A stretch of DNA of 64,000 bases from Bryoerythrophyllum caledonicum (Eukaryota > Streptophyta > Bryopsida > Pottiales > Pottiaceae). Below, piece by piece: positions 1-64,000 of the stretch. The notes under the pieces were generated by a model. That model was not told the DNA's origin. It did not search any database and saw only the letters and a program-made list of their open reading frames with translations. Made by a program: the position numbers and the translations under genes. The stretch's first letter is position 1; every line of letters begins with the position of its first letter. The stretch is from assembly GCA_963971425.1 (NCBI GenBank), contig OZ020525.1, forward strand, positions 7,671,560 through 7,735,559, read 5' to 3'.

Positions 1-830
1 ACGGGTGTGCAATGACTATAGGAAACTCAACCATCACACCCAAAAAGACCACTTCCCCTTGCCATTTATCAACACCATCTTGGAGGAGGTAGGTGGTCAT
101 GATCTTTATACGTTTATGGATGGCTACTCGGGCTACAATCAGATCTCCATTGCCCCAGAGGACTATCACAAGACCACCCCTCATCACCCTCAAAGCAATG
201 GGCACACCGAACGGGTCAACCAAACCCTCGTAAACATCTTGAGGAAAACGGTCACCGATTCCAAGAGGGATTGGGACACGAAACTCCCCGCCGCGTTATG
301 GGCTTACGGAACCACGTTCAAAGTGACCACCCATGCTACTCCCTTCTCATTGGTGTATGGCATTGAAGCCATTTTACCCATCGAGTTCGAGATCCCCTCT
401 CTGCGAGTGGCCGTGACCGAACGATGGTCCATGGCCACGTCCTTAGCCGATCGGTTAGAACGATTGGAGGAGCTCGACGAGATGCGCCGGTGGAGCGCCC
501 AAAACATGGAAGCCATCCAATGAAGGACGAAGACTGCCTTCGACAAACGGAACAAGGTCCGGTCATTGAGACCAGGAATGCTAGTCCTCCTTCAAGAAGC
601 GAGGAGATTGGATTTTCCAGGGAAGTTCCATGCTTTGTGGTTGAGACCCTATCTCGTGAAGGAGGTCTTCCCCAACAACTCCGTTCAACTTCAAACCCTA
701 AACGGCGAGGATTTCCCCACGCGAACATCGGGCAACTGATGCAAAGAGTACAAGGTGTGATTTGTTCACGACCTTCACAAGTGGAGCTCCACATTTTGGT
801 ACTGCCATGGGTCATTCGAACACAAAAAAG
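1..830 (+). mobile_element. Ty3/gypsy retrotransposon fragment (fossil)
   Basis: An open stretch at 5-523 begins with reverse-transcriptase sequence (key words NDYRKLN and FMDGYSGYNQI) and ends with integrase core sequence (PQSNGHTERVNQ, ALWAYGTTFK). Both are typical of plant Ty3/gypsy pol. The two domains lie much closer together than in a complete element, so this is a shortened, broken remnant that also runs off the left edge of the window. Its LTRs were not identified. It is not obviously part of the larger gypsy fossil further right. Confidence 0.85.
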
Positions 831-1840
831 GTAGATATTGACCGTGTGCCCATGAACAAGAGTGGGTTCTCTGCCTCTTCGAGTTGTCCCAGATGGCCGC
901 CATGTGTGAGCCGCAAAAACGGCTCACGGTGATGAATGGACCTCACGTCGGGTCCATTAAGGCTAATGAGTGGTGAAAATGAATTATCCCATGGACTAGC
1001 TCGTGGTTTTTTGATTAAAATGGCCAAGTGGCCTTTCCCCTCACTAAAAGAGGAGCCATTTATGGGCAATCGCGGAATTTATGTAGTTAGCCAAAAAGGA
1101 AGAAAAAAAAAGGGAATAAACCAGAAAACAAAAGCAAAGAGAGAAGGGAAAAAAGACAAAAGAAAATTAGAAAAGAATTAAAATGAGTAGTGGTGGAGAA
1201 GAATTTACCTCCTATCAAATTGTAGACCGTATTCGGTCACGATGAAGAAATCACGAAACCAAAAAAATGGGAGAAGAAGAAGGAGGATGGTGAAGAGAAA
1301 AGAAAAAATAATGGGGCGTTAAAAGCCCCTAAAAAAAAGAGTCAAAAGGGTCCTAAAAGAAGTGGAAAAAAACCCTCACCAATCACTAAGTAAATTAGGA
1401 ATTCCCCCAAGCAAGGGAAATTCAAGCTAGGTAGAGTTAGATTTTTTTGCATCCTTGAATTTAGCTTAATAGCTCACTTATTGAGATCATGCACACACAT
1501 GTGGCATGGAGTCAAAGTTTAGATTTAGATATTCCTTGGTTAGTGGGACACCCACTTGTGTTGAATGCAAGGGTGGCTAGTGATTTATTAGCTTTTTAGT
1601 TACTATTGTTTAGTGTGACCATTAATGTGCCCACCCAAAATGGCGGCTGTGAACGACGAAGGGAACGACCTTGGGAACAAAGAAGGGAGCAAGGGCCTTG
1701 GGGTTACCCCCTTGGAGGGCGCTCATTCGAAGTGTGGGAGGTGGGAGTGAGAGAGGTGTGTGGAAGGAGAGAGAGAGGTAGGGTTCAGATTTCCCCCTCC
1801 TGTGGGCTGGAATTTGATTCAATCGTTGCGCAAGTAAGAG
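831..1840. other. Non-coding stretch, no gene recognised
   Basis: This purine-rich, then mixed sequence follows the gypsy fragment. Short open frames are present, but none resembles a known protein. It may include the 3-prime end of the gypsy fragment, but no LTR boundary or target duplication was found. Confidence 0.4.
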
Positions 1841-2300
1841 AGTAGATAGATTAGAACGTTGGCTTTCCAACAAGCTCAAGAACGTGCGGATCGGAGCTGT
1901 GACGACGAAGATACGGGCGGCGGAGTGAGGACGATCAGCTGGAGGATCGGTGGCGGATCTCGTACGGCCTCAGGTTTTCCCTTGTCAGTAGCGGAGTTCT
2001 TGTCCAATCGAGCTAAGATTTTAGGAGTAGATAGATTAGAACGTTGGCTTTCCAACAAGCTCAAGAACGTGCGGATCGGAGCTGTGACAACGAAGATACG
2101 GGCGGCGGAGTGAGGACGATCAGCTGGAGGATCGGTGGCGGATCTCATACGGCCTCAGGTTTTCCCTTGTCAGTAGCGGATTTCTTGTCCAATTGAGCTA
2201 AGATTTTAGGAGTAGATAGATTAGAACGTTGGCTTTCCAACAAGCCTAAGAATGTGCGGATCGGAGCTGTGACGACTAAGATACAGGCTGCGGAGTGAAG
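1841..2300. repeat. 185-bp tandem repeat, about 2.5 copies
   Basis: The word AGTAGATAGATTAGAACGTT recurs at 1841, 2026 and 2211, which gives a 185-bp period. The first two copies are nearly identical and the third is partial and more diverged. The unit contains GTGCGGATCGGAGCTGTGAC and CAGCTGGAGGATCGGTGGCG. No protein function is suggested. Confidence 0.9.
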
Positions 2301-2306
2301 AGCACC

Positions 2307-2541
2307 AACAAGAGGAGCAAGATCACGAGCTGAACAAGAGGAGCAAGATCACGAGCTGAACAAGAGGAGCAAGATCACGAGCTAAACAAGAGGAGCAAGA
2401 TCACGAGCTGAAGAAGAGGAGCAAGATCACGAGCTGAACAAGAGGAGCAAGATCACGAGCTGAACAAGAGGAGCAAGATCACGAGCTGAACAAGAGGAGC
2501 AAGATCATGAGCTGAACAAGAGGAGCAAGATCACGAGCTGA
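2307..2541. repeat. 26-bp minisatellite, nine copies
   Basis: Nine direct copies of a 26-bp unit built from AACAAGAGGAGCAAGATC plus ACGAGCTG run without spacers. Only a few units differ by a base, for example AAGAAG for AACAAG and CATGAG for CACGAG. High similarity suggests recent expansion. It abuts the 185-bp array, so both may belong to one repeat-bearing locus. Confidence 0.92.
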
Positions 2542-2599
2542 CAAAGCAAGTCGAAGGCTAAGGATGGAGGGTGAACCGAAGTAAATCAGGGAGCCCCTT

Positions 2600-5480
2600 T
2601 TCTTTTCTCCCTCGAACCTCTTCAATTCCATGTGTATGACTTGAATCCTAATTTTCTAAATACAAAAACCACGCGGAAGCGCTGCCAATTTTTCGGTAGA
2701 ATTAGGGTTTGCTATATATTCAACCAAATAACCGATTAGAGCGCCATTAGTAAGTGAACACAGCTGGAGGCTCACTCTTAGTAAGGCTGGGGTGGATTCT
2801 TGTGTGAATGAATGTGATACATGCGTAGGAATGTGGTGCATGATCTTGAATAAAGTCATATGTTGAAGGTGCACTGCTGGTCGCTGGCTGGGAGGTCCAG
2901 GGTCGAGTCAAATGATCAATTGAAGGCTGCCATCGTGTTAAGCAAGAAAAACTAATAAGAATACAAAAAACAAACGTAAAAAATGGAGTCATAATCACGA
3001 AGATAATGAAGAATTAAACTTTTAACATAAAAAGAGGAGCCTGTCTGCTGGTTGCTGCTGTTAGGGTCGCACTTGGGCCTGGAAGTGGTGGTTAAAGTGC
3101 TAATCAAGTTCACCAGGCAAAATTGAACCTAGTGGAGCTTTAAAACATTGGAAACAAAGCTTTGAGGCGGAATTTACGCTTGTCTAAAGGTTGGATTCAA
3201 CCTAAGGCTGAATTCAGCCATCACATCACTAATTATTAACAAACCCTCTTAAGTGACCACGCCTTGGGTCATCATGCTTGTATGAATGGTTAAAGTATGT
3301 TTGCACAAGGGGCTGCATCCCATATGTAGGGTCTTGTGTTCAAGATAAGCCACCCATTAGGGGCGGTTTATTTGGCTCACAGGTGGCATTTAGAATGCTT
3401 ATTTCCCCCTCCTTTGGAGGTATTAGTGGGTCAATGGTCTTGTCCTAAGTGTTTAGCACGTTGAGGGTTCGAGTAGACAAAGTCTAGCATTAAAAATATG
3501 TTAGAGGCGATTAACGATGGGGCTTTACTTGCACCCGGCCTACCCTTTGTTTGTTGAGTCTTTTAGCGTCTTTTCATGTGGATCACATTGGTTCTATGGT
3601 TTTGAGAGGTTTTTATTCCCGGTTATCATTCAGTTTATATATAAACTGTGTGGTTCATTGGTGTGAAAGGGGCTTCAACACAGGTGAAGGGGGCGAGTAA
3701 AGGGGTATTTGGAGACCGTTTACTACTTCTTGGTGTACGAGGTTATGGGCCATTTATTTCTTTTCCCTAAGTCTGGATTGCTGAAAGTGTGTAAGTGTGT
3801 ATTGTATTATTGTTTGATAGAGGTAATGGTGGTGGTTATGTCACCGTTACTCTCGAGTTGTCTCTGACTGTGCGTTCTCACCTGATTAGCACGATGTTAT
3901 CTTGGCACGATGCGGTTGTGCACGACACTTCTTTAGGTCATACTAAACACCTTGAACAAACTTTGACCACCTTCTATGGCATCCTTTTCTTCTACGGTTA
4001 GTGATTTTCTAATTTTAACTTAAAAAAAATCACGATAGGTACATGTGCACCAAATTTAGAAGTAGAAGAGGGGTAGAAGATGTCCTTAAAAATCATGCAA
4101 TGCAGCAATGTTATGAGGATTAACAATACACTTCAAGTTTCGCATATATGATATCCTACTCATATTTTTGAAATTTAAAAATCCCGTGTAGTAGATGCAA
4201 AGATTTCCATTTTCTTTCCAAGAGGATTTTTTTTATTTTTAAATAGACAAAAACTCGAATTTCTATTGAATTTAGGATTAATTCGAGTTTTGCTACACTA
4301 TTTGTTATATGTCTCACTAAATCGCTGCACTATTTGTATATGTTACTGAAAATAACTTGTAAGTTTCAATTTGTAGGTCAGATATCTACAAAAATAATGT
4401 CTACAGGGAGGTAGTAAAAAGTTGCCCATTCAATGAAAAACCTCATAAATCCATGTCTAAATTTGAGATCGTGGGACCTTTCACAAACTCTAAATGTTCC
4501 CTGAGGGGACATTGGGCCTTTAGGGATTTAGTGTCCAACAAAGATCTTATCAACATTGTCTCTTATCTTGTGTGTCTTGTCCTTAGGTCCAAATTCACAA
4601 TAAAACCTATACACAAATAAAACAAGACAGTGAAAGTAGGAACCTAAGACATGGCATAATGAAAAAATAGACATTGAAACCACAAAAGCGCTAATATTAG
4701 CACAAGTAAAGAATAACATGACATAGACTTGATCTATTGTATGGCGGTATTTGCTTGGGGTTTTTCACCTTGTCCAACTTTCTGTACACACTTTAGAGGA
4801 TACTCCAAGATTGTAAATGGAAAATCACCGTTCATACTCTAACCCTCCACAAAGTCTCTAAACGTATCCCAAGGTGTAATGGATTCAAAAGTAGTCTTCT
4901 TCCGTCCACGCCCATTGTTCAACACGGCTTCCCATTTCAAATTGTTTCAGTCAAATGCTCTTTCATTAGGGACTTGCACCTTTGCTCTCAATGTTTGTAG
5001 CCTGTCATCAAGACTATGATGTATGTAGCCTTTAGAGGCAAGTGGTATAGTACCCTCCTAATTTAAAAAAAGAGACTCACATGATTCCGATATAGGAAGA
5101 TGCAAAGCATCTGTTTTTTATGTAGCTTTCTCTTCCAAGTACATGCACTCCTCTTCTCCATGTATAGCACATCTTGGTGAGCGTTCCAATGAAGTGGGTC
5201 TTTCATATAGACAATCTCCGCTATCTTCCATATCCCTAAAACAAAATGGCATATAAATTTGGATGAAGACTTCAATACGTATCACAGTCAACATGAACAA
5301 TGCACATAACTCTTCCCCTTCTTTATCCCACTATTTAATAATAATGTGGACTAAATTTTTTTTTAAAAAAGACAAGACTTAGACCATATTTTAGATATTC
5401 TGCAATAGAAGTGTTTACCATCTTTCAAATTTCTAAAACAAAGTAGCTTTCAGTAAAACAAAATTGTGAAAGAAATCCAA
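2600..5480. other. Intergenic or decayed repeat DNA
   Basis: No convincing gene was found. A short stretch at 3507-3546 (GGCGATTAACGATGGGGCT then a CCTACCC word) resembles 40904-40943 near the 3-prime end of the large gypsy fossil. The region may therefore include remains of another copy of that family. The rest is AT-rich with only short chance open frames. Confidence 0.45.
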
Positions 5481-5842
5481 TGTCACGGGATGTGGCGTCG
5501 AGGACCACACCACATCTCGTGGTGTTAGCGTAGGTTAGATTAGTCTAATCTATGTTAGTTTATGTGAGAACGTGCGTTCGACACACCATAGTCATCCGGT
5601 GGATAGATTTCTTCTATCTAGGGTTGCGGTTGTGTGTTTACCGCCGCATACGTCCTTGACTTGACGTCTTTGTCAAGTCAAGCTTTGTGAGTGAGAGTGG
5701 AAAGTAGTGTTTGAGAGTTGCTTGTAAGTGGCGGTTTAAGCCATTTGTAAAGTTTCATCTTTTCCATTTGTACTTCACACTCATTGATTCATCCATTGTG
5801 GTGTGCATGACGCTTGATACTCTTGTGATATGCAACACTTTC
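5481..5842 (+). repeat. Candidate 5-prime LTR of the gypsy fossil
   Basis: This 362-bp unit starts TGTCACGGGATGTGG and ends GCAACACTTTC. It matches 41213-41575 over its whole length with about 25-27 differences. Inside are three strong hairpins: CACGGGATGTGG against CCACATCTCGTG, TAGATTAG against CTAATCTA, and CTTGACTTGAC against GTCAAGTCAAG. No clear tRNA primer-binding site follows it, so the LTR identity is inferred from position and repeat pairing. Confidence 0.65.
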
Positions 5843-7740
5843 ACTAGACGAAGATCCTCCTACGTTTCTTGCAATAATTCTCAAATTTGACATTGAGTGA
5901 TTTAAATAAAATTGTGGGTAGTTTAAGTTTTCGTATAGCGCGTGCGGAGACGGAGCCAACGCCACCAACGACGCCGATATCGGACGATTTTTGGAGAAGT
6001 TGTGGAGATTGGAAGTTGTGGAGCAAGAAGTTCTGGAGTTTTTGGAGTTTGAGCAGTTTCATCCAATTTTCGATTTCTCATCCAATAGCGATGTTTCATC
6101 CGCTGCGCACAACTTCATCCATTGCGGTTCCATCCGCGGCAGTTTTCATCTGGGTACGCATTTGCACTAGGGTCGTAATTCCATTAGGCACCAAAAACCG
6201 TGCCGAAGTTCTCAATTCCGTTACTTTGAGTGTTGAAATTTCAGGGAGTCCTTGGAATAGAACCTCTAAAATCCAACTTTTGCAATTTTTAGTATTTTGG
6301 AATTTTGTTTGCCGATTTGAGTGTGGAAGAATTCTAAGACTAGTGATGTAAAAATTTGTTAGTTTCAAAAAAAAAAGATTTGGCTAATTTTTGTGGCTAG
6401 TTCACATGTTTTTGTGAACATAAAAAAAATAAAAAATAGTGTCTAAACTTTAGAGGTAGTTTGCGAGGGCATTTTGACTCAAATGTGAATTAAAATTTGC
6501 GCCTATAAGTGGGAAATTTGCCACTTTAGTCCAATTTTAGTGTTGGATTAGCTTATTGACGCGTTAAATCACCCATTGTGATAACTACATTGGGGGGATT
6601 TTTGTTTCTAAACACCGCACTCAACGTCTCTCTACTTCCTTAGTTTTAGACATTGGGGGCAAACACTTGCGAGTGTTTCTCTTTGTATTGCAAGTTTGTG
6701 ACTCGGGCCACCCACTGCAGGCGTCTGCCAGTGGCTCTGACTCCTTGTCCATTCTGCTTTTGTGTTGTTGGGGGAGAGGATCCAGTTTTGGTTTCCGGAT
6801 TCTTGTGCGGTACCTCCCCGTATTGCAGGCTTGTTGCCGGTGTTTTCCCGTGGCCACATTTCTTGTGATACTAGATTGTAATAGGGTATCATAGGGGTGA
6901 AGTCGGGTTCTTCGCCAGCAAGACTTTTTTATATGGGGGGATGTGGTTGGACATGTGTTAGCTAAAAGTGATGACCGGTAAAGCACATAGCTTGGTGATT
7001 TTGTAGATGCAGATTGTCCGTCCGTACCCTTACCTTTTACATAACACCCGTAGATAGTTATCCGGGGGAATTTTTGTTTATGGTGAGTACGAGAAGTCAA
7101 TATTATCGTTCTTCCTCACGGTGAAAGTCCACTAAGGTGGTATATTTATAGTGTCACAAATGGTTTTGAAAAGAGTCACAAACCTTCTTTTGCTGCATAG
7201 TGCAAATGTGGGACCGATCTTGGAATTCCATTGATGGAATGTGATAATTGCCTTGATTTAAAGTCTAGGAACCGCAAAAATGTTGAGTTTTGACTTATGG
7301 TTTGGCTAATGTAAATATATCTTTCATCAGTATATACCTGTCACAAGTATATGACATTTGCCAAATATACTTATTTTGAGAGTTCTAGGAAGCTAAATAC
7401 TTCAAAAATTTTGGAACATATTCATGCCATAATGTGTTCATATATTATAATTGAAAATTCTAGATCGGAAACTTATTTTCACTTTAATTGCTAAAAAACA
7501 AGATATTTCTTTCGGGCTCCTAAAGTAGGAATCAATGTTAATTTTTTCTTTGATTTCTTATCCAATTAGATACATCATGCATAGATCCATCTTGAAACAT
7601 ACTTTCTTCTAAAGAAAAACCTTTTTTTTCCATTAAATTGGGCGAAAACAAGTTTTTTTGTCCAAAAAAACATACTTCCTGGTATTTTTTTTTGCCCAAA
7701 AGTAAGTAACCCTAGCTGACTTCTACCCCTCACCAGATTC
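5843..7740 (+). other. Leader region of the gypsy fossil
   Basis: This sequence lies between the candidate 5-prime LTR and gag. It contains short open frames, for example at 5887-6351, that look like nothing known and have coding-unlike composition. I read it as the untranslated leader of the retroelement plus accumulated decay. No independent gene was seen. Confidence 0.45.
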
Positions 7741-7748
7741 TTCGGAGA

Positions 7749-9180
7749 GTGCACTGGCTTCACACTTTGGGCCAGGGTCGGATACCGACGAGGCTTTTGA
7801 GCCTATTTCGGCGTTGGATACTGACCGTAGGCTTCGAGTTTGGAGTGTGGGCACGTTTGACGATATGGAGGACAATCACCGCCAGGTTCTACGCGATCGT
7901 TTATCAGGTCGGGCTGGGGGCATCTTCCTACCTGATTGGCGGCTCCGTTTCCAGACATGGATGAAAGAGAAGTGCTAGCATTCACCGCCATTCAACGACT
8001 GTACGCTTTTGAGCTTTTGCTCCAATATTTGGAGCTGGAGGCGCTCCAGACCTATGGAAGGTGGTCGGTACTCCATGCGGAGGAGTTGTGTCCGGTTGAG
8101 GATTATTGGCGCGACCGGATGGAGTTGGTGACTGCGCTCAAGGAGAGTGTCGTTGCTCGTGTCCCGGCCTTTACCGATCAATCCAAGGAGGAGGGAGTCT
8201 CTTACAGTGAGGTTTTCAAGTAGAAGGGCATTGCCTTTGTATATGAGGCGTTCGGCATGGGGGCCATGTTGCGTTTGGTCCAGGCAACGCGGGCGGCATT
8301 CGTGGCCGTCGGTCCGCCACCAGTCTTTGACCCTCTGACGCGGTTTATGGCGCACTTGGAGGTGGAGTATGGAGGATTCCGACGTGATCAGATGCAGCGC
8401 ATCCAACATTTCCGCCGTGAAAAAGAAGACACGCCGCGCACCATGTATACATGATTGACGCGGTTGGCGGCGGAGGCAAGTGATGTCTTCACAAAGCACC
8501 AACTTGTGAAGATTTTTATCTCCAAGTTAGAAGAGAGGATGGTGGACTTGATCACCCCCCGTCTTCTTTTTTATTATCACGGCAATGCCAGTTTGGCTCA
8601 GGCGTTTGCTGAGGAGGAAGCGCGTTGGGCGTGTCCAAGGCCACAGACTTGGTCACATCATTGATGGACGCTTCCAAGTCCAAGAAGCTTGCTACTAAGA
8701 CGAGTAGCTTGGCAGACACACAACTTGAAAAAGTTGTGCATTGCTGGGCTTGTGCAGAATCCGGTCACACCAAAGGGAACCGAATTGTTCCAAGAAGAAG
8801 GGGGCAAAAGAGGGGAAGGTGAAGACCAAGACCAAGGCGGCCAAGTCTCGTAACAAGGTTGCAGGCAAGGGGAAGAAGTTGGTTGCTTCTTCTGACTACG
8901 GCAAGTCCGGCCAAAGTGATGAGAACTACTTTGTTTTCCATCCAGAGAGGCAACCGGGTTTATTACGGAAGTGGCCAAAGTGGCCAAAGTGTTCGAAGTG
9001 GCCAAAGTGGCCAAAGTGGCCAACCGGGTTTATTACGGAAGCGTTCGCAGCACCTACCTTTGGGATGAAGTCGACGAGGATGAATCCCTCTCACCGTCGC
9101 GTAAGCGTTCGTAGCACCTACCTTTGGGATGAAGTCGACAAGGATGAATCCCTCTCACCGTCGCCCCGTAGATCCCGAAC
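7749..9180 (+). mobile_element. gag region of the gypsy fossil
   Basis: The frames here read as a retrotransposon capsid region (helical, with the words LEALQTYGRW and FDPLTRFMAHLEVEYGGF). A Lys-rich tail follows with a zinc-knuckle-type cluster (CWACAESGHTKG) near 8736-8775. A short tandem repeat of AAGTGGCCAAAGTGGCC and a second duplication containing CACCTACCTTTGGGATGAAG lie at 8966-9165. The region is broken. Its place just after the leader and before a protease segment supports the assignment. Confidence 0.75.
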
Positions 9181-9269
9181 CTAGGTTTTACCGAACCTAT
9201 GGATAGGGTATTGACAGGGCCTAAACCCAAACCCTCCCTCTTCGTTCACCCTCCCTCCCTCATTCTCTC

Positions 9270-9460
9270 GCTCTCCCTGCTCGGTGAGGGTGGCTCTGGC
9301 TGCTGCTCTCTCGCTCTCCTGCTCGGTGAGATCCACTTTCTGGTGCTCTCTCGCTCTCCCTGTGTAGAAAGGATTTGCTCTTGCTGCTGCTCTCTCGCTC
9401 TCCCTGCTCTTGAGATCCACTCTTGCTGGTGCTCTCTCGCTCTCCCTGTGTAGAACTCCG
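9270..9460. repeat. Degenerate pyrimidine-rich tandem repeat
   Basis: The phrases GCTCTCTCGCTCTCCCTG and GTGAGATCCACT repeat several times over about 190 bp near the left end of the MULE block. Open frames on both strands across it are low-complexity and I do not count them as genes. Confidence 0.75.
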
Positions 9461-10339
9461 AAAACCTTGAAGAGAAACTGTCTCTCACGCGTCTGTGTAG
9501 TGTGTCTCGAGATCATTCATGTGGTGTTGTTCATCACAGATTCAAGGTTTTAGGGTCGTGACATCTTCTGTGATCTTCCGCCACAGTACTGTTGTGGAAG
9601 AGCAAGTGCACACAAACCTCAAGGGTCGGATCCAGGTTGTGGGGTGGCTGAGTCAAGCGTGGTGTCGAAGTATCTCACAGTGCGCGCAACGGATAGCGAG
9701 CATGGATCGGCGTCTTGTGAGTCGGCTCGGTGTGAGAGCATAATTGGGGGAGTGACTTTGGGTTTGTGCTCCCTGTGTAGAACTCCAAAAACCTTGATGC
9801 TTTGCGGAGCCTGCCTTATCTGGAGTACCACAAGCACTGTTGAGGTCGAGATTGGTAACTCATCGAGTATTTCCAGGTTTATTATCATTCTCTTGATCGT
9901 GCTTGATTTCAGATCTAAGTTACCGAATTGTATGTTCTGCATCACAGTTTCTCGGAATTCGAGACCTGTCGCAGTTGGTAGGGTTTCGTCTCGAGTGAGG
10001 ACGAGGATCGAGGATTGCCACCTCCGTCTGTGAGGAGATCGGAGAGCCTGCGCGAGTGCGGTTCCGGAGAGCGCTTGGTTGCTGATTTTGGAGAATTTTC
10101 GCGTGAGTTCTTGGAGTTTGTCATTGATTCCACGCTCTTGTTGTTTATCTGTCTCTGAAGTTCGTGGTTGAGTTCTAAGAGGATTGCATTTTCTTTTTGT
10201 GGAGGTTGTAGCTTCTTGAGGATTTGGTCTTTAGGTGGATTTGCAGCGTGGAGCCAATTTTGAGCCATTGAGAGGATCGCATTTGCTGCTCTTCTGTCCA
10301 ATTCGGTTTACTGTTCGGGTTTCGGTTTAGGGTTTGAAG

Positions 10340-10356
10340 GGATAGGGTATTGACAG
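10340..10356 (+). repeat. GGATAGGGTATTGACAG motif, internal copy
   Basis: This is a second copy of the motif found at the MULE left edge. It stands about 230 bp upstream of the acidic zinc-finger exon, without an inverted partner. It could be a protein-binding site or the relic of a nested terminal repeat. Confidence 0.7.
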
Positions 10357-10593
10357 CAATAGATTCTCGGTTTGGGGTTTGATCACAGGTGAAAAAATTG
10401 TTTTTTTAGAGCGTGAATATGGACAACACGGACGTTCTTTCTGCTTCAACTCTCATTGGTACGTCCCATTCCCACTCTAGTGCTGTGATGCCGCATTTGT
10501 GGCATCACAGCTTTTTTTTTGGCTTCATTTTTCTTCATCGATACCCTACCCGTAAACTAATCGGACTTGAACGTTTTTTTTTTGCCTACAGCC

Positions 10594-12176
10594 ATGGTGG
10601 TCCAGGACCTACATGACGAAATGGAGATTCGGCAGGACATTACATCAACCTCCGATGAACAATTCTGGGTTGATTACCATGGGGGTGATCGTGCTGGTTT
10701 CGAGTGTGGAGGCCCAATTGAAGATGAGGACGATGTTCTGCATCCTTTGACTGAAGATGTGGTGATACTAGATGTTGAAGGGAAAGTTATGAGCGTCCAT
10801 GATGTTCAAGAAATTCTTCATGTGGAGGAGGAGGTTGATGCGGAGGAGGAAGAGGAGGAAGAGGAAGACGAGGAGGAAGAAGAGGAGGACGACAAAGAGC
10901 AGGACGAAGACGAGGACAAGGCGGATGGGGATGAGGACAACGAGGAGGACGACGATGCTGATGACGATGAGGATGGCGAGGATGAGGATGATATGGGTGC
11001 CGCATTTGATGGCCAGGGTGGTGAGATTTTTGTGTTGTTTCCTCCATCTCGCTCATGATTGCAGAACTCGAGGTTCTGATAGGGTATTGACAGGGCGATT
11101 TGTAATTAGGGTATCAATGCCCTATCCTGGATTAAAAGTCCATGTATTTCCAATACTTTGTACATTTTATAATGTTGTTCTGCAAGTTTGTTGAAGAACG
11201 AACCTTCAATGAAGAACACATTTGTAATTCTTTTGGGAATTGAATTCATTACAAATCAAACTTTGTGTCGGTTTATTTGTAAATCAAGTCATGATTTCTC
11301 TTGGGTATTTGACATCGTGATTTCTTGACTTCTGCAGGGTTGGCTAAGGCAGGAGTAGCTCTTTGTGATGACACTACTAAAGTGTCATCATCTCCTGGAC
11401 CATCAGTGCCCCAATGGCTTTGCCTTGTAGGCAAGGGCATTTGTCCCACCTTTCAGTCCAAGCAAAAGTTGAAGCGTCACCTTTTGGTGACGCACAACTT
11501 TGGTAGTGTGGAGGCAGGTCGACCCGGGCGCCCCTCTTCCCAGCCATTGCAGCCACCGCGGACGACGGAGACGTAATGATGCTGCCAAGAGAAATCCACT
11601 CTCCGCTGAAGCCATTCGACTTGCAAAGACTCGGAGACGTTTGGAGGTTAGTGCTGCCGCGGCATGGGAGAAAAAGCGTGATGAGTTGAAGAATTTCAAG
11701 GTATCAAAGACCCCCCACCCTTGGCCAAGTTGTTTATGGACCATACTCTCGAGTATTTTGGCATTGACAGTTGGGAGAGCGCTCCTATTTCACGGGGTGT
11801 ATTTGGAAGATTTAAATCAAATCGTGAGGCACACGATTTGATTGTGAGCTCGTGGGAGAAATACATGGCTCCCTTGAGGGGGAGGTGGGACTTGGGCGGC
11901 AATTGGACAAAGCCTGTTAATGTTAAGAAAAGAAATTCAGCGTACCTCGCTTTAGCAAAATATGCTATGTCTCGTTGGAAGCATGCTGAGTAAGTCTCTA
12001 TCTCAGTAATCAATTATCATTTTGTAAAATATGTATACTTGTAATTACATCTATCATCAGTTCTTAATTATATGCCATTATGTGTATTTTTTTCTAGGTG
12101 GGCAGACAAGACTAACAAGGTCAAGTATGTGAAGGAGAGGGTGGAAGCACAATTGGCCGTCAGGGTCGGGTTCTAG
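10594..12176 (+). pseudogene. MULE-associated acidic C2H2 zinc-finger gene, decayed
   Basis: Three exons can be drawn: 10594-11020, 11338-11989 and 12098-12176. The introns start GTGAGA and GTAAGT and end TGCAG and TCTAG, with matching phases. The first exon encodes a very acidic Asp/Glu tract (about residues 75-140). The second starts with a C2H2-type finger (CLVGKGICPTFQSKQKLKRH, then HLLVTH spacing) and an AT-hook-like GRPGRP. It then continues in another frame and later returns to the first, so two small compensating frameshifts have broken exon 2. The last exon ends in a normal stop. I infer an accessory protein of the MULE, since it converges with the transposase. Its function is not known. 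Confidence 0.55.
11078..11127. repeat. Palindromic GGATAGGG motif pair
   Basis: GATAGGGTATTGACAGGG is followed by AGGGTATCAATGCCCTATCC, its imperfect inverse. The 50-bp hairpin lies within the first intron of the zinc-finger gene. Confidence 0.75.
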
Positions 12177-12224
12177 TGGTTCTCATGAGGTGATGTTTTG
12201 TGTTATATAAAATCAACCGTACTG

Positions 12225-12274
12225 GGATAGGGTATTGACAGGGATTTTGGGTTGCGGATTGTAATACCCTATCC
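12225..12274. repeat. Palindromic GGATAGGG motif pair at convergent gene ends
   Basis: GGATAGGGTATTGACAGGG is followed after 18 bp by TAATACCCTATCC. The pair lies between the 3-prime ends of the zinc-finger gene and the convergent transposase gene. A transcript-end or transposase-binding role is possible but not shown. Confidence 0.75.
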
Positions 12275-12594
12275 GGTAATATGGTTTCTTATATTCGGAT
12301 TTTTGTAACTGGATTGGTGGGAGTATGATGGATTCTCTATGTGATTGATTGCTGCTATATGGCAAATCAACATGTACCAAATGTTGAGAGAACTTTTTTG
12401 TAATACGACCAATGATGAGCAATTTACGCAATTGAACATATGAAGCGCATGAAGTTGAGACTTCAACAAGTATATTTCTATTTCATATCCGTTTATGTTC
12501 ACTTCAAAAAGGCATTTCAGTGAATACGATATTCGACATTGTTGACTATTGATTACAAATTATATTATTTTGAATAAAGTTGCCACACATGAAA

Positions 12595-14555
12595 CTATAC
12601 ATTGTCGGTGGCTCTCCTAGGATGCTTGTTGCGTGTCATCCGTTCAAACCAATCAGGTTGTCTAGCAATCTGATTGGGTAATCCATTGTCTACAATAGTG
12701 AAACTAGTATGCGGATGCAACCGGGCATTAGCACCATTGACGTTCAAGGTCCTCATTTTTGCCACAAGAAGTCTCAACTCAGCCATCCCATGCTCGGCTA
12801 AAGCAACCCCTCCTTCCATCATAACTTCCTCCATCTCCTTTGTGCCCTTCTTGAATTCACGCATGACTTTAGATAATCGTTCGGCGTCCGTATCCTCAAA
12901 CGGAGTGTCAGCCTCATCATTTTCCTCAGGCCATACTTGGTTTGGGTCCTCCCAATTTGGCCTCTCCGCTTCCGGACCTTCTTCAATAAAACCCCCATCG
13001 TTGTCTATATTTGCAAAAGGGTCAGTGGCATCGGGGATATTACAAGCCTCAAACATGGCAAGCACCCCACCCCTATTTGTCCCGTACCATGTACCACAAA
13101 ATTCAATAATTGTATCCGTACTTATTCCAAACGTTAAGAGAATAGCAACTTGATGCTTGCAAAAATTCCCACGAATTGACCACTCGCAATTACAACAAGC
13201 ATACTCAATGCAAGGAGAAGCTACCGAGTACCAAATTGTGTTGTCCACAGTGCTCTGCACTTGCCACATTGTACCATCCTCAGTGGGTGCAATGATATTG
13301 TCATCTTTGATCTCCTTTGCAGCAATGACACTCTTCTTCACAATCTCGGCAATGACTTTGTTCTTCACAAATCCAAGGTTCTTTAACTCCAATCGGTATT
13401 CATAGTGTCTCTCAACACTCTCAATCAACTTTACTATCATCCAATCCAAGCGTCGTCCTTGAGTACCCCATCGATCCAATTTCAACCATCTCTTCAAAGC
13501 TCCATGGTATGATTCAATGTGTCCCGTTGTGTCCGCCCCACTATGTCGACGACAGCGTAAACCCTTCAACCACATCCCTATATGCAAGCAATATAAAATT
13601 ATATAATTAGCATGTTTGATTATTACATAAGGAGGAAGTCAATTGTAGATACCCTAATCATTGATTTATGTTATATATCTGGAAAACAAATCAATGAGGA
13701 CAAGGTAATTTTATGTTTTGAGATAAGGTATTGATAGGGACTATTGATCAATCCCTGTCAATACCGTATCCAAACGTGCGGACAAACAAACAAATATTGA
13801 GAAGTTAAAAAATAAATACCAAATTGACAATAGTACGTCCATATGTAGTCTTCAAATAACTTCCCGACATCCCCAACCGTGTCAAAGAGATCAACTACCG
13901 CTTCGGTTGCTCGTCCTATAAAATGTTCCTCACTCTCTTGGAAATTTATTGACATGTACATAATTTATTTCATTCCATAGTATGCCAAATGTCGGGCATC
14001 CTCATGAGTCCTCATCTTTTCGTTGGCCCTGAGATTCCAATTCTTCAAAACATGCCTTAAACACAAATAGATTCGGATGTTTGCTTCTTTCCTCACGGTC
14101 CTGCACAATAACATTCTCATAGATTACTAGTGAAAGAGATTATAAACTATAAATCCGTTGCTCACAAAACAAAATCAAGACTCAAAAGTTATAGACATAA
14201 TTGGATAGAGGAACGTAGAATAACACATACTGTATTGCGTTATGAGTGGCATCATTATCATCAACCACAAAGCATGTTGGTGTAAAGGTGGGACATTGTT
14301 GTAGAAGTCGCTCCTTCATGGCCTTCATGAACATTGTGATGCAAGACTCTGTTTCACGATTGGTAATAACCCAAGCCGCCGGAAAACCACTACGGTGGTT
14401 GTCATACACAAGGAATGGAGGCCAAAGTGGCGGAGTTGGAGAAGAAGTCGAGTGGGAATGCTTCTTTGGGGCAAGTGATGGACGCACAGACTCTGGTGAA
14501 GAGTTGTGGTTCGTCCTTTGTCGGAACACGGTTGTTGCAAGTGCATCCCCTTGAG
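12595..14555 (-). pseudogene. MULE transposase with SWIM zinc finger, 5-prime truncated
   Basis: Minus-strand exons are 14231-14555, 13820-14100 and 12595-13577, with GT-AG introns in matching phases. The first visible exon holds the start of the RNase-H-like core (VYDNHRSGFPAAWVI) and the second acidic site (FVVDDNDATHNAIQ). The next has the Mutator CxxH signature (YLCLRHVLKNW). The last carries EsYHGALKRWLK-like sequence and a SWIM finger (CCNCEWSIRGNFCKHQ). An in-frame TAA at 13965-13967 interrupts exon 2, and the N-terminal exons are absent beyond 14555. Transposases of this type cut and paste Mutator-like DNA. This copy looks dead. The C-terminal 150 residues are acidic and then helical, with no recognised domain. 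Confidence 0.8.
13722..13771. repeat. Palindromic GGATAGGG motif pair in transposase intron
   Basis: GATAAGGTATTGATAGGGA is followed by ATCCCTGTCAATACCGTATCC with its order reversed and complemented. The pair sits inside the intron 13578-13819 of the MULE transposase gene. Confidence 0.75.
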
Positions 14556-16031
14556 TGTTTTAGGTGACAAAAACACCCTAAGTGGTGACTCGTGTATCGT
14601 TCGAGGGATTCAAGTGAAGTTTGCCAGATTGGGACAATCCGGTTGTGACTCTTTCCTAACCTTCTTCCTATTCTTCTTATCCAATCGGGCAGGATCCGGT
14701 TAGCTCACCTTCCCAACTCGCCGATCTGCCCTTCCTTACTTTCCCATTTCCGGTTATGAATCCGGATCCGGTAATATCTCACCACACGCACACCAGTAGT
14801 CAGCTCTAGTTTTCCCTCATGGTCTTAGATGTCGGAGGACGCGTCCTATTTTGAGAGGGACGGTGTACAAAACTCTCCCTTCGTAGATTAGAGTGGCAAA
14901 AGACTCCACTGGCAATCCTAACATCCTCTAAACATGACAAACACACGCACCAGGGTGGTGTCTACCTCCTCACAACTACGGGAATGTTCCCCGGCAGCCG
15001 GTCACGCAGAAGGTATTCCGACCCTCCGCTTACTACAACGACGGGAATCCCAGAATATCCGGATCCGGGTGCGACCAGTGACGGTTCCTAACCTTTTCGC
15101 GGAATCCCGTAGAGACCCGGATCCCTCACCATTTCCTCTCCACCCGGCTCAGGCTTCACAAAGGTTATACAACCATTCGGAATGGGGTACGTCCATGACA
15201 AGGACCACTTTGGAGCTCACACAAACCAGGATAGATAGGTGTCAAGATAGAAGGACACAAACTTAATATTTAAAAGTGGGCAGCGCATCTCATACAACCT
15301 TAGGAAGTAAAACCCGTAGTTGGGTGCTTGCAAACCCCCTCTCTAATACTAAGATAACGGGAACCAGATTCTAGCTGCAGCGGCGGCCTCGCAAGGCGTC
15401 CGACCTACACACAAAAACCCTAAATTGCCCGGGTCCGTAATCTTTCCTACTCTCACGATTAGGTCGACTACAAGACCCTAACAGCCTTGAAACTAACAAC
15501 TAAATACCCTCCCATTGGGAGTCAAAACACAAAACCCAAGAACCCATGTTCAAAACGGGCACTGACACTTGTCCGCCACTTCCTAGCTAAATGCGAGTAG
15601 ATCCGGAAGTTATGGATCTGATCCACCTTTTCCAGAACAGGTTCCGGATCCGGGTAAAACCCTAATAACCGGGTCACCGTTGTGACCATTTTAACTCTAC
15701 CTCTAGATTTCTAACCCTCCGCGGCTAGTTTCTGGGGCACAAAGCAAGAGAGCTAACCTACTTCTTGCCTTCTTGGTATGATTCCTCGTCTTCCTCTGAA
15801 TCCGAGAGCCTTACCGTTGATGTCCCGACCTGTGGAGAAACCGGTTCATCCTCTTTGATCTTGTCCTCCGGCTTCTGCACCTCGATCCGCTGGCTTGCAG
15901 GGGTCCTCTCCTCCGCTTCCCGAGTGATGGTCCGCGAAGCCAACCGGGTCTGCCGCATAGGGGTTACCTTCTCGGAAACGGACAGGGTCCGCCGCTTGGA
16001 GACTCGCAAATCAGATGTATTCATCTCTTCT

Positions 16032-17636
16032 TTACTCGTCTTCCCCTTCCGGACCTTCGTCTTCAGTTGAGACCATGGTGGGAGCACGTCCTTTGGGTTC
16101 AGGCCCCGGGGTCTGGAGTCCAGCTTCCGGATCCGAAACCGCCAGCACTACCGGAGGTGCCTCCATCGGTTGGGAATCCGGAGACACCTTCTGCTTACCT
16201 TTTCCAACCTCCCGAAAGATCCCTGCGTGGATCTTCTGGCATTCCTCGAGCACCTTCTCCATTTTGGAGTGGTACTCTGCTAAGACTCCGACGAGCTTCT
16301 TCGCCACCGAACCGTCAAACTTCCAGGCTTCATCGAATCCGGCATCGAACAGCCTCGCCTTCAGCAGCACGTCTCCGGGCTGCTGCACAAACTCTGTCAC
16401 CCGGGTAAGAGCGAGTGCGGAATCATTAGCCTTACCCTTTGTTGTCGTGAGTTCCGTCTCCTTCTGGCTCAAGGTCGTCTTCATCTTCCGATTCCCGTTT
16501 TCCATGGAGACGAGTTGAGCTTCCAGCTTTTGCACATTCCGGGGTTGCAGGTTCCGCTCCAGGTGTCCACAAAGATCATCAGCCCCCACATCTCCCGCAA
16601 TCCGGCACGCCTCAGCCAGGATGACCTCAATTCGCTCGTAAGTCTCCTTCGCTCTTTTGTACCCTTCCACGATCATGTCGAAAGGATCCTCCTCTTCAGC
16701 CTCCTTGACGACCTTCTTCCGGCGGATGGGAGGTGTCGTGTCGCTCCTTTCCGTCTGCTTCCTCTTCTTCCTCGGGCTGACTGTTGCCGGTGGGTCGTCA
16801 TCGTTGTCGTCGTCAGAATCAGCATCCGTATCCAAGTCCGAGTCCGGTGTATGCTCGGATTCCGCATCCGGCTTCGTGTCTTCCCAACCGTGGCTCGCCA
16901 ACACCTTAGCCGTCTCGTAGGCGGTCTTCTCGTTATCGCGCAACAATTCTTCATGCTCATACATGTGGTACAGGAATGGAGAGATTGGGGTAGGTCGTAC
17001 CTTCCCCAATCCGGTCAGGAACTTACTTACCAATTCCCGCACGATGGTTCCCCATGCCACCTTCCGCTCACCCGAATAAGCTCCCCAGATTGTGTTGGCG
17101 AGGGTCGTGGTTGTCTTCGATGGCCGATCCGGATACATGATCGAGAGCAGGAATTCATACACCCTCCTCGCCCTCGGATCCTTGCAATCCACCACCGTCA
17201 AGCCATCCTTCGGGTCCACCTTCCGCGCAAACTTCCCATCAACAAAGCACTCCCGGCGCGAGCACATACCTTCTCCTCGGGTCGAGAATCCGTAGACCTC
17301 GCTCCACATTGTTGAAGTCCACTTTTTCGGCTTCCCACGGATGGTGCCATCGAATTCGTTGGAGACCCCATCCAGCAGCTCTCGGACCATTGCGTCGTCC
17401 CTAAAACCCCACGGCTGCTCCCAAAACCCAAAGCACCCCATTCTCTTCAAGTCCGCATCCAACTCCTTCTGGTCACTCTCGGAATCAGGAACCACCGGAA
17501 CCACATTCCGGAGGTTCACGATTGATTCTGCTAGTGGCCTATTGCTAGTCGCCTTCTTCAACGTCATCTCAGCTACGCTCTCCTGGATACGAGTCCGGAC
17601 CTTTCCTAACGGATCCGCACAGAGGTCCGCACTCAA
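16032..17636 (-). CDS. Plant-transposon-type protein, 534 residues
   Basis: This uninterrupted 534-codon minus-strand frame starts at an ATG. The N-terminal half (about residues 60-240) contains VRELLDGVSNEFDGTIRG, then SEVYGFSTRGEG, WGTIVRELVSKFL and ISPFLYHMYEHEELL. That order resembles the plant-restricted family annotated as putative plant transposon protein. An acidic linker (about 260-300), basic clusters and a predicted coiled coil (about 360-420) follow. A TATA-like GTATAAATAG lies about 140 bp upstream of the ATG. The biochemical role of this family is unknown. Family assignment is from memory of its pattern and is moderate. Confidence 0.55.
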   Translation of the reverse strand: MSADLCADPLGKVRTRIQESVAEMTLKKATSNRPLAESIVNLRNVVPVVPDSESDQKELDADLKRMGCFGFWEQPWGFRDDAMVRELLDGVSNEFDGTIRGKPKKWTSTMWSEVYGFSTRGEGMCSRRECFVDGKFARKVDPKDGLTVVDCKDPRARRVYEFLLSIMYPDRPSKTTTTLANTIWGAYSGERKVAWGTIVRELVSKFLTGLGKVRPTPISPFLYHMYEHEELLRDNEKTAYETAKVLASHGWEDTKPDAESEHTPDSDLDTDADSDDDNDDDPPATVSPRKKRKQTERSDTTPPIRRKKVVKEAEEEDPFDMIVEGYKRAKETYERIEVILAEACRIAGDVGADDLCGHLERNLQPRNVQKLEAQLVSMENGNRKMKTTLSQKETELTTTKGKANDSALALTRVTEFVQQPGDVLLKARLFDAGFDEAWKFDGSVAKKLVGVLAEYHSKMEKVLEECQKIHAGIFREVGKGKQKVSPDSQPMEAPPVVLAVSDPEAGLQTPGPEPKGRAPTMVSTEDEGPEGEDE

Positions 17637-17773
17637 ACCCTAACCGCAAAGGCGGCGCTACCGGCTCACCAAAACTCACCCTCACAAGCCTCAACCACGC
17701 TCAATCGTTCACCGGCCGCTAAACAACCCTAGAGATCACTAAGAAAGATGAGAGGAAGAACCCAAGGATTAAC

Positions 17774-17788
17774 TATTTATACCCAATC
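17774..17788 (-). promoter_or_regulatory. TATA-like box upstream of the 534-codon ORF
   Basis: On the minus strand the sequence GGGTATAAATAGTT stands about 140 bp before the ATG at 17636. This is a suitable distance for a core promoter with a short leader. Confidence 0.5.
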
Positions 17789-18094
17789 CGGTAATCATTA
17801 CCCGAATCCGCACCCGCGGCCAGTTAGGGCCGTTAAACCCGGGAACAGTTTTAAACGATAAATCCAGATTTCGGTTCCCAACTGCCGAGACCGGAATCGG
17901 GCCAGAGATGCACAGATTCTTCCTTAGTGATATTAGAGGTTTTAGTTTTAGGCTATTGATGCTTACGATAGTTTTTAGTAAAACTATCTATTTATAATGG
18001 AATTGTTCCAAATTCCAAAAAATCACGGCCTATTTGCCCGTTAACTACGTTAAGACTTTAATTTCCAAAAAACAAGGTTCCGACATCCTTAGCC

Positions 18095-20640
18095 ATGGAT
18101 GCCTATTTTTATGGCGCTTCCGGAGAGGTTGTGGTTGTAGTTGCCACTCGTGCTCAGACCACTGCTCAGGCACTGCCACCTTCATCCAGTGTGCCGGGAA
18201 CTAGTGGTCGTCCATGCCACGTGGGATTATCGGACCACATCAGTCAATCGCGGCTACTGCTGTCTTTTGACATAGCAGATGCGGCTGCTCCTGGTGCCGC
18301 TTCTCCTTTGACTACCGTACCACGAGTTTCTTCTACTCATATGGATGCCGTACATTCCTTGGCGTACAAGGTGTTGTGGTTGCCAGTGTTTGCCAGTGTG
18401 GACTTTTTGACACCGGATTTTCAACCATCCGATGTATTTCACTTGGTAGGAAGCATGTTGGAGGGCAAGGTGCCCATGCCATCATTGGAGGTGTCGCAGG
18501 CAGTGACGGCTCCACTCACTGAAGATGATTTAGTGGCAATGCGGGCCAAGTTGGCGGCGGAGGCTATTTCTGCTTTTCAATCCAATGCCACGTCCTTTCC
18601 TACTTTAGAGCCAACTGGAGATCAGTCATTGATTTTTGGAGTGGCTTATTTGTGTGATGTTGCGGCCCGGTCGGCACATGAGCGGCACGGTATACGCCCT
18701 GGGATAGTTCGTTTGGTGAATGACGACTGAGTGATGGTAGTTGGCCGTACGGACGACAACTCTATTCACGCCACCCCTCTGCGGGTTATGTTGGACTTCG
18801 GGGCACAGCCAGTGATGATTGGCAAGCAGCTAGCCCATGATTTGGGTCTTGGCGATGCAGATTTGGACCCTTGCCCATTTACCATTGTTACATCGGTTGG
18901 AGCACGGAGAAGGCAATCGGCTACACCCGACACCCTTTGCAGCTGATGTTTGGCGTCGGCACGGGTCCGTTGTTCTTCCATGTCTCCCTTCAGTGCGCTG
19001 TTACTAGCGCCACCAACTACGATATTTTGGTGGGCGAGTAGGCACTATATCCACTTGGATTTGGGGTGGATAATTGGATGGAGGAGGCCTGGACTAGGCC
19101 AGGGTGGTCTGCCGGTGATGGCAGGAAGGAGCTCATCCCCGTAGTCTCTGCAGCTAGCGCGGTGACTTTGACGACATACGCTATGTTTGAGTGCAGTGCT
19201 TTGGCGCTAGACTTGCCGTGTGGTTCTTCACTTTTGGAGGAGACATATGCATTTATGTCTGGGGTGGAGGATTCACGCAAGCACCCACGATTGGCGATCC
19301 CTGCACGTCATTGCAAGGATCCGCTTCCGCCGTGGAGGACGCCGTTGGAGCTCACTCGTCGGAGTGGAGAGATTGTGGACGCTCTTGATGCTCCACCGCT
19401 TTCAGTCGACTCTTCCACTCCGTTGTTGGCTTGCACTATTCAATGGCGACCACCAGATGAGTGTATTTCCCTTGTGGAGTTATTTGCCGGTATTGGTACG
19501 GGGCTCGCGGCCGTGTTGGAGGCCGGACTCAAGGTACGACGGTATATCCACGTAGATAGTGGCTTTGCAGTCAACAATGCGGCTTGCTACCACATGCAGC
19601 CTCTATTGGCGCATTATCCGGAGTAGTTACCGCCGTCAGCGATCCGCGGTTGTTTTGGCAAATTGCCATGTGATGTGATGTTGATCAGTGAGGATAATCT
19701 TTGCCAGTTAGGTCACGTGGACTTGGTGATTGCTGGATGGCCTTTCCAAGGCCATTCCCGAGGGGCAGTGGACGTGGCTTGGATGATCCATGGTCGGGTG
19801 TCTTTGCGGATTTGCTTAGACTCATCAACTGGTGGACTACCCACCAATCGACGCCACCGGGGTACATTTTTGAGAATTTTCCCCCCATTGAAGGACACAC
19901 AAGTGAAGGTGCATGAGGATAGTGCCTACATCCACCACATCCTTGGCCCTCCCACTTTTGTGGATGCCGCCGCATTGGGTTCTTATGCCCATCGGCCACG
20001 TTGGATTTGGACCAACTTGGCTCCTTCGGCGAGCTTGACTTTGGCACTTTCTCAGGTGCAACGGCCCGCTCGCCGTGAGGTTGACGACATCTTGGATGAT
20101 CACCGTGTTTCCACGGTGGTTACCAAGGATGATGAGCCACCATTGGCGGTGGTTAACCACGTTGGTTTCACTCGGGGGGCATTTCCGACCTCGATGTGCT
20201 ATCCGGGCTCTTTTGTCTTGAGGACACGTGGTCCAGGCATGGTTTGGGATTTTTCGTCCCAAACTTATGAGGAGTCTTCTGCTGATGAGAGAAGCGGGTG
20301 ATGGGCTTTTTGGCAAGCACCATCGCCGCACCGGATCTTTCTGAGGGCCAACGCCGTTATTTGATGGGTCAAGAGATTGACCTCAACACCCTTGTTTGAG
20401 TATGTGGCCTATGTTTCGCCGCTCAGCGCCATTTCAGTGACCATCCACCCGTGCTGGAGGCAGATTCTCATGGTCAAGGGGCAGCGGTGCCACATCTCAT
20501 AGAGATCGAGGAAGTAGAGTTGTTTTTTTGTTTAAAGAGGCATGCAGCTAAGGAGCTTCATGCTCAGCGTGTCTTTGCAGCCTTGGCCGAGGACTTTGGT
20601 GGAGATGATGCTCGGGATATCTTTTTCTAGTTTTATCATC
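18095..20640 (+). mobile_element. Protease and C5-cytosine-methyltransferase-like region of the gypsy fossil
   Basis: After a linker of unknown function, an aspartic-protease-like segment appears near 18780-18900 (LDFGAQPVMIG). From about 19450 follows a domain with the AdoMet-binding signature of C5-cytosine methyltransferases (SLVELFAGIGTG, 19468-19503). It continues through a motif-IV-like segment near 19715-19765 and a C-terminal part with GSYAHRPRWIWTN and a GPGMVWDF word up to about 20300. Motif order matches DNMT3/DRM-related enzymes that methylate cytosine in DNA. The region is broken and is read as a fossil. Reverse transcriptase of the same element resumes after the CACTA insertion at 37.7 kb. 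Confidence 0.75.
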
Positions 20641-20641
20641 A

Positions 20642-20644
20642 CGA
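20642..20644. repeat. Target-site duplication CGA, left
   Basis: CGA stands directly before the CACTA terminus at 20645 and recurs directly after the other terminus (37587-37589). Three-bp duplications are the hallmark of CACTA insertion. Confidence 0.8.
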
Positions 20645-20963
20645 TACTATAAGAAAAGAGGGGTTTTTGAGATGCCCCCGCATATTTTTGGACGTCCCAC
20701 AGGACGTCAAAAAGATTGAAGACCCGGACCAGATTCCTTGTTTTTTTGGGACATCAAGCTGAACAGGTGAGGACGTAGCCGGATCCGCGTAGACATCCAC
20801 AAAAACATCTTGACACTTGAGACGTCAAAAAGGACATTAGGATTTTTTAAAGGAAGTCTCGGAGAACGTGCCCCTACCACGTCAGCACAGGGGACTGTTC
20901 CCGCTAGTTTTGACGGGCAGGGGGGCAGTCCTCACTTTTTCAAGAGTGAATAAGGGCGTGACA

Positions 20964-21250
20964 CCTCTCTCTCTCTCTCTCTGCTTGCTAGGATTTGTAT
21001 CTCTCTCTCTTTCTGTGTGTGCTCGTGTGAGAAGTGAGTTCGCGTGTGAGTTGTATGTGTGTTGTGTGTGCGTGTGAGTGTGGAGTGTGCGTGTGAGTAT
21101 GGAGTGTGTGCGCGTGAGGTGTTTGTGTAGTTCCAGGTGTGTGTAGGTGAGACTTAGATGTGTGTATGTACGCGTGAGGTTGTGTGTGCAGTGTGTGAGT
21201 GTGTATTGAGTGCGTGCAGACGTCTACGGAGTCGTTACTTCCCCCCCCCC
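20964..21250. repeat. Microsatellites: CT run, GT-rich tract and C run
   Basis: A (CT)n run at 20964-20982 is followed by GTGTGT/GTGAGT-rich DNA to about 21225 and a run of C at 21240-21250, all in the left subterminal part of the CACTA. The small open frames here are low-complexity. Confidence 0.85.
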
Positions 21251-21699
21251 TCGGTGACCAAGAAAGTGGCTCCAGCAAAGGCGGTGGGACATTCTAAACC
21301 GCCAATTCCAAAGTTCAGTTCGACAGGTTTGGGGCTTACTTTTCCTCCTAATGCGTGGATGCCTTTGGTTTTGGCTTAGGAGGGGGTTGAATTGGTTGCA
21401 AATGTATGCCAAAGTTCAATTCTGACCTTCGTATTCGTGCGCATATGGGTGATGGAAGTCGGAAGAAGTGAAGGGGACGCCTGCTTTGACGTTCGTGAAG
21501 ACGTCATCCGGGACATTCACATGTGCACTGAAGATGTCGAAATGGACGTGTCATTGAGGTGAGGTCAGGACGAGTTAGGTTTCCGTCCAATGCAATGTCA
21601 CTCGAAGGGGAGTAATCATAGTTTGTAGGTGGCTAAAGGGGAATGCTATTTCGTGAGCGGAGAGCGGAGAGCGGAGAGCGGTGAGGAAAAAAGAGAGCA

Positions 21700-23270
21700 A
21701 ATAATTCAGAACTATAGGACAACTTTTTGAATTGAAAGCCTTTATTATTGTGGATTTTTTTAGCAAATCCTATTAAAATGTATAAACATATTTTACACCT
21801 GTTTTATTTAGAGATTAAGGGTGACGTCATTGTGATCAACTTTATTGAACTGTGACGTCATCATCACAGCTACAAGGTCATGTATCAATTTCATGAACCA
21901 TTTATGGTCACCACTACAAGGCTAAATGCCATGAAATACAAATTTATAAGTAATGAAGTTCATGGTGAGGAGTGAGGGAGTGACGCAATTAAAAAAGAAG
22001 AAAATAAAATGGAAGGGACAACCATAAAAGAGGCCCAGAACTAAAATGGCACATTAAGTAGTAGTGCTATGACTATAACTTTAACCCCTAAGGTACCATG
22101 ACAATTTCACATCTAAACACTTCAAAATTGTTGGACTTTAGTGCAATGAATAAAGAAGCAAACATAAACTTTTATTTTTAGTTTTGACCATAGGATCGCA
22201 ATTAAGCTTTACTATGTAGCATTCTCACAAAACTTCATTAACTTTGACATCATGGATTGAAAGTTTATGGTGTTTGAAGTCAAAAATATTGGTTCATATT
22301 TTTCCCCTCCATTGAGTGGATCAGCAAACATTGACTTCACTTGGAATTCAATTTTTGCACTACACAAGGTATAATTCTTTCACCATTATGTTTATCATGA
22401 ATTTTGTTCCTTATACCCCAATTTTTAGAGGTAGAAAGTGAGTGTAGCATATTAAAAAAATTGTGCTAAGAGAAGAGGTTCAAAATTTGCCAATTTGTGT
22501 TTTTTTTATTGATAATTTAAATGATCAATAAGAAGGTTTTCACCACATATTATTGTTGAAAAAATAAAAGGTGAAAAATATGAAGATCTCTAGGTTTTAC
22601 AGTTTAGGAAAGTTTTCCCACCCTTATGTTGAGTTTGGATAGGGTTCCACGTTCTCAATTCTAGGCATTATTTTTTGAGATTTTTTATTGAATGACAACT
22701 TTTTAATAGCTTTGCATTTTTAAATTTGGTGCGCATGTGCCTAACATGATCCTTTTGAGTTTTAAAAACTAAATTCACGGCCCATAGTGCAAAAAGTTGC
22801 CATAGAAGGGGTCGAAGTTTGTTGAATGTGTTTAGTATAACCACAAAAAAGAGTTTATGTCTCACTTTGAAGGCTAGTATCTTTCAATCCGTGCGGTCAA
22901 ATGTACCAAAATTTTCACCACCCACTTTTATACAACTGTAGTACAAGATCTTCCGGTTGAATTTACAAAAAAACCATTTTGTATCATTTTGTATCATTTT
23001 GTGTTGAATGTGCTGAAAATGGCAGTTTTGGAGTGTTTTTGAGGGAAAATTGTGCTAGGCATTTCGGGGCTAAAGGATTAGATTAAATCTATAAACCATC
23101 ATACTGATTTCGAGATTTTACTTGCCATGTGCCATCATGGGCAACAGTGTACATGACCCACTTGCTTCAAGTCTAAACTTGTGGATGCCAACCTGTGTGA
23201 TCCTATAATCAAGCCGCGGACTTGGCTGCCCTTGGGATGAGGTGACTAGTATAAGTTTGAGAACGTTTCT
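21700..23270. other. AT-rich left arm of the nested element, no gene
   Basis: No coding signal was seen. The part 22100-22620 matches the reverse complement of about 57940-58340 (shared words include CAATAAGAAGGTTTTCACCAC and GAAGATCTCTAGGTTTTA), and 22860-23080 resembles 58290-58490 in the same orientation (CAATCcGTGCGGT, ACCAAAATTTT). These are the non-coding arms of one repeat family. Confidence 0.65.
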
Positions 23271-23370
23271 TTAAACTCAAGGTAAGGTTCTAACTCTGTA
23301 CTATTTGCCTCATACTGGCTGGTTGATGCACGTCCGAGCTTCTCGCTCTTGCTGCAAGATTCACAGATTG

Positions 23371-23640
23371 TCGCACTTTCTTATCGCTCTCGCTCATTGC
23401 TCTCGTTCTCCCTTACGGCTCGCCCTTATCGCCCTCGCTCGTCACTTGCTCTCGCTCATTGCTCTCGCACATTCCTCCAGCTCTCCCTTACGGCCCTCCC
23501 TCCACGCCCTCGCTCGAGCTCTCCCTTACGGCTCTCCCTCTACGCCCTCGCTCGTCACTTGCTCTCGCTCATCGCTCTCTCGCGCATTTTTTCGCTCACC
23601 CTTACGGCTCTCCCTTATCGCCCTCGCTCGTCAGAGCCTC
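23371..23640. repeat. Pyrimidine-rich degenerate tandem repeat
   Basis: CCCTTACGGCTCTCCCT, CGCCCTCGCTCGTCACTTG and CTCTCGCTCATTGCTCTCG alternate many times over 270 bp. The open frames across it are repeats, not genes. Confidence 0.8.
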
Positions 23641-24059
23641 TTATCCAAAGTGCAAACGAAGCATTAGCGCAGCAACCAACCTCCCCTCGGCCGCTGTCGT
23701 CGTTGCTGTCTTCTCCTAGCATTCGTCGCGCTCGCCATCGTAGACACTCGCCGCATCAGCAGCAAGAGCAGCTTCGTTGTGTGCATTCTCTCCCCATCGC
23801 CCTCGCCGCGTCCCTCTCACGGAGGCGCCAGAAATTTCACTCCCGGAGCGGTTTGGACAGAGGAAGGAGGTCGAGTATTGCGGCAGGGGGAGCGTTTCTT
23901 GTGGCGGCGTCACTTTAGGTACATCGCTTTTGTTTTGGCGTCGCTTTTGATTTCGCTTTTGTTTTGAGGAGCGGCGGCGGGTGAGGGAGGGGCTAGGGTT
24001 TGGTGTTTTTGAAGGTGCGATCTGGGTGTTTTTGATGATTTGCAGTTTACTCATCCTTG

Positions 24060-24660
24060 TTTCTCAATAGAGGTTCGCCGCGGGAGTTCACTGGGCGCTG
24101 ATTCCCGAGAGAGGACGACCGCCGGAGGAGATGGAAACTTCAGGCGTCCGAAATCTCGGCAGCTAGCATCTCGAGAGACGGCCTGCTAGCATCTCGACAG
24201 ACGGTCTTCTTCCCGAGGAACACTCACAGTTGGTAAGCAACTTTTTGTTTTTGTTTTGGCTTTTTCAGGAAAAGCCGATGAGTCTATGAAGGTCAGATTT
24301 CTAACACGCCGCTCGGACATTGTGTATTTCTAGGCAGTCGATTGAACAACAACAGTTTGAGCGGTCCCATTCCTGTTTCTCTGACGGTCATTGAGGGACT
24401 GCAAGTGCTGTAAGTTCTGATTTTGAGCTTAAATTGTCTGAGATTTCAATATCCAAGAGCATGGTGTGGACCTTGCAAGCATTTGTTCTTGAATCCTGCA
24501 TTTGATTAAAATTGTTTGGGTTTCAGGAGGACCCAGACGTACGTGGTTGCTCTGCCACTGTGGAGTGATCCGTTTGCAAGGATATGTCACAACAACTTAT
24601 CCAGACAAGTTCCGACCAACGGTTCGTTTTCACTGTTTACACCCTTCAGGTACTTCAATG
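24060..24660 (+). pseudogene. Captured SERK-like receptor-kinase exons
   Basis: A 72-bp exon at 24338-24409, between a GCAG acceptor and a GTAAGT donor, encodes RLNNNSLSGPIP and SLTVIEGLQVL. This is the leucine-rich-repeat exon of exactly this length found in SERK/BAK1 co-receptor genes. A second exon ending at about 24650 encodes NNLSRQVPTNGSFSLFTP, the final repeat and the start of the proline-rich linker of SERKs, with its donor GTACTT. It contains an extra stretch of about 50 bp. A weaker kinase-like piece lies near 24060-24170. Introns are retained, so capture was from genomic DNA. The fragment cannot make a receptor. Confidence 0.7.
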
Positions 24661-24759
24661 TCCCTTTGACCGCTTCCAAGTTCTTATTAAATGATAGTAG
24701 TTATGTTGTGTACGCTGCTAACTTAAGATGTGCTCCAATATAGCCTGGAGGGTTGATGG

Positions 24760-25940
24760 GGTCTGGTTCAAGAGATTTGGCTCTCAAGTGTAAGCGCAAA
24801 GTCTAGGCACGGTCAGACATTAATCTGCAGAGATGTGGTTTTATGTAGCATGCACTACACATCTTGAAGATGCATCTTTGAATTGAAGATTGCAAAAGTA
24901 AATTAAAATGATTTAATATGTATTATATTTCAAATTCATTTCAATGTTTATAAAACAATGATACTCTCCTTCCCATTGACTCTTTCTACTCAGATAGAAA
25001 GAAATACCCGGTCCCACGGTGGTTGGTGGGCATTCCCTCGGATTTTTTGCACAATTGGCCACCTAGAAATCTCAACGCGCTGACGGTACCAACGCTGGGC
25101 ACAGTGGTTAGTCTTCGGACGAGGGGTGAAGGTCTGAGATTTCTAGAATGGTCGGTTGTTGCATATTTCCGGAGGTGGAGTTGAGTTGGTTCAAAACCAA
25201 CACCGGTTTACTGGTGACTGCAAAAAAATTATAAAAGAAAATGAAAATATGCCTCTAAATTGAATAATTAAAAAACAATAGAAAGAAAAAATAAATGAAA
25301 TTATTTAAAAATAAATATACTGAAAAATAATATAAAAAAATTTAAAAACAAATTGAAAGAAAGAAAAAAAACATTTTAAAAAACGAAAACAGCTTGATAA
25401 TGATAATGGAGGAATGATCCACGCCAAATTTTCAACTTCTTTTTACTCTAAAAGTGGACATTATGGTAAAATTGTGCCATTTCCGTCAATTTTACCTTAT
25501 CTCCAATAGTTAATGATATTTACCATTCTTATTTACAATTTGTGGGTTGAATGTCTATGTTTACCATTATCAATTTGAGGCTCTCACCATAACAAGAGAT
25601 AAAGGAACCCATCATGGGTGACCCCCTGAGCACCATCTATTCATTCTCGGTCGAGGCCCTTTCAAAGATCCACCGAGGGTCCACCTATCATGGGCCTCAT
25701 AAACTCTAAGCCCTCAAGGGTTTGCTCCAATCGTTTACCTCTTGTTACTGCAAGGTCACGGTGAGAGATCACCTCTCAATAAATGGAGGTCTAAGAAGCC
25801 CGTATTGGATGGACAAATGATTGCCCCTTCCAAGCTTCTCGGTCCAAGGCCTGCTCCATATCTTTAGAACAAGAGAGTACTTCAAAAAGGTATATAGAAT
25901 TTCTTGAATATCATGAACACACAAATATATTGGTAGAGAA
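24760..25940. other. AT-rich non-coding stretch downstream of the methyltransferase-like gene
   Basis: A-rich sequence with no coding signal lies at 25200-25400. Words such as TCTCGGTCGAGGCC at 25648-25661 echo the CTCGG...CCGAG palindromes found at 28.7-29.3 kb and 36.4 kb. No polyadenylation signal can be assigned with confidence. Confidence 0.4.
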
Positions 25941-25954
25941 GGATTCAAAGAAAT

Positions 25955-28900
25955 CTAAAAATCCACTGTCGAGTCTAAAGAAGACTCCTTTCTGTTGTGT
26001 ACTGCTTCAAGATCAAGTAGACTTAAAACAGCTGGATTGTAGCATTGGCGCTTGCTAAGTCTCTTTGGCGGTGGTGACATTGACGATGCGAACATGTTTG
26101 CCATTTGCTGTGCATACTCTGGCATAAATGCATATTCTGATACACTGCAATCTATTGATCTGCTGCGGACAATGAAAAAATATTTGAGCACTAATCTGGG
26201 AAAAGATATAAAAGCCGAATGCCCATAAGTACAACCATTCTACTTACTCAATTGCGGCACGCTTGCGCTTTCCCTTATCCCTTGGTATGATGTCCTCTAG
26301 ATCTTCCGCATCAAGTGCAACCTGGGGAGGCGGTCCGGGCTGAGGTTCATCCGGTTCGGAGGAAGAGTCGGCATCCCCAGATGTAGTAGGTCGCGTGATC
26401 TTCAATGGGGATAGCATGGATTCGAACACATCACTATCTGCCTCTAATGCCACAATATTTCTTCCGTATTCTTTGCACACCGTCACCGAATTCCCTGATA
26501 ACAACTGTTGTTAGAAACGTATCACAGAATACACACAACTTGCGTATAAATGCAAAACATACCAACATTTGTTGTCATGTCCACAACAAGGTTATCAGTG
26601 TCAGTGGATGACAGGATCAACGATGTCATAAAGTGACTACCGCGCTCCTTTGGTCCTCGCCACACCTTCCCGTCCGTTGTCTTCTGCCACTCTGGGTTGA
26701 CAAAATTCCAGATTGTGTCACCATCGCCAATGATGAGGCCGTGGTCCTTGAGTGCATTATGAACTCGAAAATGGAAGCTAGTTTTTGTGCGTAATGATCC
26801 GGCTGTGTCGCGAACAATCAGGGCAATCTTAAAAAGTCCCGTTAGAGAATTGTCAATGGCCGAATAAGTGTACATACGATTCACACCATGGAATTCCTTA
26901 AAAATCTTGAATCCAAGCTGTGGAAAATAGCTTGTGAACAGCTCTTTCCTGCTCCCGCCATCGTCGCTATAGATAAGGAACATCGCCCCGTCGTCATGTA
27001 GAAACTTGTTGGCAAAGGCAAACACATTCTTCAACCAAGTCGGGTCAAGGACGTTCCATGCTGGAGTTTTGTCGCATACACCCTTTACAGGTTTGTTGTC
27101 TGGGATCTCCGCAATAATCAGGTCCACTTTTGCCTCTTTATCAACATTCTTCCCTCCCCAAATGCACTTCTTCCCATTGTTACACTCCGCAGCATAATCA
27201 GCTATGGTCTGCCAAAGGTCACGGGAGATAGGAGCATTAATGATCAAGTTAGATATGAGACAAGCATTCCCAGGTGATGGCGCCACGGTCTGACTCGGGG
27301 TTGGGTCACGAAGAGAGGCTCCGGATAGTGTTGAATGTGCTTGCGATATCCCAACACCTGGAGACCGGGCCTGGCGACAGGGTTGAATGCGTCTAACAGG
27401 TGCAGAACGTTGAGACATCAACACGGTGTGCCTGCCCCCATCTCCTCCATCTTCATCGTCATTTGATTCAGCTTGTTGCATCACGTCTTCGTTTACACCC
27501 GGGATCTCTCGCTTTTCGAGATTCTGAGTAGATTGGCCCTCCTCTGGAACAATAGAATGGGTCTCTTTGCTTGCCAGCTCGTCTTCATCATCATTGTCAT
27601 CCTCAGAGGGCAACGGTGACAGCCCCAACTCTTCTCTTCTTTTGGCCTCCTTGGCCCTCAGCTTGGATTTCTTGATCGCATCTCGCTTCTCCTTCGCTCG
27701 CTTATTCCTTGCTTGTTGCTTTGACTTCGGACTCAGTGGTTGAGGCTTCTTCTTCTTGGATTCGGCTTCCTTAGTGATTACTTCCACTGCCACATCTGGT
27801 CCAGATAGTGGTCCAAGCATGTTCTTGTACTCCTGCTCTGTCTCATAGCAGTAGTTCTTGTTACACTCAACATACCACAGACACTCTCTCAGATGCTGAA
27901 TTGAGAACACTTCCATCTGATACGCCGTATACATACACGTATCAGAGGAGGGAGGATATGCAGAATTCATCCACCGTGGAACTCGAAGGATGGCCTTCAC
28001 GTTAAACAAGACCTGACGAATGTAGCGGTATATAAACCGCTTTGCCATATCCTGTCTCCCCGGCACTTCCTCCCACTTTGTCAGCCGGGTAAACTTTGTC
28101 TTGCCACCAAACACTACTGGGAAGGCATGTGACCAAATCTGACATCTCCATGTCTCAAAGTAAATCTCCCAGGACTCATACTCGACATTGGGAACGATAT
28201 CGAGCTCCCCCAGTATCTCATCGATAGTCATTGCAATCTCATCTTTCAGCTACACGCAAACACTGTCAGTGCTTCATGATAAATATATAAATCCCTAGAG
28301 TTTGATTTGGAGGTGGATGCTAACCTGAATCCAGAATACGGCTCGATCTAGATACGTCCGTAGTTGCGACTCAGAGCAAGGTTGTGGCCAGTGCTTTTCC
28401 TTCTGGTTAAAGCTCGAACTATTCCATAGCTTTAGCCATTCAGTCTTGTACTGATTAGGCACATTCGTAGTGGCAATCAACTGAAGTTTATCCAATCCCA
28501 TATCCACTTTTTCGATTGGGCGGGTGGAGTAGTGTAGTCGAACCTAGCAAAAACCACAGAGAAAGAACATTGGATATCAAATTACGTCAAAACCACGATA
28601 AATAAAAACATTCCATTTGACTAACTGAATGATGATTCAGACATAGTTACTCAAAATTGAAGAGATGAAACCAACCCATGAGACCCAGGAGGGCCACCAA
28701 AAGGCTCTCGGACCGAGAACATAAAATAGGGTCGCACTCTTATGCGGGAAACTATTCCAGGTAAGAAATGAAATAACCCCTTGGAGATGCCTGCTCAAGG
28801 CCTCGGACTGAGACTTGTTGCATGGCCTTCCGAGATTGAGGAATGCTTAGTTCAAGAGAAAAATTTCAACCATGGAGGGCGTTTTTCATTGTCCACGATC

Positions 28901-31834
28901 CAGGAGGCTTCTAACCATCCTCTATTTTAAGTAAATCGTAACCTTTTGGTACCGAGAGGTTTTAATGTGACTCCCGAATGACCACATGATCTAAATACAT
29001 CTTGAAAAAACGAACCGCTGGAGGGCTTGATTTTTGTTCTTGGTCCGAGGACCTTTTCACTGCCCTCCGAGAGGTCCTATATTGGTCCGCACATGATATA
29101 ATTAAAGGTGAGAAAACGTTACGCTGGAGGGGGATGTTCACTGTCCTCGGACCGAGAGCCTTTACACCACCCTCCGAGATGTTACACCGCAGACCTCAAA
29201 TGATATAAATACAAGGTGAGAAAACGTAACGCCGGAGGGGGATGTTCACTGTCCTCGGACCGAGAGCCTTTACACCACCCTCCAAGATGTCACACCATTG
29301 TCTACACAAGATATAATTTCTAGGTGTCAATGTGCTTTGCTAAAAGGGCCAGAATTTTGTTCTTGGTTTGAGGACAACCAATGTGGTCCTCTAGGGTGTA
29401 ATGTCTTGGTCCTCAACAAAATGCAATGTAACAATGAATCAATGACAAAATCAAATTCAGCTTGTACCTGATCTAGAAAATCCTTCCCCAACCGTGGATC
29501 GGCAACTGCAGAGAGCTTGCTGAGCCGTTTGATCAATTTCGACTTCTTCACAGCCATTGCTTCTTCCACCTTTGACCTTAGCTCTACACCGGTTGCTTTG
29601 CCATTCATTCTAAACTCGATGCGTTCAGTTGACGCTACCTCTTGTAATTCATCCTGTATTTCTGCGTATCAGCCTCTCAATGAAAACTAAATTGTGACAA
29701 CCTCTTAATATCGTTGTGGTAGTTTACTTACATGAAATAGAATCTTCACCAATTGATTTGACGGAATTGGATACCAGGTATCTCTTTTGAGCCTGAGACA
29801 CTTGCTGTAGACCTTCTCCGGTATCAAATCCTTGAAGTACGTTATGTCGCGTTGACCAAAAATACTCACTCTGTCTAACTCATGCATCGTGTTCGTCTTC
29901 ACATGTGCTTTCTCTGTAGCCCTGTTTTGAAGTTCAAGCACGATGGTTAGAATTTGGGAAGAGAGAATTCAAAACCACACACTTACAACATACTTATTCA
30001 CCGCGTCCATTGCTTTCAGAATCTTTGGAAAGCCGCCTGGCGTGATGTTGAGCATGATGGTCTCGGGCTGGCCATTGCTGCGTGTAAAAAACAAATCGCC
30101 ACTCCTTTTCTCATCGATGAACGACTTCCAAGCATCATGACGGTGGTTGCCATCGTAGATGAAGAACATTTTGCCGCTCAAATCACCTAGATCAGGGTCA
30201 TCCTTCAGCTTCGCTTCGAACTCCTTGTTCACCGACTTCCAATTTGGCGACCACTGATCCTCTATCTCACTTGACACTTCCATCTTTTCTCCATCCTTCC
30301 CTGTTAATGCAATATAGAAGACAAATGTGCCTAATCGATATCCATGCTCAAAACTATCCTGCAACTTGAACTTGTCAGCCAATTGGACACCACGAAGTTC
30401 TGGCATTGGCACCATGCGACATAGGGGCACGCGCAGTCTTGAAAACTTCTCCTCTGGCTGTTGGCGCATCAGAGTGATGGCGGCAAAGGAGTCCGGGTTG
30501 TAGAGCAACCCCATCCGCTTCTCAATCTCCGCAACATCTATTTCAGCCTCCGTGCCCAAGTTCTCCTCTTCCTCTTCCTCTTCCTCTTCCTCTTCTCTTT
30601 CTCGAACCGCCTTACGTCTCTTCCTCTTCTTTGTCTCTGCTGTGCCGACTACATCTTGTTGCAAACCGAGGGTAACCATGGCCAAAGCAGCTACTGCGGT
30701 GCCATTCACACTGTCGGCTATGGCGTCTCTCACTTTGTCACGCTCAGGGCCATTGGCATCTCCGTCGGTCACCTCTCTCTCGACGTCGATGTTTGCCGCT
30801 ACTTCCTCCATATGAATGTCTTCTGCCATGGCCGCCTCTTGCCTGGACTCCCATTCACCGTCCTCCTCTCTCTTGTCACCATCAGGTTGCGCCATCGCTG
30901 CTATGGCCACCTCTTGCGGCTTGCTGACCTGCTCTACCATAGCCACCTCTTGGATCAGCTCTCACACACCCTCACACACTTGCCCTCTCACACAGCCCTC
31001 ACACACTTGCCCTCTCACAAACCTCTCCTCTTCCTAATCTCCCCACTCACAGACCTCCTCTCTCCCCTGTCACAGACCTCCCCTCTACCCAATCTCCCCC
31101 CTCACAGACCTCTCCTCTCCGCAATCTCCCCTCTCACAGACCTCCCCTCTCCCCAATCTCCCCTCTCACTCACCTCCCCTTTTGACCTAAACCCTAAATC
31201 TAATATTTCTAAATCCATAGTGGGGACACATTATATATCACCTGGTTATTTTATATGTATCACCCAGATCTAATATGAATGTCCAACTGGTATTGCATGG
31301 GTATTACCTACTTCAAATTTTAAAGATGATAGAAAGTCCATGTCGTATACTAATTATATACAAAACTGACCATAGAGTGGGGTACCACTCTAGATCTAGA
31401 TCTAGATCTTGGCCAACTAAACATCTATCATTGAAGTACGGTCCATTACGAGTACCAATTCTCAGGCCTTCTTTGAACAATGACTCAGTACACACAAGTA
31501 TTCCACTCGGTGATATTGATGACCGCTTTTCATGAGTTGGGTAACATACCTGAGTCTCTTCCACGCGGATTAGGTCGATCACCATTGTCGGCTCAATAGT
31601 AACATCTGCTACCATTGAAGTGCCTGTCACGTCTAAGGGAGTGATATCCATTGTTTCTTGCACATCTGCTTCGGCGATGGGGGCTACGCTTCTTGCCGTT
31701 GTGGTAATCGGTAACTTAGCAAACTCCCCTCCTAGCCGTCGCTTCGTAGCACCTATGTCCACCGCCCTCATCGCCTTCTCCATCTCCTTCCGCCGCCGTC
31801 GTGTGATTGCACCTCCCTCTGCGTGTGTATCCAT
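25955..31834 (-). CDS. ParB-like plus permuted N6-adenine/N4-cytosine DNA-methyltransferase-like protein, eight exons
   Basis: Exons (minus strand): 31550-31834, 29994-30958, 29732-29921, 29468-29653, 28325-28543, 26563-28249, 26248-26494 and 25955-26162. Donors are mostly GTATGT or GTAAGT and all phases agree, giving about 1,328 residues with no break. The first acceptor (30959) lacks a pyrimidine tract, so translation might start inside exon 2 instead. A poly-Glu run lies near residue 220. A ParB-type motif (FIYDGNHRHDAW) is at about 363-373, and a Lys-rich helix at 780-825. VDLIIAEIPDN (about 990) aligns with methyltransferase motif IV, and VVDMTTNVGNSVTVCKEYGR then IVALEAD (from about 1170) with motifs I-II, the beta-class order. 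Bacterial and phage ParB-methylase fusions share this layout. Motif IV lacks the usual DPPY, so DNA methylation activity is uncertain. It is divergent from the transposase gene. Confidence 0.75.
28640..29340. repeat. 108-bp degenerate tandem repeat inside an intron
   Basis: Two clear copies begin GGTGAGAAAACGTTACGC at 29107 and GGTGAGAAAACGTAACGC at 29215, and older copies extend back to about 28640. Each unit contains the near-palindrome CTCGGACCGAGAG and GGAGGGGGATGTTCACTG. The array fills most of the intron 28544-29467 of the methyltransferase-like gene. Confidence 0.8.
30961..31190. repeat. CTCACAGACCTCCCCTCT minisatellite in intron 1
   Basis: About eight imperfect units of 25-31 bp built on CTCACAGACCTCCCCTCT and CCCAATCTCCCC lie between the first two exons of the methyltransferase-like gene. 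On the gene strand it is purine-rich, which makes the intron-1 acceptor weak. Confidence 0.8.
31391..31414. repeat. AGATCT hexamer repeat
   Basis: The sequence TCTAGATCTAGATCTAGATC is a short run of a self-complementary hexamer in intron 1 of the methyltransferase-like gene. Confidence 0.8.
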
Positions 31835-32419
31835 ATATGCTGAATGAAAGTTCTGCTCATCGTGCCAATCATTTATACCCTGCTCAAAAAATTAGGGCTA
31901 TTTGCAATTTCCTCCATGTTCTACCTATGTTCCCTTCATAATGTCTTGGCACGTACGGGTTAATATCATCTGCCCTAATTAAGGCCGCCAACAATTTCCT
32001 ATCTTGAAATAGAGATATGTGTTGTACTCTTTGAAGTCCATTATTTGTTCTTGGATATTATTGAAGGGTTCTATTTCAAACATAGTTGTATTCTTTACAA
32101 AACAAACACTTGCGCCGACTTCATTATCTTTCTTAAAGCAAGACTCGCCAAATGTGACACTGACTCGAGACAGCTGGCTCTCAAATAATGGAAGAGTATA
32201 GCTGCCCTAAGTTCACTCGGTGGTTAGCTACAGCTGTTGCATCTAATCCTGAATTCAATTCAAATTATTTTTTAGAACGTCTACTCTAAGCAGTGACAAA
32301 CGCCGTCTTCTGGACCAAACCCCTTTTTAAACCCTTTGACTATTATGTATAATTCTTGCCCTGCTCCATATTTATACACTTTCTTCAGTTTGGTCTACCG
32401 TTCTTGTCTTGATTTTCCC
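31835..32419. promoter_or_regulatory. Shared divergent promoter region
   Basis: About 585 bp separate the start codon of the methyltransferase-like gene (minus, 31834) and the presumed start of the transposase gene (plus, 32420). It contains no open frame of note. A TATA-like TATTTATACACT at 32370-32381 lies about 45 bp before the transposase ATG. The head-to-head layout suggests that one bidirectional region drives both genes. This is inferred from layout only. Confidence 0.5.
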
Positions 32420-35400
32420 ATGGCTCCCGCTACTCCATCTAGCTTGTCTTCGATGGCTATACTTCGTACTACTGGTAGTGGCGATCCCATTGCCTATCCT
32501 TTGAATGAGGAGGGTATTGCCACTGTCACTAGTGCCGCATTGAGTGTTAGATTTAGTTTTCATTAGGAAAGTATTTGTGTCGAGGAGGAGGTTTATGACG
32601 ATGATTGCTTGTCTCTGTTGTATACTACACCTAGTCAGGCAGTTGTGAACAATGATTTTTACAAGGAATGGAAACTTCGCAAGGGTCGATATAGGGTATA
32701 TGGTCGTGTAGATTTAGATATCACTCCGTCATCCATTGACCTTACCCCTCGTCAGTCCACGACATGTAGCATGCAAATACCTCCTCCAGCTCTCCTGAAG
32801 GTCAAGATTGAGCCAGACACCGAATCTGTCACTATTCTCTCTTCAGATGATGAGGACACTATCCCTAGTACATGCCCCCCAAAGTTAACTGATCTCATGT
32901 CCTGTCATCGTCATTTTGTTTCGTCTATTCCGACTACCTCCTATCCACCCAATTCTTGTCCTCCAAAAGATCAAAGTATTTCTGGAATTGTGAGTGTTAT
33001 TGAGAGTCTCAAGCGGTTGTCCACCCGTGTTGGCGGCAAGAATCCACTGAAGAAACTGAACTTTGATGTCATTCCACACCAACATGTGAGTTGTCTCCCT
33101 ACCGATTTCAACAACAACGTGGTCTTCGAACTGCCTCCTGTTCGACCGTCGGCTTCTTCCACCCAGGCACGTAATATGCATGGGATGGACAAGCGATACG
33201 ATGGACACGTCTGGACGAAGACGATCACGTCAAACATCATGAACGACGATGGCCTCCACTTTCGGACTTCCAAGTGCGTTGGTCATTTGCAATGCGACAA
33301 CGTTGATTGCGAATACCTCCAACGAGTTAATCGATTATCGGACGTGAATGAGAGGGAGTTCAATGGAATGACGTCAGTGTCATTAGAGGTAGGTCAAAGA
33401 GCCCCTAAGAACACGCTACTCTGCAAGATCTGCGGAGATCCTCCGGTGTGTGTTGCCACATGTGATGCTATGGTGTACTACGTTAGTGGTAAGCAAAACT
33501 GCACCCGTGCTTGTATTCACTTAGGTGTACATAAACATCCTGTTAAGATAGGTGATTACCGTGATGTTAAGGAGAAGATCAGTAGTCTTATTAGTGAGCA
33601 GGTAGAGAAAACTCCACAGGCAACCAAGAGTGCCGTTGTGTTGGAAGCGAGCAAGGAGCTGCTTGGAGATTTCCTGCTTCGGGAAGATGGCGACCCTCGA
33701 AAGACCTTGACTGTCGAGGAGCTAGCTCCCTTGTTAGACAAATGCAAAGACATGGGATCTCCTAGCATCCGAAACAAGGTGGTCACATTCCGGTATCTAA
33801 AGAGGTACGGTGTCATGGATGCCATCTTAAAATTGCGCTCGGTAAGTTCCTGGGCGTTTGTGCAGAATAGCAAGTTCCCAAGTCAAGGTTCAGAGACAGC
33901 TGTGGGAGAAGAATCCAAGGTCTTTGTCTTTAAGATGTCAGAGGTTGGCTCGGGCTCTGGCGTCGATCTTGTGAAGCGGATGCAACCGGGCAATGACTTG
34001 GATAATGCATGGATGATGTTCGACCACGTAAAACGCTTGGCGGAGTGGACAACAATGGGATGTCATGTTTACGACGCAACGTACCGGAGGGTGATGACCA
34101 TCGCATGCTGCGACTTGATGTCTGAGGATAAAGACGCACAAATTCTTTTCTGGAATAACTTGAATGACGTCATGCGTCGACACGGTGTGGAGAAGCCGGA
34201 TTTTAAGGGATTTATGGCGGATGGTGCTCAGGCAAACTGGAATGCAGTAAGAGCTGTATACGGAGGTGGCAAAGTCATGACGGACAAGGAGCGAACATGC
34301 CTTTTCCACTGGGTACAAAGTATGGTTAAGTACACGGAGAAGTGGATCGCCGAAGAATTTCAGGAGCAGCATAAGAGACTCTGTAAGCAGTATAGGGAAG
34401 CTACGGACATGGAGAATGCCGATAGACTATACGATGCGCTTCAAGCGTGGTACAGGATATCTGGAGCTCTATCTGAGAAAGGTTTTGAGGCCATGTCTAG
34501 TTGGCTTGTATGGTGGCACTTCAGATATCGCCAATGGGGTGGATTCATGACCAAGGTATGACATATGCTTCTTCATTTCTGTACGTTATACAATGAGTCA
34601 TTTTCTTCCTTCATCTTTGGTTTCTTACTCATCGTTGCTTTATTGTAGAACATGTCCGCCGATGAACTAGCCGAGATGCCTTCTTGCAATCTAGCAGAGA
34701 TAGTGCATAACAAGTGGAAGCAAGCCTCTGGAAACCGAGGGGTAGACTTATACGTTGCCACCGTAGACGACTATGTACGTGGATTCCTCCAAGTTGTTAA
34801 CTATCACCAATTTTTAAAAGGCGACGTTGGTGGGACGGGTCCTAGCAAGGATGAACTAAAGCTTAGAGTAGCCGAGAGAAAGGCTCAAAGGACGGGTGAC
34901 CCTAGCGTCTTAAAGGACTCTAAGTTGCAAATGCCGGGGGCGGCGGAATTCTGTACTCGCACAACAAACAAGGCTGGTGAAGAGGTATTTGGCTCACGGA
35001 AGCGTAAGCCAAACATGCCTGTCGGTGCTGATGATGAGTCACACCGACCGGATAAAGTAAACTTCTCTCGACCTCGCCATACTTCCAGACCACTAGGTAC
35101 TTCTACAAATCCTTTGCCCATTATTGACGAAGGCAACGGTGTTGCTGATGACGAGGATGTCGTTGGCGGATATAGCGTTTTTGATGATGATGTGTCTCCC
35201 ACGCGACCAAGACCTGTAACACCGTTGGCGTCTCCAGTCTACAGAGCTAGTTTGCGTCGCGTCACATCGGTGCAAGAAACTCATGTTCAGTTGACAGAGT
35301 GGCATATTGCACGTTTGCCGAAGAATTCTGCGAAGGCTTGTTGGGCACAACGCTCGATATCAAAGAAGAAATGTGAGGAGAAGATTGTCAAGGGTAGGAA

Positions 35401-36163
35401 GGCAACTCCGGCACCAACATACACTGGTTTTTATCGTCACCCAAAGAAAAATGTCTTAGAGACAATGGATTTCTACTTTTGCAACGATGACATTGAACGG
35501 TGTGTGAAGGGTACGAGGCGGCTATGGGTAGTTCAATACAAAAAGGGCCAGGATAGGCCTCCAATCCCGAATGTATGGCCTGTCATGGTGGGTACTAATC
35601 TGACCCGTGGCGAGATTGAGGATCTTGAAGCAGCTGGATTTCAACTCCCGCAAAAGCAGCAAGTTTCTCCTAGACGCCTATTTACTAACGACAGACCTTC
35701 GAGAGACTTGAGTTCTATCCCAGTACCATCGGACGCGTCTAGAGTTCCGGCAAAGAGGGATGGTAAGGCGGTGAAGCGCACCTCAAAAGTGCGTAACGAG
35801 AAACAAAGGAAGTCCATGGGGTCTGTTGATTCCCTCATTGCTTCTATCAAAGCTGTGAGGATGCTCCCAGGACCCGGTTTAGGGTGTCAAATTTCTCTCC
35901 TCTCTTACGGTGCTCAGCCCGAAGCTACTACATACTCCGTAACAGTGAGTGCATTTCCTCATTGTTCGTGCCCAACATTCACGAAGACTTGGAAGGCATT
36001 CCGTGGGAAGAGCCAGTACTCTCATTGTAAACATCTCTACTACATCCTTCTCACGATTTGTGGATTTCAACCAACTGTTGACTTCATCCATGCTTCTACC
36101 CTTAGTTGGAACGAGGTCAAACAAGTTCTTGAACACGGCATTCTAACTCATTCTTGGTCTTAG
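32420..36163 (+). CDS. Mutator-like DDE transposase with SWIM zinc finger, two exons
   Basis: Exon 1 runs to 34555 and exon 2 from 34649 to 36163. The phase-0 intron starts GTATGA and ends TTGTAG. The first ATG consistent with the frame is at 32420, but a TAG at 32564-32566 follows 48 codons later. Apart from that the frame is open. A Cys/His cluster (CKICGDPPVC to HLGVHKHPV, about 270-310 counted from 32609) resembles a WRKY/GCM1-type DNA-binding module. The RNase-H-like core shows YDATYRRVMT (first Asp), FMADGAQANW (second Asp) and CLFHW (CxxH). Exon 2 ends with a SWIM finger (CSCPTFTKTW then HCKH). I infer the element's own transposase, probably inactive or needing readthrough because of the TAG. 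Confidence 0.75.
34556..34648 (+). other. Phase-0 intron of the SWIM transposase gene
   Basis: The 93-nt intron starts GTATGACATATG, ends GCTTTATTGTAG and joins codons AAG and AAC. Both flanking exons continue the same protein, from the DDE core to its helical and SWIM part. Confidence 0.8.
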
Positions 36164-36329
36164 TCCAGTTCCTTAGTGTTTATCCTATAGTCAACCTACA
36201 TAAACCCTTTTTATTTGTTCTAGAGCAAGTGTTCAAATTTAATTATGTATAGATTTTCATGGAGGCCTCCCATATATAAATATATCCCTTCTATTAAAAG
36301 ATGTTCTTTGATTGGTTATACGATAAAAT

Positions 36330-36500
36330 CTCTCGGCGCCAAGATGTCTCGATAAATTTTCATGGTACAGAAGGTCACTGTAAAACCTTTCGGGTACCAA
36401 AAGGTCACCGAATAACCTCGTGTTACGAAGAGGTCACAGTGAAACCTCTCGGTACCGAGAGGTCACGGTGAAACCTCTCGGTACCAAAAGGTCACAGTAT
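36330..36500. repeat. Palindrome-rich tandem repeat near the right end
   Basis: About five units of roughly 35 bp contain AACCTCTCGGTACCGAGAGG and GGTCACGGTGAAACC. CCTCTCGGTACCGAGAGG is a perfect 18-bp palindrome. The array lies about 200 bp beyond the transposase stop and 220 bp inside the right terminal repeat. Confidence 0.85.
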
Positions 36501-36718
36501 AATCCAATATGTATTTCAAGTTTTTCAAAAAGAGACCACAATTACCGTAATTAGGACCGCGGTATGAGGTTCCAAAATTGCCATAAACATAGTCAGAATA
36601 ATTAAATTCCATTAAATATATATGTTATTCTATAATTATTCTAATAATATTTGAATCTTTATCGAATAAACCAAGAATATTAGAATATTTTTGGCTCTCC
36701 ATGGCTGAAATCTCTGCA

Positions 36719-36748
36719 CACCGCTCTCCGCTCTCCGCTCTTAGCTCA
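36719..36748. repeat. Right terminal inverted repeat of the nested element
   Basis: ACCGCTCTCCGCTCTCCGCT is the inverse of the GAGCGGAGAGCGG run at 21654-21684. Confidence 0.75.
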
Positions 36749-37586
36749 TGAACAAGCCTCCCTCGGTGGCTAAACATTGTAGTGAAAATGATTAGTGCTC
36801 AAGTGGACAGGGTTTTCATACCTTCAGTCGTTCTGATGCACGTTTACATGAACGAGTTCCATGTAATCCACACGCTTGTCCATATGGACATCTATGAAGT
36901 CGTTCATGTACATGTTACAGTACTCATCCGTTCTCTCGTTTCCGGTGACGTCTAAAGCAAACCGGTTGCCACAAACTTGTAGACGTCACCGTTGCATTCC
37001 TCGAATACAAACAATGTTCAATAGGATGCCGTTTTTATCAGGTGGATATCTATAATTACAACCCTACAAACAAACTTGTGCATAAGGATTGTCCCGGGAA
37101 ACACCCCATGAAATAACGACAAAAATGTAGACGTTGAGGTAAACGTCTATTCGTACATCTACGTAGACATTCAGTAGTTCTGTATGATGTCCAGGAGGAC
37201 ATCATCAGCAACCAACAACATCCGAGAATGGGCACCACATCAGCCGGTGCCACGTCATTTTTCCAGGGGTCCAAGTCAGATGTGAACGGGTCCACGTCGG
37301 CGGATATGTCATGGATGAAAAACATTGTAACGTGTCCCTGCCCATTTTCAAAAATCCCACGTGGCGCTAAGTTGGATGCCAAATGGCACGCACCAGGCCC
37401 TCGAAAAGACCTCATCGTTTTGGATGTCCCAAAAACTTTTATACGTTTCTTGGGACATCATGCGGATTTTCTTGGATGTCCAGGGCACGTAAACACCTGG
37501 ATTTTAATTAATGCCCCTTTTGACGTCCATATCGATAAAATGCCCGTTCATTTTTACGTCCCAGAAACCCTTGTTTTCTTATAGTG

Positions 37587-37589
37587 CGA
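37587..37589. repeat. Target-site duplication CGA, right
   Basis: This is the partner of the CGA at 20642-20644. The gypsy sequence resumes immediately afterwards. Confidence 0.8.
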
Positions 37590-37599
37590 CATGGGAATT

Positions 37600-40285
37600 T
37601 TTGTGGATCCCATGAGTGAGGAGTCTGGAGGCATCAATGCCCTCTCTGCTACCAAGTAGCAATCACCGGCCGTGCCGGTACGCGGTGAGTCTTCTACGGT
37701 GGAGAAGGAGACCATGGAGTTTGATGATTGATCTTTGGATTTGGGGCCATATTTTACCGGTGCCGAGGCACGAAGGGTACGAGCGTTTATACATTCGTAT
37801 TGTAGTTTTTTTGCCTTTAGTCTCCATGATTTGGAGGGCTACAGAGGCAAACCGATTCACATTCAGTTGGAGGATGACCACTCGATCTTTGGACGACCGT
37901 ACAAGCTCAGTCTCTCTGAAAAAGTTGGGATTCAGACTCGTTGTCAGGAGTTGTTGGCTACTAGCTTGATTGAGCTTTCCACCACCGAGTACACTTGTGC
38001 CATGACGATGCCATCGAAGAAAGACATCTTTGGCAACTGGAGGGAGAAGTGGATGTGTGGGGATTGTAGGCCGGTCAATCGTAAGACCAATTCGGATCGA
38101 TATCCCATGTCCACGTCAGAGGAGTTGTTTGATGCGGTGGGACACGCCAGAGTATTTAGTACTCTCAATTTGCAGTCCGGTTACGACCAGTTACCATTGA
38201 TGGTGGACAACCGGGTGAAGACGGCGTTCTGGGGAGTTGATCTGGATGGGAGAGATTAGCTCTACCATTAGAAGTTTCTTCCATTTGGCCTCAAGAACGC
38301 ACCCGCTGAGTTTCAGAGTGTGATGGACCGGGTGTTGACCAGTTTACCGTTTGCCCGATGCTACATTGATGATGTTATCATTTTTAGTAGCAGCCCACAG
38401 GAGCATGTGAGGCATCTTCAGGCGGTGTTCGAAATGCTACGATAGTGGGGATTGCATTTGCACCATGGCAAATGCAAATTCATTCATAACTAGTTGCCAT
38501 ACTTGGGACATATGATTGTTCCAGGAGGTCTTGGGGTGCGGCAGGCAAAGGTTAATGCGTTGCAGAAGATACCGGCCCCAATCGACGTGTCACGGCTCAG
38601 AGCTTTTCATGGCCTGACGAATTACTATTGCCGGTTTGTCAAGAACTTTAGCTTGATTGCCAAGCCGTTGACTATCCTCACGGGGAAGGATCAGCCATGG
38701 ACTTGGGGACGGGAGCAACAACAAGCGTTTGCTACTTTGAAGTTGAAGCTCGGTTCAGCGCCTGTACTGCGGCGTCCAGATGCTACACAACCTTTCCACT
38801 TGCACACAGATTGGAGTGCGGTAGGATTGGGAGCCGTGTTGACTCAAAAGGATGATGAGGGATGGGAGTATGTTGTGGCATTTGCTTCTAGGAGCAACAA
38901 CAACGCGGAGTCCAACTATTCGTCTTATGAGGGAGAAACTTCGGCCGCTGTTTGGGCCATAGCTCATTTTAGGCCCTACTTGTATGGGCAGCGTTTTACC
39001 TTGGTGACCGACCACTAGCCTTTGAAGTGGCTCATGGAGTTTGACAAGCTTATTGGCAAGCTTGCCAGGTGGGCTTTGTTGCTTCAGGAGTATGATTTTG
39101 AGGTTGTACACCGGGCGGGCATCACTAAGTTGGATGCGAATGAGCTATCTCGTAATCCAAGTCTATCAGAGGAGGATTTGACTCGTGCCAGGTGGCGTGG
39201 GGACTGTGACAGAGAGCGAGTCCCGGGGTGGCATGCAGCAGCTTCCCTCACGTTGATGTCTAGCTCCGCATCGACGTTGCCTGATTTGACAACGGATGAG
39301 GAACCGGATAGGGCCCAAATTGTTAGCGATGTGTGGGAAGTCATGCACAAGCTCCAACATGGCACACTTCCACCCGCTCTTTCGGCAATGGAGCACGATC
39401 GAGTTGGACGCCGGATAATGAGGTTCCGTTGGGAGAACGGCCTTTTATTTCGCGTATGGCCGGATGGGACTAGGCGCATAGTTCCCAGGCCGGATCAGAG
39501 GGCTTCGTTGGTACGGCAGGTATACAAACACCTTGGTTATTTTGGTGTGCGACGGACACATTCATGTTGCAAAGTCGGTTTTGGTGGACCGACATGTATC
39601 AGCAGGTCGCCACTTATGTTTCTCGGTGTGAAGTCTGAGATCGAGTCAGATCCAGCTTCAACACGTTGTCACCGCAGTTGGAGCCTTTGCCCATCATGGG
39701 TTTGGGCTACCGTTGGTCTCTGGATTTTGTCGGGCCGCTTGTTGTCGCCCCACGTGGAGCCTAGTACGTGTTGGTGATGGTGGAGCACTTCAGCAAGTGG
39801 ATTGAGCTTGTGGCACTACCACAGAACTCCTTAGAGTTGGCGGCCATGGCATTCCTTGACCGGGTGCTGGCTCGTTTTTGAGCCCCAGTTGAGGTGTTGA
39901 CTGACGAAGGGCATGAGTTCCTTGGTGCTTTCAAGGCTTTGTGCACCAAAGCTTTGATTGACCACCATACCACTTCTCAGGATCATCCGGAAGCGGACGG
40001 TTTGGTGGAGTGTGTGGTTCAGACTATCAAGCGTGGACTACGGAAGTATGTATTATTTCAGAGTGGCCACCGTGATTGGGTTCTGATGATACCATGGATC
40101 GGCATGGAATACCAGTTTAGCCGGCAGGCCTCTTTGGCCGCTTTCAATCCGTATCAGTTGTTGTACGGATGGGAGCCGATTCTACCCAGTTTTGTACGGG
40201 AGAAGTTGGCTCTAATTGTGGACTTGGATGATCTAGAGGCCTGGATCCAGTATCTGCGTGACCGGGCAGAGTTTTTCAAATAGGC
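37600..40285 (+). mobile_element. Reverse transcriptase, RNase H and integrase region of the gypsy fossil
   Basis: The frames read in order as reverse transcriptase (RPVNRKTNSDRYPM, CYIDDVIIFS, about 37.9-38.4 kb), RNase H (FHLHTDWSAVGLGAVLTQ, about 38.75-39.0 kb), a zinc-binding linker and integrase (about 39.4-40.25 kb, ending FSRQASLAAFNPYQLLYG). Order RT, RNase H, integrase is diagnostic for Ty3/gypsy. The region is broken. It continues the same element whose gag lies at 7.7-9.2 kb. Confidence 0.85.
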
Positions 40286-40429
40286 CATGCCTATGGCCAT
40301 GGAGAATTTATCCATCGCACAACACCGCGACACGTTACGGTACGCTCGCATTGGCAGCGACGCTTACCGACCTCAATTGCGGCATTTCTCCACTGGGATT
40401 ACGTTAATTTACAGCGGGAGGCACCTACG

Positions 40430-40783
40430 ATGTTGGACGTCAAGGCCGGGCGCAGCATTCTTCGTGTAAAGGATGTGTTGCCCAGTGGCATCTTGTTGCT
40501 GGAAGGCAAAGATGGCCAGAAGTGTTGGGAGGACTCCAAAAACTGCGCGCCCTGCCATTTGCCCATTGATGGCTCCGTGCATCCTGAATTGGCCATTGTG
40601 CCACAGGGTCTTCCGTATTTTGTATGTGGTGAGAAGGGTGCGGCTACCATGTTATTATGCGACCGATGTCAACGTAGATGGCATATGGCTTGTTTGATGC
40701 CGCCCCTCTCTACTCTACCGCTTGGGGATTGGACTTGCCCTCGTTGTAGGAGGTCTTTGAGCACGTTTTATCACATAAAATAG
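40430..40783 (+). mobile_element. PHD-finger module at the 3-prime end of the gypsy fossil
   Basis: After integrase, a segment encodes a C4HC3-type PHD finger between about 40620 and 40756 (MLLCDRCQRRWHMACLMPP, then GDWTCPRC). PHD fingers usually read histone H3 tail marks. Its position is where many Ty3/gypsy integrases carry a chromodomain, so a role in targeting integration is likely by analogy. It belongs to the fossil element. Confidence 0.8.
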
Positions 40784-41212
40784 CTTGATTTTCTCCTAGA
40801 CATGTCACTGGTATGGTGTCTTGCCATCGAGTTGAAGTTCCTGGTTTTGTTTCAAGAATAGAGTACATGGAGATTAACCAAGGGATTGGCAACAAAGTTG
40901 TTTAAGGCGATTAAGGATGGGGCTCACATTGCACCTCGCCTACCCTCTCTTAGTTACTTCTCTATTAGTTTATTGATGCCGCAAGGGATTACATCTTCAA
41001 TTGGATGCGTATAGTTGTTGCAGCGACATCACCGTGGCGATTGTGTACATAGTGTTGTTTAGTCCTAGTCGGATAGAGGGTCTCTTTATCCGCTAGGGGG
41101 GGCACTTGAGGGTGTACTACGTATACTTGGTTTAGTGTATATTTTTTGTTTATTTGATGTTGGTTGTGATTCTCGATCTGTTGTGTTTAGCAATCTTTGT
41201 TTACAAGACAGC
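40784..41212 (+). other. 3-prime untranslated part of the gypsy fossil with G-run
   Basis: A candidate polypurine tract (AGGGGGGG at 41095-41102) precedes a 107-bp segment (41105-41211) that is repeated directly at 41576-41682, on the far side of the candidate LTR. No gene was seen. Confidence 0.5.
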
Positions 41213-41575
41213 TGTCACGGGATGTGGCGTCGAGGACCACACCACATCTCGTGGTGTTAGCGTAGGTGAGATTAGTCTAATCTACGTTAGTTTTTGTGAG
41301 AACATGCGTGCGACGCACCTTAGTCATCCGGTGGATGGATTTCATCCATATAGGATTGCTGTTGTGTGTTTACCGCCGCATACATCTTTGACTTGACGTC
41401 TTTGTCAAGTCAAGCTTTGTGAGTGAGAGAGGAGAGTAGTGTTTGAGAGTTGCTTGTAAGTGGCGATTTAAGCCATTTGTAAAGTCTCATGCTTTCCATT
41501 TGTACTTCACACTCGCTGATTCACCCATTGTGGTGTGCGTGACGCTTGACTACTCTTGTGATATGCAACACTTTC
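41213..41575 (+). repeat. Candidate 3-prime LTR of the gypsy fossil
   Basis: This is the full-length match to 5481-5842. It begins TGTCACGGGATGTGG and ends GCAACACTTTC. It is flanked on both sides by direct copies of a roughly 107-bp sequence starting CTTGAGGGT, which a normal LTR would not be. Confidence 0.65.
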
Positions 41576-41689
41576 CTTGAGGGTATACTACGTATACTTG
41601 GTTTAGTGTACGTTTTTTGTTTATTTAATGTTGATTGTGATTCTCGATCTGTTGTGTTTAGCGATCTTTGTTTATACGATACCAAGTTT

Positions 41690-43170
41690 GATGATACACA
41701 ATGCTTATAACCCTTTGAAATTCTTGGACAATGTGAATAAAACTTCAAAAAGAAATTAGCATAAACAAAGACAAATCCTTAAATCATAATTCTTACAATG
41801 TGACTATTTTGCAATACACATGTCTACTTTATTCCATATCTTTAATGTGAAATAACATTTTAACCAAGTGCAACACACATTTTTAGATATTAAGGGAATA
41901 CAAAAAAATTCCATTTAATATAATATTTAAGCTACCCCAAAAACTTTATATTTTATATATAAAATTGAAGGTACTACAAATTTCTCCTTGATTTTATAAA
42001 GATCAAGACTTATCTATTAAGACTTTGGTGAACTTTATTATTAAGCTTCTTTAGCACACAATCCAATGAAAACCTTATCCAAAATGTGGTTGAATTTTTA
42101 TTCTAAAACATGTGAAATTTGTCTAGGATAAAATGTAGGTTGCCAATATTTTAACCTCTACTCATTCTTCACTTCAAACATTGTAATCTTTCAAAGATGT
42201 AAAACAAATACATGACCAGAATAAAAACCATCAAGTCATACAAGATCACAACGACCATGTCATACAAATTAGGATGAGAAAAAACATTACATAGAGGATT
42301 GTACATATGAGCATGGATGGTTGAAAATTATATAGAATAAATGAATAAGACTAAAATTTGTTTGTATGATTCTTGGCAGGACTACAAAAATAGAAACAAA
42401 AACTAAAGCTTGGAGCAATTAATTTTCGTTAACATACCCTTGCATTGCCACTACGCAAAATAAAAAAATGGCTCCTCCAACACCTAGACTCCTAGGTTTG
42501 ATGCGGATCCTCGTTGCTTCGCATTAACTTTGCCTTGACGATGATAATATATTGTTGTCAATAATAATATATTTGTTGCAAATCTATTTGGCACAACGCA
42601 ATACTGTATGAACCATCTACACGCCACAACATGCACCCAAAACTTAGGTTTCTTGGTCATTCATAGAAACTCACTCATTGGTGTGAAGATGAGGCAATGC
42701 GGTGAACTCTTCATAGAAAAATGAGAAATGCCAGGAGAAAATGCAAAACCGAATTGAAAATAGTGGAATTAAGAAGTAAGTTTTCTGTTTTGAACAGGCT
42801 CTCTGATGAAAGTGTTGTCACCCTCCGGAGCCATCACATTCTGCAAAGAAAGAGCCACCCTCAAGAGTAACAAAATTGTTGCTACACATTTATTTCGTTA
42901 TTGATCAGAGTGTCGGGCAGTGTGTTGCAGGAATGGTGAACAAATGCTAAACATGGACACAACGTTATAGGTAGCAAGCAAGAGAAACAGTGAAACATGG
43001 GAGACGATAGATGAATGTAACTCCAGACGATAGGAAACTCCAGCCATTTCAAGCGGTGAAACGTAACTCAACTTAGACTCATTGCGTACGAAAGAATATT
43101 CAAGCAGCCTCGCATGAGTGATGGCACAGATTGGGATAAGAGGATTATGCTAATTGAAGATTGACGTGAT
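41690..43170. other. AT-rich stretch, nothing recognised
   Basis: No coding frame of useful length, no tRNA-like structure and no terminal repeats could be identified. Confidence 0.5.
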
Positions 43171-43179
43171 GCTCACCAA

Positions 43180-43266
43180 ATTATTTTTTTGCGGCTTTGC
43201 AAATCTTGTCAACTTTGGCGTCTGACAAGCCCTTGCTATTCGATAACATCTGGACAGTGCTCAAAC
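43180..43266 (-). pseudogene. DMC1/RAD51-like exon fragment
   Basis: On the minus strand the sequence reads SKGLSDAKVDKICKAAKK. This is close to the GIKGLSEAKVDKICEAAEK segment of the helix-hairpin-helix N-terminal domain of the meiotic recombinase DMC1. A GTGAGC donor follows. A stop appears just before the donor through an A-rich run, and neighbouring DMC1 exons were not recognised. I read it as an isolated captured or degenerate exon. Confidence 0.55.
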
Positions 43267-43989
43267 GTTAGTATGACCAGAACCTGTGAGCACATAGGCT
43301 AACCACACGGAACAAAGTTTAATTACTTACAAGAGCTTTCTGTGAATTTCCTACCGCCTAGATCACTTAAAAATCACATACATCAAGAAACACACTAAAG
43401 AACACACTCTGCATTTACTCAATTGAAAGCACAAATGCTTCTGAAGAGCTCTCTTTACTACTTCAACTAATGGATCACTCCATGGCCTCAGAGCTAAACA
43501 TCCGACTGCTACATTGTTCCCTGAACTCTCAGAACACGTCACTGTGCTTACACTCGAAAAGACAACCTTCAGCGAAACATACAGACACTAAAAGGAGACA
43601 GAAGGTGAAACCCTAAGAAAGCAGAAAACATCCTACTAACGAATGAAAAATAATGAACGTCACAGAACTCAACACTTTCCACGAATTAATGCTCAGCGCA
43701 TCACTCATAACCAAGTCTCTAATCTGAGCGAGGTTAAAAATGCTTACACAATGCCTGCAGGTTCACATTCCGAACATACTGTGTGCCGCGAAACCGCCTC
43801 ATGAGTGAAAACTTTTGCATATTCGGCAAACAATGCTGTCACATGCAATGAACAAATGCAAAAGTGGTGAAGTGCTTTAGAAAGCAAAACCTTTATATCT
43901 CAAGCACATGTGGATTACATATGAAATACACAAAATGCAACCAAGTAACACAGCATCAATTGACTTCATCCTTTGAGACACGGTTTTGC

Positions 43990-45185
43990 ACTAATGTGTC
44001 TGCAATCTACTTAAAATGATGTCCACTTGCCCCGGCTATAAATAACAGCCCTCATTCGCCGGGGCATGCTCTCATAGAGCCTATGACACTCATCAGAAGT
44101 GAAACTATTGAATGTGTGAAGGACACGCTTCCACAATTCCACTAAACCTGTTGGCACCGTAGTGTATTGGTTCAACCGCCGTTTGAGTGTCGCCCAGAGG
44201 TGTTCGATCGGATTGAGATCGGGAGATTGTGCAGGCCACTTCATAACACTGAAAGGTTGATTCAATAACCACTCCTTCATCGTCTTTGCCGTATGCTTAG
44301 GGTCATTGTCATGCTGAAAGATGACACTTCGTGGGTTCACTCCAAACTTCATGAAACTTCCTTAGAGATCTCTTTGTAATATTTCATGATATACATGTTG
44401 ATTCATTCGTCCTTCTACTTGACAAATCAAACCAAGACCTCTTGCACTCATACATCCCCAAACCATCAACGATCCACCGCCATGTTTCACAGTTTTCTAC
44501 ACCGTACGGTTTGTGAGACCTTCAGTGACTGGAGCCCAACACCTAGAACGCCCATCTGAGCCAAAGCAATTAATCTTGGTCTCATCTGAGAAGATTACCC
44601 TCTTCCAGTCATCAATCGTCCAATGTTCATGAGCTCTAGCAAATTCTAAGCGAGCTGTGATATTTTTTCGTCTCAACAATGGTTTCTTTTGCTTCGTTCG
44701 AGCTTGTAAACCTGCAGACTTAAACACCCTTCACACAATATCCACGCTAATCTCACATCCAAAGTCTCGCCTTACAACTCTAGCGGCATCCGCAGCAGTT
44801 TCATGCCCCCCTCTCGTAACTGCTTGGACACATGCTCTCTTTACAGACACTGTAATCTTACTAGGTCTACCTCCAACCAATAATTTTAAGTTCGGTAAGC
44901 GACTCTTTCGAATCCTTTGGACAGAAGCAGGACTATTTCCAATGTGTCTCGCAACTGCCCGTGAGCTCCATCCCTTTTCCAACAATGATACAATATCATT
45001 TTGTATCTCAAGAGACAATCGGTACCGGCGAGGGTATCTCATAATGCAAAGCTAGCTGAAAGGTGATGAAGATACACGAGAGTTGTTCCTCACTAGCGGC
45101 ACTACTACGACCTCAAATTCACTGAAAACTCTTGAGTTGTGGTCCAAGATATAGAACACAGACAGGCGGCTGCAAAACTGCAAAA
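43990..45185 (-). mobile_element. Tc1-type DNA transposon, decayed
   Basis: A transposase gene (44011-45042, minus) lies between imperfect inverted ends. The left end reads GGTTTTGCACTAATGTGTCTG and the right, reverse-complemented, reads AGTTTTGCAGCCGCCTGTCTG (each quoted near its limit). Size (about 1.2 kb) and layout fit Tc1. The TA duplication is not clear. The flanks hold inverted copies of another sequence (43776-43840 and about 45290-45345), so this element lies within an older repeat. Confidence 0.7.
44011..45042 (-). pseudogene. Tc1 transposase (DD34E) with three in-frame stops
   Basis: One frame of 343 codons covers the whole protein, a normal Tc1 length. Two helix-turn-helix domains lie at about 1-105 (RYRLSLEIQNDIVSLLEKGW, SSRAVARHIG). 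The catalytic triad is SDETKI, QHDNDPKHTAK and PDLNPIEHLW with 34 residues between the last Asp and Glu. Only three stop codons interrupt it: TGA at 44728-44730, TAG at 44497-44499 and a TAA near 44365. The first two fit C-to-T changes from CGA (Arg) and CAG (Gln). The protein would cut at TA sites. This copy is inactive but not ancient. Confidence 0.85.
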
Positions 45186-45394
45186 CTACATTTCAACTTC
45201 CCTATCTTTGCCACTTGTCAATATCTTCCCAACATGCTTTGAGGTTTTGTAGGACACTTGGATACCAATCACGTGGATGTGGTGGCGCCACATTCTGGTC
45301 ATGAATGTGGTTGACATTTTCCTTCGAACATTGATATTTTTGCTCCTGAGGCAGTTTTGCGGCACACAGTACCTTCTTCGTGTTCATCATCAAC

Positions 45395-45760
45395 CCATTA
45401 CAGGTGTAGATCCTCGCGACCAGCCAGTCTCGAAATCGAGGACTGGTTGGGAGAAGATCTCGCCGTCAATCTTCTACACCTATTGTGGGCCGTTGATCTG
45501 GGTGTCAAGGTCCTATCTCTTGGTCGGTAGGCCAAGTAGCCACTTGCGCCCACAGGGCGCTTAGGGTTGATGAATCAATTGTTTAATGGTCTCCTACCTT
45601 AATATGGGTTCACTCATTTCCTTTGGATATATCGTGTATACCTTGGTGTTCGAATTCAAGGGCGATGATCATCTCAAATGAGATTGACGGCGATGCTTGG
45701 CCACAACTAGTCCTCGATTTCAAGGCTGGCTAGTGGTGAGGGGTGTAGACCCCTCATCCT
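45395..45760. mobile_element. Small inverted-repeat element (MITE)
   Basis: Left arm CCAGCCAGTCTCGAAATCGA (45422 onward) matches the reverse complement of the right arm ending near 45740 (CCAGCCTTGAAATCGAGGAC), with the inner words CGCCGTCAATC on both arms and GGTGTAGA near both outer ends. Arms of about 50 bp enclose about 260 bp with no coding sequence. Family and target duplication are not determined. Confidence 0.6.
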
Positions 45761-46138
45761 GAAGCTTCTTCAGGTCACCCGCGATGATCTCCTTTGCAAT
45801 GACTGTTCCAAGATGTATAAGATTAATGAAGAAGAAGCTGAAGACGTGAGGGTTTTCGTGACTGTTCCAAAATGTGTTAGATTGATGAAGAACATGAAGA
45901 TGTGAGGGTTTCGGTGGCGGTTGCATTCGTTCCGACGAGTTACGTGGAAAAGACGCAGAGCTACGCGAGGGTTTGGGTGGACAAGCTGACGAGCTGCGCG
46001 AGGGTTCGGGTCGCGCCGACGTGAAATGGAGTTTCGAAGGCTGCTGCGTGAAGCGCGGGAGACGATGACGACGTCGTCGTTGGAGGGCGACGGGTATCGA
46101 CCCAGGTATTGGGGAAAAGAGAGAGGTTCCAAAGGAGC

Positions 46139-46140
46139 TA
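46139..46140. repeat. TA target duplication, left of pogo element
   Basis: TA directly precedes the terminal CAGTCTACC and recurs at 49071-49072. Confidence 0.85.
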
Positions 46141-46479
46141 CAGTCTACCGTCTTTAAATGATACCTCGATAAGTGTTATTCCTCGATAAATGTTATGAAA
46201 AATCTCGCTCCCAGAAAATTAATACTACTAAGTGTTATGTGTTAAGTGTTAACACATTCTCCGCTCCCTCCTTTGTTAATTTCACCTCGATAAGTGTTAT
46301 GTTTGAGAAAAACGACATTATACATCTAATACATGGAGGCCATGTTTATTTACACACTTTTATCTATAATCCCATGACTCTTGTACTTAACTTGTTGCAT
46401 TTTCTATTGAAAAATGAAGTGAATACGGTGTTTAGGGTCTCTTTGATTGAATGTCATTTAGTGTTTGAACATTGGAGGG

Positions 46480-46900
46480 GGTTTGGGAGAGAGTTTAGAG
46501 GTTTTTGGGAGAATTTGGAGTTGTACTGGGGAGTCGCCGGAGTTGGAATTGGAGTCGGGACAGGGAGTTAAGAGTAGGAGTCTGGAAGGCAGGGAGTCTG
46601 CAAGTCGGGTCAGGGAGTTGGGGGAGTCGGGAAATCTGCAGTCCGGTGGGAGAGTCGGGGTCTAGTGAGTCGGTTTAGGGTTGAGGTCCAGGGAGTGGGG
46701 GAGTCGGGGTCCAGGGGGTCAGGAAGGGGAGTCGGGAGAGTCTGTTGTTTTTTTTTGTTTTTGATTTTTGTTTTTTGGCACAAAAACATACCAAAGTTTG
46801 AATTGCGAGTCGGGAGAGTCTGAGAGGGGAGTCGGGAGAAGGATATCGTAGGGAGAGGAGTCGGTTTAGGGTTTAGGGTGGGGAGTTGGGAGAGGGAGAG
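46480..46900 (+). promoter_or_regulatory. G-rich 5-prime region of the pogo-like element
   Basis: GGGAGTCGGG-type words and GTTTAGGGTTTAGGG repeat through the 400 bp before the transposase start. Several runs of three or more G could form quadruplex structure. It probably holds the promoter or leader. There is no proof beyond position. Confidence 0.45.
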
Positions 46901-46953
46901 TGATAGGGAGGGGAGTCTGGAGAGGGATAGGGAGATGGGGGCTTCAATCAAAG

Positions 46954-48468
46954 ATGACTTTACCGGTGTCTAGCATTGGGCGTCCGCCAAGAGTTGCCAC
47001 CGTCAAGGGCCGTGAATTTACATTACATGAGCAACAGGAGGTCATTTCTTATCGTGAAGAGATATTGGCTTCGGGTCACAAAATTACCAACAAAGCATTA
47101 TGTGAGTGGGCGAATATCAAGTTCAACAATATTGCTTCTCAAGTCACAATTGGTAGATTGTTGAAACTGAAGACATCGGTGACTTCTATTGGTTTGGATG
47201 ATATGGGTACTTCCAAGCGTATGAGGAAGGCACAATGTCCGGAAGTAGAGACGGTGACTTTCAATTGGTTTGTGAGACTGCAAGAGAATGGTGTTGCATT
47301 ATCGGATGATCTTGTGATAGCTTTGGCAAAGAGATTCTATGCATTTTTACCGAGAGATGAAAGTGAGAAGGAACTTCAGTTTTCGAATGGGTGGGTACAG
47401 AAATTCAAGAGGAGATTTCAGATCAAAGGTTTTGTTCGTCATGGAGAAGATGCTTCAGCGGATACTTCGCCAACAGTTTTGCAGCAGATGGAGCATATCA
47501 AGGCTATAGTATCTACATACGACATTAAAGATGTTTTTAGTATGGATGAGACTATTTTTTTACACAGATTAGAGCCTAATCAAACTCTAGCTACAAAACG
47601 AGTGTCTGGGAAGAAGAAGCTAAAAGAGCGCATTACAGTGGCTTTGACTGCAAATGGGGATGGAAGCATTTGTCTTCCTCCATTAGTTATAAACCAGTAT
47701 TTGAAACCACGAGCATTTACTTCAAGGCATATTTTAAATCCAGAAAACTTGGGCACTACGTGGTTTGCAAATAAGAAGGCATGGATGACAACAACGATAT
47801 TTGAACAATTTATTTTGGATTTTGAAAGGAAGATGGTTTTGGCAGGAAGAGAGAAGGTAATTCTCCTTGTTGATAGTTTCTTTGGTCATCAATTGCCAAC
47901 TGCAGCTTCACGGTTGAGGGTGACAAAACTTTTATTTTTGCCTCCAAATACAACAAGTCGTTTCCAACCTATGGATGCAGGCATTGTAGCCTCTTTTAAG
48001 GCTCATTACAGGAAATCAGTGATAGAGCATCAATTAGAATGTGTTCTGGCAGAAAAAGAATTCAAAATTGATGTGTATCAAGCAGTGATTATGGTTGAAA
48101 GAGCATGGCGTTTTGGGGTTACAACTCAAACAATTAAGAATTGTTGGAGCCATACGGGTATTTTTTCCAATGTTGTAGTGAATCAGGGAGAAGAAGTTAG
48201 CCGTCTGACAAAGGTTGTTGAAGTGGTGGCCTTGCTTGAGCGATTAACATTGTTATCATCTGAGACTGAAGAAGATGATACTATGGGGGCTCAAGAGTTC
48301 ATCAATTTTGAGCTCGAATTTGATTTGAATAATCCTTATCAACCCACTGATGAGGATATTTTAGACTATCTACCCTCTGAAGATCAAGATTGTGATTTAG
48401 ATGAGGATACGATAGATGTTGAAGATGTGATAGGGTTTAATGATGCAAAGCGTTGCTTGAGACTTTGA
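46954..48468 (+). CDS. Pogo/Tigger-like transposase with CENP-B-type DNA-binding region
   Basis: The frame is open from ATG 46954 (a GTG-initiated extension to 46900 is unlikely) and encodes 504 residues, normal for Tigger/pogo. Helix-turn-helix segments lie at about 20-75 and a CENP-B-type second domain at about 95-165 (FSNGWVQKFKRRFQIKG). The DDE_1 core shows D198 (FSMDETIF), D307 (ILLVDSFFGH) and D341 (TSRFQPMDAGIV), a DD33D triad. An acidic tail (about 435-495) follows. The protein would bind the terminal repeats and insert at TA. No break was seen. Confidence 0.9.
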   Translation: MTLPVSSIGRPPRVATVKGREFTLHEQQEVISYREEILASGHKITNKALCEWANIKFNNIASQVTIGRLLKLKTSVTSIGLDDMGTSKRMRKAQCPEVETVTFNWFVRLQENGVALSDDLVIALAKRFYAFLPRDESEKELQFSNGWVQKFKRRFQIKGFVRHGEDASADTSPTVLQQMEHIKAIVSTYDIKDVFSMDETIFLHRLEPNQTLATKRVSGKKKLKERITVALTANGDGSICLPPLVINQYLKPRAFTSRHILNPENLGTTWFANKKAWMTTTIFEQFILDFERKMVLAGREKVILLVDSFFGHQLPTAASRLRVTKLLFLPPNTTSRFQPMDAGIVASFKAHYRKSVIEHQLECVLAEKEFKIDVYQAVIMVERAWRFGVTTQTIKNCWSHTGIFSNVVVNQGEEVSRLTKVVEVVALLERLTLLSSETEEDDTMGAQEFINFELEFDLNNPYQPTDEDILDYLPSEDQDCDLDEDTIDVEDVIGFNDAKRCLRL

Positions 48469-49070
48469 AGAATTTCTTGCAACAACGATCGGAGAATGTT
48501 CATTCGGATGTGAAGAATTTACAAGATCTACGGAAGAAAATTTGCAACTGGCGCATGAAAGAATCTTGGCAAACGACAATAGATTCTTATTTTAAATCAA
48601 CGTAGTTGATTTATTATTCATATTTTTTTGTACTTTTGCTATTTAGTTTTATAAAAGTTTTGAATCTATGTTTGACGTCTTACAAATTGAATCTTTGATA
48701 TTTATATGCAATTATTTTCTAAGTATTATAAAAGTTTTAAAACTATATTTGAAGTCTTAGAGAACTTGTGATTTTTAATATTTGTTACACATTCATTTTT
48801 TAAGTATTATTAATTTTTTAAACCCATGTTTGAAGTCTTAGAAATGTGTTTTTTCATATGTATTGTTCATTCATTTTTTAAGTATTATAAGTTTGATACC
48901 TCGATAAATGTTATAAATTTATTTCTCATGGCTTATAAGTGTTATTCTCGATATGTGTTATAATTTTTTTTTCCAAAATTTATAAGTGTTATTTTTTATA
49001 TGTGTTATACCTCGATAAGTGTTATGCTTTTGACCGCTCCTGAGGAGTATCATTTAAAGAGGGTAGACTG

Positions 49071-50297
49071 TACCCGGCCAGGGACGCAGCCCGCCAAGCG
49101 AAGCAAGTTGCCTTCCTTGCTGGATCGACGCAGAAAATTTAGGGATCCGCACATGGTGTATATATTTGTCTACCCTTTTCATTTTTTTGGCAAACGCGAG
49201 TTACTGTGATTTGCGGCGGCCCGAGTACTCGGGCATCATGATTGAAGTAGGCGTTAAGCCATGAACACGAGACGTTTGGATTTCTGGCAGCAGATTATAG
49301 AGATCCCACCGCGTGCTTTCACTGGTATCCACGATATTACCAGTGACAAAGATAGGTCAACAAGTTGCCCCAATGTGCTATTTTTATCTCAAACCTAATT
49401 TCAAAGAACGATCGTGCATGCCATTTTAAAGGGTTAGATCCTTGCGTGAATGCCTGATTTCTCGGGCTATTCCTGTATAGAGTGCCACGTGGGGACTCAA
49501 GTCCCGTGTTCGGCCATTCAGACCACGTCAAATGTATTTCCATGATTACCATTCAGACCACGATGTTTCTTTCTCCATGAGTCCCCCGGTATCACCCCAA
49601 CTGACACAATAGTAGAAAGCCTACTATCGGCTGAGTATTGCCTGAGTATCACCTAGATATCATAAACTTGTTCTGTTTCCGAGAATGATATCTTCAACGG
49701 AATGATCAGGAGTGTTCGTGGATTGCCACTCGTATCCCGTCGCGGCATCTCTCAGATGTATCTTGCGATGAAAGCCTAGTTTCAGCAAGAGGATCTTATG
49801 TACCAGGCACTTTGCGCTCGTGAGTACAGAAATCTAGATCCAGCGGACTGTTGGAGAAGCGACCGATCTGGCTCGATTACTCTGTTTTCGTTCACTACTA
49901 GCAACCCTGTCGCCCCCCACCACTGTTTCGGATATTTTAAAAGGTGGTGAGTGACTCGGGTCACTAACAACAAGAGAAAACATCCTTTCCCACATTCTAC
50001 GTAAGTGACGGGCGACGCTTCTTGAGTGAGGAGCGACAGGGTGCTTGTAGTGGTTGTAGTGCCTCAGATTCATAGTTTATCCCTAGATTTCACCTCTGAG
50101 ATGAAGATTACGTAGCAAATGCAACCCTTCTATTCTCCTGGATAGGGGATCCAAAACTCTGGGAATGGAATCTAGATTCAGGGGGTTGTTGAGTAAGTGT
50201 CCTGTGGGATCGCGATACTGTGCTTTTCATGGCTGGGGATGCGATGCAGTGAATTTGGTCTGAAGCACAGATCGAGGTGAATACGCCACGGTTCAAG
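49071..50297. other. Intergenic region upstream of the fucosyltransferase gene
   Basis: No second gene was recognised. Small open frames on the minus strand (49782-50296) lack similarity to known proteins. The near 5-prime flank presumably contains the promoter and leader of the fucosyltransferase gene, but no TATA box was convincing. Confidence 0.45.
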
Positions 50298-52028
50298 ATG
50301 GATTCGCCCCCGACTCAGATCAAACCGATATCGTCGCAAGTCTACCGTGTCTGGGGGACGGCAATCGGTGCGATCGCTATGGTTGTCTTCACATCCGTAC
50401 TTTTCACTTCCAATGTGTCGCCTCTCGGATTTTTGACTGGGAGTATCCCGCAGGACCAGCTAGACTTGACTGCAACGCAGCAGATATCAGAAACTGACAC
50501 CGTCGTGCAAAGGTTCATTGGAGAGATTCAAGCAGCGACGGCGCTTGCAGGAGGGAAGGATGACGACGAAAGTTGGTACCAGCGAGCGCTGTGGAATGGA
50601 GTGAATTCTTGCTTGAGCCGAATGGAACTTCCAGAGAAGTATTCTCGTAGAAAGTACGTCCGGGACGTGGCGCCCAACCCGCAATGGCGGGCTGCTCTGC
50701 GAGAGTACTCGAAGTTGCACAGGACGTGCATGCACAGAGTGGGGAACGTGACGGCGTACTTCATGAACCGGAATACGAGCAGCGGGTGCAAGTTCACGAT
50801 TGTGGACACGGACCGGGTTGGTATTGGCAACCGCTTCCTGGTGATCGCGTCCGCCGTCATGTACTCGATTCTGACGAACCGGGTCGTTCTTCTGGCGGGC
50901 AACGAAGATTTCATCCCCGCGGATCTGGTGTGCGAGCCGTTCGAGGGATCCTCCTGGCGCCGCTTCGACGTCAACCGCGTCGTGACACCCTACCGCGGAG
51001 GCATCAACCAGTTCTGGAACGACTCCGCCGCGTTCCATGAGCGCATCGATCACAATGCGACCGGCGCCGACTACGCCGTAGCGAACATCGACTCGAGGAG
51101 CTGGGTGGGCCAACCGCAGTCGCGGTTCTACTGCGACGTGGAGCAGGAGAGCTACAAGAACGTCACGTTCATGTACCTCGCGGGGACGCTCTACTTCCTC
51201 CCCAAGCTCTTCACGGTGCCGTCGTTCCGACCCGTTCTGGAAGCGCTCTTCCCAGATCGGATGGCGCTCACGTGGGTGCTCCGCGACGTGATGCTCCCGG
51301 CGGACGAAGTATGGGCTCGCGTGAAGCGAATGGAGGACGCCTATCTCGTGGATCGATCCGACCGGCGCCTGGGCATGCAGCTGCGCTACCGTGGCGGCTC
51401 ATTGGAATACGAGGTTATGTTTCATCACATCGCCGCGCGCGTCCTGGAGTGCGCCGTAGAGAACGCCTTTGTCTCCCCGCTGGTGACGAATCACACTACT
51501 CACGGAGACGAGGCTGGGGCTGGAGCGAAGCGACGGACGACAATCTTCGTCGCGTCGTTGTACGAGGGCGTGAAGAACAACCTGACGGAGACGTTCCTCC
51601 GTCACCCGACGAAAACCGGTGATGTCGTCAAAGTGGTGCAGCTTTCGTCGGAAGGGGCCCAGAAGTTTGGAACGGATGTGTACCAGGGCGCGCTCGCGGA
51701 GGTGCTCCTTCTCAGTTTCTCGGACTATCTGTTCGTGACGCCGATGTCCACGTTCGGTGGGCTGTCGCAGGCATACGGCGGCATGGTGCCGTGGTTCATC
51801 GACTGGCGGGACAACATCACGCAATCTGGGCCGTGCACGCGCGCGCAGACGGTGGACGTGTGCTTCCAGGTGCCGTTCGATTTCAGCATCCAGTGCCCCT
51901 ATGACCGTGAGCGTCATATGAAGGAGATCAGCAAAGTGTACCCGGACATTCAGTCATGCTTGAATGTGGACGCTTGGGGTTTGCAGCTCATCACCAAGAA
52001 TGATCTGAGCGTGGAGCTCAACGACTAG
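50298..52028 (+). CDS. GT37 (xyloglucan-type) alpha-fucosyltransferase
   Basis: This is a single-exon gene of 576 residues from ATG 50298. A GTG 21 bp upstream is in frame but unlikely as the start. A signal anchor at about 18-37 (VWGTAIGAIAMVVFTSVLF) predicts a type II Golgi membrane protein. The catalytic domain shows the plant FUT landmarks: SCLSRMELPEKYSRRKYV (about 104), GIGNRFLVIASAVMY (175) followed by CEPFEGSSW, RRLGMQLRYRGG (356), IFVASLYEGVKNNLTETF and VTPMSTFGGLSQAYGGMVPW (480). Family members move fucose from GDP-fucose to xyloglucan or arabinogalactan side chains. The exact acceptor cannot be told. The coding region is far more GC-rich than its surroundings. It is the best candidate for a real host gene in the window. 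Confidence 0.92.
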   Translation: MDSPPTQIKPISSQVYRVWGTAIGAIAMVVFTSVLFTSNVSPLGFLTGSIPQDQLDLTATQQISETDTVVQRFIGEIQAATALAGGKDDDESWYQRALWNGVNSCLSRMELPEKYSRRKYVRDVAPNPQWRAALREYSKLHRTCMHRVGNVTAYFMNRNTSSGCKFTIVDTDRVGIGNRFLVIASAVMYSILTNRVVLLAGNEDFIPADLVCEPFEGSSWRRFDVNRVVTPYRGGINQFWNDSAAFHERIDHNATGADYAVANIDSRSWVGQPQSRFYCDVEQESYKNVTFMYLAGTLYFLPKLFTVPSFRPVLEALFPDRMALTWVLRDVMLPADEVWARVKRMEDAYLVDRSDRRLGMQLRYRGGSLEYEVMFHHIAARVLECAVENAFVSPLVTNHTTHGDEAGAGAKRRTTIFVASLYEGVKNNLTETFLRHPTKTGDVVKVVQLSSEGAQKFGTDVYQGALAEVLLLSFSDYLFVTPMSTFGGLSQAYGGMVPWFIDWRDNITQSGPCTRAQTVDVCFQVPFDFSIQCPYDRERHMKEISKVYPDIQSCLNVDAWGLQLITKNDLSVELND

Positions 52029-53103
52029 ATTTTCGCGCTCCGACATCCCTAATGACGGGAAGTGCCATTTACAAAACTTGAGAACCTTATATCTTTAGCC
52101 CTGGTTTCTCATATTGTTTGCATGTCAAAATTGCTTCTCTGGTCATGATGAACTGGGGCGTAATCCATCATGTGGGCTATTGATGGGCAATATCTTTGGT
52201 TTAGTAAGAAGTCTGTGTCTAGATTGAAGCAAGAAAAATGAGCTTCGAGATTTTTGGTGAGGAGAGAGGTGGGACTTGGCTCCTGGTGAGAGACTGCAAG
52301 CACCGAGAATTGCTGAACTTGGTGGGAACCTTTGTGTGTCTTAGATCTAGGAAGGAGGTTTTTCCAAGGAGTAGTATGTTGTTGGAATAGGCTCAAATGT
52401 CGAGATCTAGAAGATGGAAGATGCTAAACGAGAGTGTGGTATCAAGATCTTTATAGTGAGTGCGATTTGTAAGTGAGCGATTTTGTGTTGGTATATCGTG
52501 CTCACCGCATCGCTCACAACTCTATCTAACCGGAGCTAGAGTAGGCAACTTCTCTAGTCCTCCTCTCCCATGACCCACACACCCAACAAGTGAAGACTGT
52601 TACCAAGAACATTGCAACACTGTCACTCAACGGTGACCAACCACTTTTGGAGGTTGCATCTAAACCCTTTTCTCTCTTCATTTGTTCTTTCATTTCAATA
52701 CTTGTATATCTTTTTATAATCACAAGTGCTTGCAAGTCTTATCCAGATAGTTATATCAAAGTTGCATACAAGAGGAGAAAGCCCGGACCGCAAGCAAGGA
52801 AGATTAAGCACGACAAACCAAGAATAATGCAAGGCAAACATTGCACACAATATCAAGTCACTCCTCACGTAGTTCTTTATTGCATAACACTACTACTTTT
52901 CATAACTTTGCAGTATCTCACGATTTACAACTCGGCCACAACACCAAGACTATGACCATTAGAGATAAGATTGGGAAACAACACAATGGCTTGAGATATA
53001 ACAGTGCAAAATGAAAAGGGGATTGGCGATTCATACAAGATAGTACCAAATTACAGATTATGCCCTCTCATCCTCCTTTCATTCTCTCTTTCTCTATTAC
53101 ATG
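52029..53103. other. Intergenic region downstream of the fucosyltransferase gene
   Basis: No convincing gene was seen. An open frame at 52590-52955 has a hydrophobic stretch but no recognisable domain, and its surroundings look non-coding. Confidence 0.45.
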
Positions 53104-53105
53104 TA

Positions 53106-54631
53106 CAGTCTAACCTTGATAATATCACACTTGTTAATAGAACACCTTGATATTGTCACCCAAAACCTTGAAACGGATTTTCGTAGTATAAAACTCCCTT
53201 GTTAATATCACTATCACCCTTGATAATATCACATTTTTTTTTCAAAATCTGTAGTGTAAGTGTGACAATATCAAAAACGGATGGATGAATAAGCATAGAT
53301 GATGTCCTATCTCGTCGGAATGTTGTACTGTATGTACAAGTGAGGGTGATTTGTGGATGAAAAATGTGGGCAAATCATAGATATTGGTGACGACTAGAGT
53401 TTTGGGAAGTGCGAGGGTTTCGAGCTCAAACTAACATGACTCTGGAGAATATGAGGGTTTCCTTGCGGCGGCCGTTTTCCTGAGAGTTTCCTTGCGGTGG
53501 CATTGTCCGGAGGGTATCTGCAAGCTGTGCCGGATTGTAAAGGTGGAGTCGTGATAAGTCCGCAGGTTGGGTCGCAGGTCGTTGGAGTGTGGAGGATGCG
53601 ATCAAGTCGTTGGGTCGTAGATCGCAAGTCGTTGGGTTGAATCATCATCTCAATCATGGCTTCTGGCAACGCGTAGCAATCAGAGTAAATCTCAATGTCG
53701 TTCTGGGACCTGCAAATGTCTTTCTTCAAAGAATCCAGAACCTTCTTTCGTCTGGTTTCTGAGGTGCCTTTGTTGTAAAGCCCCTGGATCACTACGAACC
53801 GATTGTTGGTTTTCCGAAACAAAGCAACGACCCATTTGCTGCAGCGACCTGCTGCACACCCCCAACGACTTGAGTTACAATTCAACTCATGTGGGAGTAG
53901 CGATTTTTTCCTGGTACTACAACGGCCCCTGAATTTGTAAATTGCTAAAAAATTGTTACTAGGTGTAGGAATCATGTGTGATCTTTAGGGTGGTACAGTA
54001 TTGTAGTGGTGGATTGATTAGCTCAGGTTGTGATTGTGGATTGCTTTGAAGGCGTTTGAGGTAGAAATGGGCCTGAGCGGTGGGTCACCATGAAGAATTA
54101 TATGCGTTGTTGGCTTAGGCTCTGATCCGGAATTTCCTACAAAGTTTTAACAAACAAAAATTCAGATGAAGAAGAAGCCGCTCCTTCCAGAGTGTACCAT
54201 ATTTTTACAATTGAGACTTGCTAGAGGAGCGAGTGCTAAACCTGAGACCTAACATAATTTATATATGTTACACCTTGTCACCTGCTATGTCTCAATGATT
54301 ATTTCACATGAGGTGAGATAAATAATTTATGTTAGGTCTCAATGAATTTACTAGCTTGTTATGTCCTAATATGGATGTCACTAACTAAAAGTGATTCATT
54401 TCTTTGGTTTTTGTGAGTTATGGCATCTATTGGTGATTTATTCAAGTTGGAAAACCAAGGGTATGATAGTTTGTTGTTTTATTTAATTTTCTAACTTTTT
54501 TTTGGATTTTTTTTTGACAATATCACATTTTGCCTAAAATTGCCAAATGTGATATTATCAAAATTGTCACACCTTGATAATATCACACTTTTGGGTGAAA
54601 CGGAGGGTGTGATATTAACAAGGTTAGACTG
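53106..54631. mobile_element. Non-autonomous pogo-like element
   Basis: The ends are CAGTCTAACCTTGATAATAT and the inverse of CAGTCTAACCTTGTTAATAT, flanked by TA (53104-53105 and 54632-54633). The subterminal zones repeat CCTTGATAATATCACA and CTTGTTAATATCAC. The 1.53-kb interior has no transposase. A 193-codon minus-strand frame at 53394-53975 matches nothing I know. The first seven terminal bases (CAGTCTA) equal those of the 46141-49070 element, so the same class of transposase probably moved it. Confidence 0.85.
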
Positions 54632-54633
54632 TA

Positions 54634-56440
54634 CTAGGTCTTTGTCTTTGTGCAACAAATGTGACCCCAAACCCGAAAAATGAAGTCCAACAAAAAAAGT
54701 CAGATCTGGTTCCATCTGCACAAGTAGAAACACACTTTGTCAGAAGAGAAACCAATCAGTGGACAAACCTCTGGCTGTGAATAGAACTGCCAACATAGGA
54801 GATCAAAGGTAGGCAATAGTAGTATTTACAACTAGTGAATAAATCGTCAACCACAAAGGGTGCGGCTGCAGATTCAGATAGGCGGAGAGAGTTCAAGAGA
54901 GCATCTTCAACAACTACTCAAGACACAGCAACAACACTCAATCAAGACAGGGCAACAACCATGCAGAAATCATAGCCGCAACACCATAGGGGTCGAGAAA
55001 ATGCACAAGACCCGCAGATATCAATCCGAACTATGTAGTGGACACGACATCAACTTACATCAGACTGTACTCGCATCGACCATATATGACCAGACTCGAC
55101 CTGGACATCAAAACAACACAACCTGGACCCCAGAAATTTGGACGCCAAGACCCGCACCTGATCGACAAAACTTCAGGATCTATACCCTATCGACTCGGAA
55201 GTATACCACAACAGCAAGGGCCCAAATCACCTCTCCAAGAACAGCTCTCCCGGGCCGCTGCAGGATCCCAACAACAAGACAACAGACCTGCTCTCTCAAC
55301 GATCAAAGCTCGACGGGACCTGCTCTGTCGACACGAGACAAGACCTCAACGACAAGACCGGAGATAACCCCCTCAACCATCCAAAAATCCGCTCTCTCAT
55401 CGTATTGTGGACTGCACAACTACGAAACCTCACCAGCGACATCACATGCAAGTTACACCACTCGCCTTCAACTGGACAAAACTCGACAACAATAAGGAAC
55501 AATGCCAAACCCTGACGATGTAAACCCGACCCAACTTACACAGCGACAGTCTCCGCCAAGTTCCAACAGCGAAGCAACGCATTTACATCCACGACCCCCA
55601 CCCACAACATCACCTACGGAGGCCAACTCCCTATCAACCAACACGCGGACAACAAAGCTCCCGACTTAATCAGCGAAACCAAGACTACAAAGGTAAACTC
55701 ACGATACTTAGCACTATGAGTTGGATACTTAGCACTGTGAGTTGAGAAAGGAGTTCTCTTGGTACACAGCAGACATGAAGTCCATAAGCGAAGGCTCAAG
55801 GAAGGAACGCTCTCGGAGATCAAAACTCAATCGGAACTCAGCCGTACTCAGCCGGAACTCGCACACCGGACAAGTGCCGTGTTGCTACAAACAAGACAAG
55901 GGTACGACACAGGGGATACAAGAAAGGTGCGTTGCTGCCTTAGATGAGGGTGCAAGACATGAGTTCTTCTGGAGTGTTGCTTTCTGTAAGCCCCCAAGCG
56001 CGAGGGAGCTGCTCTCACATAGAGTTGTAGAGACAAGAGAAGGTCAAGCGCCTCCTTTTATACTCTTAATCTTTCCACTCATTAGAAGAAGGCAGGCTCA
56101 GCCATCATTCACAGCCGCCAGCAAAGAGCAGCCCGCATGTGCTGAAGACTACATCAAACTTCCACAAGTCTACATCGACTCTCCTCCTCGGGTCTAGATA
56201 AGTCCCCTCAAACCTCCCATTCGAACTTTACCACATCATAAGGACCACCTAGTCATGAGTAGTAGAAGATGTATCATATTTGATGAAGAGATGGATGTTG
56301 ACGATGTGGTTGTGCAAAAAGTAACAGTCCCAAAAGAGAAAGGTTTAAGAAAAAACGCAGAAGAAATCGGGAGCAGTAAGAAGAGCAAAAACGCCAAAGA
56401 CGACAGAGGTAAGACCATTCAACCATGGACGAAGCTATTT
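54634..56440. other. Repeat-like DNA with a minus-strand TATA box
   Basis: On the minus strand AGTATAAAAGGAGGCGC (about 56052-56068) is followed by transcribed-looking CTCTTGTCTCTACAACTC sequence, as in an LTR R region. The open frames at 54860-55495 are low-complexity Thr/Gln/Arg/Ser strings and are not taken as genes. A pair of LTRs was not found. Confidence 0.4.
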
Positions 56441-56699
56441 TGCATGCCTAGAGCGGTGAGCGGTGAGTGGTGAGCCTAGAGCAGTGAAGTTGGGGATTTT
56501 TTAAGAAAACAAAGTGATAAAGTTAAAAATAAAGGAAATGAAAAGTGAAAATTCAAGCCTAAGTTGACGGTAGAGGGCCTATAGCGGTGGGTTCCAAGAA
56601 CTTTTGTGATTTTTTTGGTAATATATTCCATTCTATCTAGGGAGGTTGTGTTTGAGAAGAGAACATGACATGAGTTTGGAGAGGGATGTAGGAACCCTA

Positions 56700-58900
56700 T
56701 GGCCGTGGATTGCGAAAACACCCCTCAATAAGTGATGTTGCATTATGAACCCTAATTTTCCACATCAAGTTTATTTCAAACCAACTTTTTTGTTGATGTA
56801 TTCACTATACCAGCATCCAATGAAATGTTAGGCCTAATTATATCACATGACCTTACAAAATAGTATTTACTATTTAACAAAATACCTAAATTTTGCAGAA
56901 GACATGGAGAACATGCAGTACATTAGGATACAGATAATAATGATTAAAGATACATTGTTTACATAGTAGAAAATGTGGAATTGAGAGGTTATTGTGCTCA
57001 TGTAGGAAGAAAATATAGCAATGACTTGTTACTATTAAATTACAAGTCAAATAATAAGCTATATACACAGTTTTAGGGTGACATGTAATATAAAAAGTAA
57101 TAACTAATTTCTAGAGCAAAATTAATCATTTATTAGCTCAAGTGCCAATAGGAAATGTCCAAAAACGAAAGTCTTGTACGCTATGAAAGAGATAGCAAAT
57201 ATGAGAACCAAATTGCAATCTCATCCGAAGATAGGTCTCCATCAGAATTTGCTAGCATAAATTTGTTGGATATGAATGGAGCCAATAGAGCATAAGACAT
57301 GCAACTCATAGTATTTCTGTGTTCTTCACGGGTAATCATTTTTTTCCTCGGTATTGCATGAGTTTCACAACCATAAATGAGGATATGATTTTACATGCAT
57401 GTGTACGTTATGTAAGCGTAAATATGAACTTCAAATTTTTCAACAGCTTTCTTCATTTATTTCTTTCCAATGGATATTAAAGATAACTAAAAAACTTCTT
57501 TAAGACCTCCCAAATAGTAAAGGGATTGTTGTACTAACAAAGAAAAGTGAGTAAAGGTACTTAACCTCCGAAGGACCAAACGTCTCCCCGGGGTCAAATG
57601 AGATTTTGGGCATGTACCTACAATTAAAAGAAAATCCTTTTGAATTGAAAATTTTACAGAAGATAGCCTTTGATGAGAGCTTCGTGGAGATATATATATA
57701 TATTTTTTTGGGATTTGTGGTATGAAAGCTAGTACCACTTAAAGCCAAAAGTGGGGACTCCGGGCACCTCCAAATTTTTTGACAAAACTTTCTATTGACA
57801 TTGAAATTTTGCACACATTTAAAGAATATTTCCTTCTTTGGAATTTTAAAAAAAAAAATTGTCTTCACTGTAAAAAGGCATTATATTCCAAGTCAAACAT
57901 TTTCACACATTGTCGGACAGCGGGGGGAAAAAAATTCATCTATTCTACATAAAACCTAGAGATCTTCATATTTTTCACTTTTTATTTTTCCAACAACAAT
58001 ACGTGGTGAAAACCTTCTTATTGACCGTTTGGATTATCATTCAAATACATACGTAGTTCAAAAAAAAAAAGTGAAATGGCAATTTTTGAATCTCCACTCC
58101 TTGCACACTTGTTTTGAATATGCTACACCCCTTTTTTACCTCTAAAAATTGGTGTGTTGGAAAATAGCATCATGCTTAAGACAATGATAAGAGATTTCGA
58201 CCTTGTACAAAGCAAAAATTTGATACAAAGTGAAGTCAAAGTCTGTTGATCTACTCATTGCAGGGAAGAAAATGAACCATTGTTTTGACTTTGAACACTA
58301 AAATCTATCAATCTGTGCGGTGGATTGCAACCAAAATTTTGTAGCAAGTTCATATTAAAGTCTATTTTAAGATCTTATGGTTTAAAATCCAAAATTCACT
58401 TTAAAATGTGATTTTCATGTCTCTTTTTGGCAGTCACAGTTTTGGATTGGTTTAAGTGCGAAAGTGGCCGTGGTCCTTTAGGGGTTTAGGGAACGCAAGT
58501 AAGTATCTAATGGAGAACCCATATTGATGAAATTTGTCGAAGGATGGTACATGAGGTGTAAAGGTGGAAGGCAAAAATTTATTGGGTCCTAGAGAGGCTA
58601 TATAGTACTGTGGATTTTAGCTTTGATTGTATTATTGACAGGAAAAAATTGGACACTACAGGAAACATTTTGAAAATGCAATCGACAATCAAGACAATGA
58701 AGTAAATTCTATCCAGTTCTATTTAGGATTTAGGATTCGTGGATGTGGATTTGTGGAAGCTTCAATGTCGATGTACCAAATACAAACGCTAGCTCGAAAA
58801 GGGAGAACTGAACTTTGACTCAGGTTTCAGGGAGTGGGGGAAAAGTTCATAGAAGGAATGCTGAAGTTGAAAACTACTATTGGCCTCAACTCTCAAAGGA
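56700..58900. other. AT-rich non-coding arm
   Basis: No gene was seen. It contains the block shared with the nested element (for example AAAACCTAGAGATCTTCATA at 57953 and ATCTATCAATCTGTGCGGTG at 58304). Confidence 0.6.
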
Positions 58901-58918
58901 TGAAGTGAGTGTAGGAAA

Positions 58919-60688
58919 CTAAACTTCAGCTTCATCGTCAATGTATCTACGTACCCCTCTACTGAAACAAAGTGGAACTTGCGAAGAGGAACTTGGAGAC
59001 GATGCTGCCGCTTGTTCCTGTGCTATCTCAGCATCCCATGGAGCCATGGCAAAGTCCTTCTTCGGCGAGAGAACCGCTGCCATCAGTCTAGCAAAGCCAC
59101 ACACAGATGAGTGAAATGATCAACTAAAGATGGCATTGTAGTAGAATTCAGAGTTTGAAACTCACTTACTCAATCTTTTTTTTTTCGTCACTTTGTGGAT
59201 GGGAACGTCGGTGTCGACAATCAGTGGCGCTTGTGGAACTGCAGGAGAAAGTTGAGGTGTCGATTGGACCAAAGAAAGAGGGATGAGCTTCGCATTGAAG
59301 ACAATAGTGTCCTCCTCCAAGGCCACAATGTGGCGGCCGGCTGACTTGCAAGCTAGAATGGAGTTTCCTGAAGTTGCATGACAGAAATTAGATCTAGTAC
59401 TTTGTGAAATACAAGGCAAGAACAAGAGGAAACATACCAATAGAGGCGAATGCATCGAGAAGCATAGACTCCAGCTTGGTGAAAGCCTCAATGATCATCT
59501 GTAGGAAAATCGCATCCTTCTCACGAGCGCCCCTCCATGGGACTGCGCGATTCATTGATTGAGACTGGGCGGTTGTGAAATTAAAGAGTACATCTGAATC
59601 CGCAACCCCCAAACCGACCTCGACAAGATCTTCATTAACGGCAATCGAGAAGTGGTCCATGGACAACTTACTGTGAAGGAAGAGCTGAATTCGAAACCTT
59701 CTACTCTATGAAGGTAGAATCAAACAAGAGTCGATGTTAGGTCACGGTAGAATCAATATTGATTGCAAGCAGAACTGGACAATGAAGGTGAAAGATTGAA
59801 CAAATTTATACCTTGATCCGGGGCTGAGAAGGGAGGAAGATGGAAGGTCGTTATGTCCCCACCACTCTCGAAATAACTGAAAACTGTAACCTTCGGCATA
59901 TGAGAGGACATCACTTCGGATGCTGAAGACGTCAGGGACCAAAAGAAGCAACCCACCCTCACTTTGAAGGAAGTACTCAACAAACTCAAATAAACTCTCT
60001 GTATCGTGCATTGAATACTCGTTCCAAATTGGAACGTCAGTGGGGCTCGTTGAGATGCCAAGAACCATCATGCCATCCTTCATATCACTTATTATCAGGT
60101 CGAATCCGCTATGAGGGCAATGAGTCGAGAGTGCGGCACTCCCTATTTCCTTCTTCATCTGAATATTGTAAAAATGAAGGAGTACAGTGTTAAAACAAGG
60201 GACTTGCAAGCACAGACTTACAAGCAGAAGCAAAAATCGAGAGAGAGTATACCATGAATGCCCAAGAAATCATTGCCTTGGATCAACAACTTTGATAAAT
60301 CAGAGGACACTGAATCAACACAATTCCAAGAGAAAAAATTGCTGAAAGAAGGAAAGTGTAGAAGAGGAAAGAATGAAGAGAAATAGGGGGAGAGTTTTAC
60401 TTTGAGGACAAAGTTGTTGAGGTTCAGCAGAGAAGGATGAATCTCAAGCAGGACCTTCAGAATTTTCAGAAGACTAGTCTTTTTGACAAGAACTGACGCT
60501 TCCTGGGACATGTTGGAGGTAGACAATGGTCTTCCAGATGCCACCTTCCCCTTCAGCTTATGCAACAGTATGGAGATTGGGCTTGATCCGTCCTCAACTG
60601 CACTTACTGAATTGATAGGGGCCACTGCGGAAGTGTTCACAGGAGTTGACTCTGGTATCACCTGGAGGACGTCAATGTCAACATCCAT
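58919..60688 (-). pseudogene. Second methyltransferase-like gene, ParB part absent
   Basis: Proposed exons (minus): 60253-60688, 59812-60202, 59438-59670, 59170-59367 and 58919-59087. Phases agree except at the last junction, where the A-run near 59180 leaves the frame one base off, so a small frameshift or another donor must be assumed. About 475 residues. HSGFDLIISDMKDG aligns with motif IV and WRGAREKDAIFLQMI with the segment before motif I. LLDAFASIG and NSILACKSAGRHIVALEED form motifs I-II, split by an intron at the same glycine codon as in the 25955-31834 gene. No ParB motif was seen. It may be a shortened, decaying paralogue. Activity is doubtful. Confidence 0.6.
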
Positions 60689-60769
60689 TTCTGCAGCAGC
60701 ACTGGAGCCTACTCCAAGAGACCTCTTCGCACTAGTGTGGAGTGATTTTTCACCACTCTAATAAAACAC

Positions 60770-63700
60770 CCAAGTGTACCCACACCTCATAGGATTCGTT
60801 ACGGGGATGATCATACGCCTAGTTTTAAGTAATTGGAGATTAATTGTGTCGTTAAAGCTATCTTTTTGGTTAATTCTTAAGGTTATCTATCTATTTCTAG
60901 GAAATTCGGGCTGTTAGCATTACTCTTAAGGGATCCACAAACAAAGTCTAAACCCCAAGGATCTCTCGTGCCTTAAGACGGAACATTAGTCCTTTTAAGA
61001 TTGTGCTTATGCCACTAATCCTTAAACACTTGCCACACTGGGCTAATGGAAGTTTCCATTAAGTCTCATTGCATTGGTTCTTTAATTACAATCTTAAAGA
61101 ATTCACATTCTTACCTCATGCAAAAACGCTCCACTTTTCACGTCCGTCCACTCGGTCCACGTGATCACGTTCTTAAGACAATGGTTAGTCTCAAAAATCC
61201 CATACACAAGTTAACTTAAGTCTTAAAGGGTTCACCTCTTAAGTCTCCACTTAAGTTCACTTACCCACAATTATCCCTTAAAGACCACGGTGTTCCACAC
61301 TTACTCGTACCACTTAGTCTTTAAGATGTCTGAATTTTACTTAAGGCTTCTCTCTTAGTCGGGTCCATGTTCTTAAGAACACAGTTTTTGTCCTTAAGTT
61401 CTTAAACACTTCTTTTCTTACTTAGGACTGATTCTTAAGAACCTGCACTGTCTAGACCAATTCAGTCCTACAGTGTTCTTAAGTTTCTGTCTTTAAGACT
61501 TCCAGAACCGGGAGTGCATCTCACTGAATGCCAATATTGTCCCGTATTCTCACTCATACGAACCTTTAAGTCCAAGCCCTTAAACTTAAGGGTCTCATGG
61601 TACTTAAGGTCTCACTCCTCATAAGCTTATGTATCCAAACTTGGACTTAAGATTCTTAAGGTTCTATGTTTTCTTCTTAAGTCTTTCTTTGGGATTTGTT
61701 CTTTATTTTCTCTCTTATGATAGATTCTTAAATACTCACAACTTAGTCTACCTTAGAGAATCCCTTCTATTAAGGTTAGACTTAATGCCAATTTTTTGTA
61801 TGCATAATATGACACTCTTGCCATGCATCAAGGTATGTCACTCTTGATGTTTATTGCATAAATTGCATTAACATAAATAAGAACTCCACTCTTATTCTTA
61901 TGATACTCAAGTTATGCTCACTCACACTTGAGATCTTCTTAAGTACTTATGCATCACACACCTTATGCACTAAGTCACTTAATTTCACATTATCTCCATT
62001 AATCTTCACAATTATAATTATTGCTCCAACACACACACAAGGTCACACACACGACCTTAGTAGTTAGGGTATTTCCCTAACTTATTCCATGAAGAATAAA
62101 TATACAATGCATTCATGCATAAAAATTTTATCCACAATTAATACCTAATGCATGCACTTGCATTTACAACACACAATTGTCAAATTTATGCAATGAAGTT
62201 CACATAATATTGCAATTATACATATGACTCAAGTCACAAGACTCTACATATGCAAATTCAATAACAATTATATATTCATATATAAAATTAAATACTCTTA
62301 CAACATTAAGAGTCATCAACTAGCTTTTTCACCTAAAGCTAGGGCTCACTCCAATCTTCCTCCAAGGAATTTCTATGGTAATGGCCAAGAATGCTAAAAA
62401 TTCAAGCTAGTCATTCTACTCAACATCCAAGAGGTACAACTCTTGGAAAGAGGTTTTCCCTAGTAGTATTAACCATTAAGATTAATTCCACTAAATCTTC
62501 ACATCTCTTCATATCCATTCATGAAAAGGTACACTCTACCCGAAGGGTGTGAGTTCAACCCTTTTCCCATTATTTCCATATTCTTGGATATGAATAGGTA
62601 CTTTTCAATTAATTAACTACTTAGTGTAAACTTAATCATTAATTATCTAATTCTCCATATATCTACAACCCTTTTTACACTTAATTTTTGGAAAAAATCT
62701 ATTTTTGTCATTTTGGCTCTACATAGCCCTCCTCTTAGCTTGGAGACGTCCTCGTCGACTTCAACGACCTTTGTCCTTGAACTTGATCTTTCACACTCCA
62801 TCTTGCTTTCTATCATTTTCTTGTAGGCTCTTTAAGCTCCATATAGATTTCTTCTTACTTGTCTTTATTCTCTAAGAATTATTTATTTTCTATATTTGCT
62901 TTCCATTGTTCTTCTCTTTAATGAGTATGTCTCATACATACTTGGCTTCAAGTTTCTCCTTTTAACTTAACTATTTTAGTTAAGTCTTCCATTTGTAGAT
63001 TTCCATAATTTTTCATTTTAGCTTTGAATTTTTTCATTTTCTTCTAAATCTTCATTTTTAATTTTCATTGCTTTTCAAATTTTTCTTTTCAATTTATTTT
63101 TTCTTCCATATCTTCCTTTATTCTTCACTTGCACTCATTCTTTATTTTTTTTAATTTTATTTTTACTTCATTCATCATTTTTTCTTCATATATTTTTTCA
63201 TTTTTTTAGAAAATTAGCACTCATTAGTCCTCACATCTCTTGATTAGTAAATTAGTAGTGCATCTTCACAACAAATTACTAATCCTAGATTACTAATTTT
63301 TTTTCCATACTCTTCTATTTCTATTTTTTCTAACTTGTGTGAGCTACCCTATCATACAATTCAAGTAGTGTGTGTATTACTTCACCACTAATCGTCTCAT
63401 CTACATGACTCACATTGTTTTCCATAGCCTTTTTGCTTTATCTCTCAATATTATCATGTTCTTACTTATTTTTCCCTTTCATGATACTCTCTCATTAGAA
63501 TTATCATGTTCTCTCCCTCTTATTTTTTCCTTTCATGATACTCTCTCATTAGAATTATCATGTTCTCTCCCTCTTATTTTTTCCTTTCATCTATATGCCT
63601 TAAGTTTATTTTTTAATTTTTTTAATTTTTAATTTTTTTTACAAATTCAATTGAATTTGCTCTTTTATTAAGACACTATCCCTCCATATGTTCTTAAAAA

Positions 63701-64000
63701 CTCTCACACTACATCTAAGTCTTAAGATTTTTGTTTTATCCAAAGTGTAACTGACTTTGGTTCTTAAGGGAACTGACTTAGAGCAAGTTTTTAAAGAACT
63801 GACTTACTTAAGGAAAATAAGGATCTATTCTATTTGTTCTTTTCCTTAAGGAACTAAATTTCTCTTGCTTATCTAATTCTTAAGGTTCTAGTCTGCTCAA
63901 GGTTATAACTTAAACTCTCACTTCTTTGAAGCCACAGGAAAAACTGATCTCACTCAAAACAGTGTTTTTAAGGGCTCTTACAATTTTGTACTTAAAGGGA
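60770..64000. other. AT-rich region dense in CTTAAG/TTAAG words, no gene
   Basis: CTTAAG, TCTTAAGG and CTTAAGT recur dozens of times at 60880-61740 and again at 63650-63990, with T-rich DNA between them. No open frame has domain-like sequence. The density suggests the subterminal repeats of a large transposon, but terminal repeats were not found and the right edge is outside the window. Confidence 0.6.
63480..63590. repeat. 54-bp direct duplication
   Basis: CATGATACTCTCTCATTAGA and the following TATCATGTTCTCTCCCTC words occur twice with a 54-bp period (63481 and 63535) and begin a third time. Confidence 0.9.

Follow-up and report, generated by a model that had tools for sequence, protein, structure and literature searches.

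The gene predicted on the minus strand at 31834-25955 of the window, the whole 64,000-nucleotide stretch of Bryoerythrophyllum caledonicum DNA analysed here, is carried by a complete MULE-like transposon and joins a ParB-like region to a C-terminal domain homologous to the beta-class DNA amino-methyltransferases, in which the catalytic motif has been replaced. The reading preferred here, to which about an even chance is given, is that the gene belongs, as an accessory, to a two-gene family of MULE-like transposons and encodes a non-catalytic, self-targeting DNA-binding helper. A DNA-binding helper is more likely than a DNA-modifying enzyme because the catalytic signature has changed.

The predicted eight-exon model (Table 1) is well supported by sequence comparison. 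Its eight exons have consistent phases, as the sequence-only reading had described; they also have GT-AG borders and give 1,328 codons, which supports spliceosomal introns. Comparison with one copy from family B, whose exon 6 is 55% identical, places the GT and AG borders of introns 2 to 6 at homologous positions and leaves introns 1 and 7 unresolved. Two metagenome relatives (P0003 and P0004) stop at the end of exon 2, matching the modelled border, while a third (P0001) continues through the intron that lies exactly at motif I. Inclusion of exon 7 strengthens the match with the methyltransferase profile PF01555, the score rising from 14.8 bits for exon 6 alone to 21.3 bits for the spliced protein.

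Table 1. Positions in the window of the transposon, its two genes, associated repeats and the diverged paralogue.
Feature	Position	Strand	Basis
Complete MULE-like transposon, family A copy, 15,127 bp	21638..36764		copy comparison
10-bp target-site duplication, left (GGTGGCTAAA)	21628..21637		flank comparison
10-bp target-site duplication, right (GGTGGCTAAA)	36765..36774		flank comparison
Left terminal inverted repeat	21638..21683	+	arm pairing; same terminus in 5/5 further copies
Right terminal inverted repeat	36719..36764	-	arm pairing; same terminus in 4/5 further copies
Transposase gene, first of its long coding exons; upstream start uncertain	32609..34555	+	ORF, family B/C identity
Transposase gene, second coding exon, SWIM-like C..C..H motif near end	34649..36163	+	ORF, family B alignment
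ParB-MTase-like gene, exon 1	31550..31834	-	splice model
Exon 2, ParB/Srx-like region, DGNHR at 30154-30140	29994..30958	-	splice model and alignment
Exon 3	29732..29921	-	splice model
Exon 4	29468..29653	-	splice model
Intron 4, repeated units with palindrome CTCGGWCCGAG	28544..29467	-	repeat and palindrome analysis
Exon 5	28325..28543	-	splice model
Exon 6, linker and MTase-like domain to motif I (DMTTNVG)	26563..28249	-	splice model, profile
Motif IV position in exon 6, reads EIPDN	27109-27095	-	translation
Exon 7, remainder of motif I region (GNSVTVCKEYGRNIVALEAD)	26248..26494	-	splice model, PF01555
Exon 8 including stop codon	25955..26162	-	splice model
Sixth CTCGGWCCGAG-type site, one mismatch, downstream of stop codon	25838..25848		motif scan
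Diverged MTase-like paralogue, five exons modelled, 421 aa, DMKD, no ParB region	58919..60688	-	splice model

The earlier proposal that the gene is carried by a plant DNA transposon is borne out by the termini and target duplications, and the anatomy of the element as described here is regarded as close to certain. Comparison with a second copy, on a different contig (L039/L040), shows a match of 98-99% across 21638-36765 and divergence beyond, and the borders so obtained agree with a previously detected inverted repeat, the arms of which (21640-21683 and 36719-36762) comprise 44 nt that are 84% complementary. Exact 10-bp target duplications flank six of the seven copies examined, the window copy included (the others being C12:10.5M, C2:4.47M, C12:8.66M, C2:27.26M and C1:21.1M). 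For C1:42.35M, the seventh copy, a left end is present and no right end was found within the stretch covered, and an eighth near-identical copy (C2:19.8M) was left out of the end comparison. The left terminus carries 0-1 mismatch per 25 bases in all five further copies. A stretch of about 200 bp at 25006-25206, beside the 3′ end of the gene, was considered as the left end of the element and rejected, the true end being 21638; it is placed inside the element because the flanks to its left are shared within families. This stretch is 78-81% conserved between family A and A′/B copies, carries words resembling box A and box B that we take to be tRNA-promoter-like, and is possibly a SINE or a constrained element.

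The transposase gene and the ParB-MTase-like gene are transcribed away from each other. None of the five transposase sequences scanned matched a Pfam transposase profile, and the Pfam SWIM profile was reached in one family B piece only (E=1.4) and not by the window copy. As no such profile was matched, the label MULE-like is used on the strength of the target-site length, the inverted ends and the SWIM-like motif. MULEs are defined by an 8-11 bp target duplication (PMC6446971), a range within which the 10-bp duplications of the element fall; according to the same text MULEs commonly have hundreds of bases of inverted repeat, compared with 44 nt here.

The homology of the C-terminal domain to beta-class DNA amino-methyltransferases is established, at the level of sequence profiles, by matches to CcrM, DpnA, PF01555 and the phage DNA-methyltransferase family phrog_6952. 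A profile built from six members (families A, A′, B and C, the window paralogue and P0001) matched CcrM among solved structures with E=5.5e-8 (6pbd), colinear over residues 29-249, and DpnA with E=1.5e-7, mostly in the motif I part. All six members matched PF01555 with E values no higher than 1 (best 2e-8) and all six matched phrog_6952 (best 2.1e-6). The profile search against N6_N4_Mtase that the sequence-only reading had put forward as a check returns PF01555, with the window protein below the gathering cut-off of 26.7 bits (24.9 bits for the domain alone) and family C pieces above it in 8/8 rows of the genome search. A single-sequence search of solved structures gave nothing below E=0.2, with CcrM at 1.4, and the AlphaFold model of this part (pLDDT 43) is too low in confidence to inform; in place of the structural match to a Rossmann methyltransferase fold that the sequence-only reading had set as its criterion, the link to CcrM comes from the sequence profile. 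The suggestion of a prokaryote-type DNA-modification gene holds for the descent of the domain, while its standing as an active enzyme is doubtful given the replacement of motif IV in families A and B.

Motif IV precedes motif I, the order that had been noted from the letters of the window. The canonical (D/N/S)PP(Y/F/W) is absent from every member read. Among 24 A/A′/B loci read, a subset of the exon-6 matches described below, motif IV is EIPD in 23 and EIRD in one; the EIPD of families A and B has no aromatic residue. DQPF stands at this place in all eight family C loci, with EVPD in the C6 copy (L042), DVPE in the distant relative L045 and DMKD in the window paralogue. The SAM-binding FxGxG of motif I is likewise not found in the window protein, and the first glycine is lost in 16/16 A/A′ loci (NVG or NIG) and 8/8 family C loci (STG or SIG). 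GxG is kept, without the F, in 8/8 family B loci and in L042, so that family B may still bind the cofactor. With this catalytic motif replaced, the A and B proteins are doubtful as methyltransferases, and the family A domain is probably non-catalytic, a judgement that depends on motif IV and is for that reason unaffected by the GxG of family B. The DQPF of family C could still be active. In a rotifer enzyme, changing SPPY to APPA abolished 4mC addition (PMC8885841).

These motifs bear directly on the proposal that the protein methylates DNA at N4 of cytosine or N6 of adenine by means of an unusual motif, marking its own transposon as proposed for algae. Self-marking was suggested by the Ectocarpus authors for a ParB-MTase gene lying opposite a transposase (PMC12477816), and the D-Q-P-F of family C, the GxG of family B and the selection on the domain (see below) would all be in keeping with it. 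The missing aromatic residue in A and B, the loss of the first motif I glycine throughout A/A′ and the lack of a canonical motif in any member point the other way, and an active enzyme is considered improbable.

The N-terminal part of the protein is ParB-like at the level of a motif, and a ParB fold is unproven, since there is no ParBc match, the matches to DUF1015 and DndB are weak and the structural model is uninformative. A DGxHR-type motif is typical of ParB/Srx relatives. The DGNHR reported from the sequence alone is present in exon 2 and is invariant, together with 36 other columns, in five aligned sequences, an alignment that omitted P0002 (which reads DGNVK and then leaves the alignment) and P0005 (which stops before the motif). 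A motif scan found DGNHR in nine of ten loci, the degenerate L042 reading DGNYR. None of the five members scanned matched the ParBc profile up to E=10, no ParB structure was matched in a PDB search, and one member weakly matches DUF1015 (0.0045) and DndB (0.12), both of which are members of the ParB/Srx group, around the DGNHR motif. The AlphaFold model of the region is of low confidence (pLDDT 44.8) and a Foldseek search with it found no matching fold with E of 0.001 or below. The ParB-like assignment made earlier is therefore supported at the level of the motif.

It has also to be considered that the ParB/Srx-like region is a working nicking or NTP-regulated nuclease that aids excision or replication of the element, while the methyltransferase domain provides a scaffold that binds DNA. 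The ParB domain of a Bacillus ParB-methylase nicks DNA non-specifically (PMC5512222), and the invariance of DGNHR in the five aligned sequences would suit such a role, but the profile results given above and the lack of structural support from the model or the fold search weigh against a nuclease, which is thought unlikely.

The gene is present in many copies, with at least 32 exon-6 matches genome-wide, the window's own included. By exon-6 identity these comprise eight at 95-99% (family A), eight at 81-87% and one at 70% (A′), 14 at 55-57% (family B) and one at 41%; in family B, 12 of the 14 are free of internal stops. A genome profile search added eight further matches, which form family C. 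Over the methyltransferase part, five of the eight family A loci are open, two contain a stop and one is frameshifted. The ParB-like region and a divergently transcribed transposase were also found in the copies read from the other families, one each of B and C, the transposase being 77% identical to that of the family B copy (which has one internal stop) and 41% to that of the family C copy.

By Nei-Gojobori counting, two B copies compared over the methyltransferase part give a dN/dS of 0.08 at dS 0.14, and A compared with one A′ copy (L022) gives 0.16 at dS 0.29. For A against B, where dS is saturated (2.5 in the methyltransferase part), the ratio is 0.105 in that part, 0.117 in the ParB exon, and 0.124 and 0.088 in the transposase. 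The linker (residues 760-955), with no computable dS, is the fastest-evolving part of the protein. On these substitution ratios, purifying selection acts on the protein with roughly the strength seen for the transposase, and the methyltransferase-like domain appears to be maintained despite its replaced catalytic motif. Ratios among near-identical A copies range from 0.24 to 0.63 on a small number of changes, as would be expected if these copies are recent and some are dying.

The domestication proposed in the sequence-only reading, if taken as that of a single host gene, is rejected on copy number, the gene being a multicopy transposon gene. A host gene captured or domesticated once and carried as a Pack-MULE-like passenger useless to the transposon is very improbable, for although MULEs are prone to capture fragments of host genes (PMC6446971) and a solitary diverged paralogue lies in the window, the gene pair occurs in A, B and C despite the divergence of their transposases and the gene is under purifying selection.

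No close prokaryotic relative was found among the searches made. A search of phage sequences returned two records of one phage, a weak match (E=0.9) to an annotated DNA methylase, and one with the ParB region returned no relatives; viral contigs likewise held none. Protein searches gave one relative of the methyltransferase part and four of the ParB region, and none when the spliced protein was used as query. The single match among bacterial genomes (L045, 747-4074), in a record titled Synechococcales MAG, was judged a eukaryotic contaminant, with intron-like breaks at homologous places.

Several other observations were made in the window. The diverged paralogue has the same intron position at motif I as the main gene, and no long transposase ORF was seen alongside it within the window. 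An inverted non-coding repeat, 76% similar, is shared by 22255-22599 in the element and 57950-58313 near the paralogue. A minus-strand ORF at 12595-13587 has a weak SWIM match (E=0.0029) below the cut-off and is perhaps a MULE remnant, an ORF at 46900-48468 carries DDE_1 and HTH_Tnp_Tc5 domains (a pogo/Tc5-type transposase), and an ORF at 50277-52028 matches xyloglucan fucosyltransferase (E=1.1e-53), as would suit a streptophyte plant.

Intron 4 of the gene contains an array of palindromes. In family A five near-palindromes CTCGGWCCGAG lie at 28707, 28802, 29039, 29146 and 29254, spaced 95, 237, 107 and 108 bp, and with at most one mismatch the word occurs at six sites in the element and nowhere else in the window (allowing two mismatches gives six sites within the element and five beyond it). 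The corresponding family B intron, which does not align to that of family A, carries a palindrome of its own, TCTCGTNACGAGA, in five copies spaced 106-107 bp. Five sites in each of the A and B introns compare with a maximum of three in 60 first-order Markov random sequences per test, and for the 13-mer form three sites in A and five in B compare with a random maximum of one. Across 42 region-shape tests six beat the random sequences, four of them in the A and B introns and two in AT-rich family C stretches, the latter consisting of TATA-type words and rejected as arrays on grounds of low complexity. The 788-bp intron of family C has no palindrome array above random sequences, and neither palindrome was found at one mismatch or fewer in the stretches examined of family C, L042 and L045. 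At 36415-36500, near the right end of the element, are 29-bp repeats with the palindrome CTCGGTACCGAG, which is related to the intron palindrome.

Within the arrays the palindromes are more alike than their surroundings, with agreement among the five units of 4.73 for palindrome columns versus 2.99 for the rest of the unit in A, and 4.64 versus 3.60 in B. Between A and A′ they diverge less than the remainder of the intron in all six comparisons (0.09-0.27 versus 0.24-0.37), and between B copies in all seven, with at most two changes each. Intron length among A copies steps by 108 bp (924, 1032 and 1140). This conservation of the palindromes is suggestive, not proof, because the units are tandem, the copies share ancestry and the choice of sites was itself based on their palindromic form in the reference copy. 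That the protein targets its own element through these palindromes is put forward tentatively, at somewhat less than an even chance. A fuller version, in which a prokaryotic ParB-methyltransferase fusion lost catalysis and was kept as a sequence-specific factor reading a parS-like palindrome array in its own intron, array and protein diverging together between families, is on balance doubtful.

Under the preferred reading of a DNA-binding helper, the methyltransferase fold would now serve as a non-catalytic DNA-binding module, perhaps still cofactor-binding in family B, and the ParB-like and methyltransferase-like parts would together recognise element DNA, perhaps at the repeated palindromes. 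The bound protein might then recruit chromatin factors, keep them out or aid transposition, with the outcome that host silencing is countered, as by VANC for VANDAL elements, or that the ends are prepared for transposition. The element suggests that selection may be keeping binding rather than methylation. Related families in one genome that read EIPD (replaced) and DQPF (near-canonical) offer a direct test of the self-methylation idea, and the family-specific palindromes lend themselves to exact and cheap binding assays.

ParB-MTase cargo in transposons is a kind already known from algae. Sola1-1_Ec32 of Ectocarpus carries a 1,104-aa ParB-like plus N4/N6 methyltransferase gene opposite its transposase (PMC12477816), and as in the element described here both domains are in one long protein, opposite a transposase, in a large DNA transposon. 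The ParB part is recognised here at motif level, and the Ectocarpus element is a Sola-1 transposon of a brown alga with a domain predicted to make 4mC or 6mA, whereas the present one is a plant MULE-like element with its catalytic motif replaced, the two being compared by description. In the openly accessible literature searched no report was found of such cargo in a plant MULE or of catalytic loss. The element extends ParB-methyltransferase cargo to a plant MULE-like transposon. CcrM and other beta-class enzymes (PDB 6pbd, 5hfj) share the order of motif IV before motif I, and the profile match to CcrM is colinear; they differ in that DPPY has become EIPD here and motif I is altered (NVG in A), with GVG kept in B. 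The bacterial ParB-methylase Bce_0392, the ParB domain of which has been shown to nick (PMC5512222), similarly has a ParB-like domain fused to a DNA methylase, but is prokaryotic. Retrotransposons of dinoflagellates and charophytes carry C5-methyltransferases shown able to methylate (PMC5890265), and resemble the present case in that a transposon carries a DNA-methylation protein, but these are host-derived 5mC enzymes in retrotransposons. The VANC anti-silencing proteins of VANDAL elements, for which both binding and methylation loss have been shown (PMC5735166), are likewise accessory proteins of a Mutator-type plant transposon; for VANC the function has been shown, compared with the array alone here, and the two are likened by analogy. 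If the moss-element protein is indeed a pseudo-methyltransferase, it would represent convergent evolution with VANC.
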